DNA of 41,968 nucleotides from positions 1 through 41,968 of IMG/VR virus record IMGVR_UViG_3300034104_007229. One strand, given 5' to 3'. Shown piece after piece: positions 1 through 41,968 of the stretch. The notes beneath the pieces were generated by a model. The model saw nothing but the letters and a program-made list of their open reading frames with translations. It searched no databases and had not been told where the DNA came from. Source of the stretch: a virus. How positions within the stretch are numbered: the stretch's first letter is position 1; every line of letters begins with the position of its first letter. The position numbers were made by a program, and so were the translations under genes.

Positions 1-210
1 CTCGTAACGTTTGTAACCACGAACAATACTTCCCGTGGCGAAATACAACATACCATTCTTCTCTTTTAAATGAACAATCACTCCATTTGAGAGAACAATC
101 TTCTTCTTAGTACGTTTGACACAAACAACCTTGGTGTCTACAGAAGTCTTGTATCCTTTACCTTCTTTGAGGTGGTAAAGGAAAATGTGGGCTTTGGTGT
201 ACATATCCAT
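1..210 (-). CDS. Unknown basic protein, cut by window edge (N-terminal 70 residues)
   Basis: The reading frame runs leftward from ATG at 208-210 to the window edge without a stop, giving at least 70 residues beginning MDMYTKAHIFLYH. It is rich in Lys and beta-branched residues (KRTKKKIVLSNG, then FATGSIVRGYKRY), which suggests a small all-beta fold, but I do not recognise a family. A host-type promoter lies immediately upstream. A second Met at residue 3 could be the real start. Confidence 0.6.
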   Translation of the reverse strand, partial: MDMYTKAHIFLYHLKEGKGYKTSVDTKVVCVKRTKKKIVLSNGVIVHLKEKNGMLYFATGSIVRGYKRYE

Positions 211-214
211 AAGA

Positions 215-247
215 CAAATGTACAACAAAAATTTGATTTAGAACAAA
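215..247 (-). promoter_or_regulatory. Bacteroidota-type promoter
   Basis: Read leftward: TTTG (244-247), 21-nt spacer, then TACATTTG (215-222), which fits the Bacteroidota TTTG/TAnnTTTG consensus. It lies 5 nt before the start codon of the leftmost gene, so that mRNA would have almost no leader. Confidence 0.55.
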
Positions 248-251
248 AATT

Positions 252-830
252 CTATCTTAATCCCAATTTTCTTAAGAAACTTTTCCAATTCTCTCGACGT
301 CTTCTCATCCTCACAAGTCTAGCTCTTGCGCTCCCTCCTTGACAACCGGTTGCTTTGGAGGCAATTCTACCATATCTTCTGCGTCGTCCTCCACCTGAGC
401 CACCTCTGTTATTTCCCAATGAGTTGATGATTTTACTTAAAATACTAATTGCCAACAGTCCCAAAACACCATGGACAGCTGCGGTAGGAACTTCCACCCC
501 ACCGATGTTTGTTACCCTTTCGAAGTATGGTGTAGATTGTTCTTTAATATTTCTAAGAGATATAATTTTCTTTAACTCATCTCTTAATTGGTCAGGGCTC
601 ATCTGTGATAAATTACTCAAAACCCGAGATAATAAACTTTTGTTTTTCGGGTCTTGAACTTGAGCGAGAATCTCTTCATCAGGTATTTCCCCACCTAAAT
701 CTTCGACATCAACTTCTACCACTCCGCTTAGTAGGTCGTTGAGTTCATCGAGTTCATCTTGAAGACAAACATCGGTGTCTTGTTCATTCAACAATTTATT
801 GTATTGAGATTCAGAAATAATGTATTTCAT
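252..830 (-). CDS. ESQ-tagged phage protein with hydrophobic segment and Arg-rich tail
   Basis: A 192-residue protein that starts MKYIISESQYNKLLNEQ. Nearly the same N-terminus is used by the next gene on the opposite strand (1141). An acidic, helical first half (residues about 20-75) is followed by a Gly/Ala/Leu/Ile segment at about 117-137 that could cross a membrane, then a Gly/Arg-rich basic tail (GGSGGGRRRRYGR) that could bind nucleic acid. Function unknown. In Bacteroidota phage genomes such N-terminal tags occur on otherwise unrelated proteins, so a virion or prohead-targeted role is possible (inference). Downstream of the holin-like gene, with 21 nt between them. Confidence 0.7.
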   Translation of the reverse strand: MKYIISESQYNKLLNEQDTDVCLQDELDELNDLLSGVVEVDVEDLGGEIPDEEILAQVQDPKNKSLLSRVLSNLSQMSPDQLRDELKKIISLRNIKEQSTPYFERVTNIGGVEVPTAAVHGVLGLLAISILSKIINSLGNNRGGSGGGRRRRYGRIASKATGCQGGSARARLVRMRRRRENWKSFLRKLGLR

Positions 831-851
831 AGTTTTTTTGTTTGATAATTA

Positions 852-1091
852 TTATTCTTTCTTTTCGTCTTTTTTCATCATGATTCTCTCGATTGAAGTG
901 AGCCCTAAAAGTGAACCAACCAAAAACGCGAGAGTTGTATACATGTATTCAGGTGTTGTGCCATTCTTAATGGTTGAAATATAAGTCAAAATAATAAGAT
1001 TTAACAAGGTAACAATCCCTGAAAATCTTTTTGATGAAACGGCAGTCCCTTCACTCAAAAGTTGATTAAAGAATTGTCTTAATCTCTCCAT
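852..1091 (-). CDS. Small membrane protein, holin candidate
   Basis: A 79-residue protein with two hydrophobic segments (about 25-41 and 50-65), a short loop, and a charged C-terminus (MKKDEKKE). This size and topology fit small phage holins, which make inner-membrane holes for lysis, but many small phage membrane proteins look alike and there is no specific motif. A TATTTAT box lies 18 nt before the start on this strand. The lysozyme-like gene is far away (18.4-19.0 kb), so context gives only weak support. Confidence 0.65.
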   Translation of the reverse strand: MERLRQFFNQLLSEGTAVSSKRFSGIVTLLNLIILTYISTIKNGTTPEYMYTTLAFLVGSLLGLTSIERIMMKKDEKKE

Positions 1092-1100
1092 AGTTATTGG

Positions 1101-1135
1101 TATTTATCAATAAATATTTTTCTAAAGGTATTTAT
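1101..1135. promoter_or_regulatory. Divergent TATTTAT boxes between two small genes
   Basis: The 49-nt gap between the divergent genes starting at 1091 and 1141 carries TATTTAT on the minus strand (1110-1116, 18 nt from the leftward start), on the plus strand (1129-1135, 5 nt from the rightward start), and a third plus-strand copy at 1101-1107. The same box recurs before many starts in the window and is proposed as a phage late-promoter element. Confidence 0.5.
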
Positions 1136-1140
1136 TTAAT

Positions 1141-1521
1141 ATGAAATATATTATATCCGAATCTCAACACAAAAGACTTCGAGAATTCTATAACGATGAA
1201 GAAGAAAATAACGTTTTAGGGAATCCGAGTGATGATACTTTGATGGTTGCCGATTTTCTTTTAAGATACGATTTGGTTGACCCAAGAAGTTTATTGATAA
1301 TGGATGATGAAATTCAAGTATTTGGTTTTGAAGGGCAAGAATTCCCTTACTTCAATGACAACTACGTTTCATTTCATGTTTCTAACAACAGAGGAAATAT
1401 TGATATTGAAGTAGAATTCCCAAGATATGAAAACGAGGAACTCGGAGGACTCGATGAGGTTATTCAATACATTAATCAAATCGCCGAGAACTACTCTATC
1501 TTTAATTGGATTATGGATTAA
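1141..1521 (+). CDS. ESQ-tagged acidic phage protein
   Basis: A 126-residue acidic protein that starts MKYIISESQHKRLREF, almost identical over ten residues to the gene at 252-830, while the remainder is unrelated. The body (IMDDEIQVFGFEGQEFPYF, then NIDIEVEFPRYENEE) looks like a small alpha/beta fold. A TATTTAT box lies 5 nt upstream of ATG. The next gene carries a related tag and follows 16 nt downstream. Function unknown; a structural or prohead-packaged role is inferred from the tag alone. Confidence 0.75.
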   Translation: MKYIISESQHKRLREFYNDEEENNVLGNPSDDTLMVADFLLRYDLVDPRSLLIMDDEIQVFGFEGQEFPYFNDNYVSFHVSNNRGNIDIEVEFPRYENEELGGLDEVIQYINQIAENYSIFNWIMD

Positions 1522-1537
1522 CAAAATATTTATGATT

Positions 1538-1858
1538 ATGAGAACTATTGTCATAACTGAATCCCAACTGAAAAAACTGATGGAAGATTCCTCTGAAATG
1601 AACTATCCCAAAGTGGAGGACCGATTCAATACATTTCTGACAAGACTTTCCAAGGGCGAATTGGAAAACGCATTCTACACTTTGAGGAATCATCCAATGA
1701 TGGGTAAAGTAATCAATGTTTACGTAACAGTTAATTGGGATGAAATAAGACCTTCTGACTACGATTACATTGAAGAATACTTAGAAAGAAAGTATTCAAA
1801 GTACATAAGGGAGTTTCTTGACATTCCAACACACAGAGTTTTATTTGAAGTAAATTAA
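1538..1858 (+). CDS. ESQ-tagged phage protein
   Basis: A 106-residue protein beginning MRTIVITESQLKKLMED, a third version of the tag. The open frame extends upstream to 1427, but a TATTTAT box sits at 1527-1533 and the tag begins at 1538, so I place the start there; the upstream part would overlap the preceding gene by 95 nt. The body has NHPMMGKVINVYVTVNWDEI and a charged, Tyr-rich region (EYLERKYSKYIREF). Function unknown. Confidence 0.75.
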   Translation: MRTIVITESQLKKLMEDSSEMNYPKVEDRFNTFLTRLSKGELENAFYTLRNHPMMGKVINVYVTVNWDEIRPSDYDYIEEYLERKYSKYIREFLDIPTHRVLFEVN

Positions 1859-1862
1859 AAAA

Positions 1863-1985
1863 ATGGCAAAATCACGTAAATCTTTACCAAAACCGACTAA
1901 CAAAAAAACGGTAAACGAAAGAAACAAGAAACAAGTTTTGAATCTTGAGGTTATCAATCGTTTGATGAAGGAAGTTAAAGGTTAA
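1863..1985 (+). CDS. Small basic protein, 40 residues
   Basis: A short frame starting 4 nt after the previous stop: MAKSRKSLPKPTNKKTVNER and then a helical end (LEVINRLMKEVKG). About 11 of 40 residues are Lys or Arg. Tight spacing with the tagged gene before it suggests one transcript. It ends 11 nt inside the convergent gene on the other strand. Function unknown; nucleic-acid contact is possible from charge alone. Confidence 0.6.
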   Translation: MAKSRKSLPKPTNKKTVNERNKKQVLNLEVINRLMKEVKG

Positions 1986-2271
1986 TTTTCACCCTTTTTT
2001 CGGGGTCTTTCCACCATCCTATTTTTTTACTGAGTTGTTCTAAGCATTCGGTGATATTGCCCTTGTAATGTAACACTTGTCTACCGTCAACTTTCATCCA
2101 ACAACTTGTATCAAATTCATTTTTTCGTTTCTCTAAACGGATGTTGAGTCCTTCTCCTTTAATTTCGACCAACATTAGTTCTGAATCTGTCAAATATCTT
2201 GATTCGAACTTGGGTAGTTGTTCACTAACCGACCAACTAAAAGACCTCTGAACAATATCAAAGTTTTCCAT
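1975..2271 (-). CDS. Small phage protein of unknown function
   Basis: A 98-residue protein from ATG at 2271 (MENFDIVQRSFSWSVSEQL). The frame can be extended to a TTG at 2319, but the ATG is preferred. Contains two Trp-rich patches (FDTSCWMKVDGRQVLHYKG and KKIGWWKDPEKR). No family recognised. It converges with the 40-residue gene and overlaps its stop by 11 nt. Confidence 0.6.
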   Translation of the reverse strand: MENFDIVQRSFSWSVSEQLPKFESRYLTDSELMLVEIKGEGLNIRLEKRKNEFDTSCWMKVDGRQVLHYKGNITECLEQLSKKIGWWKDPEKRVKINL

Positions 2272-2344
2272 AACCAAAATATAATCACTGAAAATTGATT
2301 TTGAATAGGTTGAAGACAAAAAAATTTATAATTATATTTGGGAT

Positions 2345-2740
2345 ATGAATAGATGGTCTGAATTTTTTGTTTTATTGGCAATCGGGATATTCCTATTGAT
2401 TGGTGCCAGTAAATTACGTATAGAGGAAGGTGAACTCCCTGAAAGGATTGTCGAGTCAGACCCTTATGAAAATTTAGAAGACAAACCAACCTATGAGGAA
2501 GAAGTTCTTCGTGAGTATCATGTTGTGGTGGGTTCATTCACGGACGAGTTGAACGCTCAAAATTACATTAAAGAACTCGAACTCATGGGTTATGAAGGTA
2601 AAATCCTTGTCTCAGACGACTTTCTCTACCGAGTTAGTATCTTTTCTTCAGACGTAAGAGAAGATTGTTCTCAGTTTAAGGAAGATGGTCCTATTGAGTT
2701 GAGAATGTGGATTCTCTATGAACCCTTAGGAATTGATTAG
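2345..2740 (+). CDS. Membrane-anchored SPOR-domain protein
   Basis: A 131-residue protein: one N-terminal membrane helix (residues about 7-24, FFVLLAIGIFLLIGASKL), an acidic linker, then a SPOR-like domain at about 58-105 (YHVVVGSFTDELNAQNYIKE, GYEGKILVSDDFLYRVSI). SPOR domains bind glycan strands lacking stem peptides, usually at division septa. The topology suggests an inner-membrane anchor with a periplasmic SPOR domain. A TATATTTG box (2333-2340) with TTG 20 nt further upstream resembles a host promoter and would give a leader of only a few bases. Could act in lysis or in altering host division (inference). Confidence 0.7.
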   Translation: MNRWSEFFVLLAIGIFLLIGASKLRIEEGELPERIVESDPYENLEDKPTYEEEVLREYHVVVGSFTDELNAQNYIKELELMGYEGKILVSDDFLYRVSIFSSDVREDCSQFKEDGPIELRMWILYEPLGID

Positions 2741-2953
2741 TTCATTTTGTCTAAGAATCACAAGTCTTCCGAGTTCCATGCTTAAATCCATAAACGCGCG
2801 AAAGTCTTTATTTCTAAGCTCAGTCAAGGAACTATGATTATCAAAGTAACGAACAAGTCTTTCCGCCGAGTTAAGTTGTTGTTGGGTCTCACAAGACAAG
2901 ATAACTTTCTTTACCCATTTGTGGATGTCTCCGTAGTGAACAATCTTTTCCAT
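2726..2953 (-). CDS. Small phage protein of unknown function
   Basis: A 75-residue, mostly helical protein from ATG at 2953 (MEKIVHYGDIHKWVKKVILS). An upstream ATG at 3010 is open but would run through a good host-type promoter at 2965-2996, so the shorter start is chosen. Its end overlaps the SPOR gene's 3' end by 15 nt on the opposite strand. No family recognised. Confidence 0.65.
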   Translation of the reverse strand: MEKIVHYGDIHKWVKKVILSCETQQQLNSAERLVRYFDNHSSLTELRNKDFRAFMDLSMELGRLVILRQNELINS

Positions 2954-2964
2954 AACTTTTTTTT

Positions 2965-2996
2965 CAAAGGTAAGACAAAAACATAATCCTGTCAAA
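2965..2996 (-). promoter_or_regulatory. Bacteroidota-type promoter
   Basis: Read leftward: TTTG (2993-2996), 20-nt spacer, TACCTTTG (2965-2972). It lies 11 nt before the start at 2953 and decides that start. The rightward TATTTAT box of the next gene (2998-3004) abuts it, so two promoter types stand back to back. Confidence 0.65.
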
Positions 2997-3008
2997 ATAT
3001 TTATCAAC

Positions 3009-3215
3009 ATGATAAAATTGAATGTTCAAGTTGGAGACACCATCCTGATGGGTAGGTTCAAAAACAAAAAGGTAGTTGTGAAAACTATAACGTACGATGA
3101 TTGGGGAATGCCTTTAGTAAATGGTAAACCAATCTGTACTTTCAGGGTTTTACCAAAAAAAGAGGATGTTGGTTGTGGATGTGATAATTGTACCTGTGGG
3201 TATAAAGAAAGTTAA
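3009..3215 (+). CDS. Small Cys-rich phage protein
   Basis: A 68-residue protein with a beta-rich N-terminal part (MIKLNVQVGDTILMGRFKNK) and a C-terminal cluster CGCDNCTCGYKES with four Cys in seven residues, which could bind a metal. A TATTTAT box at 2998-3004 is 4 nt before ATG. Small KOW/SH3-like folds have this pattern, but I see no defining motif. Confidence 0.65.
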   Translation: MIKLNVQVGDTILMGRFKNKKVVVKTITYDDWGMPLVNGKPICTFRVLPKKEDVGCGCDNCTCGYKES

Positions 3216-3439
3216 GGAATGTCCTTAAAAGGAGCACCTCCCCAAAATATTCTTATGAAACCCAAAGAAAGATTGTGATGTTGTCCATCATACCAAAAGT
3301 GGTCGTAGTTTGGTTTCCAAAAACCGAATTCGAAAATTAAATAATCTAATTTGGTAAGGCGAGATAACCACTGATTATGTCCACCCTTTTTATCGGTTTC
3401 ACCATTAAATACAGAAAGGTTTCTTTTAAAATATTTCAT
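3212..3439 (-). CDS. Small aromatic-rich protein of unknown function
   Basis: A 75-residue protein rich in Trp, Phe, Tyr and His (FEFGFWKPNYDHFWYDGQHH, LGFIRIFWGGAPF). It converges with the Cys-rich gene, overlapping its stop by 4 nt. A TACATTTA box lies 5 nt upstream (3445-3452) but no matching upstream element is clear. No family recognised. Confidence 0.6.
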   Translation of the reverse strand: MKYFKRNLSVFNGETDKKGGHNQWLSRLTKLDYLIFEFGFWKPNYDHFWYDGQHHNLSLGFIRIFWGGAPFKDIP

Positions 3440-3461
3440 TTTCTTAAATGTACAACAAAAC

Positions 3462-3728
3462 TTAAGATTCTGAAATATATTTTCTAACTAACAACTGTAA
3501 AAGTTCCTCCGCAGCTTCAATTGCGACATCTTCACCATATTCTTTAGCAATCTCATCAAATTTAGGAAGGAACTTCTGACTGAGAATATCAATTTTTCTA
3601 TCCCTACTCGATTTCTTTTTATCTTGAACCATGTTGAATCCGAAAGACTGAGGTAATCCTTTTTCTTCGGAAATTATTTTCTCGAATATTTTTTCCAAAT
3701 CCTTTTCGGTGAGTTTGACAACTTTCAT
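3462..3728 (-). CDS. Phage protein with LTEKDL-type N-terminal tag
   Basis: An 88-residue protein beginning MKVVKLTEKDLEKIFEKIIS, an amphipathic tag in the same style as the ESQ tags. The frame is open to 3779, but a TATTTAT box (3733-3739) sits 4 nt before the internal ATG at 3728, so I start there. The C-terminal half (FDEIAKEYGEDVAIEAAEEL) is helical and acidic. Short tags of this form recur in phage genomes on varied proteins; a virion-targeting role is an inference. Confidence 0.65.
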   Translation of the reverse strand: MKVVKLTEKDLEKIFEKIISEEKGLPQSFGFNMVQDKKKSSRDRKIDILSQKFLPKFDEIAKEYGEDVAIEAAEELLQLLVRKYISES

Positions 3729-3768
3729 AATTATAAATATATTAACATAAACAATTAGTCGTGTAAAA

Positions 3769-4326
3769 ATGGGTGTCAACGATAGTTTAGAGGTGTTTTT
3801 GGATATACTGATGAGAAAGTATCCTGAACTTAAGTCTTCAAGAAGTTACTTTTGGGAAACCTTCGATTCTTCGGGACTCGTTTCAATTGAAATCCATTCT
3901 CTGAGGTATGGTGTCGCATTGTCTTTACCAAATGGTATAATCTTTTCACCCAAGGTGATGAACACATCACTACCGAGTTTATTGTTCGCACTTTTCCATG
4001 AGGTTGCCCATCAATACCAATTCAAAAAATATGGTACGAAAAAAATGATGGCAATACATACAAAAGAATTTTCAGTCTCAGAAGGTTTGTCATTTCTAAG
4101 ACAGATGGAAGTTACCGCTGACCGATATGCGGAACAAAAGTTACACCAAATGAAAAAATTGGGTCTTATGTCCCCAAACGAAATCATCCCCAAAGGATTT
4201 TATAAATCACTCGGGGATGAACACTATTTCAAGATTTATGAAATGACAAAAAATTTATTATCCGAAGAAAACACTAAGGACCCTGAAAGAATTTCACAAA
4301 TTCTCTACGATAAGTTGAAAACTTAA
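3769..4326 (+). CDS. Zinc metalloprotease-like protein (HExxH)
   Basis: A 185-residue protein with a zinc-protease motif HEVAHQYQFKKYG at about residues 76-88 and a downstream Glu in EVTADRYAEQK (about 115-125) that would supply the third ligand, as in gluzincins. There is no signal peptide, so it should act in the cytoplasm or in the virion. Possible roles are cleavage of a host regulator or of phage structural proteins; nothing in the sequence decides this. It stands alone between leftward genes and ends directly against the secreted nuclease gene. Confidence 0.7.
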   Translation: MGVNDSLEVFLDILMRKYPELKSSRSYFWETFDSSGLVSIEIHSLRYGVALSLPNGIIFSPKVMNTSLPSLLFALFHEVAHQYQFKKYGTKKMMAIHTKEFSVSEGLSFLRQMEVTADRYAEQKLHQMKKLGLMSPNEIIPKGFYKSLGDEHYFKIYEMTKNLLSEENTKDPERISQILYDKLKT

Positions 4327-4926
4327 TTAATGTTTACAGACAATCTTGTGTTCCTCCCAACCTTTTTCAGGTTTTTTGTTTGGGAAGTGATAACATTTCC
4401 ATTCCTTTGAGTTCTTGAAAAAAATGTGCTTTGTAAACCCGTCAGGTACAGTTGCGTTAGTTGGAAGTACTATTGAAGTCTTATCATAGTTTAAGGTAAT
4501 TTTTATAAAAAGGTTTTCCTTGTCATCCCATTTTCTTTCTTGTTCCTCTAAAAGTCTCCATTCACCACGATTCAAATATTGGTCTTGAAGAGCACAGTTT
4601 AAATACGAGAAGGTTGTTTTTAGATTTTCCATATTATCACTAAAGGTTGCCGCAGGTGCCAAATGTCCTTTATCGTAAACATTTTTAGCGTAATCTTGGT
4701 GGTCCGAGGTCTTAATGTTTTTTTCAGCGTAAAAATCCATGGAACCTCTGTTGACATTTGTCGGACGATTTGTTGATTCATAAGATAACCAAAGTGGTTG
4801 TTCTAATTTTTGGGAATAATAGACCTCATAAATTGGTTTTTTTATCAATACGTCTGTCATTGTAATGTTCGATACGAACAAAACAAAAACACCAAACATC
4901 AATGAAATATTAGTTATAGTTTTCAT
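4327..4926 (-). CDS. Secreted DNA/RNA non-specific endonuclease (beta-beta-alpha-Me type)
   Basis: A 199-residue protein with an N-terminal signal or anchor segment (residues about 5-23, ISLMFGVFVLFVSNITM). The nuclease core has DKGHLAPA at about 85-92, matching the DRGH-type catalytic motif, and a second conserved block with Asn, Gln, Asn, Trp and Glu (NCALQDQYLNRGEWRLLEEQ). Serratia nuclease and EndoG belong to this family. Last gene of the surface operon. It could degrade DNA outside the cell or in the periplasm, for example competing phage or host debris (inference). Arg of DRGH is Lys here, a tolerated variation. Confidence 0.8.
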   Translation of the reverse strand: MKTITNISLMFGVFVLFVSNITMTDVLIKKPIYEVYYSQKLEQPLWLSYESTNRPTNVNRGSMDFYAEKNIKTSDHQDYAKNVYDKGHLAPAATFSDNMENLKTTFSYLNCALQDQYLNRGEWRLLEEQERKWDDKENLFIKITLNYDKTSIVLPTNATVPDGFTKHIFFKNSKEWKCYHFPNKKPEKGWEEHKIVCKH

Positions 4927-4928
4927 AG

Positions 4929-6119
4929 TTAGAAATTTACTTTACCTGAATATCCAGGTGTAATTATGTAGAAGTTTTGTGAACCCCCACGGGTTAGATT
5001 TCCCGTCATTATAGACAAAGAACCTGGGTATAATGAACGAACGTTTGTCGTTGAATTTGTTATTGAGATAAATTCACTTGGAGTGAAAATAGAAGACCTC
5101 GGCACAATAGGTGTGGTTATTAAACCCGATTTCAAACCAAACAAAAAATATTGGTCAGAAACATTTATTTTTCCATCATTATTCAAGTCAAAACGATAAT
5201 AATTCAAACCATTAGTCCCAACCAAACCGAAAACAATGTCACTTATTCTTTTACCATCATTATTTGTAAATTGTTGGGTGGGAATTGGCGCCGTAAACTG
5301 TACCCTAAACTCAAAATTATTCACATCTAATCCTGTTGTTAAGAACTGATATCTCCCTTGTGAGTTAGTCATAACTGAACGATTCAAAACAAATTCATTT
5401 GATACTACTGAGGGACTGAAACGATACTTTTGTGGCGTTAAAATAGACCAAGCACTGGCGTTTTTACCGCCAACAGGAACGACCTTCCCCCCATCGATGT
5501 TAGTTAATCCGAGTGTTGCTCCGTTACCCCCACATAAAGGTTTTGATTGAAAGTTTACATCAATAACATTTGTGGTTTCGAATAAAACAATTTGAAAAGT
5601 GTGGAGATTAGACCTACAACCATAGTGTGGCACGTTGTTAAAGTTGAATACTAATACTCTGTTCGGAGCGGTTCCTGTGGTGTAGTAGTTCATATTACCT
5701 GTGTTGGGTAATAAATCCTCCCAATCCGCCAGAATTGCGTTTTTAGGTGCACCTCCGTTGGGTAGAAATTGAGCGGTATATCCATTGGTTTGTCCCGCAG
5801 AAAAACCTATCCAACCATTTGAACTAACGTAAAATTGAGTGTAGTTGTTTCCAAAATAATTGAATGTAAAACCTATGTTGTATGGACCTTGAACACAATC
5901 GTCACATCCCGCTAAAGACGCTCCTCCAGTAAAACTATAATTGGAGTAAGTTGGTTCATTTATTTGATAATTTGATATGGACCGTGTATAGAGTTCTACA
6001 GGAACATTGGCAACACCTGTTTGGTCAGCATCATAAACATAACCCGAGAACGTAAATTCTTGACCATGTAGAACGCCAAATAAAAAGAATGATATGACTA
6101 TCAAAAATCCTTTCATCAC
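4929..6119 (-). CDS. Secreted adhesin-like protein with dockerin-like calcium loop
   Basis: A 396-residue protein with a signal peptide (residues 1-19). A domain at about 22-45 resembles carboxypeptidase-regulatory/prealbumin-like folds (FSGYVYDADQTGVANVPVEL). Residues about 55-235 (NIGFTFNYFGNNYTQFYVSS, NAILADWEDLLP) have the look of a nidogen-like extracellular beta domain common in Bacteroidota surface proteins. A calcium-binding dockerin-like repeat follows (FDLNNDGKINVSDQYFLFG, about 313-331). No T9SS sorting domain is seen at the C-terminus (ITPGYSGKVNF). It overlaps the preceding gene by 4 nt. It may be bound by the cohesin-like parts of the 630-residue protein of the same operon. Confidence 0.7.
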   Translation of the reverse strand: MMKGFLIVISFFLFGVLHGQEFTFSGYVYDADQTGVANVPVELYTRSISNYQINEPTYSNYSFTGGASLAGCDDCVQGPYNIGFTFNYFGNNYTQFYVSSNGWIGFSAGQTNGYTAQFLPNGGAPKNAILADWEDLLPNTGNMNYYTTGTAPNRVLVFNFNNVPHYGCRSNLHTFQIVLFETTNVIDVNFQSKPLCGGNGATLGLTNIDGGKVVPVGGKNASAWSILTPQKYRFSPSVVSNEFVLNRSVMTNSQGRYQFLTTGLDVNNFEFRVQFTAPIPTQQFTNNDGKRISDIVFGLVGTNGLNYYRFDLNNDGKINVSDQYFLFGLKSGLITTPIVPRSSIFTPSEFISITNSTTNVRSLYPGSLSIMTGNLTRGGSQNFYIITPGYSGKVNF

Positions 6120-6568
6120 ATCTTAGAAACAGAAACCTCTAACGCCTTTTTTACCGCACTTGCGAATGTTGATTTTTCGAATGGTAGGTTCTCATCTCTG
6201 AGTTCTGCAAAACTCGCTTTTACTGACAACTTAGCAGAACCTTCTCCTGAATATTCAATCCCGTCTTTCTGAATAATCACTTTAACAATTGTATTCTTTT
6301 TTTTAATCATAAAAGGACCAATGTTGATTCCAACTGTTGGTGCCTCTATAGAAGTTATAGAAACGTGAATCGGTAAACCTTGTTCACAGATTGTAAATTT
6401 TTCCCCCATAAGTTCCTCAGTCAATTGTTTCAATCCAAAAACAAATTTCTTCGAAGACAAATCAGGATTTTCTGTTAAGTTTTCAACCTTGAAAACCGAG
6501 TAACAATTTTGTGCAAAACTCGGAACAGTTAATAAGCTAATAATTGAAATCAAAATAAAGTTTTTCAT
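6116..6568 (-). CDS. Small exported protein of the CsgG-like operon
   Basis: A 150-residue protein with a signal peptide ending in SFAQ (residue 20) and no further membrane segment, so periplasmic or secreted. Contains FVFGLKQLTEELMGEKFTIC and a beta-rich middle (GPFMIKKKNTIVKVIIQKDG). It overlaps genes on both sides by 4 nt. In curli systems small periplasmic accessories (CsgE/CsgF) go with CsgG; the placement suggests a similar accessory role, but I cannot see sequence identity to either. Confidence 0.65.
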   Translation of the reverse strand: MKNFILISIISLLTVPSFAQNCYSVFKVENLTENPDLSSKKFVFGLKQLTEELMGEKFTICEQGLPIHVSITSIEAPTVGINIGPFMIKKKNTIVKVIIQKDGIEYSGEGSAKLSVKASFAELRDENLPFEKSTFASAVKKALEVSVSKM

Positions 6569-8049
6569 AATAATATTTTCCCTCCTGTTAATACTTGGAA
6601 CTGTAAAACGCTTCCCTTAAATTCATAAGTACCAGATAAACTTATGTTGTACTTAAAGTTCTTAGATATAGTATAATCCCATGAAGAAAAAGGAACTATC
6701 AAAAGCCCTGAATCCCACCATTTACCCTCGTAAAACTTTGTGAATGGTGAATATACCCCTAAAACCAAAATGTTACCTGATATTTTCTGACTCAATTTAA
6801 ATGGATGGAAACCGCCACCAACAGCTGAAAGGTTGGTAAATACTTCACCCCCCAAACCACCAACCGTAAAATTCAAACCACCCATAAATGCCGTCTTACC
6901 AATTTTTTTTGAGTCCATCATCGTTGTAGTGTTGAAAAAGTTTCTTTCAAAGTCAATCATCGATGAATTAGCAATAATAAAGGTGTTAGTCCTTTTCGTA
7001 TTGTTGAATGCCCCATAAAGAGTAAGATTTGTGTTGTTTACAGTTGAAGTAAAGTTCAATAGGAGCCCTTTTGCTCGGGTATTGTTTGTATTGGATTTTG
7101 TTACTGACATTGTACCTCTGAGTTGACTACTCTTGTCTTCATTTACTCTGATTGCAACAATATCACCAGTTCCTATAACACTTCCTACGTTTGCCCTTCC
7201 TCCTGATTTACCACCCGATGATGAAACAGCATTCGAAACTGAGTTTGTCGTTCCTCCTGTGCCTCCACCTGAACTTTCATTTTGTTTTGTCGAACCATCA
7301 GGAACATTTTGTCCTTGAGATTGTCCTTGAGAAGTGTTCGAACCCGATTGGGTGTTACCACCACTATTCTGACCCGTATTTGAGCCAGAATGTGTATTTC
7401 CTTGACTTGAGGGGTTTACAGACCGCTGAGACGTTCCACTTCCCCCTTGAGGAACATTATTTGATTGGTTAGTTGTTCCTCCTTCTTGATTATTTCCTGT
7501 TCCATTTGTAGATGAAGAAGATTGGTTTGTTCCTTGGTTAGTTCCTCCGTTCTGAGACGTCGCATTATTTGATGAATTTCCTTGAGAATTATTAGTTGTT
7601 CCATTTGAATTCGTATTTTGTTGATTATTCGAAGAGTTGTTACCTCTACGAGAGTTTCCGTTTCCTGAATTGGAATTACCTACGGAATTTGCAACAGCAT
7701 TTGATGCTGTCATGGTTGAACTGGCTGTAATACTTGTTAAAGTAGATATTAAATTTTGAGTTATAAACATATTCTGTGATGATTGGGTGTTGGTAAGTAA
7801 CTCATCACATGGTTGGTTAGCGGCTTGGGATTGTATTTGATTAATCCAATTGTCAAAGTTACCATTCAGGAAATCAGATTGGCTAAAACTACTGATGTTT
7901 CCTAAGTAATTGACGGTTATCAATTGATTGGAATTAACATTCAGAACTTTTGTCTCCTTGGAACAAGGGTCCACATAAGAATATGTGAACCCCTGTCCAA
8001 AAAGATTTGAAGTAAAAATAAGGGATAATATTACTAAAAGTTTTTTCAT
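6565..8049 (-). CDS. Exported protein with long Ser/Asn/Gly/Gln linker and barrel-like C-terminus
   Basis: A 494-residue protein: signal peptide (1-19), a compact N-terminal part with two Cys (YSYVDPCSKETK, ANQPCDELL), a low-complexity linker from about 125 to 285 made of Asn, Ser, Gly, Gln and Thr, then an aromatic, beta-strand-rich C-terminal part (about 295-494) ending ...LTGGKILL, which resembles an outer-membrane barrel. The linker is AT-poor relative to neighbours and repetitive. It overlaps both neighbours by 4 nt. It could anchor in the outer membrane with the linker spanning periplasm or surface. Function unknown. Confidence 0.7.
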   Translation of the reverse strand: MKKLLVILSLIFTSNLFGQGFTYSYVDPCSKETKVLNVNSNQLITVNYLGNISSFSQSDFLNGNFDNWINQIQSQAANQPCDELLTNTQSSQNMFITQNLISTLTSITASSTMTASNAVANSVGNSNSGNGNSRRGNNSSNNQQNTNSNGTTNNSQGNSSNNATSQNGGTNQGTNQSSSSTNGTGNNQEGGTTNQSNNVPQGGSGTSQRSVNPSSQGNTHSGSNTGQNSGGNTQSGSNTSQGQSQGQNVPDGSTKQNESSGGGTGGTTNSVSNAVSSSGGKSGGRANVGSVIGTGDIVAIRVNEDKSSQLRGTMSVTKSNTNNTRAKGLLLNFTSTVNNTNLTLYGAFNNTKRTNTFIIANSSMIDFERNFFNTTTMMDSKKIGKTAFMGGLNFTVGGLGGEVFTNLSAVGGGFHPFKLSQKISGNILVLGVYSPFTKFYEGKWWDSGLLIVPFSSWDYTISKNFKYNISLSGTYEFKGSVLQFQVLTGGKILL

Positions 8050-8387
8050 TCTCCTGTGTTAGAAAGCGTTTCACCATCTTCCTCGTCAACCTTCTGAACT
8101 AACATTTTATCACGGTCCTCTGAGTTAAACCAATAGTCAACAACTTTATTTAAGTTACCAACAAAAGCACCTAATAGGATTAACAACATTTCGTTCCAAT
8201 CTTGATGAATGTCAACTCCTGTAAACGTTGCTAGATTAATACCAAAAATGATGAAGAAAAATAGAAATAATACAATGACGGTGATTCTCCATCTATTTGA
8301 TTGCATTTGTTGAAGCATGAAATAAAAACGATTTTTATCGTCCACCTTAACGTATTCATTACTTGAAAAGAAATTTTTTAATGACAT
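8046..8387 (-). CDS. Small inner-membrane protein, possible holin-like
   Basis: A 113-residue protein with a basic N-terminal half, a strong membrane helix at about 35-55 (VIVLFLFFFIIFGINLA) and a second hydrophobic segment at about 67-80 (LLILLGAFVGNLNKV), then an acidic tail. The LLGAFVGNL segment resembles glycine-containing helices of phage holins, but its place inside a secretion-like operon suggests it may instead serve the CsgG-like pore. It overlaps the next gene by 4 nt and follows the pore gene by 1 nt. Confidence 0.65.
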   Translation of the reverse strand: MSLKNFFSSNEYVKVDDKNRFYFMLQQMQSNRWRITVIVLFLFFFIIFGINLATFTGVDIHQDWNEMLLILLGAFVGNLNKVVDYWFNSEDRDKMLVQKVDEEDGETLSNTGE

Positions 8388-8388
8388 A

Positions 8389-9117
8389 TTAATTTACAAG
8401 TTTACCTTTTTTGATGAGTTTTTCTACAACTCTTACTGAAGCAGTTTCCAAAGCTTTTTTTGTAGAAACTCCGACAGTTGATTTATTAAATACAGGTCCT
8501 TCTAAATCTCCTAAGGTTGTTGAGGTTTTAGTAGTAGTTGCCCTACCTTGTCCTGAACCTGTTATCACTTCACCCGATTCGGCATCCACAAATCTTATCT
8601 GTAGACCTAACTGAGTGACTTGTTTGATGGTTACCCCTGAAATTTCAACAACTTCATCCTCACCAACCGAGAAATCATAAACTTCTATGTAAACAAAGTA
8701 TTCTGCCAATTTGATTTTACCTTTACCATCGACTTGGTTTTCAGTAAAGCCTTTTGCGGAAGCCTTGAATTGTTGAACCATTCTTTCTTTGATTTCTAAC
8801 TTATCTTCAGTGAAGATGAATCTTTGAGTCTCCTCCAAATATTCCAAAACAATGTTAGTAACACCCATCCCGACCCTCGCATCTTTTAGTTCAGGATACA
8901 TTTCGTACACATCTTCACTGATTCCGATTTTCAAGATTTGAATTGGTATTTGAACGGTCCCATTGTAGGGTGGAAGAGCATCCAAAGACTTTTTCTTTTC
9001 AAAGTCAGCGGTAAATTCTTCAGTCTTGACCGAACCAATTGGTTGTCCAAAAGACTGAAGTCCAACAACTAAAAAGAATGGAAGTAATAATTTACCAAGG
9101 TGCGTCTTCACTCTCAC
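8389..9117 (-). CDS. CsgG-like outer-membrane secretion pore component
   Basis: A 242-residue exported protein (signal peptide about 1-24, ending QSFGQ; no lipobox Cys). The body has CsgG-family features: GMGVTNIVLEYLEETQRFIF, then GVTIKQVTQLGLQIRFVDAE and SGEVITGSGQGRATT, which correspond to the periplasmic nucleotide-binding-like fold carrying a pore loop. E. coli CsgG is about 277 residues and forms a nonameric outer-membrane channel for curli subunits. The missing lipobox is unlike classical CsgG. The gene overlaps the previous one by 26 nt, and all eight genes of 4.3-11.4 kb run the same way with minimal spacing. Confidence 0.75.
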   Translation of the reverse strand: MRVKTHLGKLLLPFFLVVGLQSFGQPIGSVKTEEFTADFEKKKSLDALPPYNGTVQIPIQILKIGISEDVYEMYPELKDARVGMGVTNIVLEYLEETQRFIFTEDKLEIKERMVQQFKASAKGFTENQVDGKGKIKLAEYFVYIEVYDFSVGEDEVVEISGVTIKQVTQLGLQIRFVDAESGEVITGSGQGRATTTKTSTTLGDLEGPVFNKSTVGVSTKKALETASVRVVEKLIKKGKLVN

Positions 9118-9400
9118 TTTTCTTCTCCTCTTTAACAGGTTGAGCAGGAACCTCTTTGATGGTTTCCTTTACAATTGTGTTAGTCCCTCCTTTTTGTTGC
9201 TGAGTGTTCTCTTGATTTTGTTGAACATTTACAACTACAGGTGCAGGTGCCGCTTGTTGAGTAGGAGCTTCTTCAGCTCCGCCACCAAATAACATGGTAG
9301 AAAGCCAAACACCACCGCCTGTAACAACTGTAGCAATAGTTCCGATTATTGTCTTTTTTAAACCTGACAAGGTTCCGTCATTTTCTTGTTCTTCTGACAT
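9092..9400 (-). CDS. Single-pass membrane protein with Gln/Pro-rich tail
   Basis: A 102-residue protein: short acidic N-terminus, one membrane helix (about 16-40, TIIGTIATVVTGGGVWLSTM), then an Ala/Pro/Gln/Glu-rich low-complexity tail (APTQQAAPAPVVVNVQQNQE). It starts a translationally linked series with the CsgG-like gene, overlapping it by 26 nt. It could tether the secretion apparatus to the inner membrane (inference). Confidence 0.6.
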   Translation of the reverse strand: MSEEQENDGTLSGLKKTIIGTIATVVTGGGVWLSTMLFGGGAEEAPTQQAAPAPVVVNVQQNQENTQQQKGGTNTIVKETIKEVPAQPVKEEKKSESEDAPW

Positions 9401-9442
9401 GATTTTGAAATTTAATTGGGTTTATTGTTTTTATTGGGCTAA

Positions 9443-9469
9443 CTTGAGGTCTCAATTTGAGACCTCAAG
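9443..9469. repeat. Perfect 12-bp inverted repeat between operon genes
   Basis: CTTGAGGTCTCA (9443-9454), loop ATT, TGAGACCTCAAG (9458-9469). It lies in the 72-nt gap between the 630-residue T9SS gene and the rest of the operon. There is no run of T on the leftward side after it (TTAGCCC follows), so it is not a typical intrinsic terminator; a processing site, attenuator or mRNA-stabilising hairpin is more likely. Confidence 0.6.
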
Positions 9470-9472
9470 ATT

Positions 9473-11365
9473 TTATTTTACTTTTCCTACTTTTTCTACC
9501 AAAACTTCTTCATTTGTGTTCAACATCACCAAATAATTTCCTGACGCTAAAGTCCCCAAGTCGTAAGTTTGAGAATATACTCCGATTGGATAAGTTCCAT
9601 TTAGAATTTCGAAGTATTTTTTTCCGTTGATATCATAAACTCCAAGAAGTACGTGAGTCTTTTTCAAGATTTTAAATGTAGAGGTCTGTGGTCCGGTAGT
9701 TGGATTAGGAAACACAACAAAGGTCTTATCACCCATATAATCTAACCCATCGGTTTTTAGAATTTGAAGAATACCGTCCGTTGGTGTAATTTTTAAATCT
9801 TTTGCCAAAGTGTTTCCCGCGAACTTTCTTGTAATGTATAGGGGACTTTTATTCCAATCCGTTTGGACTTCCTTCGCACTAAACTTCAAAGTAAAAAGTA
9901 TTTCACCATTTTGAACTAAGTTCTGATTGTTAGAAGGGTCAAAACCTCCCCACTCAATTTCATTGTTTTGAGGGTTTACCCAAGACATCCAATACGATGA
10001 TTTTAGTTCATTTTCTAATGAAATAAACTCCAATAAATCAGAGTCATATTTCATAGAAATTTGTAGCGAACCAATTGGATTGGTTGACTTTAAACTTACG
10101 GGAACTTCCACAATGTCACCTTCCATAACCCCTAAAGTTGGAAAATTAATTTCGATTGAAGGGACGTTATTGTCGTACTCGGTGGTAACGTCAATAATGT
10201 GTTGGTTTGCATTGTTTGGATTAATGATTTCGATTGGTGTCAAACGAGCTCTTTTGAATCCTGTTCCGTTAGCATCACCAGGTACCAAGACATAATAAAT
10301 TACCGAGTCAGGTTGACCCGAAACTAAGTCGAAGGTGAAGTTTGTAACACCAGGAATCGATGTTTGTTGTGAAGTACTTGAGCCGTTAACCGTAGTATAT
10401 TCGGATTCAGTAAAGAATTTAACTTCAGGAACGTTATTAGCCCAAGAGGTAAATCTACCTGAAACTCTAGCGTAAACTCCATAAACGTCAGATATATTAA
10501 TCTTGTTATCTCCATTTACATCAGATGAATAAAAATCGAATCCTGAAAGAGTTTGCTGTCCCAAAACAAATTGATTGATTTGTTGAGCATCACTTACTGA
10601 TACTACATTACCAACACTTAAAGTATCACCTTTAACATTGATTCTGACATCCCAAGCAGTGGTATCAACTTCAATGTCAGCGAAACTAAATCTACCATCG
10701 AGTCCTGCTTGTTGAGTTTGAACTGAACTCCATGAAGATGAAGATTTGAGTTTTTTCTCTAACACTACATTGATATTTTTAGCGGGTGTTCCCGTGACGT
10801 TAACAAATTTTCCACCAAACGTAAATTTGTTGGGGAGAAACGCCCCACCAAAATTTGTTAAACTCAAAGTGTAATCTGTACCATTTTGTTTTGTCGCCGT
10901 TTCGGGAAAAAGATTAGTACCAACAAATGTCATACTACTGACATTGAAGTAGGTAGTTGCTAAAGCAGGTTTGTGGTTGTATGTGATTTTGAATAACTGT
11001 CCATTAGGAATGGTAAATGATGAATTATTTCCTGTGTACGTAAGTGTTAGGGTAACATATCCACCTGAAGGGTTATCTTGATATTGTAGGTATTGTGTAA
11101 ATGTCGTATTCAAAGATTCTACGGTGTCGACACCTGAAAAGGCTTGAACATCATAAAATACTCTGAACTGTACTGCGGTAATATTTTCCGCCGAACTGTT
11201 ATTGAAACAAAGACTGACATCAGTTTTTCCCCTCGAGTAAGTACCTGTTTGGTAACTAGCGTCTAGAGTCAAATGAGCCCCTGTTGTTGTGGGTATCGGG
11301 CATGTTTGTGAATACCCTGTCCCACTTATTAGTCCCGCTAAAAGCAGGAAAAAAAGTTTTCTCAT
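9473..11365 (-). CDS. T9SS type A secreted protein with cohesin- and dockerin-like parts
   Basis: A 630-residue protein: signal peptide (1-19), an N-terminal beta domain (about 27-140) that looks cohesin-like, a beta sandwich (about 180-255), a dockerin-like calcium repeat (SSDVNGDNKINISDVYG, about 281-297), a second cohesin-like domain (about 420-515, GDIVEVPVSLKSTNPIGSLQ), and a C-terminal type A T9SS sorting domain (about 545-630) with VFPNPTTGP and a basic end (VEKVGKVK). T9SS carries such proteins across the outer membrane and fixes them to the surface lipid. First gene of the leftward operon, with a TATTTAT box 20 nt upstream. A T9SS cargo in phage-like DNA is unusual. Confidence 0.85.
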   Translation of the reverse strand: MRKLFFLLLAGLISGTGYSQTCPIPTTTGAHLTLDASYQTGTYSRGKTDVSLCFNNSSAENITAVQFRVFYDVQAFSGVDTVESLNTTFTQYLQYQDNPSGGYVTLTLTYTGNNSSFTIPNGQLFKITYNHKPALATTYFNVSSMTFVGTNLFPETATKQNGTDYTLSLTNFGGAFLPNKFTFGGKFVNVTGTPAKNINVVLEKKLKSSSSWSSVQTQQAGLDGRFSFADIEVDTTAWDVRINVKGDTLSVGNVVSVSDAQQINQFVLGQQTLSGFDFYSSDVNGDNKINISDVYGVYARVSGRFTSWANNVPEVKFFTESEYTTVNGSSTSQQTSIPGVTNFTFDLVSGQPDSVIYYVLVPGDANGTGFKRARLTPIEIINPNNANQHIIDVTTEYDNNVPSIEINFPTLGVMEGDIVEVPVSLKSTNPIGSLQISMKYDSDLLEFISLENELKSSYWMSWVNPQNNEIEWGGFDPSNNQNLVQNGEILFTLKFSAKEVQTDWNKSPLYITRKFAGNTLAKDLKITPTDGILQILKTDGLDYMGDKTFVVFPNPTTGPQTSTFKILKKTHVLLGVYDINGKKYFEILNGTYPIGVYSQTYDLGTLASGNYLVMLNTNEEVLVEKVGKVK

Positions 11366-11385
11366 AGTTATGTAGATTAGTACTT

Positions 11386-11392
11386 ATAAATA
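11386..11392 (-). promoter_or_regulatory. TATTTAT box in near-palindrome between divergent genes
   Basis: The 29-nt gap between the divergent starts at 11365 and 11395 holds TATTTATAAGTA on the minus strand, which reads TACTTATAAATA on the plus strand. The minus-strand box is exact and 20 nt from the 630-residue gene. The plus-strand version differs by one base and ends 2 nt before the metallopeptidase start. Confidence 0.5.
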
Positions 11393-11394
11393 CT

Positions 11395-11853
11395 ATGAGA
11401 ACCCTTCTATTCTTTTTATTCACTTTAATAAATTTTCAACTCTTGAGTCAAATCAAAATTGACCAAGTTGGTGATAATTGGCAACCCAAAGTCGAACAAG
11501 CAATTCGACTAATAAAAAAAACTGATAAACAAAAATACGATTATTTAATCAAGCACTGTAAACACATCACATTTTTCGATGGAAGATTTTCTACAATTGA
11601 AGGAACCCATACAATTGTATTAGGAAATTTTGATATGAAGAGTAACTCGATTGAAAATATCGCTTCAGCTTTGGTTCATGAAACCATGCACCTGATTATG
11701 GTTCAAAACAAAATTGTTTTAAATGAAAAAGAAGAAGAATGTATTTGTTACAGTTACGAATTGAGTTTTTTACTCAACTTACCTGACTGCCCCGAATTTT
11801 TGATTAAAAATTGTAGGAGAATGTTGAAATCTTATGAATGTAACCCCTTGTGA
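11395..11853 (+). CDS. Exported metallopeptidase-like protein (HExxH)
   Basis: A 152-residue protein with a signal peptide (about 1-19, ending QLLSQ) and a zinc-binding motif HETMHLIM at about residues 100-107, followed by EKEEECICYSYELSF, where Glu could be a further ligand. Unlike the HExxH protein at 3769 it is exported and is not obviously related beyond the motif. The end overlaps the sulfotransferase gene on the other strand by 22 nt. Substrate unknown; peptidoglycan-linked or surface protein processing are options. Confidence 0.7.
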   Translation: MRTLLFFLFTLINFQLLSQIKIDQVGDNWQPKVEQAIRLIKKTDKQKYDYLIKHCKHITFFDGRFSTIEGTHTIVLGNFDMKSNSIENIASALVHETMHLIMVQNKIVLNEKEEECICYSYELSFLLNLPDCPEFLIKNCRRMLKSYECNPL

Positions 11854-12755
11854 TTTTTATTTTCCCAAGGAAAATCTTCAATTGAGTTTTCTATACCTAA
11901 CCAATTAGTGAATCTTTTGAATTCACCTTTTTTTTCTATCTCAACGATTTTGAAATTGTTCGGTTTGCCTTTAAAAAACTCAACACAATCTTCTTTGTGT
12001 TTTTCATAAATCTCAACAAGTTTATTATTCAAATTATCTTTGTTTTCTAATCCCCAACTGTCAAACAAAGTAACCAAGGGATTGAGAAGATATCTGAAAC
12101 TTTCATCCGTGAATGTTGTTGTCATAAAAGAACTATCTTTCAATAGATTTTTGTGATGAATAGAATCATAAAAATTCAAAACACTTTTTACCCAAGTTTG
12201 TGCATCTTTTCTCAATGTTAAAACATAAACGTCGTTAGGTCTTTGTTTATAAATTTCTTGGTAAATTTTCGGAAAAGAAAAAGGTTTGTCGTTGAATAAA
12301 TTAAACTGTGGGTTGTTTAGTATGGAAAATAATTTCCCATAATCTCCATGATATACTTCGGGAGCAACAAATTGAAATTGTTGATTCTCTGAGAAAGATT
12401 GATAACCGAAACTTTCCATAGCAGACGTGAATGAGGATGTACCTGATTTATTCAAACCTACACATATGATGTTTTGACCTTTTCGACCACAACTCAAATT
12501 TTTGTCAATTATTTTTGAAAAAAGCGTTTCTTTCGTTTTTGAATTTGAAACCGAAATAAAAGAACATCCTTTATAATTCAAAACCGGTATGAACCATCTA
12601 CCCTTCACATCAAAATTAAAACGTATCGTTCTAAATGGACTATTGAAACCTATTAAGTGAGTTGTAAAATAAACCGAAATTGGTTTGTCCCCTAAATAAG
12701 TTATACGATATTTGTCACCGACAATGTCAAAAGTAAAAATCTCAATCCAGTTCAT
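11832..12755 (-). CDS. Sulfotransferase-like protein
   Basis: A 307-residue protein. Residues about 96-110 contain the PAPS-binding loop IICVGLNKSGTSSFT, and about 177-191 the 3'-phosphate-binding region VLTLRKDAQTWVKSV, both in the order seen in sulfotransferases of the Sulfotransfer family. The N-terminal 90 residues are a beta-rich extension that is not typical. Sulfotransferases move sulfate from PAPS to a hydroxyl or amino group, often on glycans. Close to secreted and glycan genes, so surface glycan sulfation is a reasonable guess. Starts 14 nt inside the upstream small gene. Confidence 0.75.
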   Translation of the reverse strand: MNWIEIFTFDIVGDKYRITYLGDKPISVYFTTHLIGFNSPFRTIRFNFDVKGRWFIPVLNYKGCSFISVSNSKTKETLFSKIIDKNLSCGRKGQNIICVGLNKSGTSSFTSAMESFGYQSFSENQQFQFVAPEVYHGDYGKLFSILNNPQFNLFNDKPFSFPKIYQEIYKQRPNDVYVLTLRKDAQTWVKSVLNFYDSIHHKNLLKDSSFMTTTFTDESFRYLLNPLVTLFDSWGLENKDNLNNKLVEIYEKHKEDCVEFFKGKPNNFKIVEIEKKGEFKRFTNWLGIENSIEDFPWENKNHKGLHS

Positions 12756-12888
12756 CGATGTCCTCGATTACATATTTTCTCCACCAATTACCAAATTTGG
12801 TTTTACGATATTTTTGTGTGAACCATTCACCAACAAAAATAATAACCCAAAATCCAATTACAAAACCAATTACAATATTCCAAAACAT
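12742..12888 (-). CDS. Small single-pass membrane protein (48 residues)
   Basis: Starts MFWNIVIGFVIGFWVIIFVG, so residues 1-20 form a membrane helix, followed by a basic stretch (QKYRKTKFGNWWRKY) and an acidic end (EDIDELD). The positive-inside pattern places the C-terminus in the cytoplasm. It overlaps the sulfotransferase start by 14 nt, suggesting coupled translation. Confidence 0.65.
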   Translation of the reverse strand: MFWNIVIGFVIGFWVIIFVGEWFTQKYRKTKFGNWWRKYVIEDIDELD

Positions 12889-12911
12889 ATTTATATTTTT
12901 ATAAAAAACTA

Positions 12912-13091
12912 ATGAATAAAGACAAAAACGAAAGTATTATCAAACCTGAACTTTATCATTTGGTCAGGAAAGATAAAAACAAAATTCATAAAGAATTTAA
13001 ATATCAGGTAAGAAAAAAACCCACTTGTCGTGAGTTTTTTAGATTACTCTTGCGGCGGTTGAGAAACAAGTTTTTGGGCTTCTGCAATTAA
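12912..13091 (+). CDS. Small basic protein, 59 residues (uncertain)
   Basis: The frame begins MNKDKNESIIKPELYHLVRK and stays Lys/Arg-rich to the end. A TATTTAT box at 12888-12894 is 17 nt upstream, which supports transcription. Against it, a bidirectional terminator-like hairpin (13013-13040) lies inside, and the last 48 nt overlap the 42-residue gene on the other strand. The real product may be absent or shorter than the open frame. Confidence 0.35.
   Translation: MNKDKNESIIKPELYHLVRKDKNKIHKEFKYQVRKKPTCREFFRLLLRRLRNKFLGFCN
13013..13040. terminator. Bidirectional intrinsic terminator
   Basis: A-run, then AACCCAC (13018-13024), loop TTGTC, GTGAGTT (13030-13036), T-run. One C-A mismatch in the stem. 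It follows the 42-residue leftward gene by 4 nt, so ending that transcript is its most likely job. Confidence 0.6.
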
Positions 13092-13172
13092 GTTAGCCTC
13101 ACTCCCGTACTTACATGTACAAGAACCTCTCCCATTCTCTCTCAAAATTTGTTGTGCTTCTTGAAGTGTCAT
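13044..13172 (-). CDS. Small protein with CxC motif (42 residues)
   Basis: Starts MTLQEAQQILRENGRGSCTC and continues KYGSEANLIAEAQKLVSQ. A TATTTAT box (13177-13183) is 4 nt before ATG, and an intrinsic terminator follows the stop, so it is a compact single-gene unit. The C-T-C pair could bind a metal or form a disulfide. No family recognised. Confidence 0.65.
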   Translation of the reverse strand: MTLQEAQQILRENGRGSCTCKYGSEANLIAEAQKLVSQPPQE

Positions 13173-13198
13173 ATTGATAAATATTGTTTGTTTTTAGT

Positions 13199-13597
13199 TT
13201 ATTCGTGTGATGCAATATAAAACCACACAGCATCGTTGTATTCGACCGCAAGTACCATCAAACCTGAGTACTGAGGGTCTGAAATCATTTTAAAATGACA
13301 AGAAATACCATCCTCGTCCTTGCAGAACCAACCGAATGTATTTCCCTCAGTTGGTAATTGTGAAACAATTCTGTATGTTTGAGTTTTCTTACTGTAGATA
13401 ATAACTTTGGTGGGATGTAATTCAATAAGAATATTACATTCCTGTCCATCAAGTATCCAAGATGAAACTGCGGAATTTTCATCGGGTCGTACACCCATTG
13501 AGACGTTTTGGGCTCTCATGTATCGTATTTTGTTTTCCTGACCAAATGTGGTGAGTGTGGAAATCAAAAAGAAAAAAGATAGTAAGAAGATTTTCAT
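13199..13597 (-). CDS. Exported protein of unknown function
   Basis: A 132-residue protein with a signal peptide (1-19, FFFLISTLTTFGQ). The mature part is beta-rich with three Cys (DGQECNILIELHP, WFCKDEDGISCHFKM). It overlaps the upstream membrane gene by 4 nt, so the two are probably translated together. No family recognised; periplasmic or surface location expected. Confidence 0.65.
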   Translation of the reverse strand: MKIFLLSFFFLISTLTTFGQENKIRYMRAQNVSMGVRPDENSAVSSWILDGQECNILIELHPTKVIIYSKKTQTYRIVSQLPTEGNTFGWFCKDEDGISCHFKMISDPQYSGLMVLAVEYNDAVWFYIASHE

Positions 13598-13833
13598 TTT
13601 GAGTTGTTTTTGATGTGTTTGTTGATAGTTGAAATGGCAAGTTCATAGATAAGAAAAAGAGCCAAGATGTTATTGGCAAGAAAAAGTGAGACACCCAAAC
13701 CAAATTTGATAGAGTCTTGAACATTCATCATACCAAAAACAAAAAGGTCCCCTTTTAATGACAGAAACATAATAAGGAATACGGTTATCACCCGAAAACC
13801 GAAGTCCAAGAATGGAGGTAGTTTTATCTTCAT
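13594..13833 (-). CDS. Small two-helix membrane protein
   Basis: A 79-residue protein with hydrophobic segments at about 12-34 and 47-67 (FGLGVSLFLANNILALFLIY) and basic ends. Its stop overlaps the start of the exported 132-residue gene by 4 nt. It could be an inner-membrane partner of that protein or a holin-like protein. No specific motif. Confidence 0.65.
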   Translation of the reverse strand: MKIKLPPFLDFGFRVITVFLIMFLSLKGDLFVFGMMNVQDSIKFGLGVSLFLANNILALFLIYELAISTINKHIKNNSK

Positions 13834-13881
13834 ACCTCAATCATAACAGAAAAAAACCCAGTGTCAAATTCTCCCCAAAAT

Positions 13882-13907
13882 AAAAAACCCCCACTTTCGT
13901 GAGGGTC
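13882..13907. terminator. Intrinsic terminator
   Basis: ACCCCCAC (13887-13894), loop TTTC, GTGAGGGT (13899-13906), with T-runs on both outgoing sides. Read leftward the loop is a GAAA tetraloop and the hairpin ends the gene at 13928-14221. One C-A mismatch. Confidence 0.7.
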
Positions 13908-13927
13908 ATTTTTTTTCTTCGTAAATA

Positions 13928-14221
13928 TTAGTTGTAGAATCCACCACCTTGAGGGTAACCTCCCACGATGTGCCATATCGCTTCTTGAGAACCGTTAATT
14001 GTGTAAATTACCATATAATATCCATCGGCAACAGGAGAAGTAAGCTCAGGGTTCGAGAATACCTGTTGGTCAGTTGATAAACAAGCCCAACAACTTCCCG
14101 TATCATTTTGACAAATTGAACAGTCGTTAATCCCATCAGCATAAACCTGAATGTTTGGTGTCATCCCTTGTACCGATTCCAAAGTTGTGTTGTAAGCAAC
14201 GGAGAAGTTAAGTGTAGCCAT
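13928..14221 (-). CDS. Small Cys-containing protein of unknown function
   Basis: A 97-residue protein starting MATLNFSVAYNTTLESVQGM, with a Cys cluster CSICQNDTGSCWAC near residues 34-47 and a Gly-rich end (VGGYPQGGGFYN). There is no signal peptide. A TATTTAT box lies 15 nt upstream (14237-14243) and a terminator follows, so it is a single-gene transcript and possibly a virion component. No family recognised. Confidence 0.7.
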   Translation of the reverse strand: MATLNFSVAYNTTLESVQGMTPNIQVYADGINDCSICQNDTGSCWACLSTDQQVFSNPELTSPVADGYYMVIYTINGSQEAIWHIVGGYPQGGGFYN

Positions 14222-14267
14222 AATAGTGTTTTAGTAATAAATATTTTTATTTTAAGAAAACTTCGAC

Positions 14268-16328
14268 CTAATGTAGTACGGTAACCTTAAAAGGGTAAGA
14301 AACTACTTCATTGTTGATAATAATTGATACTACACCGTAATATACACCATCAGGAACCCCTCGTCCGTCCCAATCGTTGTTGTACTGTAAACTCTGATAA
14401 ACGGTTTTTCCCCATCTATTCTTGATAATAATCGGTCTAAAGTTATAGAGAAGTAGGTTATTGATTACAAAAAAATCATTGGTATTGTCATTATTTGGTG
14501 TGAAAACATTGGGTATTGTAATGAAAGGTGGTTCGGGTTGTACGCAAATCACATAATTACTTTCGCTTACATATCCGTTGTTTGTTGTTACAACCTTGAT
14601 GTTGTAGTTTCCAACCTTCAAAGTGTCTGACGTCAATAGATAGGTCGTGTCAGTCAAAGATGTTGTATTCCATTTTACCCATTGATTGTTGTATTGTATG
14701 TATACATCGTAAAGTGGGTTATCCCAACCATTGTATTGATTCCACAATAAGTTAACCGAATCACACTCACCATTACTTCTTAACCAAATGGAGTGAATTG
14801 AATCTGATGGTCCGAAAATGAAACCACTATATCTAAAATCAATTTTATATGAATACGTCTGCCCATCAACATTGGTTGCCGTTAAATCATCATAATAAAA
14901 ACGGTCCCATTTTGTAACCAGTTGACGGAAGACATATTGTGTTCCATCCCATTTGAAAATACCATATCCCTCGATAGCGTTCGTATCACAAGAAGCACCA
15001 TCAACACTCCACTGTAAGTTTATGTGATTATCATCAACTACCGTCACATTTTCAAACTGCCATACAGGTTCAACACAATTATCAACAATGATAACCAAAG
15101 TATCAAATTCATCCATCGGGAACCCACACTTGTTGGTTAAAGTATTTCCGTCATTACCAGTCTTTGAATATAAAAAGTAACGACCATTAACCAATAAAGG
15201 TTTAAATAGGACCACTTTGATATATTCGGTTTCTTTGTTTACATCACAATCAGGAATCAAACTCTTGATAGGAATAGGTTGACCAAATGGATTGGTCATT
15301 CTAAAATCACTACCATCTAAAGCAACTGACTCACAATCAATTTTGATTTCAAAGTATAAATCAACTGCCGTGTCTCCACAATTGTAATTGACTGCAGGAA
15401 GCATAGTTACCGAGTCCAAAAATTGACCAGGGTAGTCGTAATCCAAAATAACACCTTGGGTTGCTTGAGGGGAACAGTTAGCGGATATTGATACCATCAT
15501 ATCCCTCGAAGATGACCCTACAGGGTACCAAACAAACCAAGTACTATCGTATCTCCACTCAGTAATCTTTACACTCATTACATCAATTTCTTGTTGAGTG
15601 GGTAAAAAATTTATAGTACCTGTTTTTGGATTAATATTGAAGAATGTTGAAGTGATTGGTTGGGTCGCAGAATATCCAGCGTCAAATGGTATATTTGTTT
15701 GAGTGGGATATAACCCTTCACGACAATTAATCATTTGATAGTGAATACTATCCCCATCATATTCCACACTTGTCTGAGCCCAATTGAATGTTTTATTGAT
15801 ACAGAAAGCCCTAACGGGTTCCGAGACAAAAATTGGTGAGGAGTTGTTACCCGAAGTATTATTTAAGTCAGCGTCAAAGAAGAAACCGTCATTTCCCAAA
15901 GCACCATTTGACGCAAAAATATTTGTAATATTACCGGGTCTACAACAGTCAGACCACCAAAACTTAAAGTTTGAACAGGTACCAGGTAAAATAACAAAAC
16001 CTTTATAAGTATAAATCTCCAAGGTCCTCGTACTGGCAGAACCTGGTGTCACACAATCAAATAACGTCGGCGCCACCAAACCTGAACCCGCTTGTTGGGT
16101 CATAGTGATGTTTTGGTTAGTAAAGCAACTAGAACTGACAGTTACGGTAGTTGTTGCTGGCATACCGATGCCTGTGATATCTCGGTAAAGTCGAAGAATT
16201 ACTTTGTAGTGATGATTGATTCCTGTCGAATCACCAATATATCTATATTGAATGTCTCCACCAGCATAGTGGGAACCAAAACCCACAAAGGAGAACAAAA
16301 ATAAAATCAGGGTAAGAAGTTTTTTCAT
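14268..16328 (-). CDS. Large secreted protein with T9SS type B (gliding-motility-associated) C-terminal domain
   Basis: A 686-residue protein: signal peptide (1-18) followed by SHYAGGDIQYRYIGDS, a start seen in large Bacteroidota surface proteins, with beta-rich repeats after it; fibronectin-III-like segments at about 420-500 and 510-590. The last 80 residues form a type B T9SS domain (NVFTPNNDNTNDFFVINN, IIKNRWGKTVYQS, WDGRGVPDGVYYGVV). SprB-type adhesins and many secreted Bacteroidota proteins carry this domain. It overlaps the lipoprotein gene by 4 nt. Length is short for an adhesin. It needs a host T9SS, since none is encoded here. Confidence 0.85.
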   Translation of the reverse strand: MKKLLTLILFLFSFVGFGSHYAGGDIQYRYIGDSTGINHHYKVILRLYRDITGIGMPATTTVTVSSSCFTNQNITMTQQAGSGLVAPTLFDCVTPGSASTRTLEIYTYKGFVILPGTCSNFKFWWSDCCRPGNITNIFASNGALGNDGFFFDADLNNTSGNNSSPIFVSEPVRAFCINKTFNWAQTSVEYDGDSIHYQMINCREGLYPTQTNIPFDAGYSATQPITSTFFNINPKTGTINFLPTQQEIDVMSVKITEWRYDSTWFVWYPVGSSSRDMMVSISANCSPQATQGVILDYDYPGQFLDSVTMLPAVNYNCGDTAVDLYFEIKIDCESVALDGSDFRMTNPFGQPIPIKSLIPDCDVNKETEYIKVVLFKPLLVNGRYFLYSKTGNDGNTLTNKCGFPMDEFDTLVIIVDNCVEPVWQFENVTVVDDNHINLQWSVDGASCDTNAIEGYGIFKWDGTQYVFRQLVTKWDRFYYDDLTATNVDGQTYSYKIDFRYSGFIFGPSDSIHSIWLRSNGECDSVNLLWNQYNGWDNPLYDVYIQYNNQWVKWNTTSLTDTTYLLTSDTLKVGNYNIKVVTTNNGYVSESNYVICVQPEPPFITIPNVFTPNNDNTNDFFVINNLLLYNFRPIIIKNRWGKTVYQSLQYNNDWDGRGVPDGVYYGVVSIIINNEVVSYPFKVTVLH

Positions 16329-16684
16329 AGTAACAAGGTATCTGATGGGTAACTAAAATTAATATGACATTTATCAGTATAAACACAAATGGGTACAACT
16401 CTGACTCCGACTGAGTCATTTACATATCTAAAATTAATATTCAACGTGGTCTGTTGGTCGGTACCCATTATGTGCAAATAACTATCGTCAACCACTTTGA
16501 ATTGTGTGTAAACATTACTATCTGAATACAAAACATATCCAGAATTTATGTCTCTTACTATGACGTGTTCTAAAGTATCCCTTACATAAAGGTTGAAGGA
16601 TTTAAACGAAGTGTCACATATGACTCCCTCTTCTTGACACCCCAAAATTAATAAAGTTAAAAGAAAATAAAATAATTGTTTCAT
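16325..16684 (-). CDS. Lipoprotein of unknown function
   Basis: A 119-residue protein with a lipoprotein signal (MKQLFYFLLTLLILGC, lipid-bearing Cys at residue 16) and a beta-rich mature part with Cys pairs (CDTSFKSFNLYVRD, VPICVYTDKCHINF). Its stop overlaps the start of the type B T9SS protein gene by 4 nt, so they are translated together; it could be a surface or periplasmic partner. No family recognised. Confidence 0.7.
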   Translation of the reverse strand: MKQLFYFLLTLLILGCQEEGVICDTSFKSFNLYVRDTLEHVIVRDINSGYVLYSDSNVYTQFKVVDDSYLHIMGTDQQTTLNINFRYVNDSVGVRVVPICVYTDKCHINFSYPSDTLLL

Positions 16685-16718
16685 ACTCTAAAATATAAGA
16701 AAATTTAATTAGAAAAAC

Positions 16719-16838
16719 TATTGTCCTTAGAAAAATAGTCATCTATGTTTTGAATAACCTTGATGGTTACCGGTTTCCTCATAGGTGTAGATTAGTGTTT
16801 TACCGGTTTTGGGGGTTCTCGAAAGAGACCCCCTTTTT
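16719..16838 (+). ncRNA. Candidate small RNA with own promoter and terminator (plus strand)
   Basis: In the 154-nt gap between two leftward genes, the plus strand carries TTG (16719-16721), about 20 nt, TATGTTTT resembling a host -7 box, then about 60 nt of non-coding sequence with the direct repeat TTACCGGTTT (16767-16776 and 16800-16809), and a GC-rich terminator. No rightward gene is present to use this terminator, which is the main argument for a small RNA. The ACCGGT palindromes could instead be a repressor site. Confidence 0.4.
16811..16838 (+). terminator. Intrinsic terminator facing right
   Basis: GGGGGTTCTC, GAAA loop, GAGACCCCC, then seven T (to about 16838). Stem has one bulged T. 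It points right, towards the 3' end of the leftward 519-residue gene, and no rightward coding gene precedes it. Confidence 0.7.
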
Positions 16839-18398
16839 TTATAAGAAGACTATTTTAGCCCCCGATTTGTATTTTTCAAAGTTAGGTCCCTTGGTTATTA
16901 AGAATCTTGGACCATCTTTTTTGTAATCTATGATACCCGCTGCTTTAGCGGTAGAAAAAAGAGGGGATAAATAACCCCTACTAACTATTGGTGAACTAGA
17001 ACCCTTAGTGTAGAATTGACCGTCTCGGTAGTCTAACTTACCAATATCAACCAAGAAGTCTGTTTTGGTTCCAACTTTCCCACTATCCAACCATTTTAAC
17101 AATTCACCAATAACACCTGACCTTCTATCAAAAGTATATCCAGCATCGGTTTTTGGTGATTTAGAAATTATCACATCCTTAGGTGTTATGACTTCAATAA
17201 ATTTTTCATTCTTTACTATTTGCACATAAATTCGATTGAACAACTTCATTGCATATTCGTTGAAGAGGTTTCTTGGAATTCTATGTCCTAACTGAATACT
17301 TAAGTCAATCGGACCCCTCAGAGGTATACCCATATCTTCACTAATTACTTGAGGAAAGACATAGAAATTAGCGAAACTTGTTTTATATTCAATTTCATTT
17401 TTCATTAAATAGGTTCCGACAGGGACCTCTTGGAATTCTTTCTCGATGAAAACTTCACACTTTACAGAAGTCTCCGTTTCACTCTCAACTTTGGGAGAAG
17501 AGAAGGTGACCCCAAACTCCCATTTACCAATAACATCTTGATTTGCCAGTTCTCTCTGCGCGGTGAATGAATATTGAGAGTTAAATGCGTCAACCACTAA
17601 GGGGTCCACGGGGTATTCAGTATCAAAATCCTGTTTTATAAGGGGCATTACATCTATAGGGAGTGCAGAAATCATTCGAGCAATTTCAGTGCCATCCATT
17701 TTTTTGTCTAGTGAATCCCACCAAGTTTGTCCCGTCTCCGTTTTGTAGATAGCTACCTTATGATAAATGTTATCACTCGGTATTTTTTTAAAAATAATAT
17801 AGTATAAACCCCCCGTTGAGATATAATTCAAGAAGTGTTCCATGGATTGTTTGGATGCAGTACACCACTTTGTGTTAGCTCCGTAAATACAGGAAGCTTC
17901 ATAACTCAAAGGTCTCAAAACAATGATGTTTTCATCTTCATATATTCGAGTGACCTGAGTTTTTTTAATCTCCAATTCTTTTTTCTTCTCCCTTTCCGAT
18001 TTGAGTTTTTTGTACTCTTTGAGAAAGTCATTCAAAGTTTCGTTTTTAATGTAATCACTAAATTCGTTATACTTGAATTTTTTCTTGTTAGAATCAAAAA
18101 ATTCCAAGGCATTAATGGCTCTTGTAAGGAACTCCCTTTCTTTCATTATAAAATTAAAGGCTTCTCTTGTTGGTAAAGATTGTTTTTCAGAACTGAAATA
18201 AAATTCATTCATACCAAGATAAACCCTCATCAACCCATCCAAATATTTGTAATTGGATTGTATCATGAATGGGTCAGTAATCAAAAAATCATAGGCAGAA
18301 CCATTTTCCAAATAATCGGAGACTAATTTCCTTGCCGCTTGAATTTGGCTTTCGTATTTGTTGAATACGTTTTCTTTTCTACCCTCAAGAATTAACAT
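16839..18398 (-). CDS. Phage protein family with YGAxTKWCTA motif
   Basis: A 519-residue protein. A charged helical N-terminal region (about 90-155, rich in Lys and Glu) precedes the core EDENIIVLRPLSYEASCIYG and ANTKWCTASKQSMEHFLNY (about 155-192), then GGLYYIIFKKIPSDNIYHKV. I know this motif only from phage proteins of unknown function, often large and found with virion genes. The C-terminal 300 residues are alpha/beta without a recognised domain. It follows the lytic-enzyme-like gene by 3 nt, so they share a transcript driven by the TATTTAT box at 18993. Confidence 0.65.
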   Translation of the reverse strand: MLILEGRKENVFNKYESQIQAARKLVSDYLENGSAYDFLITDPFMIQSNYKYLDGLMRVYLGMNEFYFSSEKQSLPTREAFNFIMKEREFLTRAINALEFFDSNKKKFKYNEFSDYIKNETLNDFLKEYKKLKSEREKKKELEIKKTQVTRIYEDENIIVLRPLSYEASCIYGANTKWCTASKQSMEHFLNYISTGGLYYIIFKKIPSDNIYHKVAIYKTETGQTWWDSLDKKMDGTEIARMISALPIDVMPLIKQDFDTEYPVDPLVVDAFNSQYSFTAQRELANQDVIGKWEFGVTFSSPKVESETETSVKCEVFIEKEFQEVPVGTYLMKNEIEYKTSFANFYVFPQVISEDMGIPLRGPIDLSIQLGHRIPRNLFNEYAMKLFNRIYVQIVKNEKFIEVITPKDVIISKSPKTDAGYTFDRRSGVIGELLKWLDSGKVGTKTDFLVDIGKLDYRDGQFYTKGSSSPIVSRGYLSPLFSTAKAAGIIDYKKDGPRFLITKGPNFEKYKSGAKIVFL

Positions 18399-18401
18399 AA
18401 G

Positions 18402-18977
18402 TTAAGCAATTTTTGGTGGTTTGGGACTCGCCCCTGACTGATATCCTTTTAATACTTTGATTGTTAAGTCTCCCGTACCCCAAGGTGAATTCTTAAGTTC
18501 CATAGCAGTTTTCATAGAATCTTTTCCAGATTTCAAAGAGTTAATGATATTGTCGTACTTGCCATTTCGGAGTGTGTCTATAGTTGCCTGAATACCATCC
18601 ATATCTTGTTGGTAATTTTTAACACCTTGAATACATTTACCTTCAGAGTTTTTTGATAGACAGTTATAAAAAGAGGCGCCAGGTTTGTGGTAAGTCGTGT
18701 TGAATGGATTGTTTTTTGCTTCACCACCTTCAGATTGTCTCCAAGCATATAAAAACTCCATGTTATCGGGAGTAATAGGTGCGCCAATCCCTTTGAGTAT
18801 TTCATTGTAGAACTCATCATCAGTTCCAATACTCTTAACTTGTTTTTCCGGTTTTTCCTCTGAGTCATCAAACCCGAAGAAATCTGAAACAGATTTGAGT
18901 AAATCTCCAAGAGTTTGTTCTTGGAGGTTCATGAGCCTTCTGTTCTTATTAATTTCTTCTGCTAAAACTTTTTTCAT
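18402..18977 (-). CDS. Tagged phage protein, probable peptidoglycan hydrolase-like domain
   Basis: A 191-residue protein beginning MKKVLAEEINKNRRLMNLQE, the EEI-x-LM-E style of N-terminal tag seen on Bacteroidota phage proteins. From about residue 50 it resembles a lysozyme/glucosaminidase-like fold of the kind in phage virion lysins: FLYAWRQSEGGEAKNNPFNT, then KNYQQDMDGIQATIDTLRNG and NSPWGTGD. Glu at EGGEA would be a natural catalytic candidate. The tag and the 15-nt distance to a TATTTAT box fit a late virion protein. The enzyme call is from pattern only. Confidence 0.65.
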   Translation of the reverse strand: MKKVLAEEINKNRRLMNLQEQTLGDLLKSVSDFFGFDDSEEKPEKQVKSIGTDDEFYNEILKGIGAPITPDNMEFLYAWRQSEGGEAKNNPFNTTYHKPGASFYNCLSKNSEGKCIQGVKNYQQDMDGIQATIDTLRNGKYDNIINSLKSGKDSMKTAMELKNSPWGTGDLTIKVLKGYQSGASPKPPKIA

Positions 18978-18992
18978 TAGTCAGTTTTAGTT

Positions 18993-18999
18993 ATAAATA
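18993..18999 (-). promoter_or_regulatory. TATTTAT box before tagged lytic-type gene
   Basis: Minus-strand GATATTTATAACT, 15 nt before the start at 18977. One of fifteen such boxes set before gene starts in this window. Confidence 0.5.
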
Positions 19000-19009
19000 T
19001 CCAAAGGTC

Positions 19010-20212
19010 CTAAACAAAAACCTCAGGAATTTCATCCCAAGACGTTGTATACTTTCGACTTATAAAGTCTTGTTTCATTTCCCACTTTTTTTCTTTATTA
19101 ATCGGAGCCTGAATGATTTGAATTGTCTGCTCAAAAAGTGATGTCTGACGTTGTGAATCTGGCATCAGGTCATTGAAGATAATTCCACATTTTTTATATT
19201 TTTTACCCACCTGATAAAGTTTTTTCAGGTGTGGGTAAACTTGACTCCAAATCTCATCCACATCTTTGGTTTGTTGGTTGAATGAAATTTGTTTACTTGA
19301 ATAATGTTTTTCCCCTTTGTGGATATTCCCGTTCATGAATATGGTTGCTTTGTTTGGCTCTGCACCATTTTCAATAAGTTTTCTAACACCATTCTTAATG
19401 TAAGTGTACATGGCTTCCGCCAATTGGTCGAAAGAGTCAACATCTTGTCCAAACGAGCGAGTTGAAGCAATGTTCTTTTTAAACTTTGATTGAGTAACAA
19501 CGGAGTGACAATACATTCCAAGGATTTCAGCCTTCGCCCTTAACCCATTTACGTTTAATAGTTTTCTAACATATGCGTCGGGAAGCATAACAAATTGTCC
19601 GATTGATTCCACGCCAATAGCTTTTAGTTTTTTTGCCCACTTACGACCGATACCCCACACTTCATCAACATCAATTTCATAAAGAGAATTCCTAAAGTCA
19701 GGTAAATCCCAATAACTACAGATTCCATTGAATGTGGGTTGTTGTTTTGCCATATGAGATGTGAGTTTAGCCAAGGTCTTATTTGGTCCCACACCAATAG
19801 AAACAGGAATCCCAACTCTACGTTTAACTTGGTCTTGGATAAGTTCCAAGGTGTCCATCAACTCATTGTCAGGGATGTTTGAAAAATCAACGAACGCCTC
19901 ATCAATGGAATATATTTCCATTGTTGTGGAGAACTCTTTGATAACTGACATTACTCTGTCAGACATATCTCCGTAGAGATTATAATTAGATGAATAAACA
20001 CAAAATCGGTGTTCATCCATAAAATCCCTTTTTTGGAAAAAGGGTTCACCCATTTTAATTCCAAGAGCCTTGGCTTCTTGAGAACGAGCAATCACACAAC
20101 CATCGTTGTTAGAAAGAACAACAGTGGGTCTCCCCACCGAGACAGGATTAAAGACCCTCTCACAAGAAACGTAAAAATTATTACAGTCAATAATTCCAAT
20201 TTTCCGAGTCAT
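19010..20212 (-). CDS. umuC: Y-family translesion DNA polymerase, UmuC-like
   Basis: A 400-residue protein that matches UmuC over its length (E. coli about 422). Catalytic carboxylates are present: [17 protein letters not shown] (Asp9) and [10 protein letters not shown] (Asp, Glu at about 103-104). The thumb/HhH region [18 protein letters not shown] (about 175) and the little-finger domain follow. Pol V-type polymerases copy damaged DNA at the cost of mutations. It is the last gene of a three-gene operon with a 21-residue microprotein and a UmuD'-like protein; its ATG overlaps the microprotein stop. Confidence 0.92.
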
Positions 20213-20274
20213 TGTTTTTTTTCAAGTTGTTTGAGAATTGCCCAAAGTAAAATTATAATGATGATTATTCCCAT
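20209..20274 (-). CDS. 21-residue hydrophobic microprotein between UmuD'-like and UmuC genes
   Basis: ATG at 20272-20274 gives [17 protein letters not shown] and a short charged end (EKKQ), a single membrane helix. It starts 2 nt after the UmuD'-like stop, and its TGA overlaps the umuC ATG. The arrangement uses all 64 nt of the intergenic space and would let ribosomes pass from one gene to the next. Whether it has a protein role or only couples translation is open. Confidence 0.45.
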
Positions 20275-20276
20275 GA

Positions 20277-20594
20277 TTAACGTTGTTTTAAAATCCAAGA
20301 AACTTTACCCCATAAGTTTTTCTGTCCATCATACTCCCTTATCTTAAAACAAAGTTTGTCAGTTAACACCACTAAGTCACCATCCAAAGGTTGAATTGCT
20401 CGGTCAACAACCAACACATCACCAGGATTTACCCCCAAGGTTTTTGGTCCTTTATATCTAAAATAAAAAGTAGAATGAATGTCCCTAACAATCAATTCAT
20501 TTAGGTCTAATCTCTTGTCCACGTAACTTTCAGCGGGAGAGGCAAAACCTGTCGTCTTGGTATTGATAGTGAGGGTTTGTTCAGTAAAACTCAT
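20277..20594 (-). CDS. UmuD'-like protein lacking the autocleavage nucleophile
   Basis: A 105-residue protein resembling UmuD' (about 115): TGFASPAESYVDKRLDLNEL matches the UmuD segment just after its cleavage site, and GDVLVVDRAIQPLDGD matches the following core. The N-terminal arm is only about 15 residues. By eye, the Ser of the GDSM motif is replaced (YKGPKT, Lys51) and the catalytic Lys aligns to Arg86. So it appears ready-made in the active UmuD' form and free of RecA-driven cleavage. A host-type promoter precedes it; it heads the operon with the microprotein and UmuC. Confidence 0.8.
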   Translation of the reverse strand: MSFTEQTLTINTKTTGFASPAESYVDKRLDLNELIVRDIHSTFYFRYKGPKTLGVNPGDVLVVDRAIQPLDGDLVVLTDKLCFKIREYDGQKNLWGKVSWILKQR

Positions 20595-20598
20595 ACCA

Positions 20599-20630
20599 CA
20601 AATTTAATCAAAATATTTTTTTAAACCAAA
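20599..20630 (-). promoter_or_regulatory. Bacteroidota-type promoter of the umuC operon
   Basis: Read leftward: TTTG (20627-20630), 20-nt spacer, TAAATTTG (20599-20606), then the start 5 nt further. No LexA-like palindrome is obvious, so SOS control is not evident. Confidence 0.65.
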
Positions 20631-20638
20631 CTATTTTG

Positions 20639-20645
20639 TATTTAT
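20639..20645 (+). promoter_or_regulatory. TATTTAT box
   Basis: Plus-strand GTATTTATATTTG, 21 nt before the GTG start at 20667. It stands back to back with the host-type promoter of the umuC operon. Confidence 0.45.
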
Positions 20646-20666
20646 ATTTGTAAAAATATTAATAAG

Positions 20667-20951
20667 GTGTCTGACCGTAATCTTATTCTCAAAAAGTCTT
20701 TGGACAAGATTGTTTCCCAATCTCTCGAACGTGACAAAAGTCTCGGCGGGGTTGAGACTATTGAGGTTACATTCCTTTTCAGAGCTCCTGTGAGAACCGC
20801 AATGTGTGATTGGGTTTATGGTCTCAAAATTTATGTGAAAGAAGGCACTGATACGCTAAACGTTGGGGAAAAAATCAAAAACCATATCACTCGTGTGATG
20901 TCACAGATTTCCAATGACACTTTTTGTTTGACAGAAATTAATTTTCTTTAG
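20667..20951 (+). CDS. Small phage protein, GTG start
   Basis: A 94-residue protein; the start is GTG at 20667 with an A-rich leader and a TATTTAT box upstream. The body (TIEVTFLFRAPVRTAMCDWV, YGLKIYVKEGTDTLNVGEKI) suggests a small alpha/beta fold. The 3' end overlaps the converging UDP-galactopyranose mutase gene by 14 nt. No family recognised. Confidence 0.6.
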   Translation: MSDRNLILKKSLDKIVSQSLERDKSLGGVETIEVTFLFRAPVRTAMCDWVYGLKIYVKEGTDTLNVGEKIKNHITRVMSQISNDTFCLTEINFL

Positions 20952-22068
20952 ACTCACCCCACTTAAGTTTATCTAAAGTCGCTAAGGCTTGCCCAATTAC
21001 TTGGTGCATGTCGTAATAGGCGTAAGTACCAAGTCTTCCTCCAAAGATGTATTTTTTGTTTTCATCCGCTAGCCATTTATACTTGTTATAAGTTATCACA
21101 TTTTTTTCGTCCCTAATCGGATAGTAAGGGTCGTTCTCACCGGTGTATTCACATGAATACTCTTTGCTGATGTAGGTTGTCTTTTGATTTTGGTTGTCAA
21201 AGAACTTATGTTCTAAGACTCGAGTGTATTCCGTTTCATCATCAGTGAAGTTCATAACAGGATGTCCTTGGAAACTTTCCTTATCTAAGTGGTAGTTTTC
21301 CCATCGAAGACTTCGGTATTCAAGTTTACCGTATTTGAAATCAAAGAATCTGTCAATTGGACCGGTGTAAATTATTTTCTCACTCATAAATTCAAACTCA
21401 TCCTTGTGTTGGAAAAAATCCGTTTCCAACATAACTTCAATACCATCCAATAATTTGTCAAAGATTTGGGTATAACCTCCAATTGGAATACCTTGGAATT
21501 TATCATTGAAATAGTTGTTATCCCAAGTAAATCTTACAGGTAACCTTTTGATAATTGAAGGGGGAAGTTCTGTACACTTCTTACCCCACTGTTTCTCGGT
21601 ATATCCTTTTATTAATTTGTAAAAGATGTCATCACCAACCATTGAACGAGCCTGTTCTTCCAAATTGGTAATGGGTCCACGATACTTTTGTGATTCAATC
21701 TTAAGTTTAGCATCCTCAGGATTTTTTACCCCCCACAACTGATGGAATGTCCACATATTAAACGGAAGGGAATAGAGTTCTCCTTTATAATTTGCGATTG
21801 GTGAGTTTTGAAATTGTCTGAACTCAGCAAATTGATTCACCCATTCCCAAATTCGTTTATCACTTGTATGAAAAATATGAGCGCCATACTCGTGTACGTG
21901 GATTCCATCAACATCTTTAGTGTGACAGTTCCCACCAATGTGATTCCTTTTTTCAATCACCAAAACTTTTTTACCCGCCTTGGTTAATTCGTGGGCACAG
22001 GTCGCACCGAAGAAACCTGAACCTACAATTACATAATCATATTTTTTATTTGAAATCAAAAACGACAC
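20938..22068 (-). CDS. glf: UDP-galactopyranose mutase
   Basis: A 376-residue flavoprotein matching Glf over its length. FAD-binding start YDYVIVGSGFFGATCAHELT (about 10-29), then VLVIEKRNHIGGNCHT, HEYGAHIFHTSDKRIWEW, and RLPVRFTWDNNYFNDKFQGI; GGRLGTYAYYDMHQVIGQAL closes the FAD site near the C-terminus. Glf converts UDP-galactopyranose to UDP-galactofuranose, a donor for surface glycans. Last gene of an operon with two glycosyltransferases (23-nt overlap with the second), so the operon probably makes or decorates a galactofuranose-containing glycan. Confidence 0.95.
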   Translation of the reverse strand: MSFLISNKKYDYVIVGSGFFGATCAHELTKAGKKVLVIEKRNHIGGNCHTKDVDGIHVHEYGAHIFHTSDKRIWEWVNQFAEFRQFQNSPIANYKGELYSLPFNMWTFHQLWGVKNPEDAKLKIESQKYRGPITNLEEQARSMVGDDIFYKLIKGYTEKQWGKKCTELPPSIIKRLPVRFTWDNNYFNDKFQGIPIGGYTQIFDKLLDGIEVMLETDFFQHKDEFEFMSEKIIYTGPIDRFFDFKYGKLEYRSLRWENYHLDKESFQGHPVMNFTDDETEYTRVLEHKFFDNQNQKTTYISKEYSCEYTGENDPYYPIRDEKNVITYNKYKWLADENKKYIFGGRLGTYAYYDMHQVIGQALATLDKLKWGESKEN

Positions 22069-23206
22069 CTTTGTTACTCATTACAGGTTCATCCATTCTT
22101 TTTTTCATTCGGTCTCTCGTCTCTACCAAGTATGTTGATGAGTCATGGTAAGCTCTATTTTCAATTAAGAAACAATAACCAGGAAATGGATTTGTTCTTT
22201 CAGGTATCAACGCAATTTCGGTCAACTGAATTGCTTCTTCCAATCTGTTTTGTTCCTCCAATAGATGTATCAAATATAATAAATGTTCGTTTCTTCCTGG
22301 AGCAAAGGGTTCTGCTTGTCGGTACATTGATTCGGATTTTTCCAAATTACCCATGAATCTGTAAGCATCTCCCATTAAAATAAATGTAAGGTAACCCATT
22401 TCATCAACACGAGCAGGGATGCCAGTCTCATAATAGTTGTGATTGATTATCAACCATTGCTCAAAATAGAAAATAGCTCTTCGAGCATATTCATCGGAGT
22501 GGACTTTACCCAAAGGTAATTCTTCGGGTTTACCATAACAATCCGCATAACTTTTAGCGACATACCAAAAATGATACATGTCATCATTCAAAGTATTTCC
22601 AACAACTTTATCACTTTCAAGTTCCAAAGCGTCTTTCAAAAACTTTCTTGGAGCAAACCATGTTTGTCCATCGTTTGTGACAATGTGACGAAATCCTTCG
22701 GGTAAAGTAATTCTTTGAAATTCTTCACCTAAACTTGGTAGATGGATTGTCTCGTGTCTTCTATCGTGAGCAAAGAACCAAGGAAGTTTGGAATTCCACA
22801 TCCAAGTCCTAAAGTATTTAGTATCGAATGAGTGTACAATAATATTCCATGATGATACTGTTGTATCATTGAATACTTCCCAATCGAAATCTTCATCAAC
22901 TTCCAATCTTTCATCCGCGTCCATACGAAGAATCCAATCACATCCGTGGTCGGATTTCAAACAAGCCTGAAGAGCATGGTCTCGGTTGAAACCTGGATAC
23001 TGCCACTCAGTCTCATAAAGAAAACCTGGGATACCCTTTTCTTGAAAATAGTCACGAATTATGTCTTGGGTTCCATCTTTGGAACCGTTATCTTGGATTA
23101 CCCAGTAGTCAATGTATTTGTAACAGGAATCCAACATACGGGTGATGGTTCTTGCCTCGTTGGCGACCATCGCATTTAAACAGATTTTTGTTGTTTTGTT
23201 ATTCAT
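22046..23206 (-). CDS. GT2-family glycosyltransferase with TPR-like C-terminus
   Basis: A 386-residue protein. The GT-A domain spans about 6-210: ICLNAMVANEARTITRMLDS, VIQDNGSKDGTQDII, and a metal-binding MDADERL (95-101). The C-terminal part, from about 265, has TPR-like helices (GDAYRFMGNLEKSESMYRQA, LEEAIQLTEIAL). Proteins with this pairing act on glycans or glycosylated proteins. It overlaps the upstream transferase by 8 nt and glf by 23 nt. Acceptor unknown. Confidence 0.88.
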   Translation of the reverse strand: MNNKTTKICLNAMVANEARTITRMLDSCYKYIDYWVIQDNGSKDGTQDIIRDYFQEKGIPGFLYETEWQYPGFNRDHALQACLKSDHGCDWILRMDADERLEVDEDFDWEVFNDTTVSSWNIIVHSFDTKYFRTWMWNSKLPWFFAHDRRHETIHLPSLGEEFQRITLPEGFRHIVTNDGQTWFAPRKFLKDALELESDKVVGNTLNDDMYHFWYVAKSYADCYGKPEELPLGKVHSDEYARRAIFYFEQWLIINHNYYETGIPARVDEMGYLTFILMGDAYRFMGNLEKSESMYRQAEPFAPGRNEHLLYLIHLLEEQNRLEEAIQLTEIALIPERTNPFPGYCFLIENRAYHDSSTYLVETRDRMKKRMDEPVMSNKGVVFDFK

Positions 23207-24449
23207 AGATATAGTTCATTACTTGTTCCTCATCAAAGTATTTTCTGATGGGTACTTTATGTTGAAATTTTTGTGAGTGTTGAGCCTCGTCGTCCCAATT
23301 CCAATCCCAAAAACCAAGTTCATTAATTCTTTCGTGTATTTTTTTATCGTAGTGGTCACGAATAAGTCTTGCCCTTCTATTGATGTCTGTTGCGTTGTTA
23401 TCAACGGTAGAGTTTCGGTTGTTGAATTGAAGATATAAAACTTTTTTGATGTGAATAAACTTAGTTGCCAAAAATGTACGAATAATAATTTCTAAGTCAT
23501 CAGCAACTGGTATTGATTTGTTATGTCCACCAATCTCGTGATAGACCTCTCGTTTCCACATTCTGAGATGATTCGGCATCGTAATATTGAATCGGATAGT
23601 AAGAGGGTTTATGTCGGGGTAGTGGTGTGCTAATCTTTCTTTTCCATCAACTTTGACCCAAGTGTGTCCAGCATAAGAAAAATCAAAAAAGTTATCCTCT
23701 CTTGCATACCAATTACCTGACCAATCATGGTCGTAATATTTAGGTTCTTCGTTGTCTTCATACATCTCACTGCAGTTTGTATAAAGAAAACCACCATCGG
23801 GATATTTTTCAATGGCTTCTTGACACGTAGATAAACATTCAGTCGTTAACATATCATCATGGTCCAATTCACCGACCCAATCACCATCACAAAGTATTGC
23901 TGCCCTGTGTTTAGCTAAACCAATATTCCCACCACTCAAAGGATAAATCCTATGAAGTTTGACTCTATAATCTTTCGAAGCAATGTCTTGGAGAATCTCC
24001 CAAGTATCGTCATCAGGTGAGTCATCAACAATAACCCATTCCCAATTGGTCAAGGTTTGATTTTTCAATCCTTGGTAAGTACGACGAATTCTTTCACCTG
24101 TTTTATAAGTCGGTGTAAAAATCGAAAATCTTGGTCGGAAGTAATCACAGTTTCTAAATACCGTTTGACAAGCAATCACATTGGCTAAAATGACATCTTC
24201 CATCAAAGTATCATAGTGGATATGGTATCGTGATAGATGAAAGTGGGGTATGTCAATTTTTCTACCAAAGGATATAATCAAGTCAGGACGATATTTGGTA
24301 TAATCCTCGACTACTGAGTTATTATAGGGAAGAGAATAAACAGTAACTTCTTCGTAAAGATTTTCCTCCCAATAAACGTGGGAATGTAAAATAGACTCTC
24401 CGAGTTTGTGCCACCCATAAACAATGGCTGATGGTTTCTTTGTATTCAT
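23199..24449 (-). CDS. GT2-family glycosyltransferase
   Basis: A 416-residue protein. Residues 1-100 resemble a GT-B-like or nucleotide-sugar-binding extension. The GT-A domain begins at about 106: RFSIFTPTYKTGERIRRTYQ, NWEWVIVDDSPDDDTWE, and LDHDD (195-199) as the DxD metal site. Starts the three-gene glycan operon. Phage-encoded transferases often alter host surface polysaccharide or glycosylate virion proteins; the sequence does not decide which. Confidence 0.88.
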   Translation of the reverse strand: MNTKKPSAIVYGWHKLGESILHSHVYWEENLYEEVTVYSLPYNNSVVEDYTKYRPDLIISFGRKIDIPHFHLSRYHIHYDTLMEDVILANVIACQTVFRNCDYFRPRFSIFTPTYKTGERIRRTYQGLKNQTLTNWEWVIVDDSPDDDTWEILQDIASKDYRVKLHRIYPLSGGNIGLAKHRAAILCDGDWVGELDHDDMLTTECLSTCQEAIEKYPDGGFLYTNCSEMYEDNEEPKYYDHDWSGNWYAREDNFFDFSYAGHTWVKVDGKERLAHHYPDINPLTIRFNITMPNHLRMWKREVYHEIGGHNKSIPVADDLEIIIRTFLATKFIHIKKVLYLQFNNRNSTVDNNATDINRRARLIRDHYDKKIHERINELGFWDWNWDDEAQHSQKFQHKVPIRKYFDEEQVMNYIYE

Positions 24450-24482
24450 ACAGATGAAAGTATATCCAAAAGACTTATAATG

Positions 24483-24797
24483 TCAATAAGGAACACTTTC
24501 TCCACAACTACCATCACACCCTTGTCCAGCACCCTCGACGTATCCAACTCTCATGTCGATATGGGTTCCACGGGTATATCTTGTTTCACGACCGCAAACC
24601 ACACATTTTTCAATTTTGTCATTTAGTGTAAGTAATTCAGTTACCATTCCGTTTTCATCGATTACTAATCCAACGTGTTCATCACGATTGTTCATAACCT
24701 CATTGCGAGTATTCCAATATTTTTGTCTTACGAGTTTTCCCAACTCAAAATTATTTGAGTTTTTGATAATTTCTTCTTCAGAGACTTGTATTTTCAT
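24483..24797 (-). CDS. Small zinc-motif phage protein
   Basis: A 104-residue protein with CVVCGRETRYTRGTH at about 65-79 and a later C-DGSC pair (GQGCDGSCGESVPY), which together could bind zinc. The N-terminal half is helical and charged. A TATCTTTA box lies at 24808-24815. No family recognised. It precedes the glycan operon by 33 nt and could share a transcript. Confidence 0.65.
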   Translation of the reverse strand: MKIQVSEEEIIKNSNNFELGKLVRQKYWNTRNEVMNNRDEHVGLVIDENGMVTELLTLNDKIEKCVVCGRETRYTRGTHIDMRVGYVEGAGQGCDGSCGESVPY

Positions 24798-24839
24798 TTT
24801 TTTATTTTAAAGATATGATTAGCCTTTAAAGAAAAAAAG

Positions 24840-24846
24840 TATTTAT
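24840..24846 (+). promoter_or_regulatory. TATTTAT box
   Basis: Plus-strand GTATTTATCAAA, 13 nt before the ATG at 24860 of the CxxC-repeat protein. Confidence 0.5.
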
Positions 24847-24859
24847 CAAAAAAACAATA

Positions 24860-25774
24860 ATGGACAAACAAAAAGTTTTATCACTAACAAAGGCTTTGCG
24901 GGGTGCTTTTTCTAAAATGTTAACCGAAAAAAGTCTTTTCACTTTCTCAGATATGTTGAGAATTCTTAGAAAAGTAAAAAAAGGAAAGTTTGGTAAATCT
25001 TTTTTGCAGTCCTTCAAAAAAGAAGATTTGTTTTTATCCACATTTTTGCTTTATATGGAAAATCAAAAAGGTTTCGCCCCACAAGAAACTTTGCGAATGT
25101 TGGATAGAGCTTTTTTGATTGTTTTGTTAGAAGATACCGGAAATAAATCAAGAATCTTATGTGATAATTGTGACGGAGATGGTGAAGTCCGTTGTTCATG
25201 GTGTGAAGGTGATGGTAAGGTTGATTGTTCCGAATGTACAGATGGAGAGATAGAGTGTGCCGATTGTGAAGGTACTGGTGAAATCGGTGATGAACCGTGT
25301 TCAACTTGTCAAGGTGGTGGAACATTGGAGTGTGATTGGTGCAACGGTTATGGAAGAGTAACTTGTGACGAATGTAATGGTAATGAATCAGAAGAATGTG
25401 AATTTTGTGACGGAGATGGTGAGGTTTACAAAGAAGGGAGCAATGATTTTTCATTGAGTATTTGGATAACTATGGACCAAAATTTAAAAAAATTCCAAGT
25501 TGGTAAAATAGTCGATTTGGGTGCGTTCAATGAAATAAGAGATAATTCACATTTAATTTTACACGAGGAAAATCTTCCCTTAAGAAACGAGGATTGGAGT
25601 CAAGTTTTTGGTAAATCTGAAATTATTGTGATAGGAAACACTGACAGTCCCACATTTTTTGACTCTTTAGTAGATACGGTCATGACAGACTACTCTTACG
25701 GTGTAGACCCTGATGAAATCGAAAACTTCCTATTAGATTACCTTCAACAAGGAAAAAATTATTTTGCCGAGTAA
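24860..25774 (+). CDS. Protein with DnaJ-type CxxCxGxG repeats
   Basis: A 304-residue protein. Residues about 95-190 carry ten CxxC pairs in a chain (CDNCDGDGEVRCSWCEGDGK, CSECTDGEIECADCEGTGE, CSTCQGGG, CDWCNGYGRV, CDECNGNESEECEFC), far more than the four CxxCxGxG of DnaJ. DnaJ-type zinc domains bind zinc and unfolded protein; there is no J domain here. The N-terminal 90 residues are basic and helical, and the C-terminal 110 are acidic. A TATTTAT box upstream suggests late expression. It may be a chaperone-like assembly factor (inference). Confidence 0.75.
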   Translation: MDKQKVLSLTKALRGAFSKMLTEKSLFTFSDMLRILRKVKKGKFGKSFLQSFKKEDLFLSTFLLYMENQKGFAPQETLRMLDRAFLIVLLEDTGNKSRILCDNCDGDGEVRCSWCEGDGKVDCSECTDGEIECADCEGTGEIGDEPCSTCQGGGTLECDWCNGYGRVTCDECNGNESEECEFCDGDGEVYKEGSNDFSLSIWITMDQNLKKFQVGKIVDLGAFNEIRDNSHLILHEENLPLRNEDWSQVFGKSEIIVIGNTDSPTFFDSLVDTVMTDYSYGVDPDEIENFLLDYLQQGKNYFAE

Positions 25775-25780
25775 AAAAAA

Positions 25781-25852
25781 AAGGTCAGATTTCTCTGACC
25801 TTCTTGGGACTGACAGATTGTCAGTCGCTCCACCACCTGACAAAGTGTCAGG
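25781..25852. repeat. Three tandem hairpins sharing a CTGACA/TGTCAG core
   Basis: Hairpin 1: AAGGTCAGA (25781-25789), TTTC, TCTGACCTT (25794-25802); read leftward it has a GAAA loop and is followed by ten T, so it is an intrinsic terminator. Hairpin 2: GACTGACA (25808-25815), GAT, TGTCAGTC (25819-25826). Hairpin 3: CCTGACA (25836-25842), AAG, TGTCAGG (25846-25852). All three lie between the stop of the leftward gene at 25856 and the converging gene at 25774. Confidence 0.75.
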
Positions 25853-25855
25853 AAT

Positions 25856-26143
25856 TTACTTGGTAACCAACGATTCAATTTTAGACCTGAAGTGTTCAGT
25901 GAGGTTCGTTTCACTCTCGTACTCCTTGGAAGTAGAAATGATAATCGAGTCTATCAAGTATTTGTGTGGGACATTAATTAAAAAATCTGTCCCATTAAAA
26001 AAAGAAAGGTTTTCCTTGAGTTCCAAGCATCCGTGAACCATCTTCAAGAAAATCTTGTATTGGACGGAGTCCAAAAAACTCTCATTAACCAAAACACCAA
26101 ACTTTTCGTGTTCGATGCGGATGTGGTGGTAATTCAATTTCAT
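25856..26143 (-). CDS. Small phage protein of unknown function
   Basis: A 95-residue protein starting MKLNYHHIRIEHEKFGVLVN. Mixed alpha/beta composition with no recognised motif. It has its own good host-type promoter (26166-26197), sits between the giant RNA terminator and the triple-hairpin region, and its transcript ends in those three hairpins. This arrangement makes it an independent early unit. Confidence 0.65.
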   Translation of the reverse strand: MKLNYHHIRIEHEKFGVLVNESFLDSVQYKIFLKMVHGCLELKENLSFFNGTDFLINVPHKYLIDSIIISTSKEYESETNLTEHFRSKIESLVTK

Positions 26144-26165
26144 ATCCCTTTTTTGTTTTATACTT

Positions 26166-26197
26166 CAAAGATAAGAAACTTTTCTCAATCTACCAAA
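26166..26197 (-). promoter_or_regulatory. Bacteroidota-type promoter
   Basis: Read leftward: TTTG (26194-26197), 20-nt spacer, TATCTTTG (26166-26173). It lies 22 nt before the start at 26143 and just past the terminator of the giant RNA. Confidence 0.7.
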
Positions 26198-26204
26198 TAT
26201 TAAA

Positions 26205-26238
26205 AATAAAAAACCCCCAACCTTACGGAAGGGGGTTT
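26205..26238 (-). terminator. Intrinsic terminator of the giant RNA
   Basis: Read leftward: AAACCCCC (26231-26238), inner CC/GG pair with TTAC-type loop, GGGGGTTT (26211-26218), then a T-rich run. It closes the non-coding RNA region. Confidence 0.8.
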
Positions 26239-27021
26239 GGCTAATGCTCTGAGACTACGAGCTTAGGTGGTCAGTCTTTGGTGGGATTATTGTTTCCCCA
26301 CTCGGTCCACAACAGTTGCCTGTCGTAACCAACCAGTGTCGGTAATTTGAGTCTACCACTCTTTTCGTTGACACCAACTCAACTGATACTCCTATCTCTT
26401 CAACCTTGCGAGCTAACTAAGGGATGGCCGTCCCACGAGTAGTTTCCCAATCAACACCGATGGACTTGCGGTCCTATCCGTGCCTTCATTGGTCCGATGA
26501 CCTGAAGGATTAGACACCTTTCAGTACCAACGCCCGAAGACTTTTGCTTGTATCATTGAATATCATTCATATTGATATGTAGCTTTGTAGAAGAATGAAA
26601 GATGTGCTTCGGGAGAAGGTCCATTCCTTTTGAGAACGAAATGCTTCACACCTCTCTGTCAACCCGCCAGTTGACGGTCAATCAGGACTACGGTGGGTTT
26701 AAACCCGTGGTAACCCCTCAGACTGGTACCCAGCTTTACAACATCCGGCGGGATGTCTCAAACCGTCACCTGTACCTTTTCCTATTGATGTCTCCATCTC
26801 AACCCCGATTCTCTACAAAATCGGGATGATGTCTCCCCCTCAGCACTTGCCGTCAGGGTTTTCACCGTAGGTACTTTGTTTAGTTGTCAGGTCATCGACC
26901 TGCGAGACTACTAAGGTCGCTAAACCTTCTCATCCCTTTTAGTCCCATCACTGGGGTTATCTGAAGACGCTAAACCGCCTTTTTAACATTTTAAAGAACG
27001 TGTCAGGTTTCCCTGACTTGT
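26205..27021 (-). ncRNA. Giant structured RNA, GOLLD-like (about 815 nt)
   Basis: No credible gene fills this 0.8-kb stretch, and its base composition and hairpin density differ from the coding DNA. The minus strand has a sigma70-like promoter at one end and an intrinsic terminator at the other. Many perfect hairpins are visible: 26658-26675, 26695-26706, 26741-26756, 26804-26825, 26888-26902, and a 5' hairpin 27002-27017 with a GNRA (GAAA) loop. GOLLD RNAs are about 800 nt, occur in phages and lie beside tRNA genes, as here (tRNA-Met 54 nt upstream). ROOL RNA is an alternative but is usually near 600 nt. GOLLD and ROOL have been reported to form large RNA-only multimers. Class assigned from size, position and structure, not from a model match. 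Confidence 0.7.
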
Positions 27022-27027
27022 TGTGAA

Positions 27028-27055
27028 AGTATAATAAGGTTTTTGTTTTGGTCAA
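27028..27055 (-). promoter_or_regulatory. Sigma70-like promoter of the giant RNA
   Basis: Read leftward: TTGACC (27050-27055), 16-nt spacer, TATACT (27028-27033). Predicted start near 27021. This is a near-perfect enteric-style promoter, unlike the TTTG/TAnnTTTG boxes of the neighbouring genes, so the RNA may be transcribed at a different level or by a different sigma factor. Confidence 0.6.
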
Positions 27056-27074
27056 GTACCTTATCAAACTTTTG

Positions 27075-27148
27075 TTGCGGGAGAGGGATTTGAACCCCCG
27101 ACCTCAAGGTTATGAGCCTTGCAAGCTGACCAACTGCTCTATCCCGCT
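27075..27148 (-). tRNA. tRNA-Met (CAT), initiator-like
   Basis: The minus strand folds as a cloverleaf: acceptor AGCGGGA with TCCCGCA, D arm GAGC/GCTT, anticodon stem CAAGG/CCTTG with loop CTCATAA (anticodon CAT), T arm GGGGG-TTCAAAT-CCCTC, discriminator A. CCA is not encoded. Position 1 (A) does not pair with position 72 (A), and 11-24 is A-T; both are marks of bacterial initiator tRNA. The three G-C pairs of the initiator anticodon stem are only two here. It would otherwise be an elongator or an Ile (CAT) tRNA. Confidence 0.88.
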
Positions 27149-27172
27149 ATGTATTTTAAAGAACTAACTCAG

Positions 27173-27256
27173 AAAAAAATCCCACAACATATGAATATTC
27201 TCTCGAACACTCGTTGTGGGATTTGGGTAAGGATTCTACTCCTTCATCCGAGTGTT
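27173..27256 (-). ncRNA. Small structured RNA with terminator and pseudoknot potential
   Basis: Leftward from a host-type promoter: AACACTCG (27249-27256), hairpin AAGGA/TCCTT (27229-27244, six-base loop), then the terminator stem ATCCCACAAC (27213-27222) with GTTGTGGGAT (27179-27188) and a T-run. CGAGTGTT (27206-27213), inside the terminator loop, is complementary to the first eight bases, so an H-type pseudoknot can form. No open frame is present. It could be a small RNA or an attenuator for the tRNA downstream. Confidence 0.55.
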
Positions 27257-27259
27257 TCA

Positions 27260-27289
27260 CAAAGATAATACAGAATTGTGTTCCGTCAA
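27260..27289 (-). promoter_or_regulatory. Bacteroidota-type promoter of the small RNA
   Basis: Read leftward: TTG (27287-27289), 19-nt spacer, TATCTTTG (27260-27267). Predicted start is close to the first paired base of the small RNA. Confidence 0.6.
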
Positions 27290-27368
27290 TACCCTGAATG
27301 AAACTTTTGTTGGGGTGTGTTTCTACCAAACGGTAGAGTTCATAAATATAGTCATTTCGAACAAAAGT

Positions 27369-27791
27369 TCAATCTAAACCAAAAATTTTTCTAACAACTT
27401 TGTAAAGATTAGTTCCCATTTCCATTTTATCAAGTTTGTCAACTTGGAAGTATCTACACTCGGAATGTTCATGTCCGTCTTCAGCATTTTCCAAATCGGG
27501 ATAAATTTTTTCATTAGGTTGCAGTGTGTAGATATACATCAACCCTTTTGTTTTACCATTCTTGACTTTTGGCATGACCGCTCTAAAAACTAAATCATCA
27601 ACAGAAATTTCATTGTCAGTTTCTTCGTAAAATTCACGGGCAGCAGCTTCCTTCGGTTCTTCTCCCTTGTCGACACCTCCGCCAGGTATAGACCAAGTAT
27701 TTGGATAACTTTGAGACGGAGCTCTCTTACATAATAAACATTCGTCTCCAACTTTTACTAAAACACTAGCAACGTCTCGTCTCTTTTTCAT
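27369..27791 (-). CDS. NUDIX hydrolase
   Basis: A 140-residue protein from ATG at 27791 (MKKRRDVASVLVKVGDECLL). An open upstream extension to 28022 runs into the divergent DUF192 gene and is rejected. The Nudix box is complete: GGGVDKGEEPKEAAAREFYEE (about 35-55) with the REFYEET core. NUDIX enzymes cut nucleoside diphosphates linked to X, including oxidised nucleotides and RNA caps. A TATTTAT box is 4 nt before the ATG. Phage NUDIX genes may clean nucleotide pools or decap host RNA; the substrate is not deducible. Confidence 0.88.
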   Translation of the reverse strand: MKKRRDVASVLVKVGDECLLCKRAPSQSYPNTWSIPGGGVDKGEEPKEAAAREFYEETDNEISVDDLVFRAVMPKVKNGKTKGLMYIYTLQPNEKIYPDLENAEDGHEHSECRYFQVDKLDKMEMGTNLYKVVRKIFGLD

Positions 27792-27802
27792 ATTTATAAA
27801 TA
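27791..27802. promoter_or_regulatory. Palindromic TATTTATAAATA shared by two divergent genes
   Basis: A perfect 12-bp palindrome: TATTTAT reads towards the DUF192 gene (27791-27797, 9 nt from its ATG) and TATTTAT on the other strand reads towards the NUDIX gene (27796-27802, 4 nt from its ATG). Confidence 0.55.
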
Positions 27803-27806
27803 GATT

Positions 27807-28163
27807 ATGAAAGTAAAAATAGGAAACAATATCTTCAATGTAAAAGTCAGACATGACGACAAAGGAAGAGCCGAAGGTATGATGGGTAAAAACTTTACCG
27901 ACAAATATAATGGAATGTTGTTCATCATGGATGATGATACCAATTGTTTTTGGATGAAAAAATGTACGATACCCTTGGATGTTATTTTTATCGAGGGTCT
28001 TACGATTTCCAAAATCCATCACAATTGTCCGCCATGTGAATCAAAGAAAGACGAAGATTGTGAAAATTATTGTGGAAGAGGTAGATTGATTTTGGAAATA
28101 AGAGGTGGTTCCGCGGAAAAACTCAAAATCAAAAAAGGAGACGAGATTAAATTACTCCTTTGA
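27807..28163 (+). CDS. DUF192 family protein
   Basis: A 118-residue protein with DUF192 hallmarks: KGRAEGMMGKNFTDKYNGML, FWMKKCTIPLDVIFIEG (residues about 48-64) and a C-terminal KGDEIKL. A Cys-rich insertion (CPPCESKKDEDCENYCGRGR) is present, as in some members. Function of the family is unknown; bacterial members are often exported, but no signal peptide is seen here. It overlaps the DHH gene end by 12 nt. Confidence 0.85.
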   Translation: MKVKIGNNIFNVKVRHDDKGRAEGMMGKNFTDKYNGMLFIMDDDTNCFWMKKCTIPLDVIFIEGLTISKIHHNCPPCESKKDEDCENYCGRGRLILEIRGGSAEKLKIKKGDEIKLLL

Positions 28164-29567
28164 TTCCTTGCTCTGACGAATCTTATCTTTAAGAACTCTC
28201 ATAAATTCTTGCCCAACCATCTTGGTGAACTTAACGTAAGGAGTATCATCAGATTCAGAATCATATCTATATTTGCCTTCAGGTGGTCTTGTTGCTCTGC
28301 CTAAGTAACTAAGTCCTGAAATATTTGTAATACATTTGTGTCCACCTGAATTGGCTTTAATCAAATCCCAAGCGTTAACCCCAATTCTGTCTAAGAGTTT
28401 TTTCTCTTCCTCTGTCAAGTCACTAAAAGGTCTGTCGAGGATTGATTTAATTTGATTCATCTTTTCAATACCGCCTTCTATACCAAGAATTTTATCACCA
28501 TACATCGCTTCAAAATCCTTGTAGGTGAAACCAACACTTTCTTCTCCTACAGATTTTTCACTTACGTACTTGATTGTTGACAGTGGGACAATTCTATTCT
28601 TAAGTGGTTCCTCCCATTTTGCTAATACCTCGTTTTTGATTTCTCCTAAGTCAACCCCTTTAAGTTCTCTGTCTTTTTTAAATGGATTACAGGACGCTTG
28701 GACTAACCCCATTGGCCACATGATGACCAAGAAGTCTGCGTCAGGGTTGTTATGGAATGATGTATATCGGTCGTAAGAGCCTGTACCTTTTAGAGAACCC
28801 ATTCCATATTGGAATATGATTCCATCTTCGACATTTACATTCTGATGGTTTTTCATCGAGTCAAGATACCTCTGAGTGTTTCTTTGAAGTGTCTCAGGTG
28901 TTTCTCTCGAATTATCCTCCATCCATCTACGGATATTACCTAAAATTGATAATAAAGATGGTTCAGAGTTCATAACCAAACCTTCCAAAAAACCTGGTTT
29001 GTTTTTGAATGCGAGAAGAAGTTTGTTAATGGTGAGACCAAGGAGCATCTTGTTTTGTTGAAGACCCTTGTCTTTATCTAATCTGAAAATGTAATTAATT
29101 ACGTCCTTTGTGGTGAGATTGTGTTTGGCATAATCCGCCGAGTCTACTGTAGATATCAACTTGATATCGGAACTTGGGAATATTTCTTTGGGAGATATAA
29201 TTTGAGATATTGTTTCAACATTGGAACGTGCTTGTCTGAAACTTTTTGACGCATCCTTTTCAGCACCAACTTGGGTGTCATGGTGGTCGGTATGAATAAC
29301 AAACATTGGTTTACCGTGGGCAAAGTCCACTAAAACTGGCATCACTTCACCACTAGCTTCAGGTTTTTTTACCGCAAATTCTCTATCACCATATTGAATG
29401 ATTTCAGAATCTACAACATCAAAACCATTGTCCTCGAGATATTTTTTCATAGCCAAGGCGGTGGTTACCCCATCCAAGTCTTGGTGAAAATAAATCTTAG
29501 CTTTCGGGTATCTTTTTCTGAGGTCTTTTATATCTCTGAGTCCCGACTCGAGGATAACTTTTTTCAT
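28152..29567 (-). CDS. DHH-family phosphoesterase
   Basis: A 471-residue protein with the DHH signature set in order: YFHQDLDGVTTALA (residues 26-39), DFAHG (81-85), TDHHDTQ (93-99), STVDSADYA, and SGGHKC towards the end, resembling DHHA1. This superfamily includes RecJ, NrnA and pyrophosphatases; it cleaves phosphodiester bonds with Mn2+. The central part is long and contains no recognised domain. N-terminal MKKVILESGLRDI resembles the phage tags but is probably just the fold's start. It overlaps DUF192 by 12 nt at the 3' end and follows the small ferritin-like gene by 1 nt. Confidence 0.85.
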   Translation of the reverse strand: MKKVILESGLRDIKDLRKRYPKAKIYFHQDLDGVTTALAMKKYLEDNGFDVVDSEIIQYGDREFAVKKPEASGEVMPVLVDFAHGKPMFVIHTDHHDTQVGAEKDASKSFRQARSNVETISQIISPKEIFPSSDIKLISTVDSADYAKHNLTTKDVINYIFRLDKDKGLQQNKMLLGLTINKLLLAFKNKPGFLEGLVMNSEPSLLSILGNIRRWMEDNSRETPETLQRNTQRYLDSMKNHQNVNVEDGIIFQYGMGSLKGTGSYDRYTSFHNNPDADFLVIMWPMGLVQASCNPFKKDRELKGVDLGEIKNEVLAKWEEPLKNRIVPLSTIKYVSEKSVGEESVGFTYKDFEAMYGDKILGIEGGIEKMNQIKSILDRPFSDLTEEEKKLLDRIGVNAWDLIKANSGGHKCITNISGLSYLGRATRPPEGKYRYDSESDDTPYVKFTKMVGQEFMRVLKDKIRQSKESKE

Positions 29568-29568
29568 A

Positions 29569-29937
29569 TTATTCTAACGTAAGAAGGTACTTCAACTTGT
29601 TGATGGTTCCCATCATTTCGTCACGAATGTTCAACAAATCTGAGTCAAGGCTTGGGTCAAGTTCATTGGACATATCTAAGAAAAACTCAATAGTATTGTC
29701 CAAGAAATTTTGCATTGATAACCTATTGATATCTTGGAACATGATTGCGAATTCTGCAGGGAACTCAGGTCTACCGTATTTCCCCATCATGGTTTCAACA
29801 AACTCGTCAATGAGTCCATCCAAATCTTTCTGTACTTTGTCGTAAGCTTTGTGTTTGGAATAACTAAATGTTTGCCAGTGTAAAAACTTGAATTGGTTTT
29901 TTACTTGCACAAACTTGATTATGAACTCTTCTTTCAT
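29569..29937 (-). CDS. Small helical, ferritin-like phage protein (DUF5856-like)
   Basis: A 122-residue protein from ATG at 29937 (MKEEFIIKFVQVKNQFKFLH). LHWQTFSYSKHKAYDKVQKD near residue 20 resembles Dps/ferritin-like four-helix proteins, and the rest is helical with Asp and Glu. I believe this is the phage family listed as DUF5856; ferroxidase activity is not assured. The first ATG (29952) is adjacent to a TATTTAT box at 29953-29959, so the second ATG is the likelier start. It precedes the DHH gene by 1 nt and shares its transcript. Confidence 0.65.
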   Translation of the reverse strand: MKEEFIIKFVQVKNQFKFLHWQTFSYSKHKAYDKVQKDLDGLIDEFVETMMGKYGRPEFPAEFAIMFQDINRLSMQNFLDNTIEFFLDMSNELDPSLDSDLLNIRDEMMGTINKLKYLLTLE

Positions 29938-29968
29938 TATTAAACTTTTCATATAAATACCTTAAAAA

Positions 29969-29994
29969 ACAAAAAACCCCTCCGTAGAGGGGTT
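29969..29994 (-). terminator. Intrinsic terminator
   Basis: AACCCCTC (29975-29982), loop CGTA, GAGGGGTT (29987-29994). Read leftward it is followed by a T-rich run. It ends the TonB receptor/lipoprotein transcript whose last gene stops at 30018. Confidence 0.75.
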
Positions 29995-30017
29995 CCTTTA
30001 GGACCGTTTTGTGAAAC

Positions 30018-31223
30018 TTAGAATTTGGTCCAACCAAGGAGCCAGTTAGTGGTTCCTTGAGGGATAGCACCTACGTTACCATTCAAGGTTTCAAAACCAT
30101 TTGTAACGGGTGATGTGGAAGATGTCCAAAGTGTATTGTTGTCATTCACAACTTTGGTAGTCATCTCTTCCAATGATAAAATTAATGGAGACTTTGTGAT
30201 AAGGATTTTAGTTGTGTCAACGCTGTGAACAACATTTCCTGTGAATTCAGAAACACCATTTTTAAACGATTGTACTGTGATGTCACTCTCAATCTGTAAA
30301 CCACCTTTCATGTATCCATAAAATACTGAGTTTTTAACTACGAAGTTTGTTCCTCTTCTGAATCTCATCGCCAAGTTGTGGTTTGTGAGAGACTGAGTTA
30401 AAACAGGACCTACGAGTGTGAAGTTAAGAAGGGTTGGTTTGGTTGTTGGGGTAAGGGTTGAACCAGCTCCGTCGTTATCGCATTCAATACCGTTACCAGC
30501 ATCCGCTCCGTCAACAAACAAAGGGTCTCTTTTTGAAATTGCGTATTGGATGGTTCCTCTGTATCCGAAGTCAAAGTCGTAATCATCGTCACCTGTTCCA
30601 ACCGCCACCAAGTATTTAGGTGAAACAGTTCCACCAAAGAACTCAAACGCATCATCAAACGAGTAATAACACTCAACATATTCAACCACGGTTCCACTAC
30701 CGACACCCCCTAAAGTGAGTGCATTTAATTCTGAATTAGCAAACGCAGCGATTCCAGCGTATTCAATTCTCACATACTTGAAAACTCCTGAGTTATCAGC
30801 ATCGTCTTCTCCACCATAATTTTTTCCGACCCCACCTTCGATGATTGGTTCAATTTGGTTGGTCTTTGCTCTACCTAAGATTACAATACCACCCCAGTCA
30901 CCTGATTGTGGGAAAGCGTTTCCTGATGTAAATACGATTGGTTCATCCGCGGTTCCTTCAGCCATAATCTTTCCACCACGTTCGATAATAAGAGCCCCTT
31001 TCTCAGCGATGTCACTGTGAATGGTGGTTCCTTCTTCAATGGTAAGGGTAATTCCCTCAGGGACGAAGACATATCCTTTAAGAGTCCATAGTTTATCCTT
31101 TGTGAGGGTTTTATCCTCAGTTAAAGTACCCTGAAGAACAAGTTCGTTTGGGTCAATGATTTCATCCTCACATGATGTAAAAATTAAAAGTGAGGATAAT
31201 AGAAAAGCTGTTAACTTTTTCAT
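30018..31223 (-). CDS. Surface lipoprotein with beta-helix-like fold, partner of TonB receptor
   Basis: A 401-residue protein with a lipoprotein signal (MKKLTAFLLSSLLIFTSC, Cys 18). Residues about 60-330 contain repeats with WGGIVILGRA, GVFKYVRIEYAG, VEYVECYYSFDDAFEFFGG and FDFGYRGTIQ, the pattern of right-handed beta-helix lipoproteins found next to TonB receptors in Bacteroidota. Its ATG overlaps the receptor stop by 4 nt, so translation is coupled. Such lipoproteins sit on the outer leaflet and cooperate in substrate capture. Presence in phage-like DNA is unusual. Confidence 0.85.
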   Translation of the reverse strand: MKKLTAFLLSSLLIFTSCEDEIIDPNELVLQGTLTEDKTLTKDKLWTLKGYVFVPEGITLTIEEGTTIHSDIAEKGALIIERGGKIMAEGTADEPIVFTSGNAFPQSGDWGGIVILGRAKTNQIEPIIEGGVGKNYGGEDDADNSGVFKYVRIEYAGIAAFANSELNALTLGGVGSGTVVEYVECYYSFDDAFEFFGGTVSPKYLVAVGTGDDDYDFDFGYRGTIQYAISKRDPLFVDGADAGNGIECDNDGAGSTLTPTTKPTLLNFTLVGPVLTQSLTNHNLAMRFRRGTNFVVKNSVFYGYMKGGLQIESDITVQSFKNGVSEFTGNVVHSVDTTKILITKSPLILSLEEMTTKVVNDNNTLWTSSTSPVTNGFETLNGNVGAIPQGTTNWLLGWTKF

Positions 31224-33490
31224 AGTTTGTAATTTAGTGAAATTGAGATTGTTTTCTCGTTTATTGTGTTTATTAAATTCCTGTTCGGTAACTTCTGATA
31301 TAGAATCGTTCCTTGAGATAAAAAGTCAGTCAATCCGAGTTTAAACTCCATCTTTTTGGTTTTATATTGGACCGTCGCGTCTACGAGGTCCCTTCCGTTT
31401 TCATAAATGTCGGAGTATCCGTTGAATCCAACTGCTGATATTCTCTCCCCGATTCTATTGTAGAATAACGAAACAGAAATGTTTTTCTTGGTGTAGAATA
31501 CACCTGTGTTAATTATGTATGGAGACTGACCTTGTAGTGGTCTTGTCATTCCATTTACTGTTACACTTGAGTTGATGTAACTTAAGTTTGTCGAAACCGT
31601 GAATTGTTCTCCGATTTTTTTTCTGAGCTCCATCTCACCACCGAACAACACAGCCTGATTTGGATTAGAATAAGTCAGAATCAAATTGCTTGGTGATGAA
31701 CCATTAGCAACCACTTGTTCAATCGGGTTGTTAAAATGTTTGAAAAATACCGAGGTTGAGAAGTTTTCAGTTGGTGTGAAGAAACTCTCATATCTTAAAT
31801 CTACATTTGTAATCTTTGACTTCTCAAGATTTGGATTACCAATCACTTGAGCATTTCTTACAAAATCATAGAAAGCAAAATTGCTTACCTCCCTAAACTC
31901 AGGACGAGCAACCGTCTGACTTGTTGAAAATCTAAGGTTATTAGACTCGGTTAAGTTATAGTTCAAGTTTACTGAAGGAAGGAAGTCGAAATAGTTTCTG
32001 AAGACTTGTATTTGTCTTCCGCTAAAATCAGCAGTGTTTACCAAAAAGTTTTGGTTTTCGTTTCTAAGACCTCCTGAGTAGTTAAGTCTTCCAACTTTAC
32101 CGGTAAACATTACAAAACCCGCCAAGAGGTTTGACCCACCATTGTAACTATCAGTATTGTTTGTGATTTCACTCAAAGTTATTTTATCACTATACCTGAA
32201 CACTCTTGCGTCAAACATTCTAAGTTTGAATTGTTCAGTGATTCCCCAACTTAATTTTTTACCCGTAATATTGTAATGAGTTCCAAGTCCATGTTCATTC
32301 ATTTTAGACCAAAATCTGTAGGTGTCCCTCCATACAAAATTCATGGTGTCTTGTGAACCTAATGAACGAGCCAATGGAGTAATCCTGTAGTCAGGTTGAT
32401 TACGGTTCATCCAAAAGTAATTCACTCCAAAAGTTTTGTTCAACCAAGTTTTTTCATATTGAGAAGTGTAGATGAACTTTTTATATCCAATAGAGTTTGT
32501 GTAATCAAGTTCTTGTAGGTTGTCGTAATTCTCACCAGTTCTGTGAATAAAAAGATTCTCACCCTGATAATTGAATAGATTTCTTACCGTAAACTTCTTG
32601 GAACCAAGTAGAAAAGTCGGATTGAACATAACACTTAAGTTTTGTGTGTTTGTATTTACCCTGTCATTGTAATCATAAGTTAACTCCGTCAAAGACTGGT
32701 AGTCCCTCCTATTGGAGTAGGTAATTGAGTTTGAATTCCTGTAAATTACATTAGCGACGAATCCGAATCCACCTTCTTTCAAACGAACTCTATTAATGAT
32801 AGAATAATTGAAGTTGAAGTTTAGAGGATTTGTTCTGTCTTGAATCTCAAAGGTTGTCGGAATCATTGAGGTGAAATATCTCCTTTCCTCGAGTGAACTC
32901 ATCCTGAATTCTTTGGTCGTTGGAAAAAGATTTGGTAGGTCACTGAACTTCACATACTGACTTGGTTGAAAAGTAGACAAAGTACCATAAGATGTGCCAA
33001 CAGAAAATGATTGACCAGCGTCGACAAATTCACTCTTTGTGTTGATTTGGATTACACCGCCAGCAAAGTCATTCGGTAGGTTAGCACTTGCCGTTTTGTT
33101 TACCATCATATTTTCCACAACATTACTTGGGATGATGTCAAATGAAAAAGCCCTTCTGTCAGGTTCGGTTGATGAAAGAAGGGCTCCATTAAGAAGTACT
33201 GAATTATATCGGTCGTTAAGTCCACGGATGATTACGAATCGGTCACCCTGAATGGTAAGACCCCCAACTCTTTTGAGTGTCTCACTTAAGTTTTTATCGG
33301 GACTTTTTTTAATTATTTCTTGGGACATCCCATCCACCATTGTCACACTGGTTTTTGCCTGAAGGTTTACAGAACCTTGGGATTCTCTTTTAAATGTTGT
33401 TTTTACTGTAACTTCTTCGAGTTGACCCTCCAAACCTGTAGTATCAACTTGTGACTGAAGTCCAAGTGATAGTAATATTGTTAATAGCAT
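31220..33490 (-). CDS. TonB-dependent outer-membrane receptor
   Basis: A 756-residue protein: signal peptide about 1-13, then directly a plug domain (LEEVTVKTTFKRESQ as a TonB-box-like region; RFVIIRGLNDRYNSVLLNGA, about 80-100; NDFAGGVIQINTKSE), then a 22-strand barrel rich in Tyr, Phe, Asn, ending ISISLNYKL. The carboxypeptidase-like N-terminal domain common in Bacteroidota receptors is missing. Such receptors import vitamins, siderophores or glycans with TonB energy. The lipoprotein gene follows. Its role in phage-like DNA could be nutrient uptake during infection or blocking other phages (inference). Confidence 0.9.
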   Translation of the reverse strand: MLLTILLSLGLQSQVDTTGLEGQLEEVTVKTTFKRESQGSVNLQAKTSVTMVDGMSQEIIKKSPDKNLSETLKRVGGLTIQGDRFVIIRGLNDRYNSVLLNGALLSSTEPDRRAFSFDIIPSNVVENMMVNKTASANLPNDFAGGVIQINTKSEFVDAGQSFSVGTSYGTLSTFQPSQYVKFSDLPNLFPTTKEFRMSSLEERRYFTSMIPTTFEIQDRTNPLNFNFNYSIINRVRLKEGGFGFVANVIYRNSNSITYSNRRDYQSLTELTYDYNDRVNTNTQNLSVMFNPTFLLGSKKFTVRNLFNYQGENLFIHRTGENYDNLQELDYTNSIGYKKFIYTSQYEKTWLNKTFGVNYFWMNRNQPDYRITPLARSLGSQDTMNFVWRDTYRFWSKMNEHGLGTHYNITGKKLSWGITEQFKLRMFDARVFRYSDKITLSEITNNTDSYNGGSNLLAGFVMFTGKVGRLNYSGGLRNENQNFLVNTADFSGRQIQVFRNYFDFLPSVNLNYNLTESNNLRFSTSQTVARPEFREVSNFAFYDFVRNAQVIGNPNLEKSKITNVDLRYESFFTPTENFSTSVFFKHFNNPIEQVVANGSSPSNLILTYSNPNQAVLFGGEMELRKKIGEQFTVSTNLSYINSSVTVNGMTRPLQGQSPYIINTGVFYTKKNISVSLFYNRIGERISAVGFNGYSDIYENGRDLVDATVQYKTKKMEFKLGLTDFLSQGTILYQKLPNRNLINTINEKTISISLNYKL

Positions 33491-33581
33491 GGTTTTCTAA
33501 GTTTCACCGATAACTACAAGAACCCAATGTTAAGTTTTCTAAAATGACAAAATCATAACGGAACCTTAACTTTGTATTAAC

Positions 33582-33608
33582 AAAAACCCCCACTTTTCAG
33601 TGAGGGTT
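33582..33608 (-). terminator. Intrinsic terminator of the RNA-repair module
   Basis: ACCCCCAC (33586-33593), loop TTTTCA, GTGAGGGT (33600-33607), with a T-run read leftward. It lies 7 nt after the kinase gene's stop. Confidence 0.7.
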
Positions 33609-33614
33609 ACAATT

Positions 33615-34034
33615 TTAAATTAATTTGATTTCGAATCTGTTTTTCATTTGCTCTAACTTTTCTTCAGGTACTCCATGTTGATTTACTCCACCATGTCGGT
33701 TTTCCACTACAACGGTAAATACCATATATCCATACTTTTCAGCTAATTTAAAATACTCTTCCATTTCCCACTCTTGAGTAAATGTATTGGATACTACAAT
33801 TTCAGGATAGTATTGTGGGTTTACTTCATTATCCTTCATACGAGTTTCAACCTCATCTCTACACCACTTATGAGCTTCTCTTAATTTACTTGCATCAAAT
33901 AAATAATGTCCTTCCGAATCATAAAAAAACTTATCAGCTTCACATATTGCATACTCATTCCAAATAAAATTTGCAAATGTTGATTTACCACTTCCTGGTA
34001 ATCCTCTTACTAACGTTAATATTTTTGGTATCAT
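33615..34034 (-). CDS. P-loop kinase, polynucleotide-kinase-like
   Basis: A 139-residue protein with a Walker A motif RGLPGSGKSTFAN (residues 10-22), then EADKFFYDSEGHYLFDASKL with REAHKWCRDEV, a layout typical of T4 polynucleotide-kinase-like kinases, where a conserved Asp helps phosphate transfer. T4 Pnk adds 5'-phosphate to broken RNA ends. The phosphatase half of T4 Pnkp is absent, but a separate phosphoesterase and an RNA ligase lie next to it on the same strand, 4 and about 670 nt upstream. This suggests an RNA-repair set. Confidence 0.8.
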   Translation of the reverse strand: MIPKILTLVRGLPGSGKSTFANFIWNEYAICEADKFFYDSEGHYLFDASKLREAHKWCRDEVETRMKDNEVNPQYYPEIVVSNTFTQEWEMEEYFKLAEKYGYMVFTVVVENRHGGVNQHGVPEEKLEQMKNRFEIKLI

Positions 34035-34038
34035 AATT

Positions 34039-34686
34039 TTACAATCTTTTTTCGTGATGGTCTTTTGGTAAGGTTAATTTTCGGGAAGGACGGTCCTTCA
34101 TAATGTTACGGATTTCCTCAAAAGAAATCGGGTATAAATCATTTCCGTCCACTCCAACATCCATGGCTCTACCCTCGTTGATACGAAGGTTGGGTGGAAG
34201 GTGAACGTGTCCGTGAAGGTGAACAACACCGTCGTTCATTCCGTCCCATGAGGCAATGGGGTAGTGCATACACACCATAGAATATTTCAAAACCTCTTTG
34301 CCCATGGACTTGCGAATATCCAAGTGAAGGTAGTCCTGACAAGATGAAAAGATGTCTTGGATATCACCCTTGTTTCTACGGATGTGGTGGTCGTGGTTAC
34401 CGAAAGTCAGGTGAATGTTCTTACAAAGAATCCGACTACGGAACTCAGCAATAGATTCAAATCCACCGAACGACCAATCACCCAAGTGAATCAAGATATC
34501 GTTCTCACCCACCATCTCGTTGATTCTATTCACCAATGTATCGTTCATATGGTTCAAGGACTTATAATCACGGGTCAGGTTGTCAACACCCGTCCAATTG
34601 GTGGTGGCACGACAAATGTTTCCGTGGTTATAATGAGTGTCTGATGTGAAAAAAAGACCCTGTCCTTTTTCTAATACGATTTTCAT
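34039..34686 (-). CDS. Calcineurin-like metallophosphoesterase
   Basis: A 215-residue protein with the full metal-binding set: FTSDTHYNHGN (residues 13-23), HLGDWSFGG (about 67-75), TFGNHDHH (about 94-101), MHYPIASWDG and HLHGHVH. This family hydrolyses phosphomonoesters, phosphodiesters or RNA 2',3'-cyclic phosphates. Gene order ligase - phosphoesterase - kinase, with 4-nt gap to the kinase, implies a job in RNA end healing, as the phosphoesterase module does in bacterial Pnkp. A TATCTTTG box (34691-34698) is 4 nt upstream of the start. Confidence 0.88.
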   Translation of the reverse strand: MKIVLEKGQGLFFTSDTHYNHGNICRATTNWTGVDNLTRDYKSLNHMNDTLVNRINEMVGENDILIHLGDWSFGGFESIAEFRSRILCKNIHLTFGNHDHHIRRNKGDIQDIFSSCQDYLHLDIRKSMGKEVLKYSMVCMHYPIASWDGMNDGVVHLHGHVHLPPNLRINEGRAMDVGVDGNDLYPISFEEIRNIMKDRPSRKLTLPKDHHEKRL

Positions 34687-34707
34687 ACAACAAAGATACG
34701 AATTGTT

Positions 34708-35781
34708 TTACAACTTACGAAATTCCGGCTTGATAATCTTCCAAATTATAGAAGAAATGTTTTTACCATCCAACATACCAAACAATATTGATGGGTGTTG
34801 AAACATGACCGCACACTGAGCAAATAACTTTCTATTACCCAATCTTCTGATAGAATCAAAGTGGTTTTGGTATTCCTCTTCCAAGTTGTTAAACTGAATA
34901 ATCAAAGATTTCTCATAGTCATTGATTTTGGAATAAAACTCATCAGGCACATCCTTCAACAAGTCATCCATATTACCACCGTTGGATAATACCTCCCAAA
35001 CCGCAGTTGTCGACAGGTTGGTCATAACTTTATGGAGACGAACATATTCTTCAAACTTGATTTTCATCCTGAAGTTGCCAGGTTGGAATCTAAGAACAAA
35101 ACCTTCTTTGTTGGTTTCGTTCTTTTCTTTCAACGACTTGTATAACTCATCAGAGAAGTTGAAGTGTTGTTCGGTTTTTACCAAATTATCTTTAACACCG
35201 TTAGCATGTAGAATCATCTTTGCGGTAGTCCAGTGTAGTTCAGTGTCGTCCGTTGGTTTCCATTTCCAACTCTCATTCAAAACCACAGATAAAAAAGTTA
35301 CCTTTTCCTCACCGTAGTCAACAACGATACGGTTTTCAGGGTAGATGATTTCTACCAAGTAAGCATATTCCTTAGCCCATGAACCCAAGAAATACTTAGA
35401 TTTAACAATCTCAAGACCTTTTATGGCTTGTTCAGAGGTAAATGAACCACGAGTTGCCATAATCCATTCATCTTTGTAGTTGAAAAGAATACCCAAGGAC
35501 CCATCCATCTTTTCTTGGATGTACACATAGTCACCTTTTGTAGGTATCATACCCTTTCCAACAACCTCCTCGTAATTAAAGAACTTATTGAAAGGGCGAA
35601 CCAAAATCGTACCGGTAGTATCTTCAGTAATTAAACCTCGACATTGCAGAGTCACCTCGTCCCACAGTCCCTCATACTGAACCTTTTCAGTGTAGTTCCA
35701 TATAGTCAATGGAAGGGTTGGGTGAGTTTGTTTGTACAACAACCCATCTTCATAGTACCGGTGTAAAGTCTCTAAGTTCAT
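34708..35781 (-). CDS. T4 RnlA-type RNA ligase 1
   Basis: A 357-residue protein from ATG at 35781 (T4 Rnl1: 374). The open frame extends to 35889 but crosses a terminator, so the internal ATG is used. Nucleotidyltransferase motif I EKMDGS has the Lys nucleophile at residue 91 (T4: Lys99); EGFVLRF (motif IV) and MKIKFEEYVRLHK (motif V) follow. It joins 5'-phosphate and 3'-hydroxyl RNA ends with ATP. In T4 the enzyme repairs tRNA cut by host anticodon nucleases. A TATCTTTG box lies 5 nt upstream (35786-35793). Confidence 0.9.
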   Translation of the reverse strand: MNLETLHRYYEDGLLYKQTHPTLPLTIWNYTEKVQYEGLWDEVTLQCRGLITEDTTGTILVRPFNKFFNYEEVVGKGMIPTKGDYVYIQEKMDGSLGILFNYKDEWIMATRGSFTSEQAIKGLEIVKSKYFLGSWAKEYAYLVEIIYPENRIVVDYGEEKVTFLSVVLNESWKWKPTDDTELHWTTAKMILHANGVKDNLVKTEQHFNFSDELYKSLKEKNETNKEGFVLRFQPGNFRMKIKFEEYVRLHKVMTNLSTTAVWEVLSNGGNMDDLLKDVPDEFYSKINDYEKSLIIQFNNLEEEYQNHFDSIRRLGNRKLFAQCAVMFQHPSILFGMLDGKNISSIIWKIIKPEFRKL

Positions 35782-35810
35782 ACGACAAAGATACAAAAAA
35801 TCTACTGAAT

Positions 35811-35840
35811 AAAAAAACCCCCACCTTTTTAGGGGTGGGG
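35811..35840 (-). terminator. Intrinsic terminator after the candidate restriction gene
   Basis: Read leftward: CCCCACC (35834-35840), A/T loop, GGTGGGG (35819-35825), then seven T. It separates the candidate restriction gene from the ligase gene and rules out the extended ligase start. Confidence 0.75.
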
Positions 35841-35857
35841 TAATAAATCTTTGAATT

Positions 35858-36817
35858 TTATTGGTTAGAAACCTCAAAATACATCCCACATTTTTCTATT
35901 TGATTCAACCGAAAAAATTGATTTTCAGGTTTAATAGTCCCCTTGTACAACAATGACTTGAAATACTCAGGGTTTTGAGTTAAATGAAATATATCACCAT
36001 CTTCCCCAAAAATCAAAAAGTTTTCATGTTTGTTCGAACTATTAATGAAAATGTGTGTTAAGTTACTAATTTCCCACTTTTTCAAATTTAACTTCCCATC
36101 TTCAATAACCCCATCTAAGATGTTGTCAAAATATTCATCGTTGAAAAGGTTTTTAGGAAATTGTTGACAAAGCCAAGTTTCAAGAATGTCTCTTGTTTGT
36201 GTTGAGTTGAGTTTCAATCTTTCGACTTCACTATTAAAATGTTTAATAGCCTTTTGGTTCATTAACTGACCATACAGTACCGATTTGAAAACGAATGGGT
36301 TCATACCGTATTCTCCAAATTTATTCAACATAATCCTATTCAAATCAATCCCACTCACATCAGTGTAGAGTCTTGGTGTCCCCCCTTTGATATTTTTGGT
36401 TCCGTAGTTTTTATGATGAATATCATTTTTTGATGGTTTAGTAACAGTATTGTGAAGGGTCAATAATAACATAAGTTCAAATTCCCCTGTGTGAGCATTC
36501 GGTGTTCCAATTGGGGGTGTTTCCAAAATAAGTGACTCAACAATTGGTTTGTATTGGAGTTTGGTTAGATAGTCCCAAAGATTGTATCTGTATTGTTTGT
36601 CTCCGTTTAAAAACTCGTCTGAAGACCATATCTTACCTTGAGTACAATCGGAAACAAAATTTTCTAAAATGTTCAAGTCGGCTTCAGAAAAATTGAGAGC
36701 TGAAAAAATGGACCTTTGACACTTAAGTTTAGCCTTTTTGCCTTTTTGCGAAGAAAACTTCAATAAATTATACAGTGTTTTAGATAAACGGTTTAAATCG
36801 GCTCGTGTAGCTTCCAT
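35858..36817 (-). CDS. Candidate restriction endonuclease
   Basis: A 319-residue protein, clearly more AT-rich than the genes at 38.4-42 kb. The block GEFELMLLLTLHNTV (111-125), KPSKNDIHH (127-135) and KNIKGGTPRL (141-150) resembles PD-(D/E)XK nuclease cores: Glu112, Asp132 and Lys144 are candidate active-site residues, with Asn in place of the usual Glu before IK. The gene lies 75 nt after a DNA adenine methyltransferase on the same strand and has its own host-type promoter and terminator. A methyltransferase partner and the motif layout suggest a type II enzyme; a non-cleaving or homing role is not excluded. Confidence 0.55.
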   Translation of the reverse strand: MEATRADLNRLSKTLYNLLKFSSQKGKKAKLKCQRSIFSALNFSEADLNILENFVSDCTQGKIWSSDEFLNGDKQYRYNLWDYLTKLQYKPIVESLILETPPIGTPNAHTGEFELMLLLTLHNTVTKPSKNDIHHKNYGTKNIKGGTPRLYTDVSGIDLNRIMLNKFGEYGMNPFVFKSVLYGQLMNQKAIKHFNSEVERLKLNSTQTRDILETWLCQQFPKNLFNDEYFDNILDGVIEDGKLNLKKWEISNLTHIFINSSNKHENFLIFGEDGDIFHLTQNPEYFKSLLYKGTIKPENQFFRLNQIEKCGMYFEVSNQ

Positions 36818-36839
36818 GAAGAAAATTATTAATTTTCAA

Positions 36840-36871
36840 CAAAGGTAATACACACGAATGTTAAATCCAAA
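36840..36871 (-). promoter_or_regulatory. Bacteroidota-type promoter
   Basis: Read leftward: TTTG (36868-36871), 20-nt spacer, TACCTTTG (36840-36847). It lies 22 nt before the candidate restriction gene, so this gene can be transcribed apart from the methyltransferase. Confidence 0.65.
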
Positions 36872-36892
36872 TAAATCTAAAAATATTTTCAT

Positions 36893-38146
36893 CTATATCT
36901 CGAAAGGTAACGATGAAAAAGCGGTTGGTGTAAATGAGACTTTGTTGTTGGAATACATATTAGCCTCAGATAGGATTTCTTTAAATTGATAACTATTAAG
37001 ATAATCGGTCATTAGTTGTAAATCAAGATTAAGGTTATTTTTTGGGAATAAAGCAAACACACCTCCCGAAAAATACGTTTTAGGCTCACCAATCCAAAAA
37101 GGGTTTAAATCTCTTGTTTTCATTAAACCATATATTCGTGGTCTATCGGATTTCATAAGTTCTAAATTTCTCAGAGCCCCATAATGCCACCAATTTTTAA
37201 CACCAAACTTTTTTATTTTTCTTTTTAAGAGAACTTCTTTTTTTGAAAGAATATATTCACGTGTTCTTTTTGGGATATTATCTACAGATGAATACTTATC
37301 CAAAAATAAATAATTCTGTAAAGTCTTGCTCGTAGTGACCATTTGTATGATACATTCATTTTCCAAAGTTGTATCATTATCTAACTTGAATACAGGCTCA
37401 GAACCTGTGACAAGACCAACTTTAACATCAAAATAATCAGATATCTTATTTGATGTTCGTTTATTTATCACAAAACTTACCGTTTTACCATAAATTGTTT
37501 TTTTATCTTTGTATGTGTTAGAATGGAAATCTTCAATTGAGTCATAATATTTTGTTTTACCATTATACCCTCTTTGATAACGAAAAATACATAAGGCTGG
37601 AACATCAGCATCGTCAAAAAGTTTTTCTTCTCCACAATCAATAAAATGAGTGAAATCACCATTTACTTTCAAATAGTCCCTTAAAAATTGCGAACTTGTG
37701 TTGTATAACCACTCTTTTGGAACAATGAATATTATTTCACCATTGTCTTCTAAGACTTCTATAGAATATTTTATAAACAAATAATAAAGATTTCCATTAC
37801 CTTTTATTTTTTCAGGTAATAAATCAATGGTACTAAGTTCAACATTTTTAAGCTTAACAAATGGTGGATTCCCGATGACAGATGAGTATTTTTTATTATT
37901 TTTTATGTAATCAAAAAAATTACTCACGGTAATCTCTGATTGACAAACTTTTGTTTCAACTTTTTCGTAATCCAACTCACAAGCATAAATTTTTTTGTCA
38001 TGAACTTTTTCGACCGCATTTATAATATGCCCGGAACCTGCAGATGGTTCAAAAACATCACCTCTGTTTTGGATTAGAGATACCAACACATTTAAAACTT
38101 TCTCTTTTGTTGTAAAGAACTGACCCCTTTGTTTTTTAATATCCAT
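36893..38146 (-). CDS. N6-adenine DNA methyltransferase (gamma class)
   Basis: A 417-residue protein: QRGQFFTTKEKVLNVLVS at the start, SAM-binding EPSAGSGH (about 32-39) and then catalytic GNPPFVK (about 92-98, the NPPY/F motif of adenine methyltransferases). Motif I precedes motif IV, the gamma-class order, as in HindII/Eco57I-like enzymes. The C-terminal half (about 230-417) is the target-recognition part. AT-rich like its neighbour. Its own promoter-like boxes are upstream (38150-38180). With the downstream nuclease candidate it forms a possible restriction-modification pair; alone it would protect phage DNA. Confidence 0.85.
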   Translation of the reverse strand: MDIKKQRGQFFTTKEKVLNVLVSLIQNRGDVFEPSAGSGHIINAVEKVHDKKIYACELDYEKVETKVCQSEITVSNFFDYIKNNKKYSSVIGNPPFVKLKNVELSTIDLLPEKIKGNGNLYYLFIKYSIEVLEDNGEIIFIVPKEWLYNTSSQFLRDYLKVNGDFTHFIDCGEEKLFDDADVPALCIFRYQRGYNGKTKYYDSIEDFHSNTYKDKKTIYGKTVSFVINKRTSNKISDYFDVKVGLVTGSEPVFKLDNDTTLENECIIQMVTTSKTLQNYLFLDKYSSVDNIPKRTREYILSKKEVLLKRKIKKFGVKNWWHYGALRNLELMKSDRPRIYGLMKTRDLNPFWIGEPKTYFSGGVFALFPKNNLNLDLQLMTDYLNSYQFKEILSEANMYSNNKVSFTPTAFSSLPFEI

Positions 38147-38149
38147 ACC

Positions 38150-38180
38150 TAAATATACAACAAAATTTTATTATAACAAA
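38150..38180 (-). promoter_or_regulatory. Bacteroidota-type promoter
   Basis: Read leftward: TTTG (38177-38180), 19-nt spacer, TATATTTA (38150-38157, last base off consensus), 3 nt before the methyltransferase start. Confidence 0.5.
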
Positions 38181-38223
38181 CTATAAATATCATCTTCATT
38201 TCATATAGTGTATTTTCAAATCA

Positions 38224-38256
38224 AACTAAAAACCCCCACCTTTTTAAGGGTGGGGG
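38224..38256 (-). terminator. Intrinsic terminator
   Basis: Read leftward: CCCCCACC (38249-38256), short A/T loop, GGTGGGGG (38233-38240), then a T-run. It ends the transcript carrying the genes at 38445 and upstream. Confidence 0.75.
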
Positions 38257-38444
38257 CGTTGGGCTGAAGGGGTAAGAATTATTTTAAAGGAGTTTTGAGG
38301 TTATTGATTCTCTCTTTAACGAATTTTGAGTCCGAGTGAATTTGTGAATTTTGACTTTCAATCCCGACATCACTTATCTTACTTTAGTAGTTTAATGGTA
38401 GAACTTTGCTAGTCCGAAATTCTCCACCCAATCAGTCACCAACT
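38257..38444. other. 188-nt gap, mostly 3' untranslated
   Basis: No recognised gene. On the plus strand the 15-nt piece GTTTAATGGTAGAAC (about 38389-38403) looks exactly like a tRNA D arm, but the anticodon and T arms that should follow do not fold, so it may be a decayed tRNA or chance. A 28-codon leftward frame (38284-38370) has no supporting start signal. Otherwise nothing is seen. Confidence 0.4.
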
Positions 38445-38882
38445 TTAGATTTCAGTGGTTCCGTTGTGGATGTCCAACTCATCTTGGATTCGTTCAATCT
38501 CTTGTTCATACCAAGAGACGAGGTTATCCATCTCAACTTTGGTGATGACGGTAGTTTTCACCACACTTGCGGATTCACCGTAACGTTGATGTGTTGAAGT
38601 CTTACCCTCAGAACAGTCAATACCACGAAGGTACTTAACCAATCCCTTGAGTTCCGACAAACGGAAAATTTTATGGTAAACGTTTTGGTTTGCCATGTGG
38701 ATACGGGTCTTGAGAAGTGCCAAGTCCGAAACCACCTTCTGAAGTTTATCCATGTCTTCCTTGGGGTCGTAAGAGCGAATAGCTCCTTCTTCCACAGAGT
38801 TGTACTTTTGGATACGCGTCACCAACTCTTGAATCGACTTGGCGAGTTTGTTTTTCTCTTTGAGTGCTTGTTTTACTGTCAT
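38445..38882 (-). CDS. DIP1984/septicolysin-like small phage protein
   Basis: A 145-residue, heavily charged helical protein (KQALKEKNKLAKSIQELVTR, LKTRIHMANQNVYHKI, SELKGLVKYLRGIDCSEGK). It resembles the DIP1984 family (some members annotated septicolysin, DUF6847 in phages). Coiled-coil structure and unknown function. It follows the membrane gene by 1 nt, so one transcript is likely. Confidence 0.6.
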   Translation of the reverse strand: MTVKQALKEKNKLAKSIQELVTRIQKYNSVEEGAIRSYDPKEDMDKLQKVVSDLALLKTRIHMANQNVYHKIFRLSELKGLVKYLRGIDCSEGKTSTHQRYGESASVVKTTVITKVEMDNLVSWYEQEIERIQDELDIHNGTTEI

Positions 38883-38883
38883 G

Positions 38884-39168
38884 TTATTTGAAAATTAAAT
38901 GAATAAAGTTTGAAACGAAAAGTCCGATACCGAATGCCATAATCTGAATCGATACTCCATAAGAACCAAAAGCACCGAATCGGTTGGTGTGAATATCAAT
39001 AAACATTTTCTCGCACTCTTGGATTTCTTCAGGGGATTTTGCCAACGAGATTTTCTCATCGAGTTGAACTTGGAGTTTATCTTCTTTACGTGCCATGTAC
39101 GCCCTGACACCCCACGCGGCAATCAAGGTCAACCACCCAAGAAGATTTATAATATCAATTGTTGTCAT
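38884..39168 (-). CDS. Small membrane protein
   Basis: A 94-residue protein: hydrophobic segments at about 7-24 (LLGWLTLIAAWGVRAYMA) and 73-91 (IQIMAFGIGLFVSNFIHLI) with a charged middle, so it spans the membrane twice. It precedes the DIP1984-like gene by 1 nt. Function unknown. Confidence 0.65.
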   Translation of the reverse strand: MTTIDIINLLGWLTLIAAWGVRAYMARKEDKLQVQLDEKISLAKSPEEIQECEKMFIDIHTNRFGAFGSYGVSIQIMAFGIGLFVSNFIHLIFK

Positions 39169-39248
39169 AGTAAAAAGGGTTTTAAAGTGTAAAAATACAA
39201 ATAAAAAACCGACCAGTCAAATTTTTTGATGACATAGTTTTCAACAAT

Positions 39249-40118
39249 CTATTCTTCTTCTTTTTTAAAATCCAACACTTGTTGACGTTTCTGTTGAACA
39301 AAGAACCCAACCCTTTCATTGGCAACCTTGCAGTAGTTTGGACTAAGTTCAATACCAATCCAACGACGATTAAGAGTCTCGGCAGCAACCATCGAGGTAC
39401 CCGAGCCAGCAAATGGGTCCAACACCAAGTCATTCTTGTAGGTCAAGATTTTGATTGCCTTAGTCGGAATATCCATTGAGAAGGTTGCCTTGGTAAGACT
39501 TCTTGTATCGGCAAAGTAATGCCACTGACCAAATACCAAATCAATAAACTCACGTTTTTGTTCCTCAGTGTAGAAAGTCTTTGGTTTCATAACACCATTC
39601 TTGTCCTCACGTTCCCCAAGTTCACCAACCCACTCAGGTTCACCCTTAACTTTCTTGATGTGGTTCTTCTTGTAAGCCAAGATGACACATTCCTTTGGAT
39701 TATAGATGTACGGGGCAGATGGACTCATCCAAGACCCCCAAGCTGTGGTACGACTTCTGTGTGGAGACTCTTCTTCCAAGTCAACAACCCCGAAGAACTT
39801 GTAACCAATTTTCTTCATAATCTGCCAAATCTCAGAGACCATAAAGATACGACCTCCCTTAGCTTGACGGTTAATCTCATAAGGGATGTTCAAGGCAATC
39901 CTTCCGTCGTCTTTAAGGACTCGGTATGCTTGTTCCATCCACGAATATGTAAATTTTACATATTCCTCCCAAACCATATCATCTTCGTGGACATCATAAT
40001 CGATACCAACACCATAGGGTGGTGAGGTAACAATCAAATCCACAGAACCTTCTTCCATGGTCTTCATAACTTCGATACAGTCACCATTGACGACTTTACC
40101 GATATAATCTTCATTCAT
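39249..40118 (-). CDS. Beta-class site-specific DNA methyltransferase
   Basis: A 289-residue protein: catalytic DLIVTSPPYGVG (about 28-39, SPPY type) comes before the SAM site DPFAGSGTSMVAAE (about 238-251), the beta-class order typical of N4-cytosine or N6-adenine methyltransferases. WxS region WGSWMSPSAPYIYNPKE lies between. SPPY hints at N4-cytosine, not certain. Its ATG overlaps the end of the 57-residue membrane gene by 8 nt. No restriction gene is next to it, so it may protect phage DNA. GC is higher than for the 36-38 kb methyltransferase, so the two were probably gained separately. Confidence 0.88.
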   Translation of the reverse strand: MNEDYIGKVVNGDCIEVMKTMEEGSVDLIVTSPPYGVGIDYDVHEDDMVWEEYVKFTYSWMEQAYRVLKDDGRIALNIPYEINRQAKGGRIFMVSEIWQIMKKIGYKFFGVVDLEEESPHRSRTTAWGSWMSPSAPYIYNPKECVILAYKKNHIKKVKGEPEWVGELGEREDKNGVMKPKTFYTEEQKREFIDLVFGQWHYFADTRSLTKATFSMDIPTKAIKILTYKNDLVLDPFAGSGTSMVAAETLNRRWIGIELSPNYCKVANERVGFFVQQKRQQVLDFKKEEE

Positions 40119-40284
40119 TATTAATAAATTCTTTTATAAATTTCACAACGACAAAGATAAACATCAAGGGCCAAATCAGAGCCATGAGAAATCTTTCCCA
40201 GTTAGTGAGTTGATAGGGGGTATTAAAAGTCAACCAATCCATGAACCATGATACAAGAATACCCATCAATAGGTAAAATATCAT
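40111..40284 (-). CDS. Small membrane protein (57 residues)
   Basis: ATG at 40284 gives MIFYLLMGILVSWFMDWLTF with a second hydrophobic stretch (FLMALIWPLMFIFVVVKFI). Its start overlaps the DUF3310 stop by 4 nt (ATGA) and its end overlaps the methyltransferase start by 8 nt, so it is part of a tightly coupled operon. No family recognised. Confidence 0.65.
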   Translation of the reverse strand: MIFYLLMGILVSWFMDWLTFNTPYQLTNWERFLMALIWPLMFIFVVVKFIKEFINNE

Positions 40285-40517
40285 TTGTTCTCAAGTAGTT
40301 GAATTTTTCTTTCCAAGTACCAAAGGGCTTTCTTTAGGTCTTGGATTTCTCTGTCTGTTTCTTTTTTACCAGCCCTAGCGATGTACTTAAAAGTATTACC
40401 GAGATGAAAATCCATCTCCAAAGCTTCGATAATTTTGATGACTTCATATGTGTTTGTTTCTCCGCCATAATGATTAGGGTGATTTACGAACTCGTAAGTA
40501 GATGTAGGTTCTGACAT
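40281..40517 (-). CDS. DUF3310 family phage protein
   Basis: A 78-residue protein matching DUF3310: VNHPNHYGGETNTYEVIKII, then GNTFKYIARAGKKETDREIQ and LKKALWYLERKIQLL. This family occurs almost only in phages, often with nucleotide metabolism genes; function unproven. Overlaps the 57-residue gene by 4 nt. Confidence 0.9.
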   Translation of the reverse strand: MSEPTSTYEFVNHPNHYGGETNTYEVIKIIEALEMDFHLGNTFKYIARAGKKETDREIQDLKKALWYLERKIQLLENK

Positions 40518-40518
40518 T

Positions 40519-41148
40519 TTATTTTAGTGTTAGAATTGGACAATAATAAGTTCTCCATTCAGAATGCCAATAGAAACCTCCGTTGGTTGTTTGACGCTCA
40601 GGTCCATCAATAGAAGGAATTTCCATGGTTTCATATTCAATATTACAAATCGGAGTTAGAATGTCAAACTCAGTTTTGGTCATATGAATTCCATTCTCAT
40701 CACCTCTTGGGTTATTGAAGAAAGAAAAGATGCCATCGGGTTTAAGCATGTTTGGAACGTTTCGTTGGAAATCCCAAATCTCCTCAGCCCAAGTGTCGAT
40801 GTAAATCCCATCAAACTTAGGGAGGTATTTCATGAACCACTGCCAGTCTCCATGTAGAATCCTGACGTTGGGTTTGAGGTGCCATCCGTCGTCCATCATT
40901 TTGGTGAAGACATCAAGATGAGGTTCGATAATCCAATGTTCATCGACACCATGAGTTTGAATAAACGAATCAATCAAACCCATCCCAAACCCAACGTTCA
41001 GAACTCTTCCCTTATTTCGGCAGACAATCTCCGCACTTTTCTCCATGATGGGTCTCTCCCACTCCATCATGATAGCGTTTCCATTCTCGTCCATAAGACG
41101 ACCGTCAGATGTGTACGTGAGCCGTTGCTCAAAATAAGGTTTTCCCAT
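40519..41148 (-). CDS. SAM methyltransferase of the GAMT/Rmt2 type
   Basis: A 209-residue protein. RVLNVGFGMGLIDSFIQ (about 48-64) with EHWIIEPH (about 70-77) and FDGIYIDTWAEE (about 113-124) match the guanidinoacetate/arginine N-methyltransferase layout, in which the Glu of the WIIE motif and the Asp of YDT bind SAM and the guanidino group. MEWERPIMEKSAEIVC fits the N-terminal flap. It follows glutamine synthetase with a 1-nt overlap (TAATG), so both are co-translated. Substrate unknown: a guanidino compound or a protein Arg delta-nitrogen are the candidates. Confidence 0.75.
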   Translation of the reverse strand: MGKPYFEQRLTYTSDGRLMDENGNAIMMEWERPIMEKSAEIVCRNKGRVLNVGFGMGLIDSFIQTHGVDEHWIIEPHLDVFTKMMDDGWHLKPNVRILHGDWQWFMKYLPKFDGIYIDTWAEEIWDFQRNVPNMLKPDGIFSFFNNPRGDENGIHMTKTEFDILTPICNIEYETMEIPSIDGPERQTTNGGFYWHSEWRTYYCPILTLK

Positions 41149-41968
41149 TACTCTTTTCCGATGTTATCGATAGTTCTTTCTTCTTCATCATAATCATGTC
41201 CCCCAAGGTAAGCAAGAGCTTCTTTCGCTTTCTCCACGTCAACCTTAACAGTCATGTTATAGTTAATTTTATCCAAATGTAAGGCAAAGTCCAGAGCATC
41301 TGCGATAACTTTTACAATTTTGTAGGGGTCTCCATTCGACGCTGGTCTACGGTCCTCAACGTACCCTTTCCACTCTTTCGCCGTAGCTAGCGGTACACGA
41401 ATGGAAGACCCCCTATCAGAAACTCCCCAACTGAACTTGTCGATTGACTGAGTCTCGTGTTTACCAGTTAGACGTAAGTAATTGTCTGAACCGTAATTCT
41501 TAATGTGTTCTTGGTGACGGGATTCGAAGGAACGGAAGATGTTTTTGAAGTAATCCTCACCACCTTCGTCTCTCATCTTATCGTTGGAGAAGTTACAGTG
41601 AAGTCCCGAACCATTCCAGTCACCTTGAACTGGTTTGGGGTGGAACTCAATCTCGTATCCTTTTTCTTCGCTGAGTTGTTGAAGGATGTAACGAGACATC
41701 CATAGGTCGTCACCAGCCTTTAGTTTTCCCTTACTGAATACTTGGTATTCCCACTGACCGAGAAGAACCTCAGCATTGGTACCAGTAATATCAATCCCCC
41801 CTTTAATACACATCTCCATGTGTTCATCCACAAACTCACGTCCATTGACTTGGTTGGTCCCAACTCCACAGTAGTATCTACCCTGAGGAGCGGGGTAACC
41901 GTTCTTGGGAAATCCAAGTGGTCGTCCATCTTCTATGATGGTATACTCTTGTTCAAACCCAAACCATA
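41148..41968 (-). CDS. Glutamine synthetase, type II (GSII), N-terminus beyond the window
   Basis: The frame is open to the window edge; 273 codons including stop are visible. WFGFEQEYTIIEDGRP, GYPAPQGRYYCGVG and DEHMEMCIKGGIDITGTNAE are followed by GQWEYQVF, a GSII hallmark, then NGSGLHCNFSNDKMRDEGG (ammonia/Glu site) and RGSSIRVPLATAKEWKGYVE (ATP/phosphate site, RxPxxxxxxxGYxEDRRP). Glutamine synthetase makes glutamine from glutamate, ammonia and ATP. Type II is mainly eukaryotic but also found in some Bacteroidota. The start and full length cannot be seen. The GAMT-like gene follows immediately. Confidence 0.92.
   Translation of the reverse strand, partial: WFGFEQEYTIIEDGRPLGFPKNGYPAPQGRYYCGVGTNQVNGREFVDEHMEMCIKGGIDITGTNAEVLLGQWEYQVFSKGKLKAGDDLWMSRYILQQLSEEKGYEIEFHPKPVQGDWNGSGLHCNFSNDKMRDEGGEDYFKNIFRSFESRHQEHIKNYGSDNYLRLTGKHETQSIDKFSWGVSDRGSSIRVPLATAKEWKGYVEDRRPASNGDPYKIVKVIADALDFALHLDKINYNMTVKVDVEKAKEALAYLGGHDYDEEERTIDNIGKE

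Follow-up and report, generated by a model that had tools for sequence, protein, structure and literature searches.

Why should a virus carry, on one strand and within seven kilobases, a CsgG-like protein, cargo for the T9SS, cohesin and dockerin sequences and a nuclease? The locus lies in a window of 41,968 nucleotides (the whole stretch of DNA that was analysed), for which the original prediction was of a machine building something on the host surface, and our analysis supports the presence in phage DNA of a co-oriented surface/export module with all of these components. Eight leftward ORFs occupy positions 4327–11365, all on the minus strand as predicted; overlaps of 4–26 nt had been claimed at every junction and are found at four of the seven, the remaining three being gaps (in gene order: gap of 72 nt, overlap of 26 nt between anch and csgG, gap of 1, overlaps of 4, 4 and 4, gap of 2). 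The features of the locus, in leftward order, are:

11395–11853, plus strand: divergent exported protein with an HETMH metallopeptidase-like motif (SprT-like match weak, E 0.069)
11385–11392, minus strand: phage late-promoter-like motif TATTTATA, then AGTA, some 20 nt upstream of gene 1
9473–11365, minus strand: t9coh, 630 aa (Cohesin PF00963, TIGR04183)
9443–9469, minus strand: perfect 12-bp hairpin between genes 1 and 2 (fold −18.9 kcal/mol)
9092–9400, minus strand: anch, 102 aa, with a probable inner-membrane segment near the N terminus, a Gln/Pro-rich tail and an invariant C-terminal Trp
8389–9117, minus strand: csgG, CsgG-family protein of 242 aa with signal peptide (AF2, Foldseek; homologue L056 787–1476 above the PF03783 cut-off)
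8046–8387, minus strand: tm113, 113 aa, of holin-like size, with two transmembrane helices, the first clear and the other probable
6565–8049, minus strand: barrel, 494 aa, with signal peptide (AF2, Foldseek)
6116–6568, minus strand: second CsgG-family domain, 150 aa, with signal peptide (hhalign)
4929–6119, minus strand: dock, 396 aa, with signal peptide and dockerin-like Ca loop DLNNDGKINVSD (invariant Ca-loop residues)
4327–4926, minus strand: exported DNA/RNA non-specific endonuclease with DKGH motif (PF01223 3e-23; phrog_14168 8e-19)

Viral origin and conservation of the module

Origin of the window from a bacterial chromosome was ruled out, since its source is an IMG/VR virus contig and the module is present in Flavobacterium phage immuto, an isolated, completely sequenced, lytic-type phage of 160 kb with T4-type head genes. 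Restriction of such operons to bacterial chromosomes had been named as the outcome that would overturn a phage-specific reading, and the distribution favours phages: the module recurs on many IMG/VR contigs, with lengths reaching 343 kb, and the CsgG-like protein is encoded by 375 viral-contig stretches, while among 396 Bacteroidota genomes sampled only one gave a match, located on a MAG contig of 12.6 kb that bears an endolysin as well. That the eight genes form one machine, as was also proposed, is an interpretation rather than an observation, and a CsgG–barrel–CsgG2 core occurs without adhesins on a bacterial contig of KSB1, pointing to an export core.

To assess conservation we used 43 distinct viral loci flanked on each side by 4.5 kb or more; these were found via the CsgG-like or the 150-aa protein, so that presence of csgG is by construction. 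The t9coh, csgG, barrel and 150-aa genes were each detected in 43/43, anch and dock each in 42/43 (dock was not detected in the L034/L055 lineage), tm113 in 28 and the nuclease in 13. In every one of the 43 loci, the module genes that were detected share a single strand. This conservation is not chance. The cluster of the divergent HETMH protein was seen in 20/39 loci, and in many relatives this protein is encoded on the same strand and forms part of the module. Immuto gp12–gp19 constitute the same module, with a CsgG-like protein 61% identical to that of the window, but differ from the window in that two genes encode the cohesin/T9SS protein and its N part, tm113 is absent, and the nuclease and lectin stand at the front. 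Here cohesin and T9SS tail (gp15) and lectin and dockerin (gp13) belong to separate proteins. The immuto module is annotated as hypothetical, lectin, cohesin and endonuclease; most module genes are still called hypothetical, despite their occurrence in hundreds of Bacteroidota phage contigs and a cultured phage.

CsgG-family, barrel and membrane proteins

The 242-aa protein is a remote member of the CsgG family. Its AF2 model (pLDDT 71) retrieves CsgG as all of its top 24 Foldseek matches in the PDB (6l7a: E 5e-7, probability 1.00), with a TM of only ~0.33 because parts of the model are extended and uncertain. No direct PF03783 match was obtained for the window's protein (E up to 1) or in six module-bearing phage records, sequence searches of the PDB with single proteins or profiles as query gave no match, and hhalign of the phage CsgG-like alignment against bacterial CsgG was weak (probability 16, E 0.0016). 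Kinship with PF03783 is instead established through the KSB1 homologue, as this intermediate matches both the phage HMM (E 7e-46) and PF03783 (25.7 bits, cut-off 20.8), and the CsgG family thereby gains a lineage not detected by direct searches with Pfam. The predicted absence of a lipobox is correct for the window but is a local feature, with a lipobox-like Cys in 11 of 30 aligned relatives; counts were taken from the alignment, a regular expression having matched only 4/43 while missing FGC and similar forms. The 150-aa product, predicted to be a small exported protein, does carry a signal peptide but is in fact a second CsgG-family domain (hhalign against the CsgG-like alignment: probability 96.7, E 3e-10), which rules out its identification as CsgE. 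CsgA/CsgB repeats, CsgE and CsgF were not recognised in the module using Pfam, PHROG or NCBIfam. The Bacteroidota CsgG L101 carries a fused domain resembling an outer-membrane barrel (PF13505 2.7e-4, below cut-off), which hints at a joint action of CsgG and barrel.

The barrel protein is predicted (AF2) to comprise a small N domain (residues 20–115), a disordered Ser/Asn/Gly linker (about 116–286) and a 12-strand outer-membrane beta-barrel (290–492), with moderate confidence (pLDDT 58.7 overall, about 70–84 in the barrel domain). No family match was found for these proteins; Foldseek returned the NanC porin (9e-4) and, repeatedly, the Pseudomonas amyloid exporter FapF. FapF is built from a coiled coil in the periplasm, a linker and a barrel (PMC5557850), and shares with the module's protein an N-terminal periplasmic part with a helix, a disordered linker and a 12-strand barrel (here predicted). 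However, the N domains differ, the FapF matches reach E values of only 2e-3 to 4e-2 with porins scoring similarly, no sequence similarity to FapF was found, and no Fap subunits were recognised. The conserved mature N terminus, QxFxYSYxDPC, is suggestive of a CsgF-like plug only by eye. Searches of Pfam and PHROG placed tm113 in no confident family. The relatives of anch end in W in 42/42 cases and in PW in 39. The anch membrane segment was read by eye, the hydropathy threshold being met in only 1/42; the scan missed this Gly-rich segment.

Adhesins and a late-promoter-like motif

In t9coh, a signal peptide and a cohesin-like N part are followed by a TTR-like and dockerin segment (Dockerin_1 0.0024, below cut-off), a cohesin domain (PF00963, 9e-13) and a T9SS type A C-terminal tail (in the window, TIGR04183 24.5 bits, cut-off 23, with the Pfam version just below its cut-off); the tail is present in 27/34 relatives. 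The dock protein has no T9SS tail and contains a variable head set within a TTR-like domain. Dockerin matches in the window are below the Pfam cut-off, and the Ca-loop residues D311, N313, D315 and D322 (D-x-N-x-D and a later D) are invariant in 31/31, placing a cohesin and a dockerin Ca loop on putative partner proteins. Among the 31 dock relatives, Lectin_C (C-type lectin) was recognised in 21, Laminin_G_3 in 13 and PA14 in 3, the head of the window's own copy not being recognised. By sequence comparison, lectin heads have been swapped between close relatives: the CsgG proteins of the window and L003 are 89% identical, yet their dock proteins align over only 168/396 residues, whereas dock of L005 is 83% identical to that of the window across all 396. 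Derivation of the lectin head from the phage's own tail fibre was ruled out, no sequence link being found in immuto between the head and the phage's other proteins, tail proteins included.

The motif TATTTATA lies upstream of t9coh in 17/48 cases, compared with 2/254 for the remaining module genes. In immuto, annotated CDS starts follow 24 of its 30 plus-strand copies at a distance of 9–48 nt (hand comparison), and the motif precedes structural genes; since it is found ahead of both these genes and the operon, expression of the operon is probably late. Scans for sigma-70 promoters and generic terminators gave counts about as expected from shuffles. The perfect hairpin between genes 1 and 2, whose stem has changed bases in L003, L135, L137 and L175, is a possible processing or attenuation site, and because of it a single uninterrupted transcript is not certain.

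Export and display weighed against other roles

The interpretation that we favour, at roughly even confidence, is that of a module expressed late by large Bacteroidota phages for export and display, which puts a lectin on a T9SS-anchored cohesin. The two CsgG-family proteins and the tethered 12-strand barrel, exported by Sec, would form an outer-membrane export channel, which the small membrane protein(s) and W-ended anch would join to the inner membrane. Dock, with its swappable lectin head and sometimes accompanied by a nuclease, would leave through this phage channel, while the cohesin protein would exit via the host T9SS and, anchored on the cell surface through its sorting tail, hold the dockerin-lectin there. 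Late in infection the cell would thus be coated with a lectin of the phage's choosing, most likely to aggregate cells or particles around the progeny or to ward off competing phages; ring or pore assembly, the pairing of cargo with channel, cohesin–dockerin binding, display and benefit are all steps that we infer. A more specific version, in which a CsgG-family ring and FapF-like barrel export dockerin-lectins onto T9SS-anchored cohesin as a late cellulosome-like coat with exchanged heads, is tentative. Counting against display are the low TM to CsgG and the weak direct hhalign match, the lack of recognised CsgE, CsgF or curlin repeats, the sub-cut-off dockerin matches in the window, the L034/L055 lineage with no dock gene detected, and the frequent position of the module near lysis genes; moreover, CsgG- and FapF-type channels transport chains in the unfolded state, for which a folded lectin would be an uncommon substrate.

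That proximity to lysis genes, with a GH19 endolysin (PF00182 6e-9, phrog_181 3e-72) adjoining the module in 16/39 loci (~40%), suggests an alternative that we consider unlikely, in which CsgG-family pore, barrel, anch and holin-like proteins would open or disrupt the outer membrane as infection ends, in the role of spanins or a gated pore, with adhesins and nuclease as passengers or release helpers. The holin-like small membrane proteins within the module and the late promoter motif are consistent with this, as is the 26-nt anch–csgG overlap, which is reminiscent of inner/outer-membrane spanin pairs. A lysis-timing role has also been proposed for the CsgG of phage Melnitz (PMC9004378). However, immuto encodes its chitinase and holin (gp79, gp80) some 30 kb from the module, no lysis genes adjoin the KSB1 core, and a lysis aid gives no reason for the presence, in nearly all loci, of a cohesin, a dockerin, a T9SS tail and exchanged lectin heads.

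Superinfection exclusion or receptor masking, with the displayed lectin binding host glycans to block adsorption by other phages or re-adsorption of progeny, is a form of the display reading with a defined benefit; as the specific purpose it seems to us distinctly unlikely. Such roles have been raised for phage curli and phage T9SS cargo (PMC9599517, PMC7468147) and head swapping fits a matching to host glycans, but the immuto lectin head showed no sequence link to the phage's tail or other proteins, and protection expressed late would act late. Least probable, and in our view very improbable, is scavenging of nutrients or DNA, with nucleotides or large molecules taken in for phage synthesis through pore, barrel and exported nuclease. 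Uptake through CsgG has been proposed for pelagimyophages (PMC7029224) and the nuclease has an intact DKGH motif; against this, the nuclease is infrequent among the loci, the promoter motif is of late type, and lectin and cohesin go unexplained.

The prediction that such a gene set is undescribed is too strong for its parts, since CsgG/curli genes (PMC7029224, PMC9004378, PMC9599517) and T9SS-tailed cargo (Cryophage, PMC7468147) in phages are published; we found no description of the two in combination. In pelagiphages and in Methylophilales phage Melnitz, type VIII (curli) genes (CsgG/CsgF, CsgA/B) likewise encode a CsgG-family outer-membrane protein in a conserved cluster, which in HTVC008M also adjoins replication genes. 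Their CsgG is canonical, 43–44% identical to a Bacteroidota CsgG, unlike the module's protein with its lack of a PF03783 match, and the module adds barrel, second CsgG domain, anch, T9SS cohesin and dockerin-lectin, with no recognised CsgF or curlin. The cargo proteins of Cryophage end in type A sorting tails, include one with PA14 and vary between phage variants (PMC7468147), but are encoded by single genes, whereas here the T9SS tail belongs to a cohesin protein that is a fixed member of an export operon. As in cellulosome scaffolds, cohesin is on an anchored protein and dockerin on a second exported one; unlike them, the module is viral, has one cohesin-bearing protein, carries a lectin rather than an enzyme and would use T9SS anchoring, and its cohesin–dockerin binding is putative. 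Display is a job not yet assigned to these genes and, if true, would mean that these phages rebuild the host surface late using their own export channel and the host T9SS, exchanging lectin heads as they do receptor-binding tips. With a culturable phage–host pair, the module offers a testable case for what phages gain from curli-type pores (capture of siblings, exclusion of superinfecting phages, or lysis). CsgG-like genes were also noted in Brevundimonas phages, with neighbours that are all hypothetical.

Composition and distribution of the module

Eight leftward ORFs are present at 4327-11365, as in the original prediction, whilst its claim of overlaps throughout holds at four of the junctions, which in order from gene 1 (t9coh) are a gap of 72 nt, an overlap of 26, a gap of 1, overlaps of 4, 4 and 4, and a gap of 2. 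In five of the eight encoded proteins a signal peptide ends, as judged by eye, before Gln (SQ/T, GQ/P, GQ/G, AQ/N and GQ/E), corresponding to the Bacteroidetes Q-rule (PMC10653852). The CsgG-like protein used as a single query retrieved 51 viral loci, and its alignment 375 relative-encoding stretches, the longest contig measuring 343 kb. Where both flanks were 4.5 kb or longer (43 distinct loci), the module genes lie on one strand in every case; t9coh, csgG, barrel and the 150-aa gene (csgG2) each occur in all 43, anch and dock each in 42, tm113 in 28 and the nuclease gene in 13. Because loci were retrieved through csgG or the 150-aa gene, the presence of csgG is by construction, and it is the other module genes that count as independent evidence. 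The most frequent gene order, t9coh-anch-(tm113)-csgG-barrel-dock-csgG2, differs from that of the window, where csgG2 precedes dock and the nuclease gene comes last. The anchor protein (anch, window 9092-9400) has a C-terminal Trp in 42 of 42 relatives, preceded by Pro in 39.

The same module is found as gp12-gp19 in an isolated phage, Flavobacterium phage immuto, with a genome of 160 kb that also encodes Gp20, Gp23, tail sheath and terminase. The window, a 41,968-base fragment recorded as viral in IMG/VR, carries phage-type genes outside the module, among them those for a T4-type RNA ligase (phrog_562, 9e-67), a Dps-like protein (phrog_858) and DNA methyltransferases. Of 396 Bacteroidota genomes one matched the module, on a 12.6-kb MAG contig that is probably phage, since it also encodes an endolysin.

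CsgG-family and barrel proteins

The 242-aa csgG product has no Pfam match. An AlphaFold2 model built from 30 homologues (pLDDT 71) gave CsgG as its 24 best PDB matches (6l7a, E 5e-7, probability 1.00), followed by GNA1162 and PelC of the same superfamily, with low TM-scores of about 0.33. A homologue from a KSB1 bacterium matches the phage HMM (E 7e-46) and exceeds the Pfam CsgG cut-off (25.7 versus 20.8 bits). In view of these model matches and this homologue, and of a direct profile comparison with Bacteroidota CsgG that is weak (E 0.0016, probability 16), we place the protein in the CsgG family as a remote member. The 150-aa protein constitutes another domain of the CsgG type (probability 96.7, E 3e-10).

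The barrel protein is predicted (AlphaFold2, 37 homologues) to have a small N domain at 20-115, followed by a disordered stretch (about 116-286) that links it to 12 antiparallel strands reaching the C terminus. Foldseek matched this model to outer-membrane barrels, NanC (9e-4) first and then repeatedly FapF (2e-3 to 4e-2), in which a disordered linker likewise occurs together with a barrel and a helical part in the periplasm (PMC5557850). As twelve-strand barrels resemble one another, we take this predicted likeness to FapF as resemblance rather than family membership.

The KSB1 contig encodes, in order and beside ordinary bacterial genes, a CsgG lipoprotein, a 414-aa protein that has a linker and resembles a barrel in its C part, and another CsgG-like protein. 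The 414-aa protein gives no match to the phage barrel HMM, its barrel likeness being one of architecture and position. In one Bacteroidota genome (L101) a single protein joins canonical CsgG to a C-terminal outer-membrane-barrel-like domain (PF13505, 2.7e-4, below cut-off), a fusion hinting at joint action of CsgG and barrel; several further CsgG frames from Bacteroidota, at 458-469 aa, are comparably long. Phages of 350 kb that belong to the alphaproteobacterium Brevundimonas, e.g. L184, also carry a CsgG-like gene, which is distant (25% identity) and lies amid hypothetical genes.

Putative surface proteins and probable late expression

The t9coh product contains a cohesin (9e-13) and a T9SS type A tail that exceeds the NCBIfam cut-off and is matched in 27 of 34 relatives. 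In the related loci L034 and L055 no T9SS tail was detected in the cohesin protein; a small lipoprotein follows it (7171-7548 and 8213-8584, respectively), without a Pfam match and with a C part that looks T9SS-tail-like by eye. The Ca-loop residues D311, N313, D315 and D322 are the same in all of 31 dock proteins; the head domains differ between proteins (Lectin_C in 21, Laminin_G_3 in 13, PA14 in 3). Dock heads are exchanged among relatives: locus L003 shares 89% CsgG identity with the window, yet the dock alignment covers only 168 of 396 residues, whereas in locus L005 CsgG is 87% and dock 83% identical, the latter over its full length. In immuto two separate proteins carry these parts, gp15 the cohesin with T9SS tail and gp13 the lectin-dockerin. 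The nuclease is an Endonuclease_NS (3e-23) with DKGH present.

Two elements flank t9coh in the window:

11385..11392 (-): TATTTATA, upstream of t9coh
9443-9469: perfect 12-bp hairpin, 3' of t9coh

TATTTATA precedes t9coh in 17 of 48 cases, versus 2 of 254 for other module genes. When its positions in immuto were compared by hand with annotated CDS starts, 24 of 30 plus-strand copies lay 9-48 nt before a start (about 2 expected by gene density), the genes concerned including terminase, portal (Gp20), tail sheath, tape measure and the module's lectin gene. We take TATTTATA as a putative late-type promoter element. It is promoter-like genome-wide and orientation-specific in this phage group (window and immuto; L053, L131-L133); about half of the near-start copies of the reversed motif, TATAAATA, overlap it. 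Gene 1 may be partly uncoupled from the rest of the module, because the hairpin follows it and the stem is kept in relatives, with changed bases in L003, L135, L137 and L175 and nearly unchanged in L012, L017 and L018.

Mechanism and neighbouring genes

The best-supported mechanism, which we judge about as likely as not, is that a late phage export channel displays dockerin-lectins on a T9SS-anchored cohesin scaffold. The main rival, that the module serves lysis, appears unlikely. In 16 of 39 loci an endolysin of family GH19 lies next to the module, which itself contains small holin-like proteins, and the CsgG of phage Melnitz has been proposed to act in lysis (PMC9004378); however, chitinase and holin lie about 30 kb from the module in immuto, and lysis does not account for the exchanged lectins, nor for the cohesin, the dockerin and the T9SS tail. 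As all module parts seem late, the display and lysis readings may both be partly right.

Singly, CsgG/curli clusters (PMC7029224, PMC9004378, PMC9599517) and T9SS cargo (PMC7468147) have been published in phages. Of the present combination we found no account in literature on cohesin/dockerin or T9SS in phages, in a search that covered few subscription papers or preprints.

Elsewhere in the window the following were observed:

11832-12755 (-): sulfotransferase-like protein (PF17784, 5e-13), adjoining the module
14268-16328 (-): 686-aa exported protein with a T9SS type B / CHU_C tail, a second T9SS cargo
19010-20212 and 20277-20594 (-): adjacent UmuC-like and UmuD-like ORFs, as judged by sequence appearance only
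31220-33490 (-): TonB-dependent receptor (Plug 8e-11, barrel 2e-22)
30018-31223 (-): putative lipoprotein, following the receptor

Close relatives of this virus-encoded TonB-dependent receptor were found at four viral loci only, and distant ones occur in unannotated phage records.
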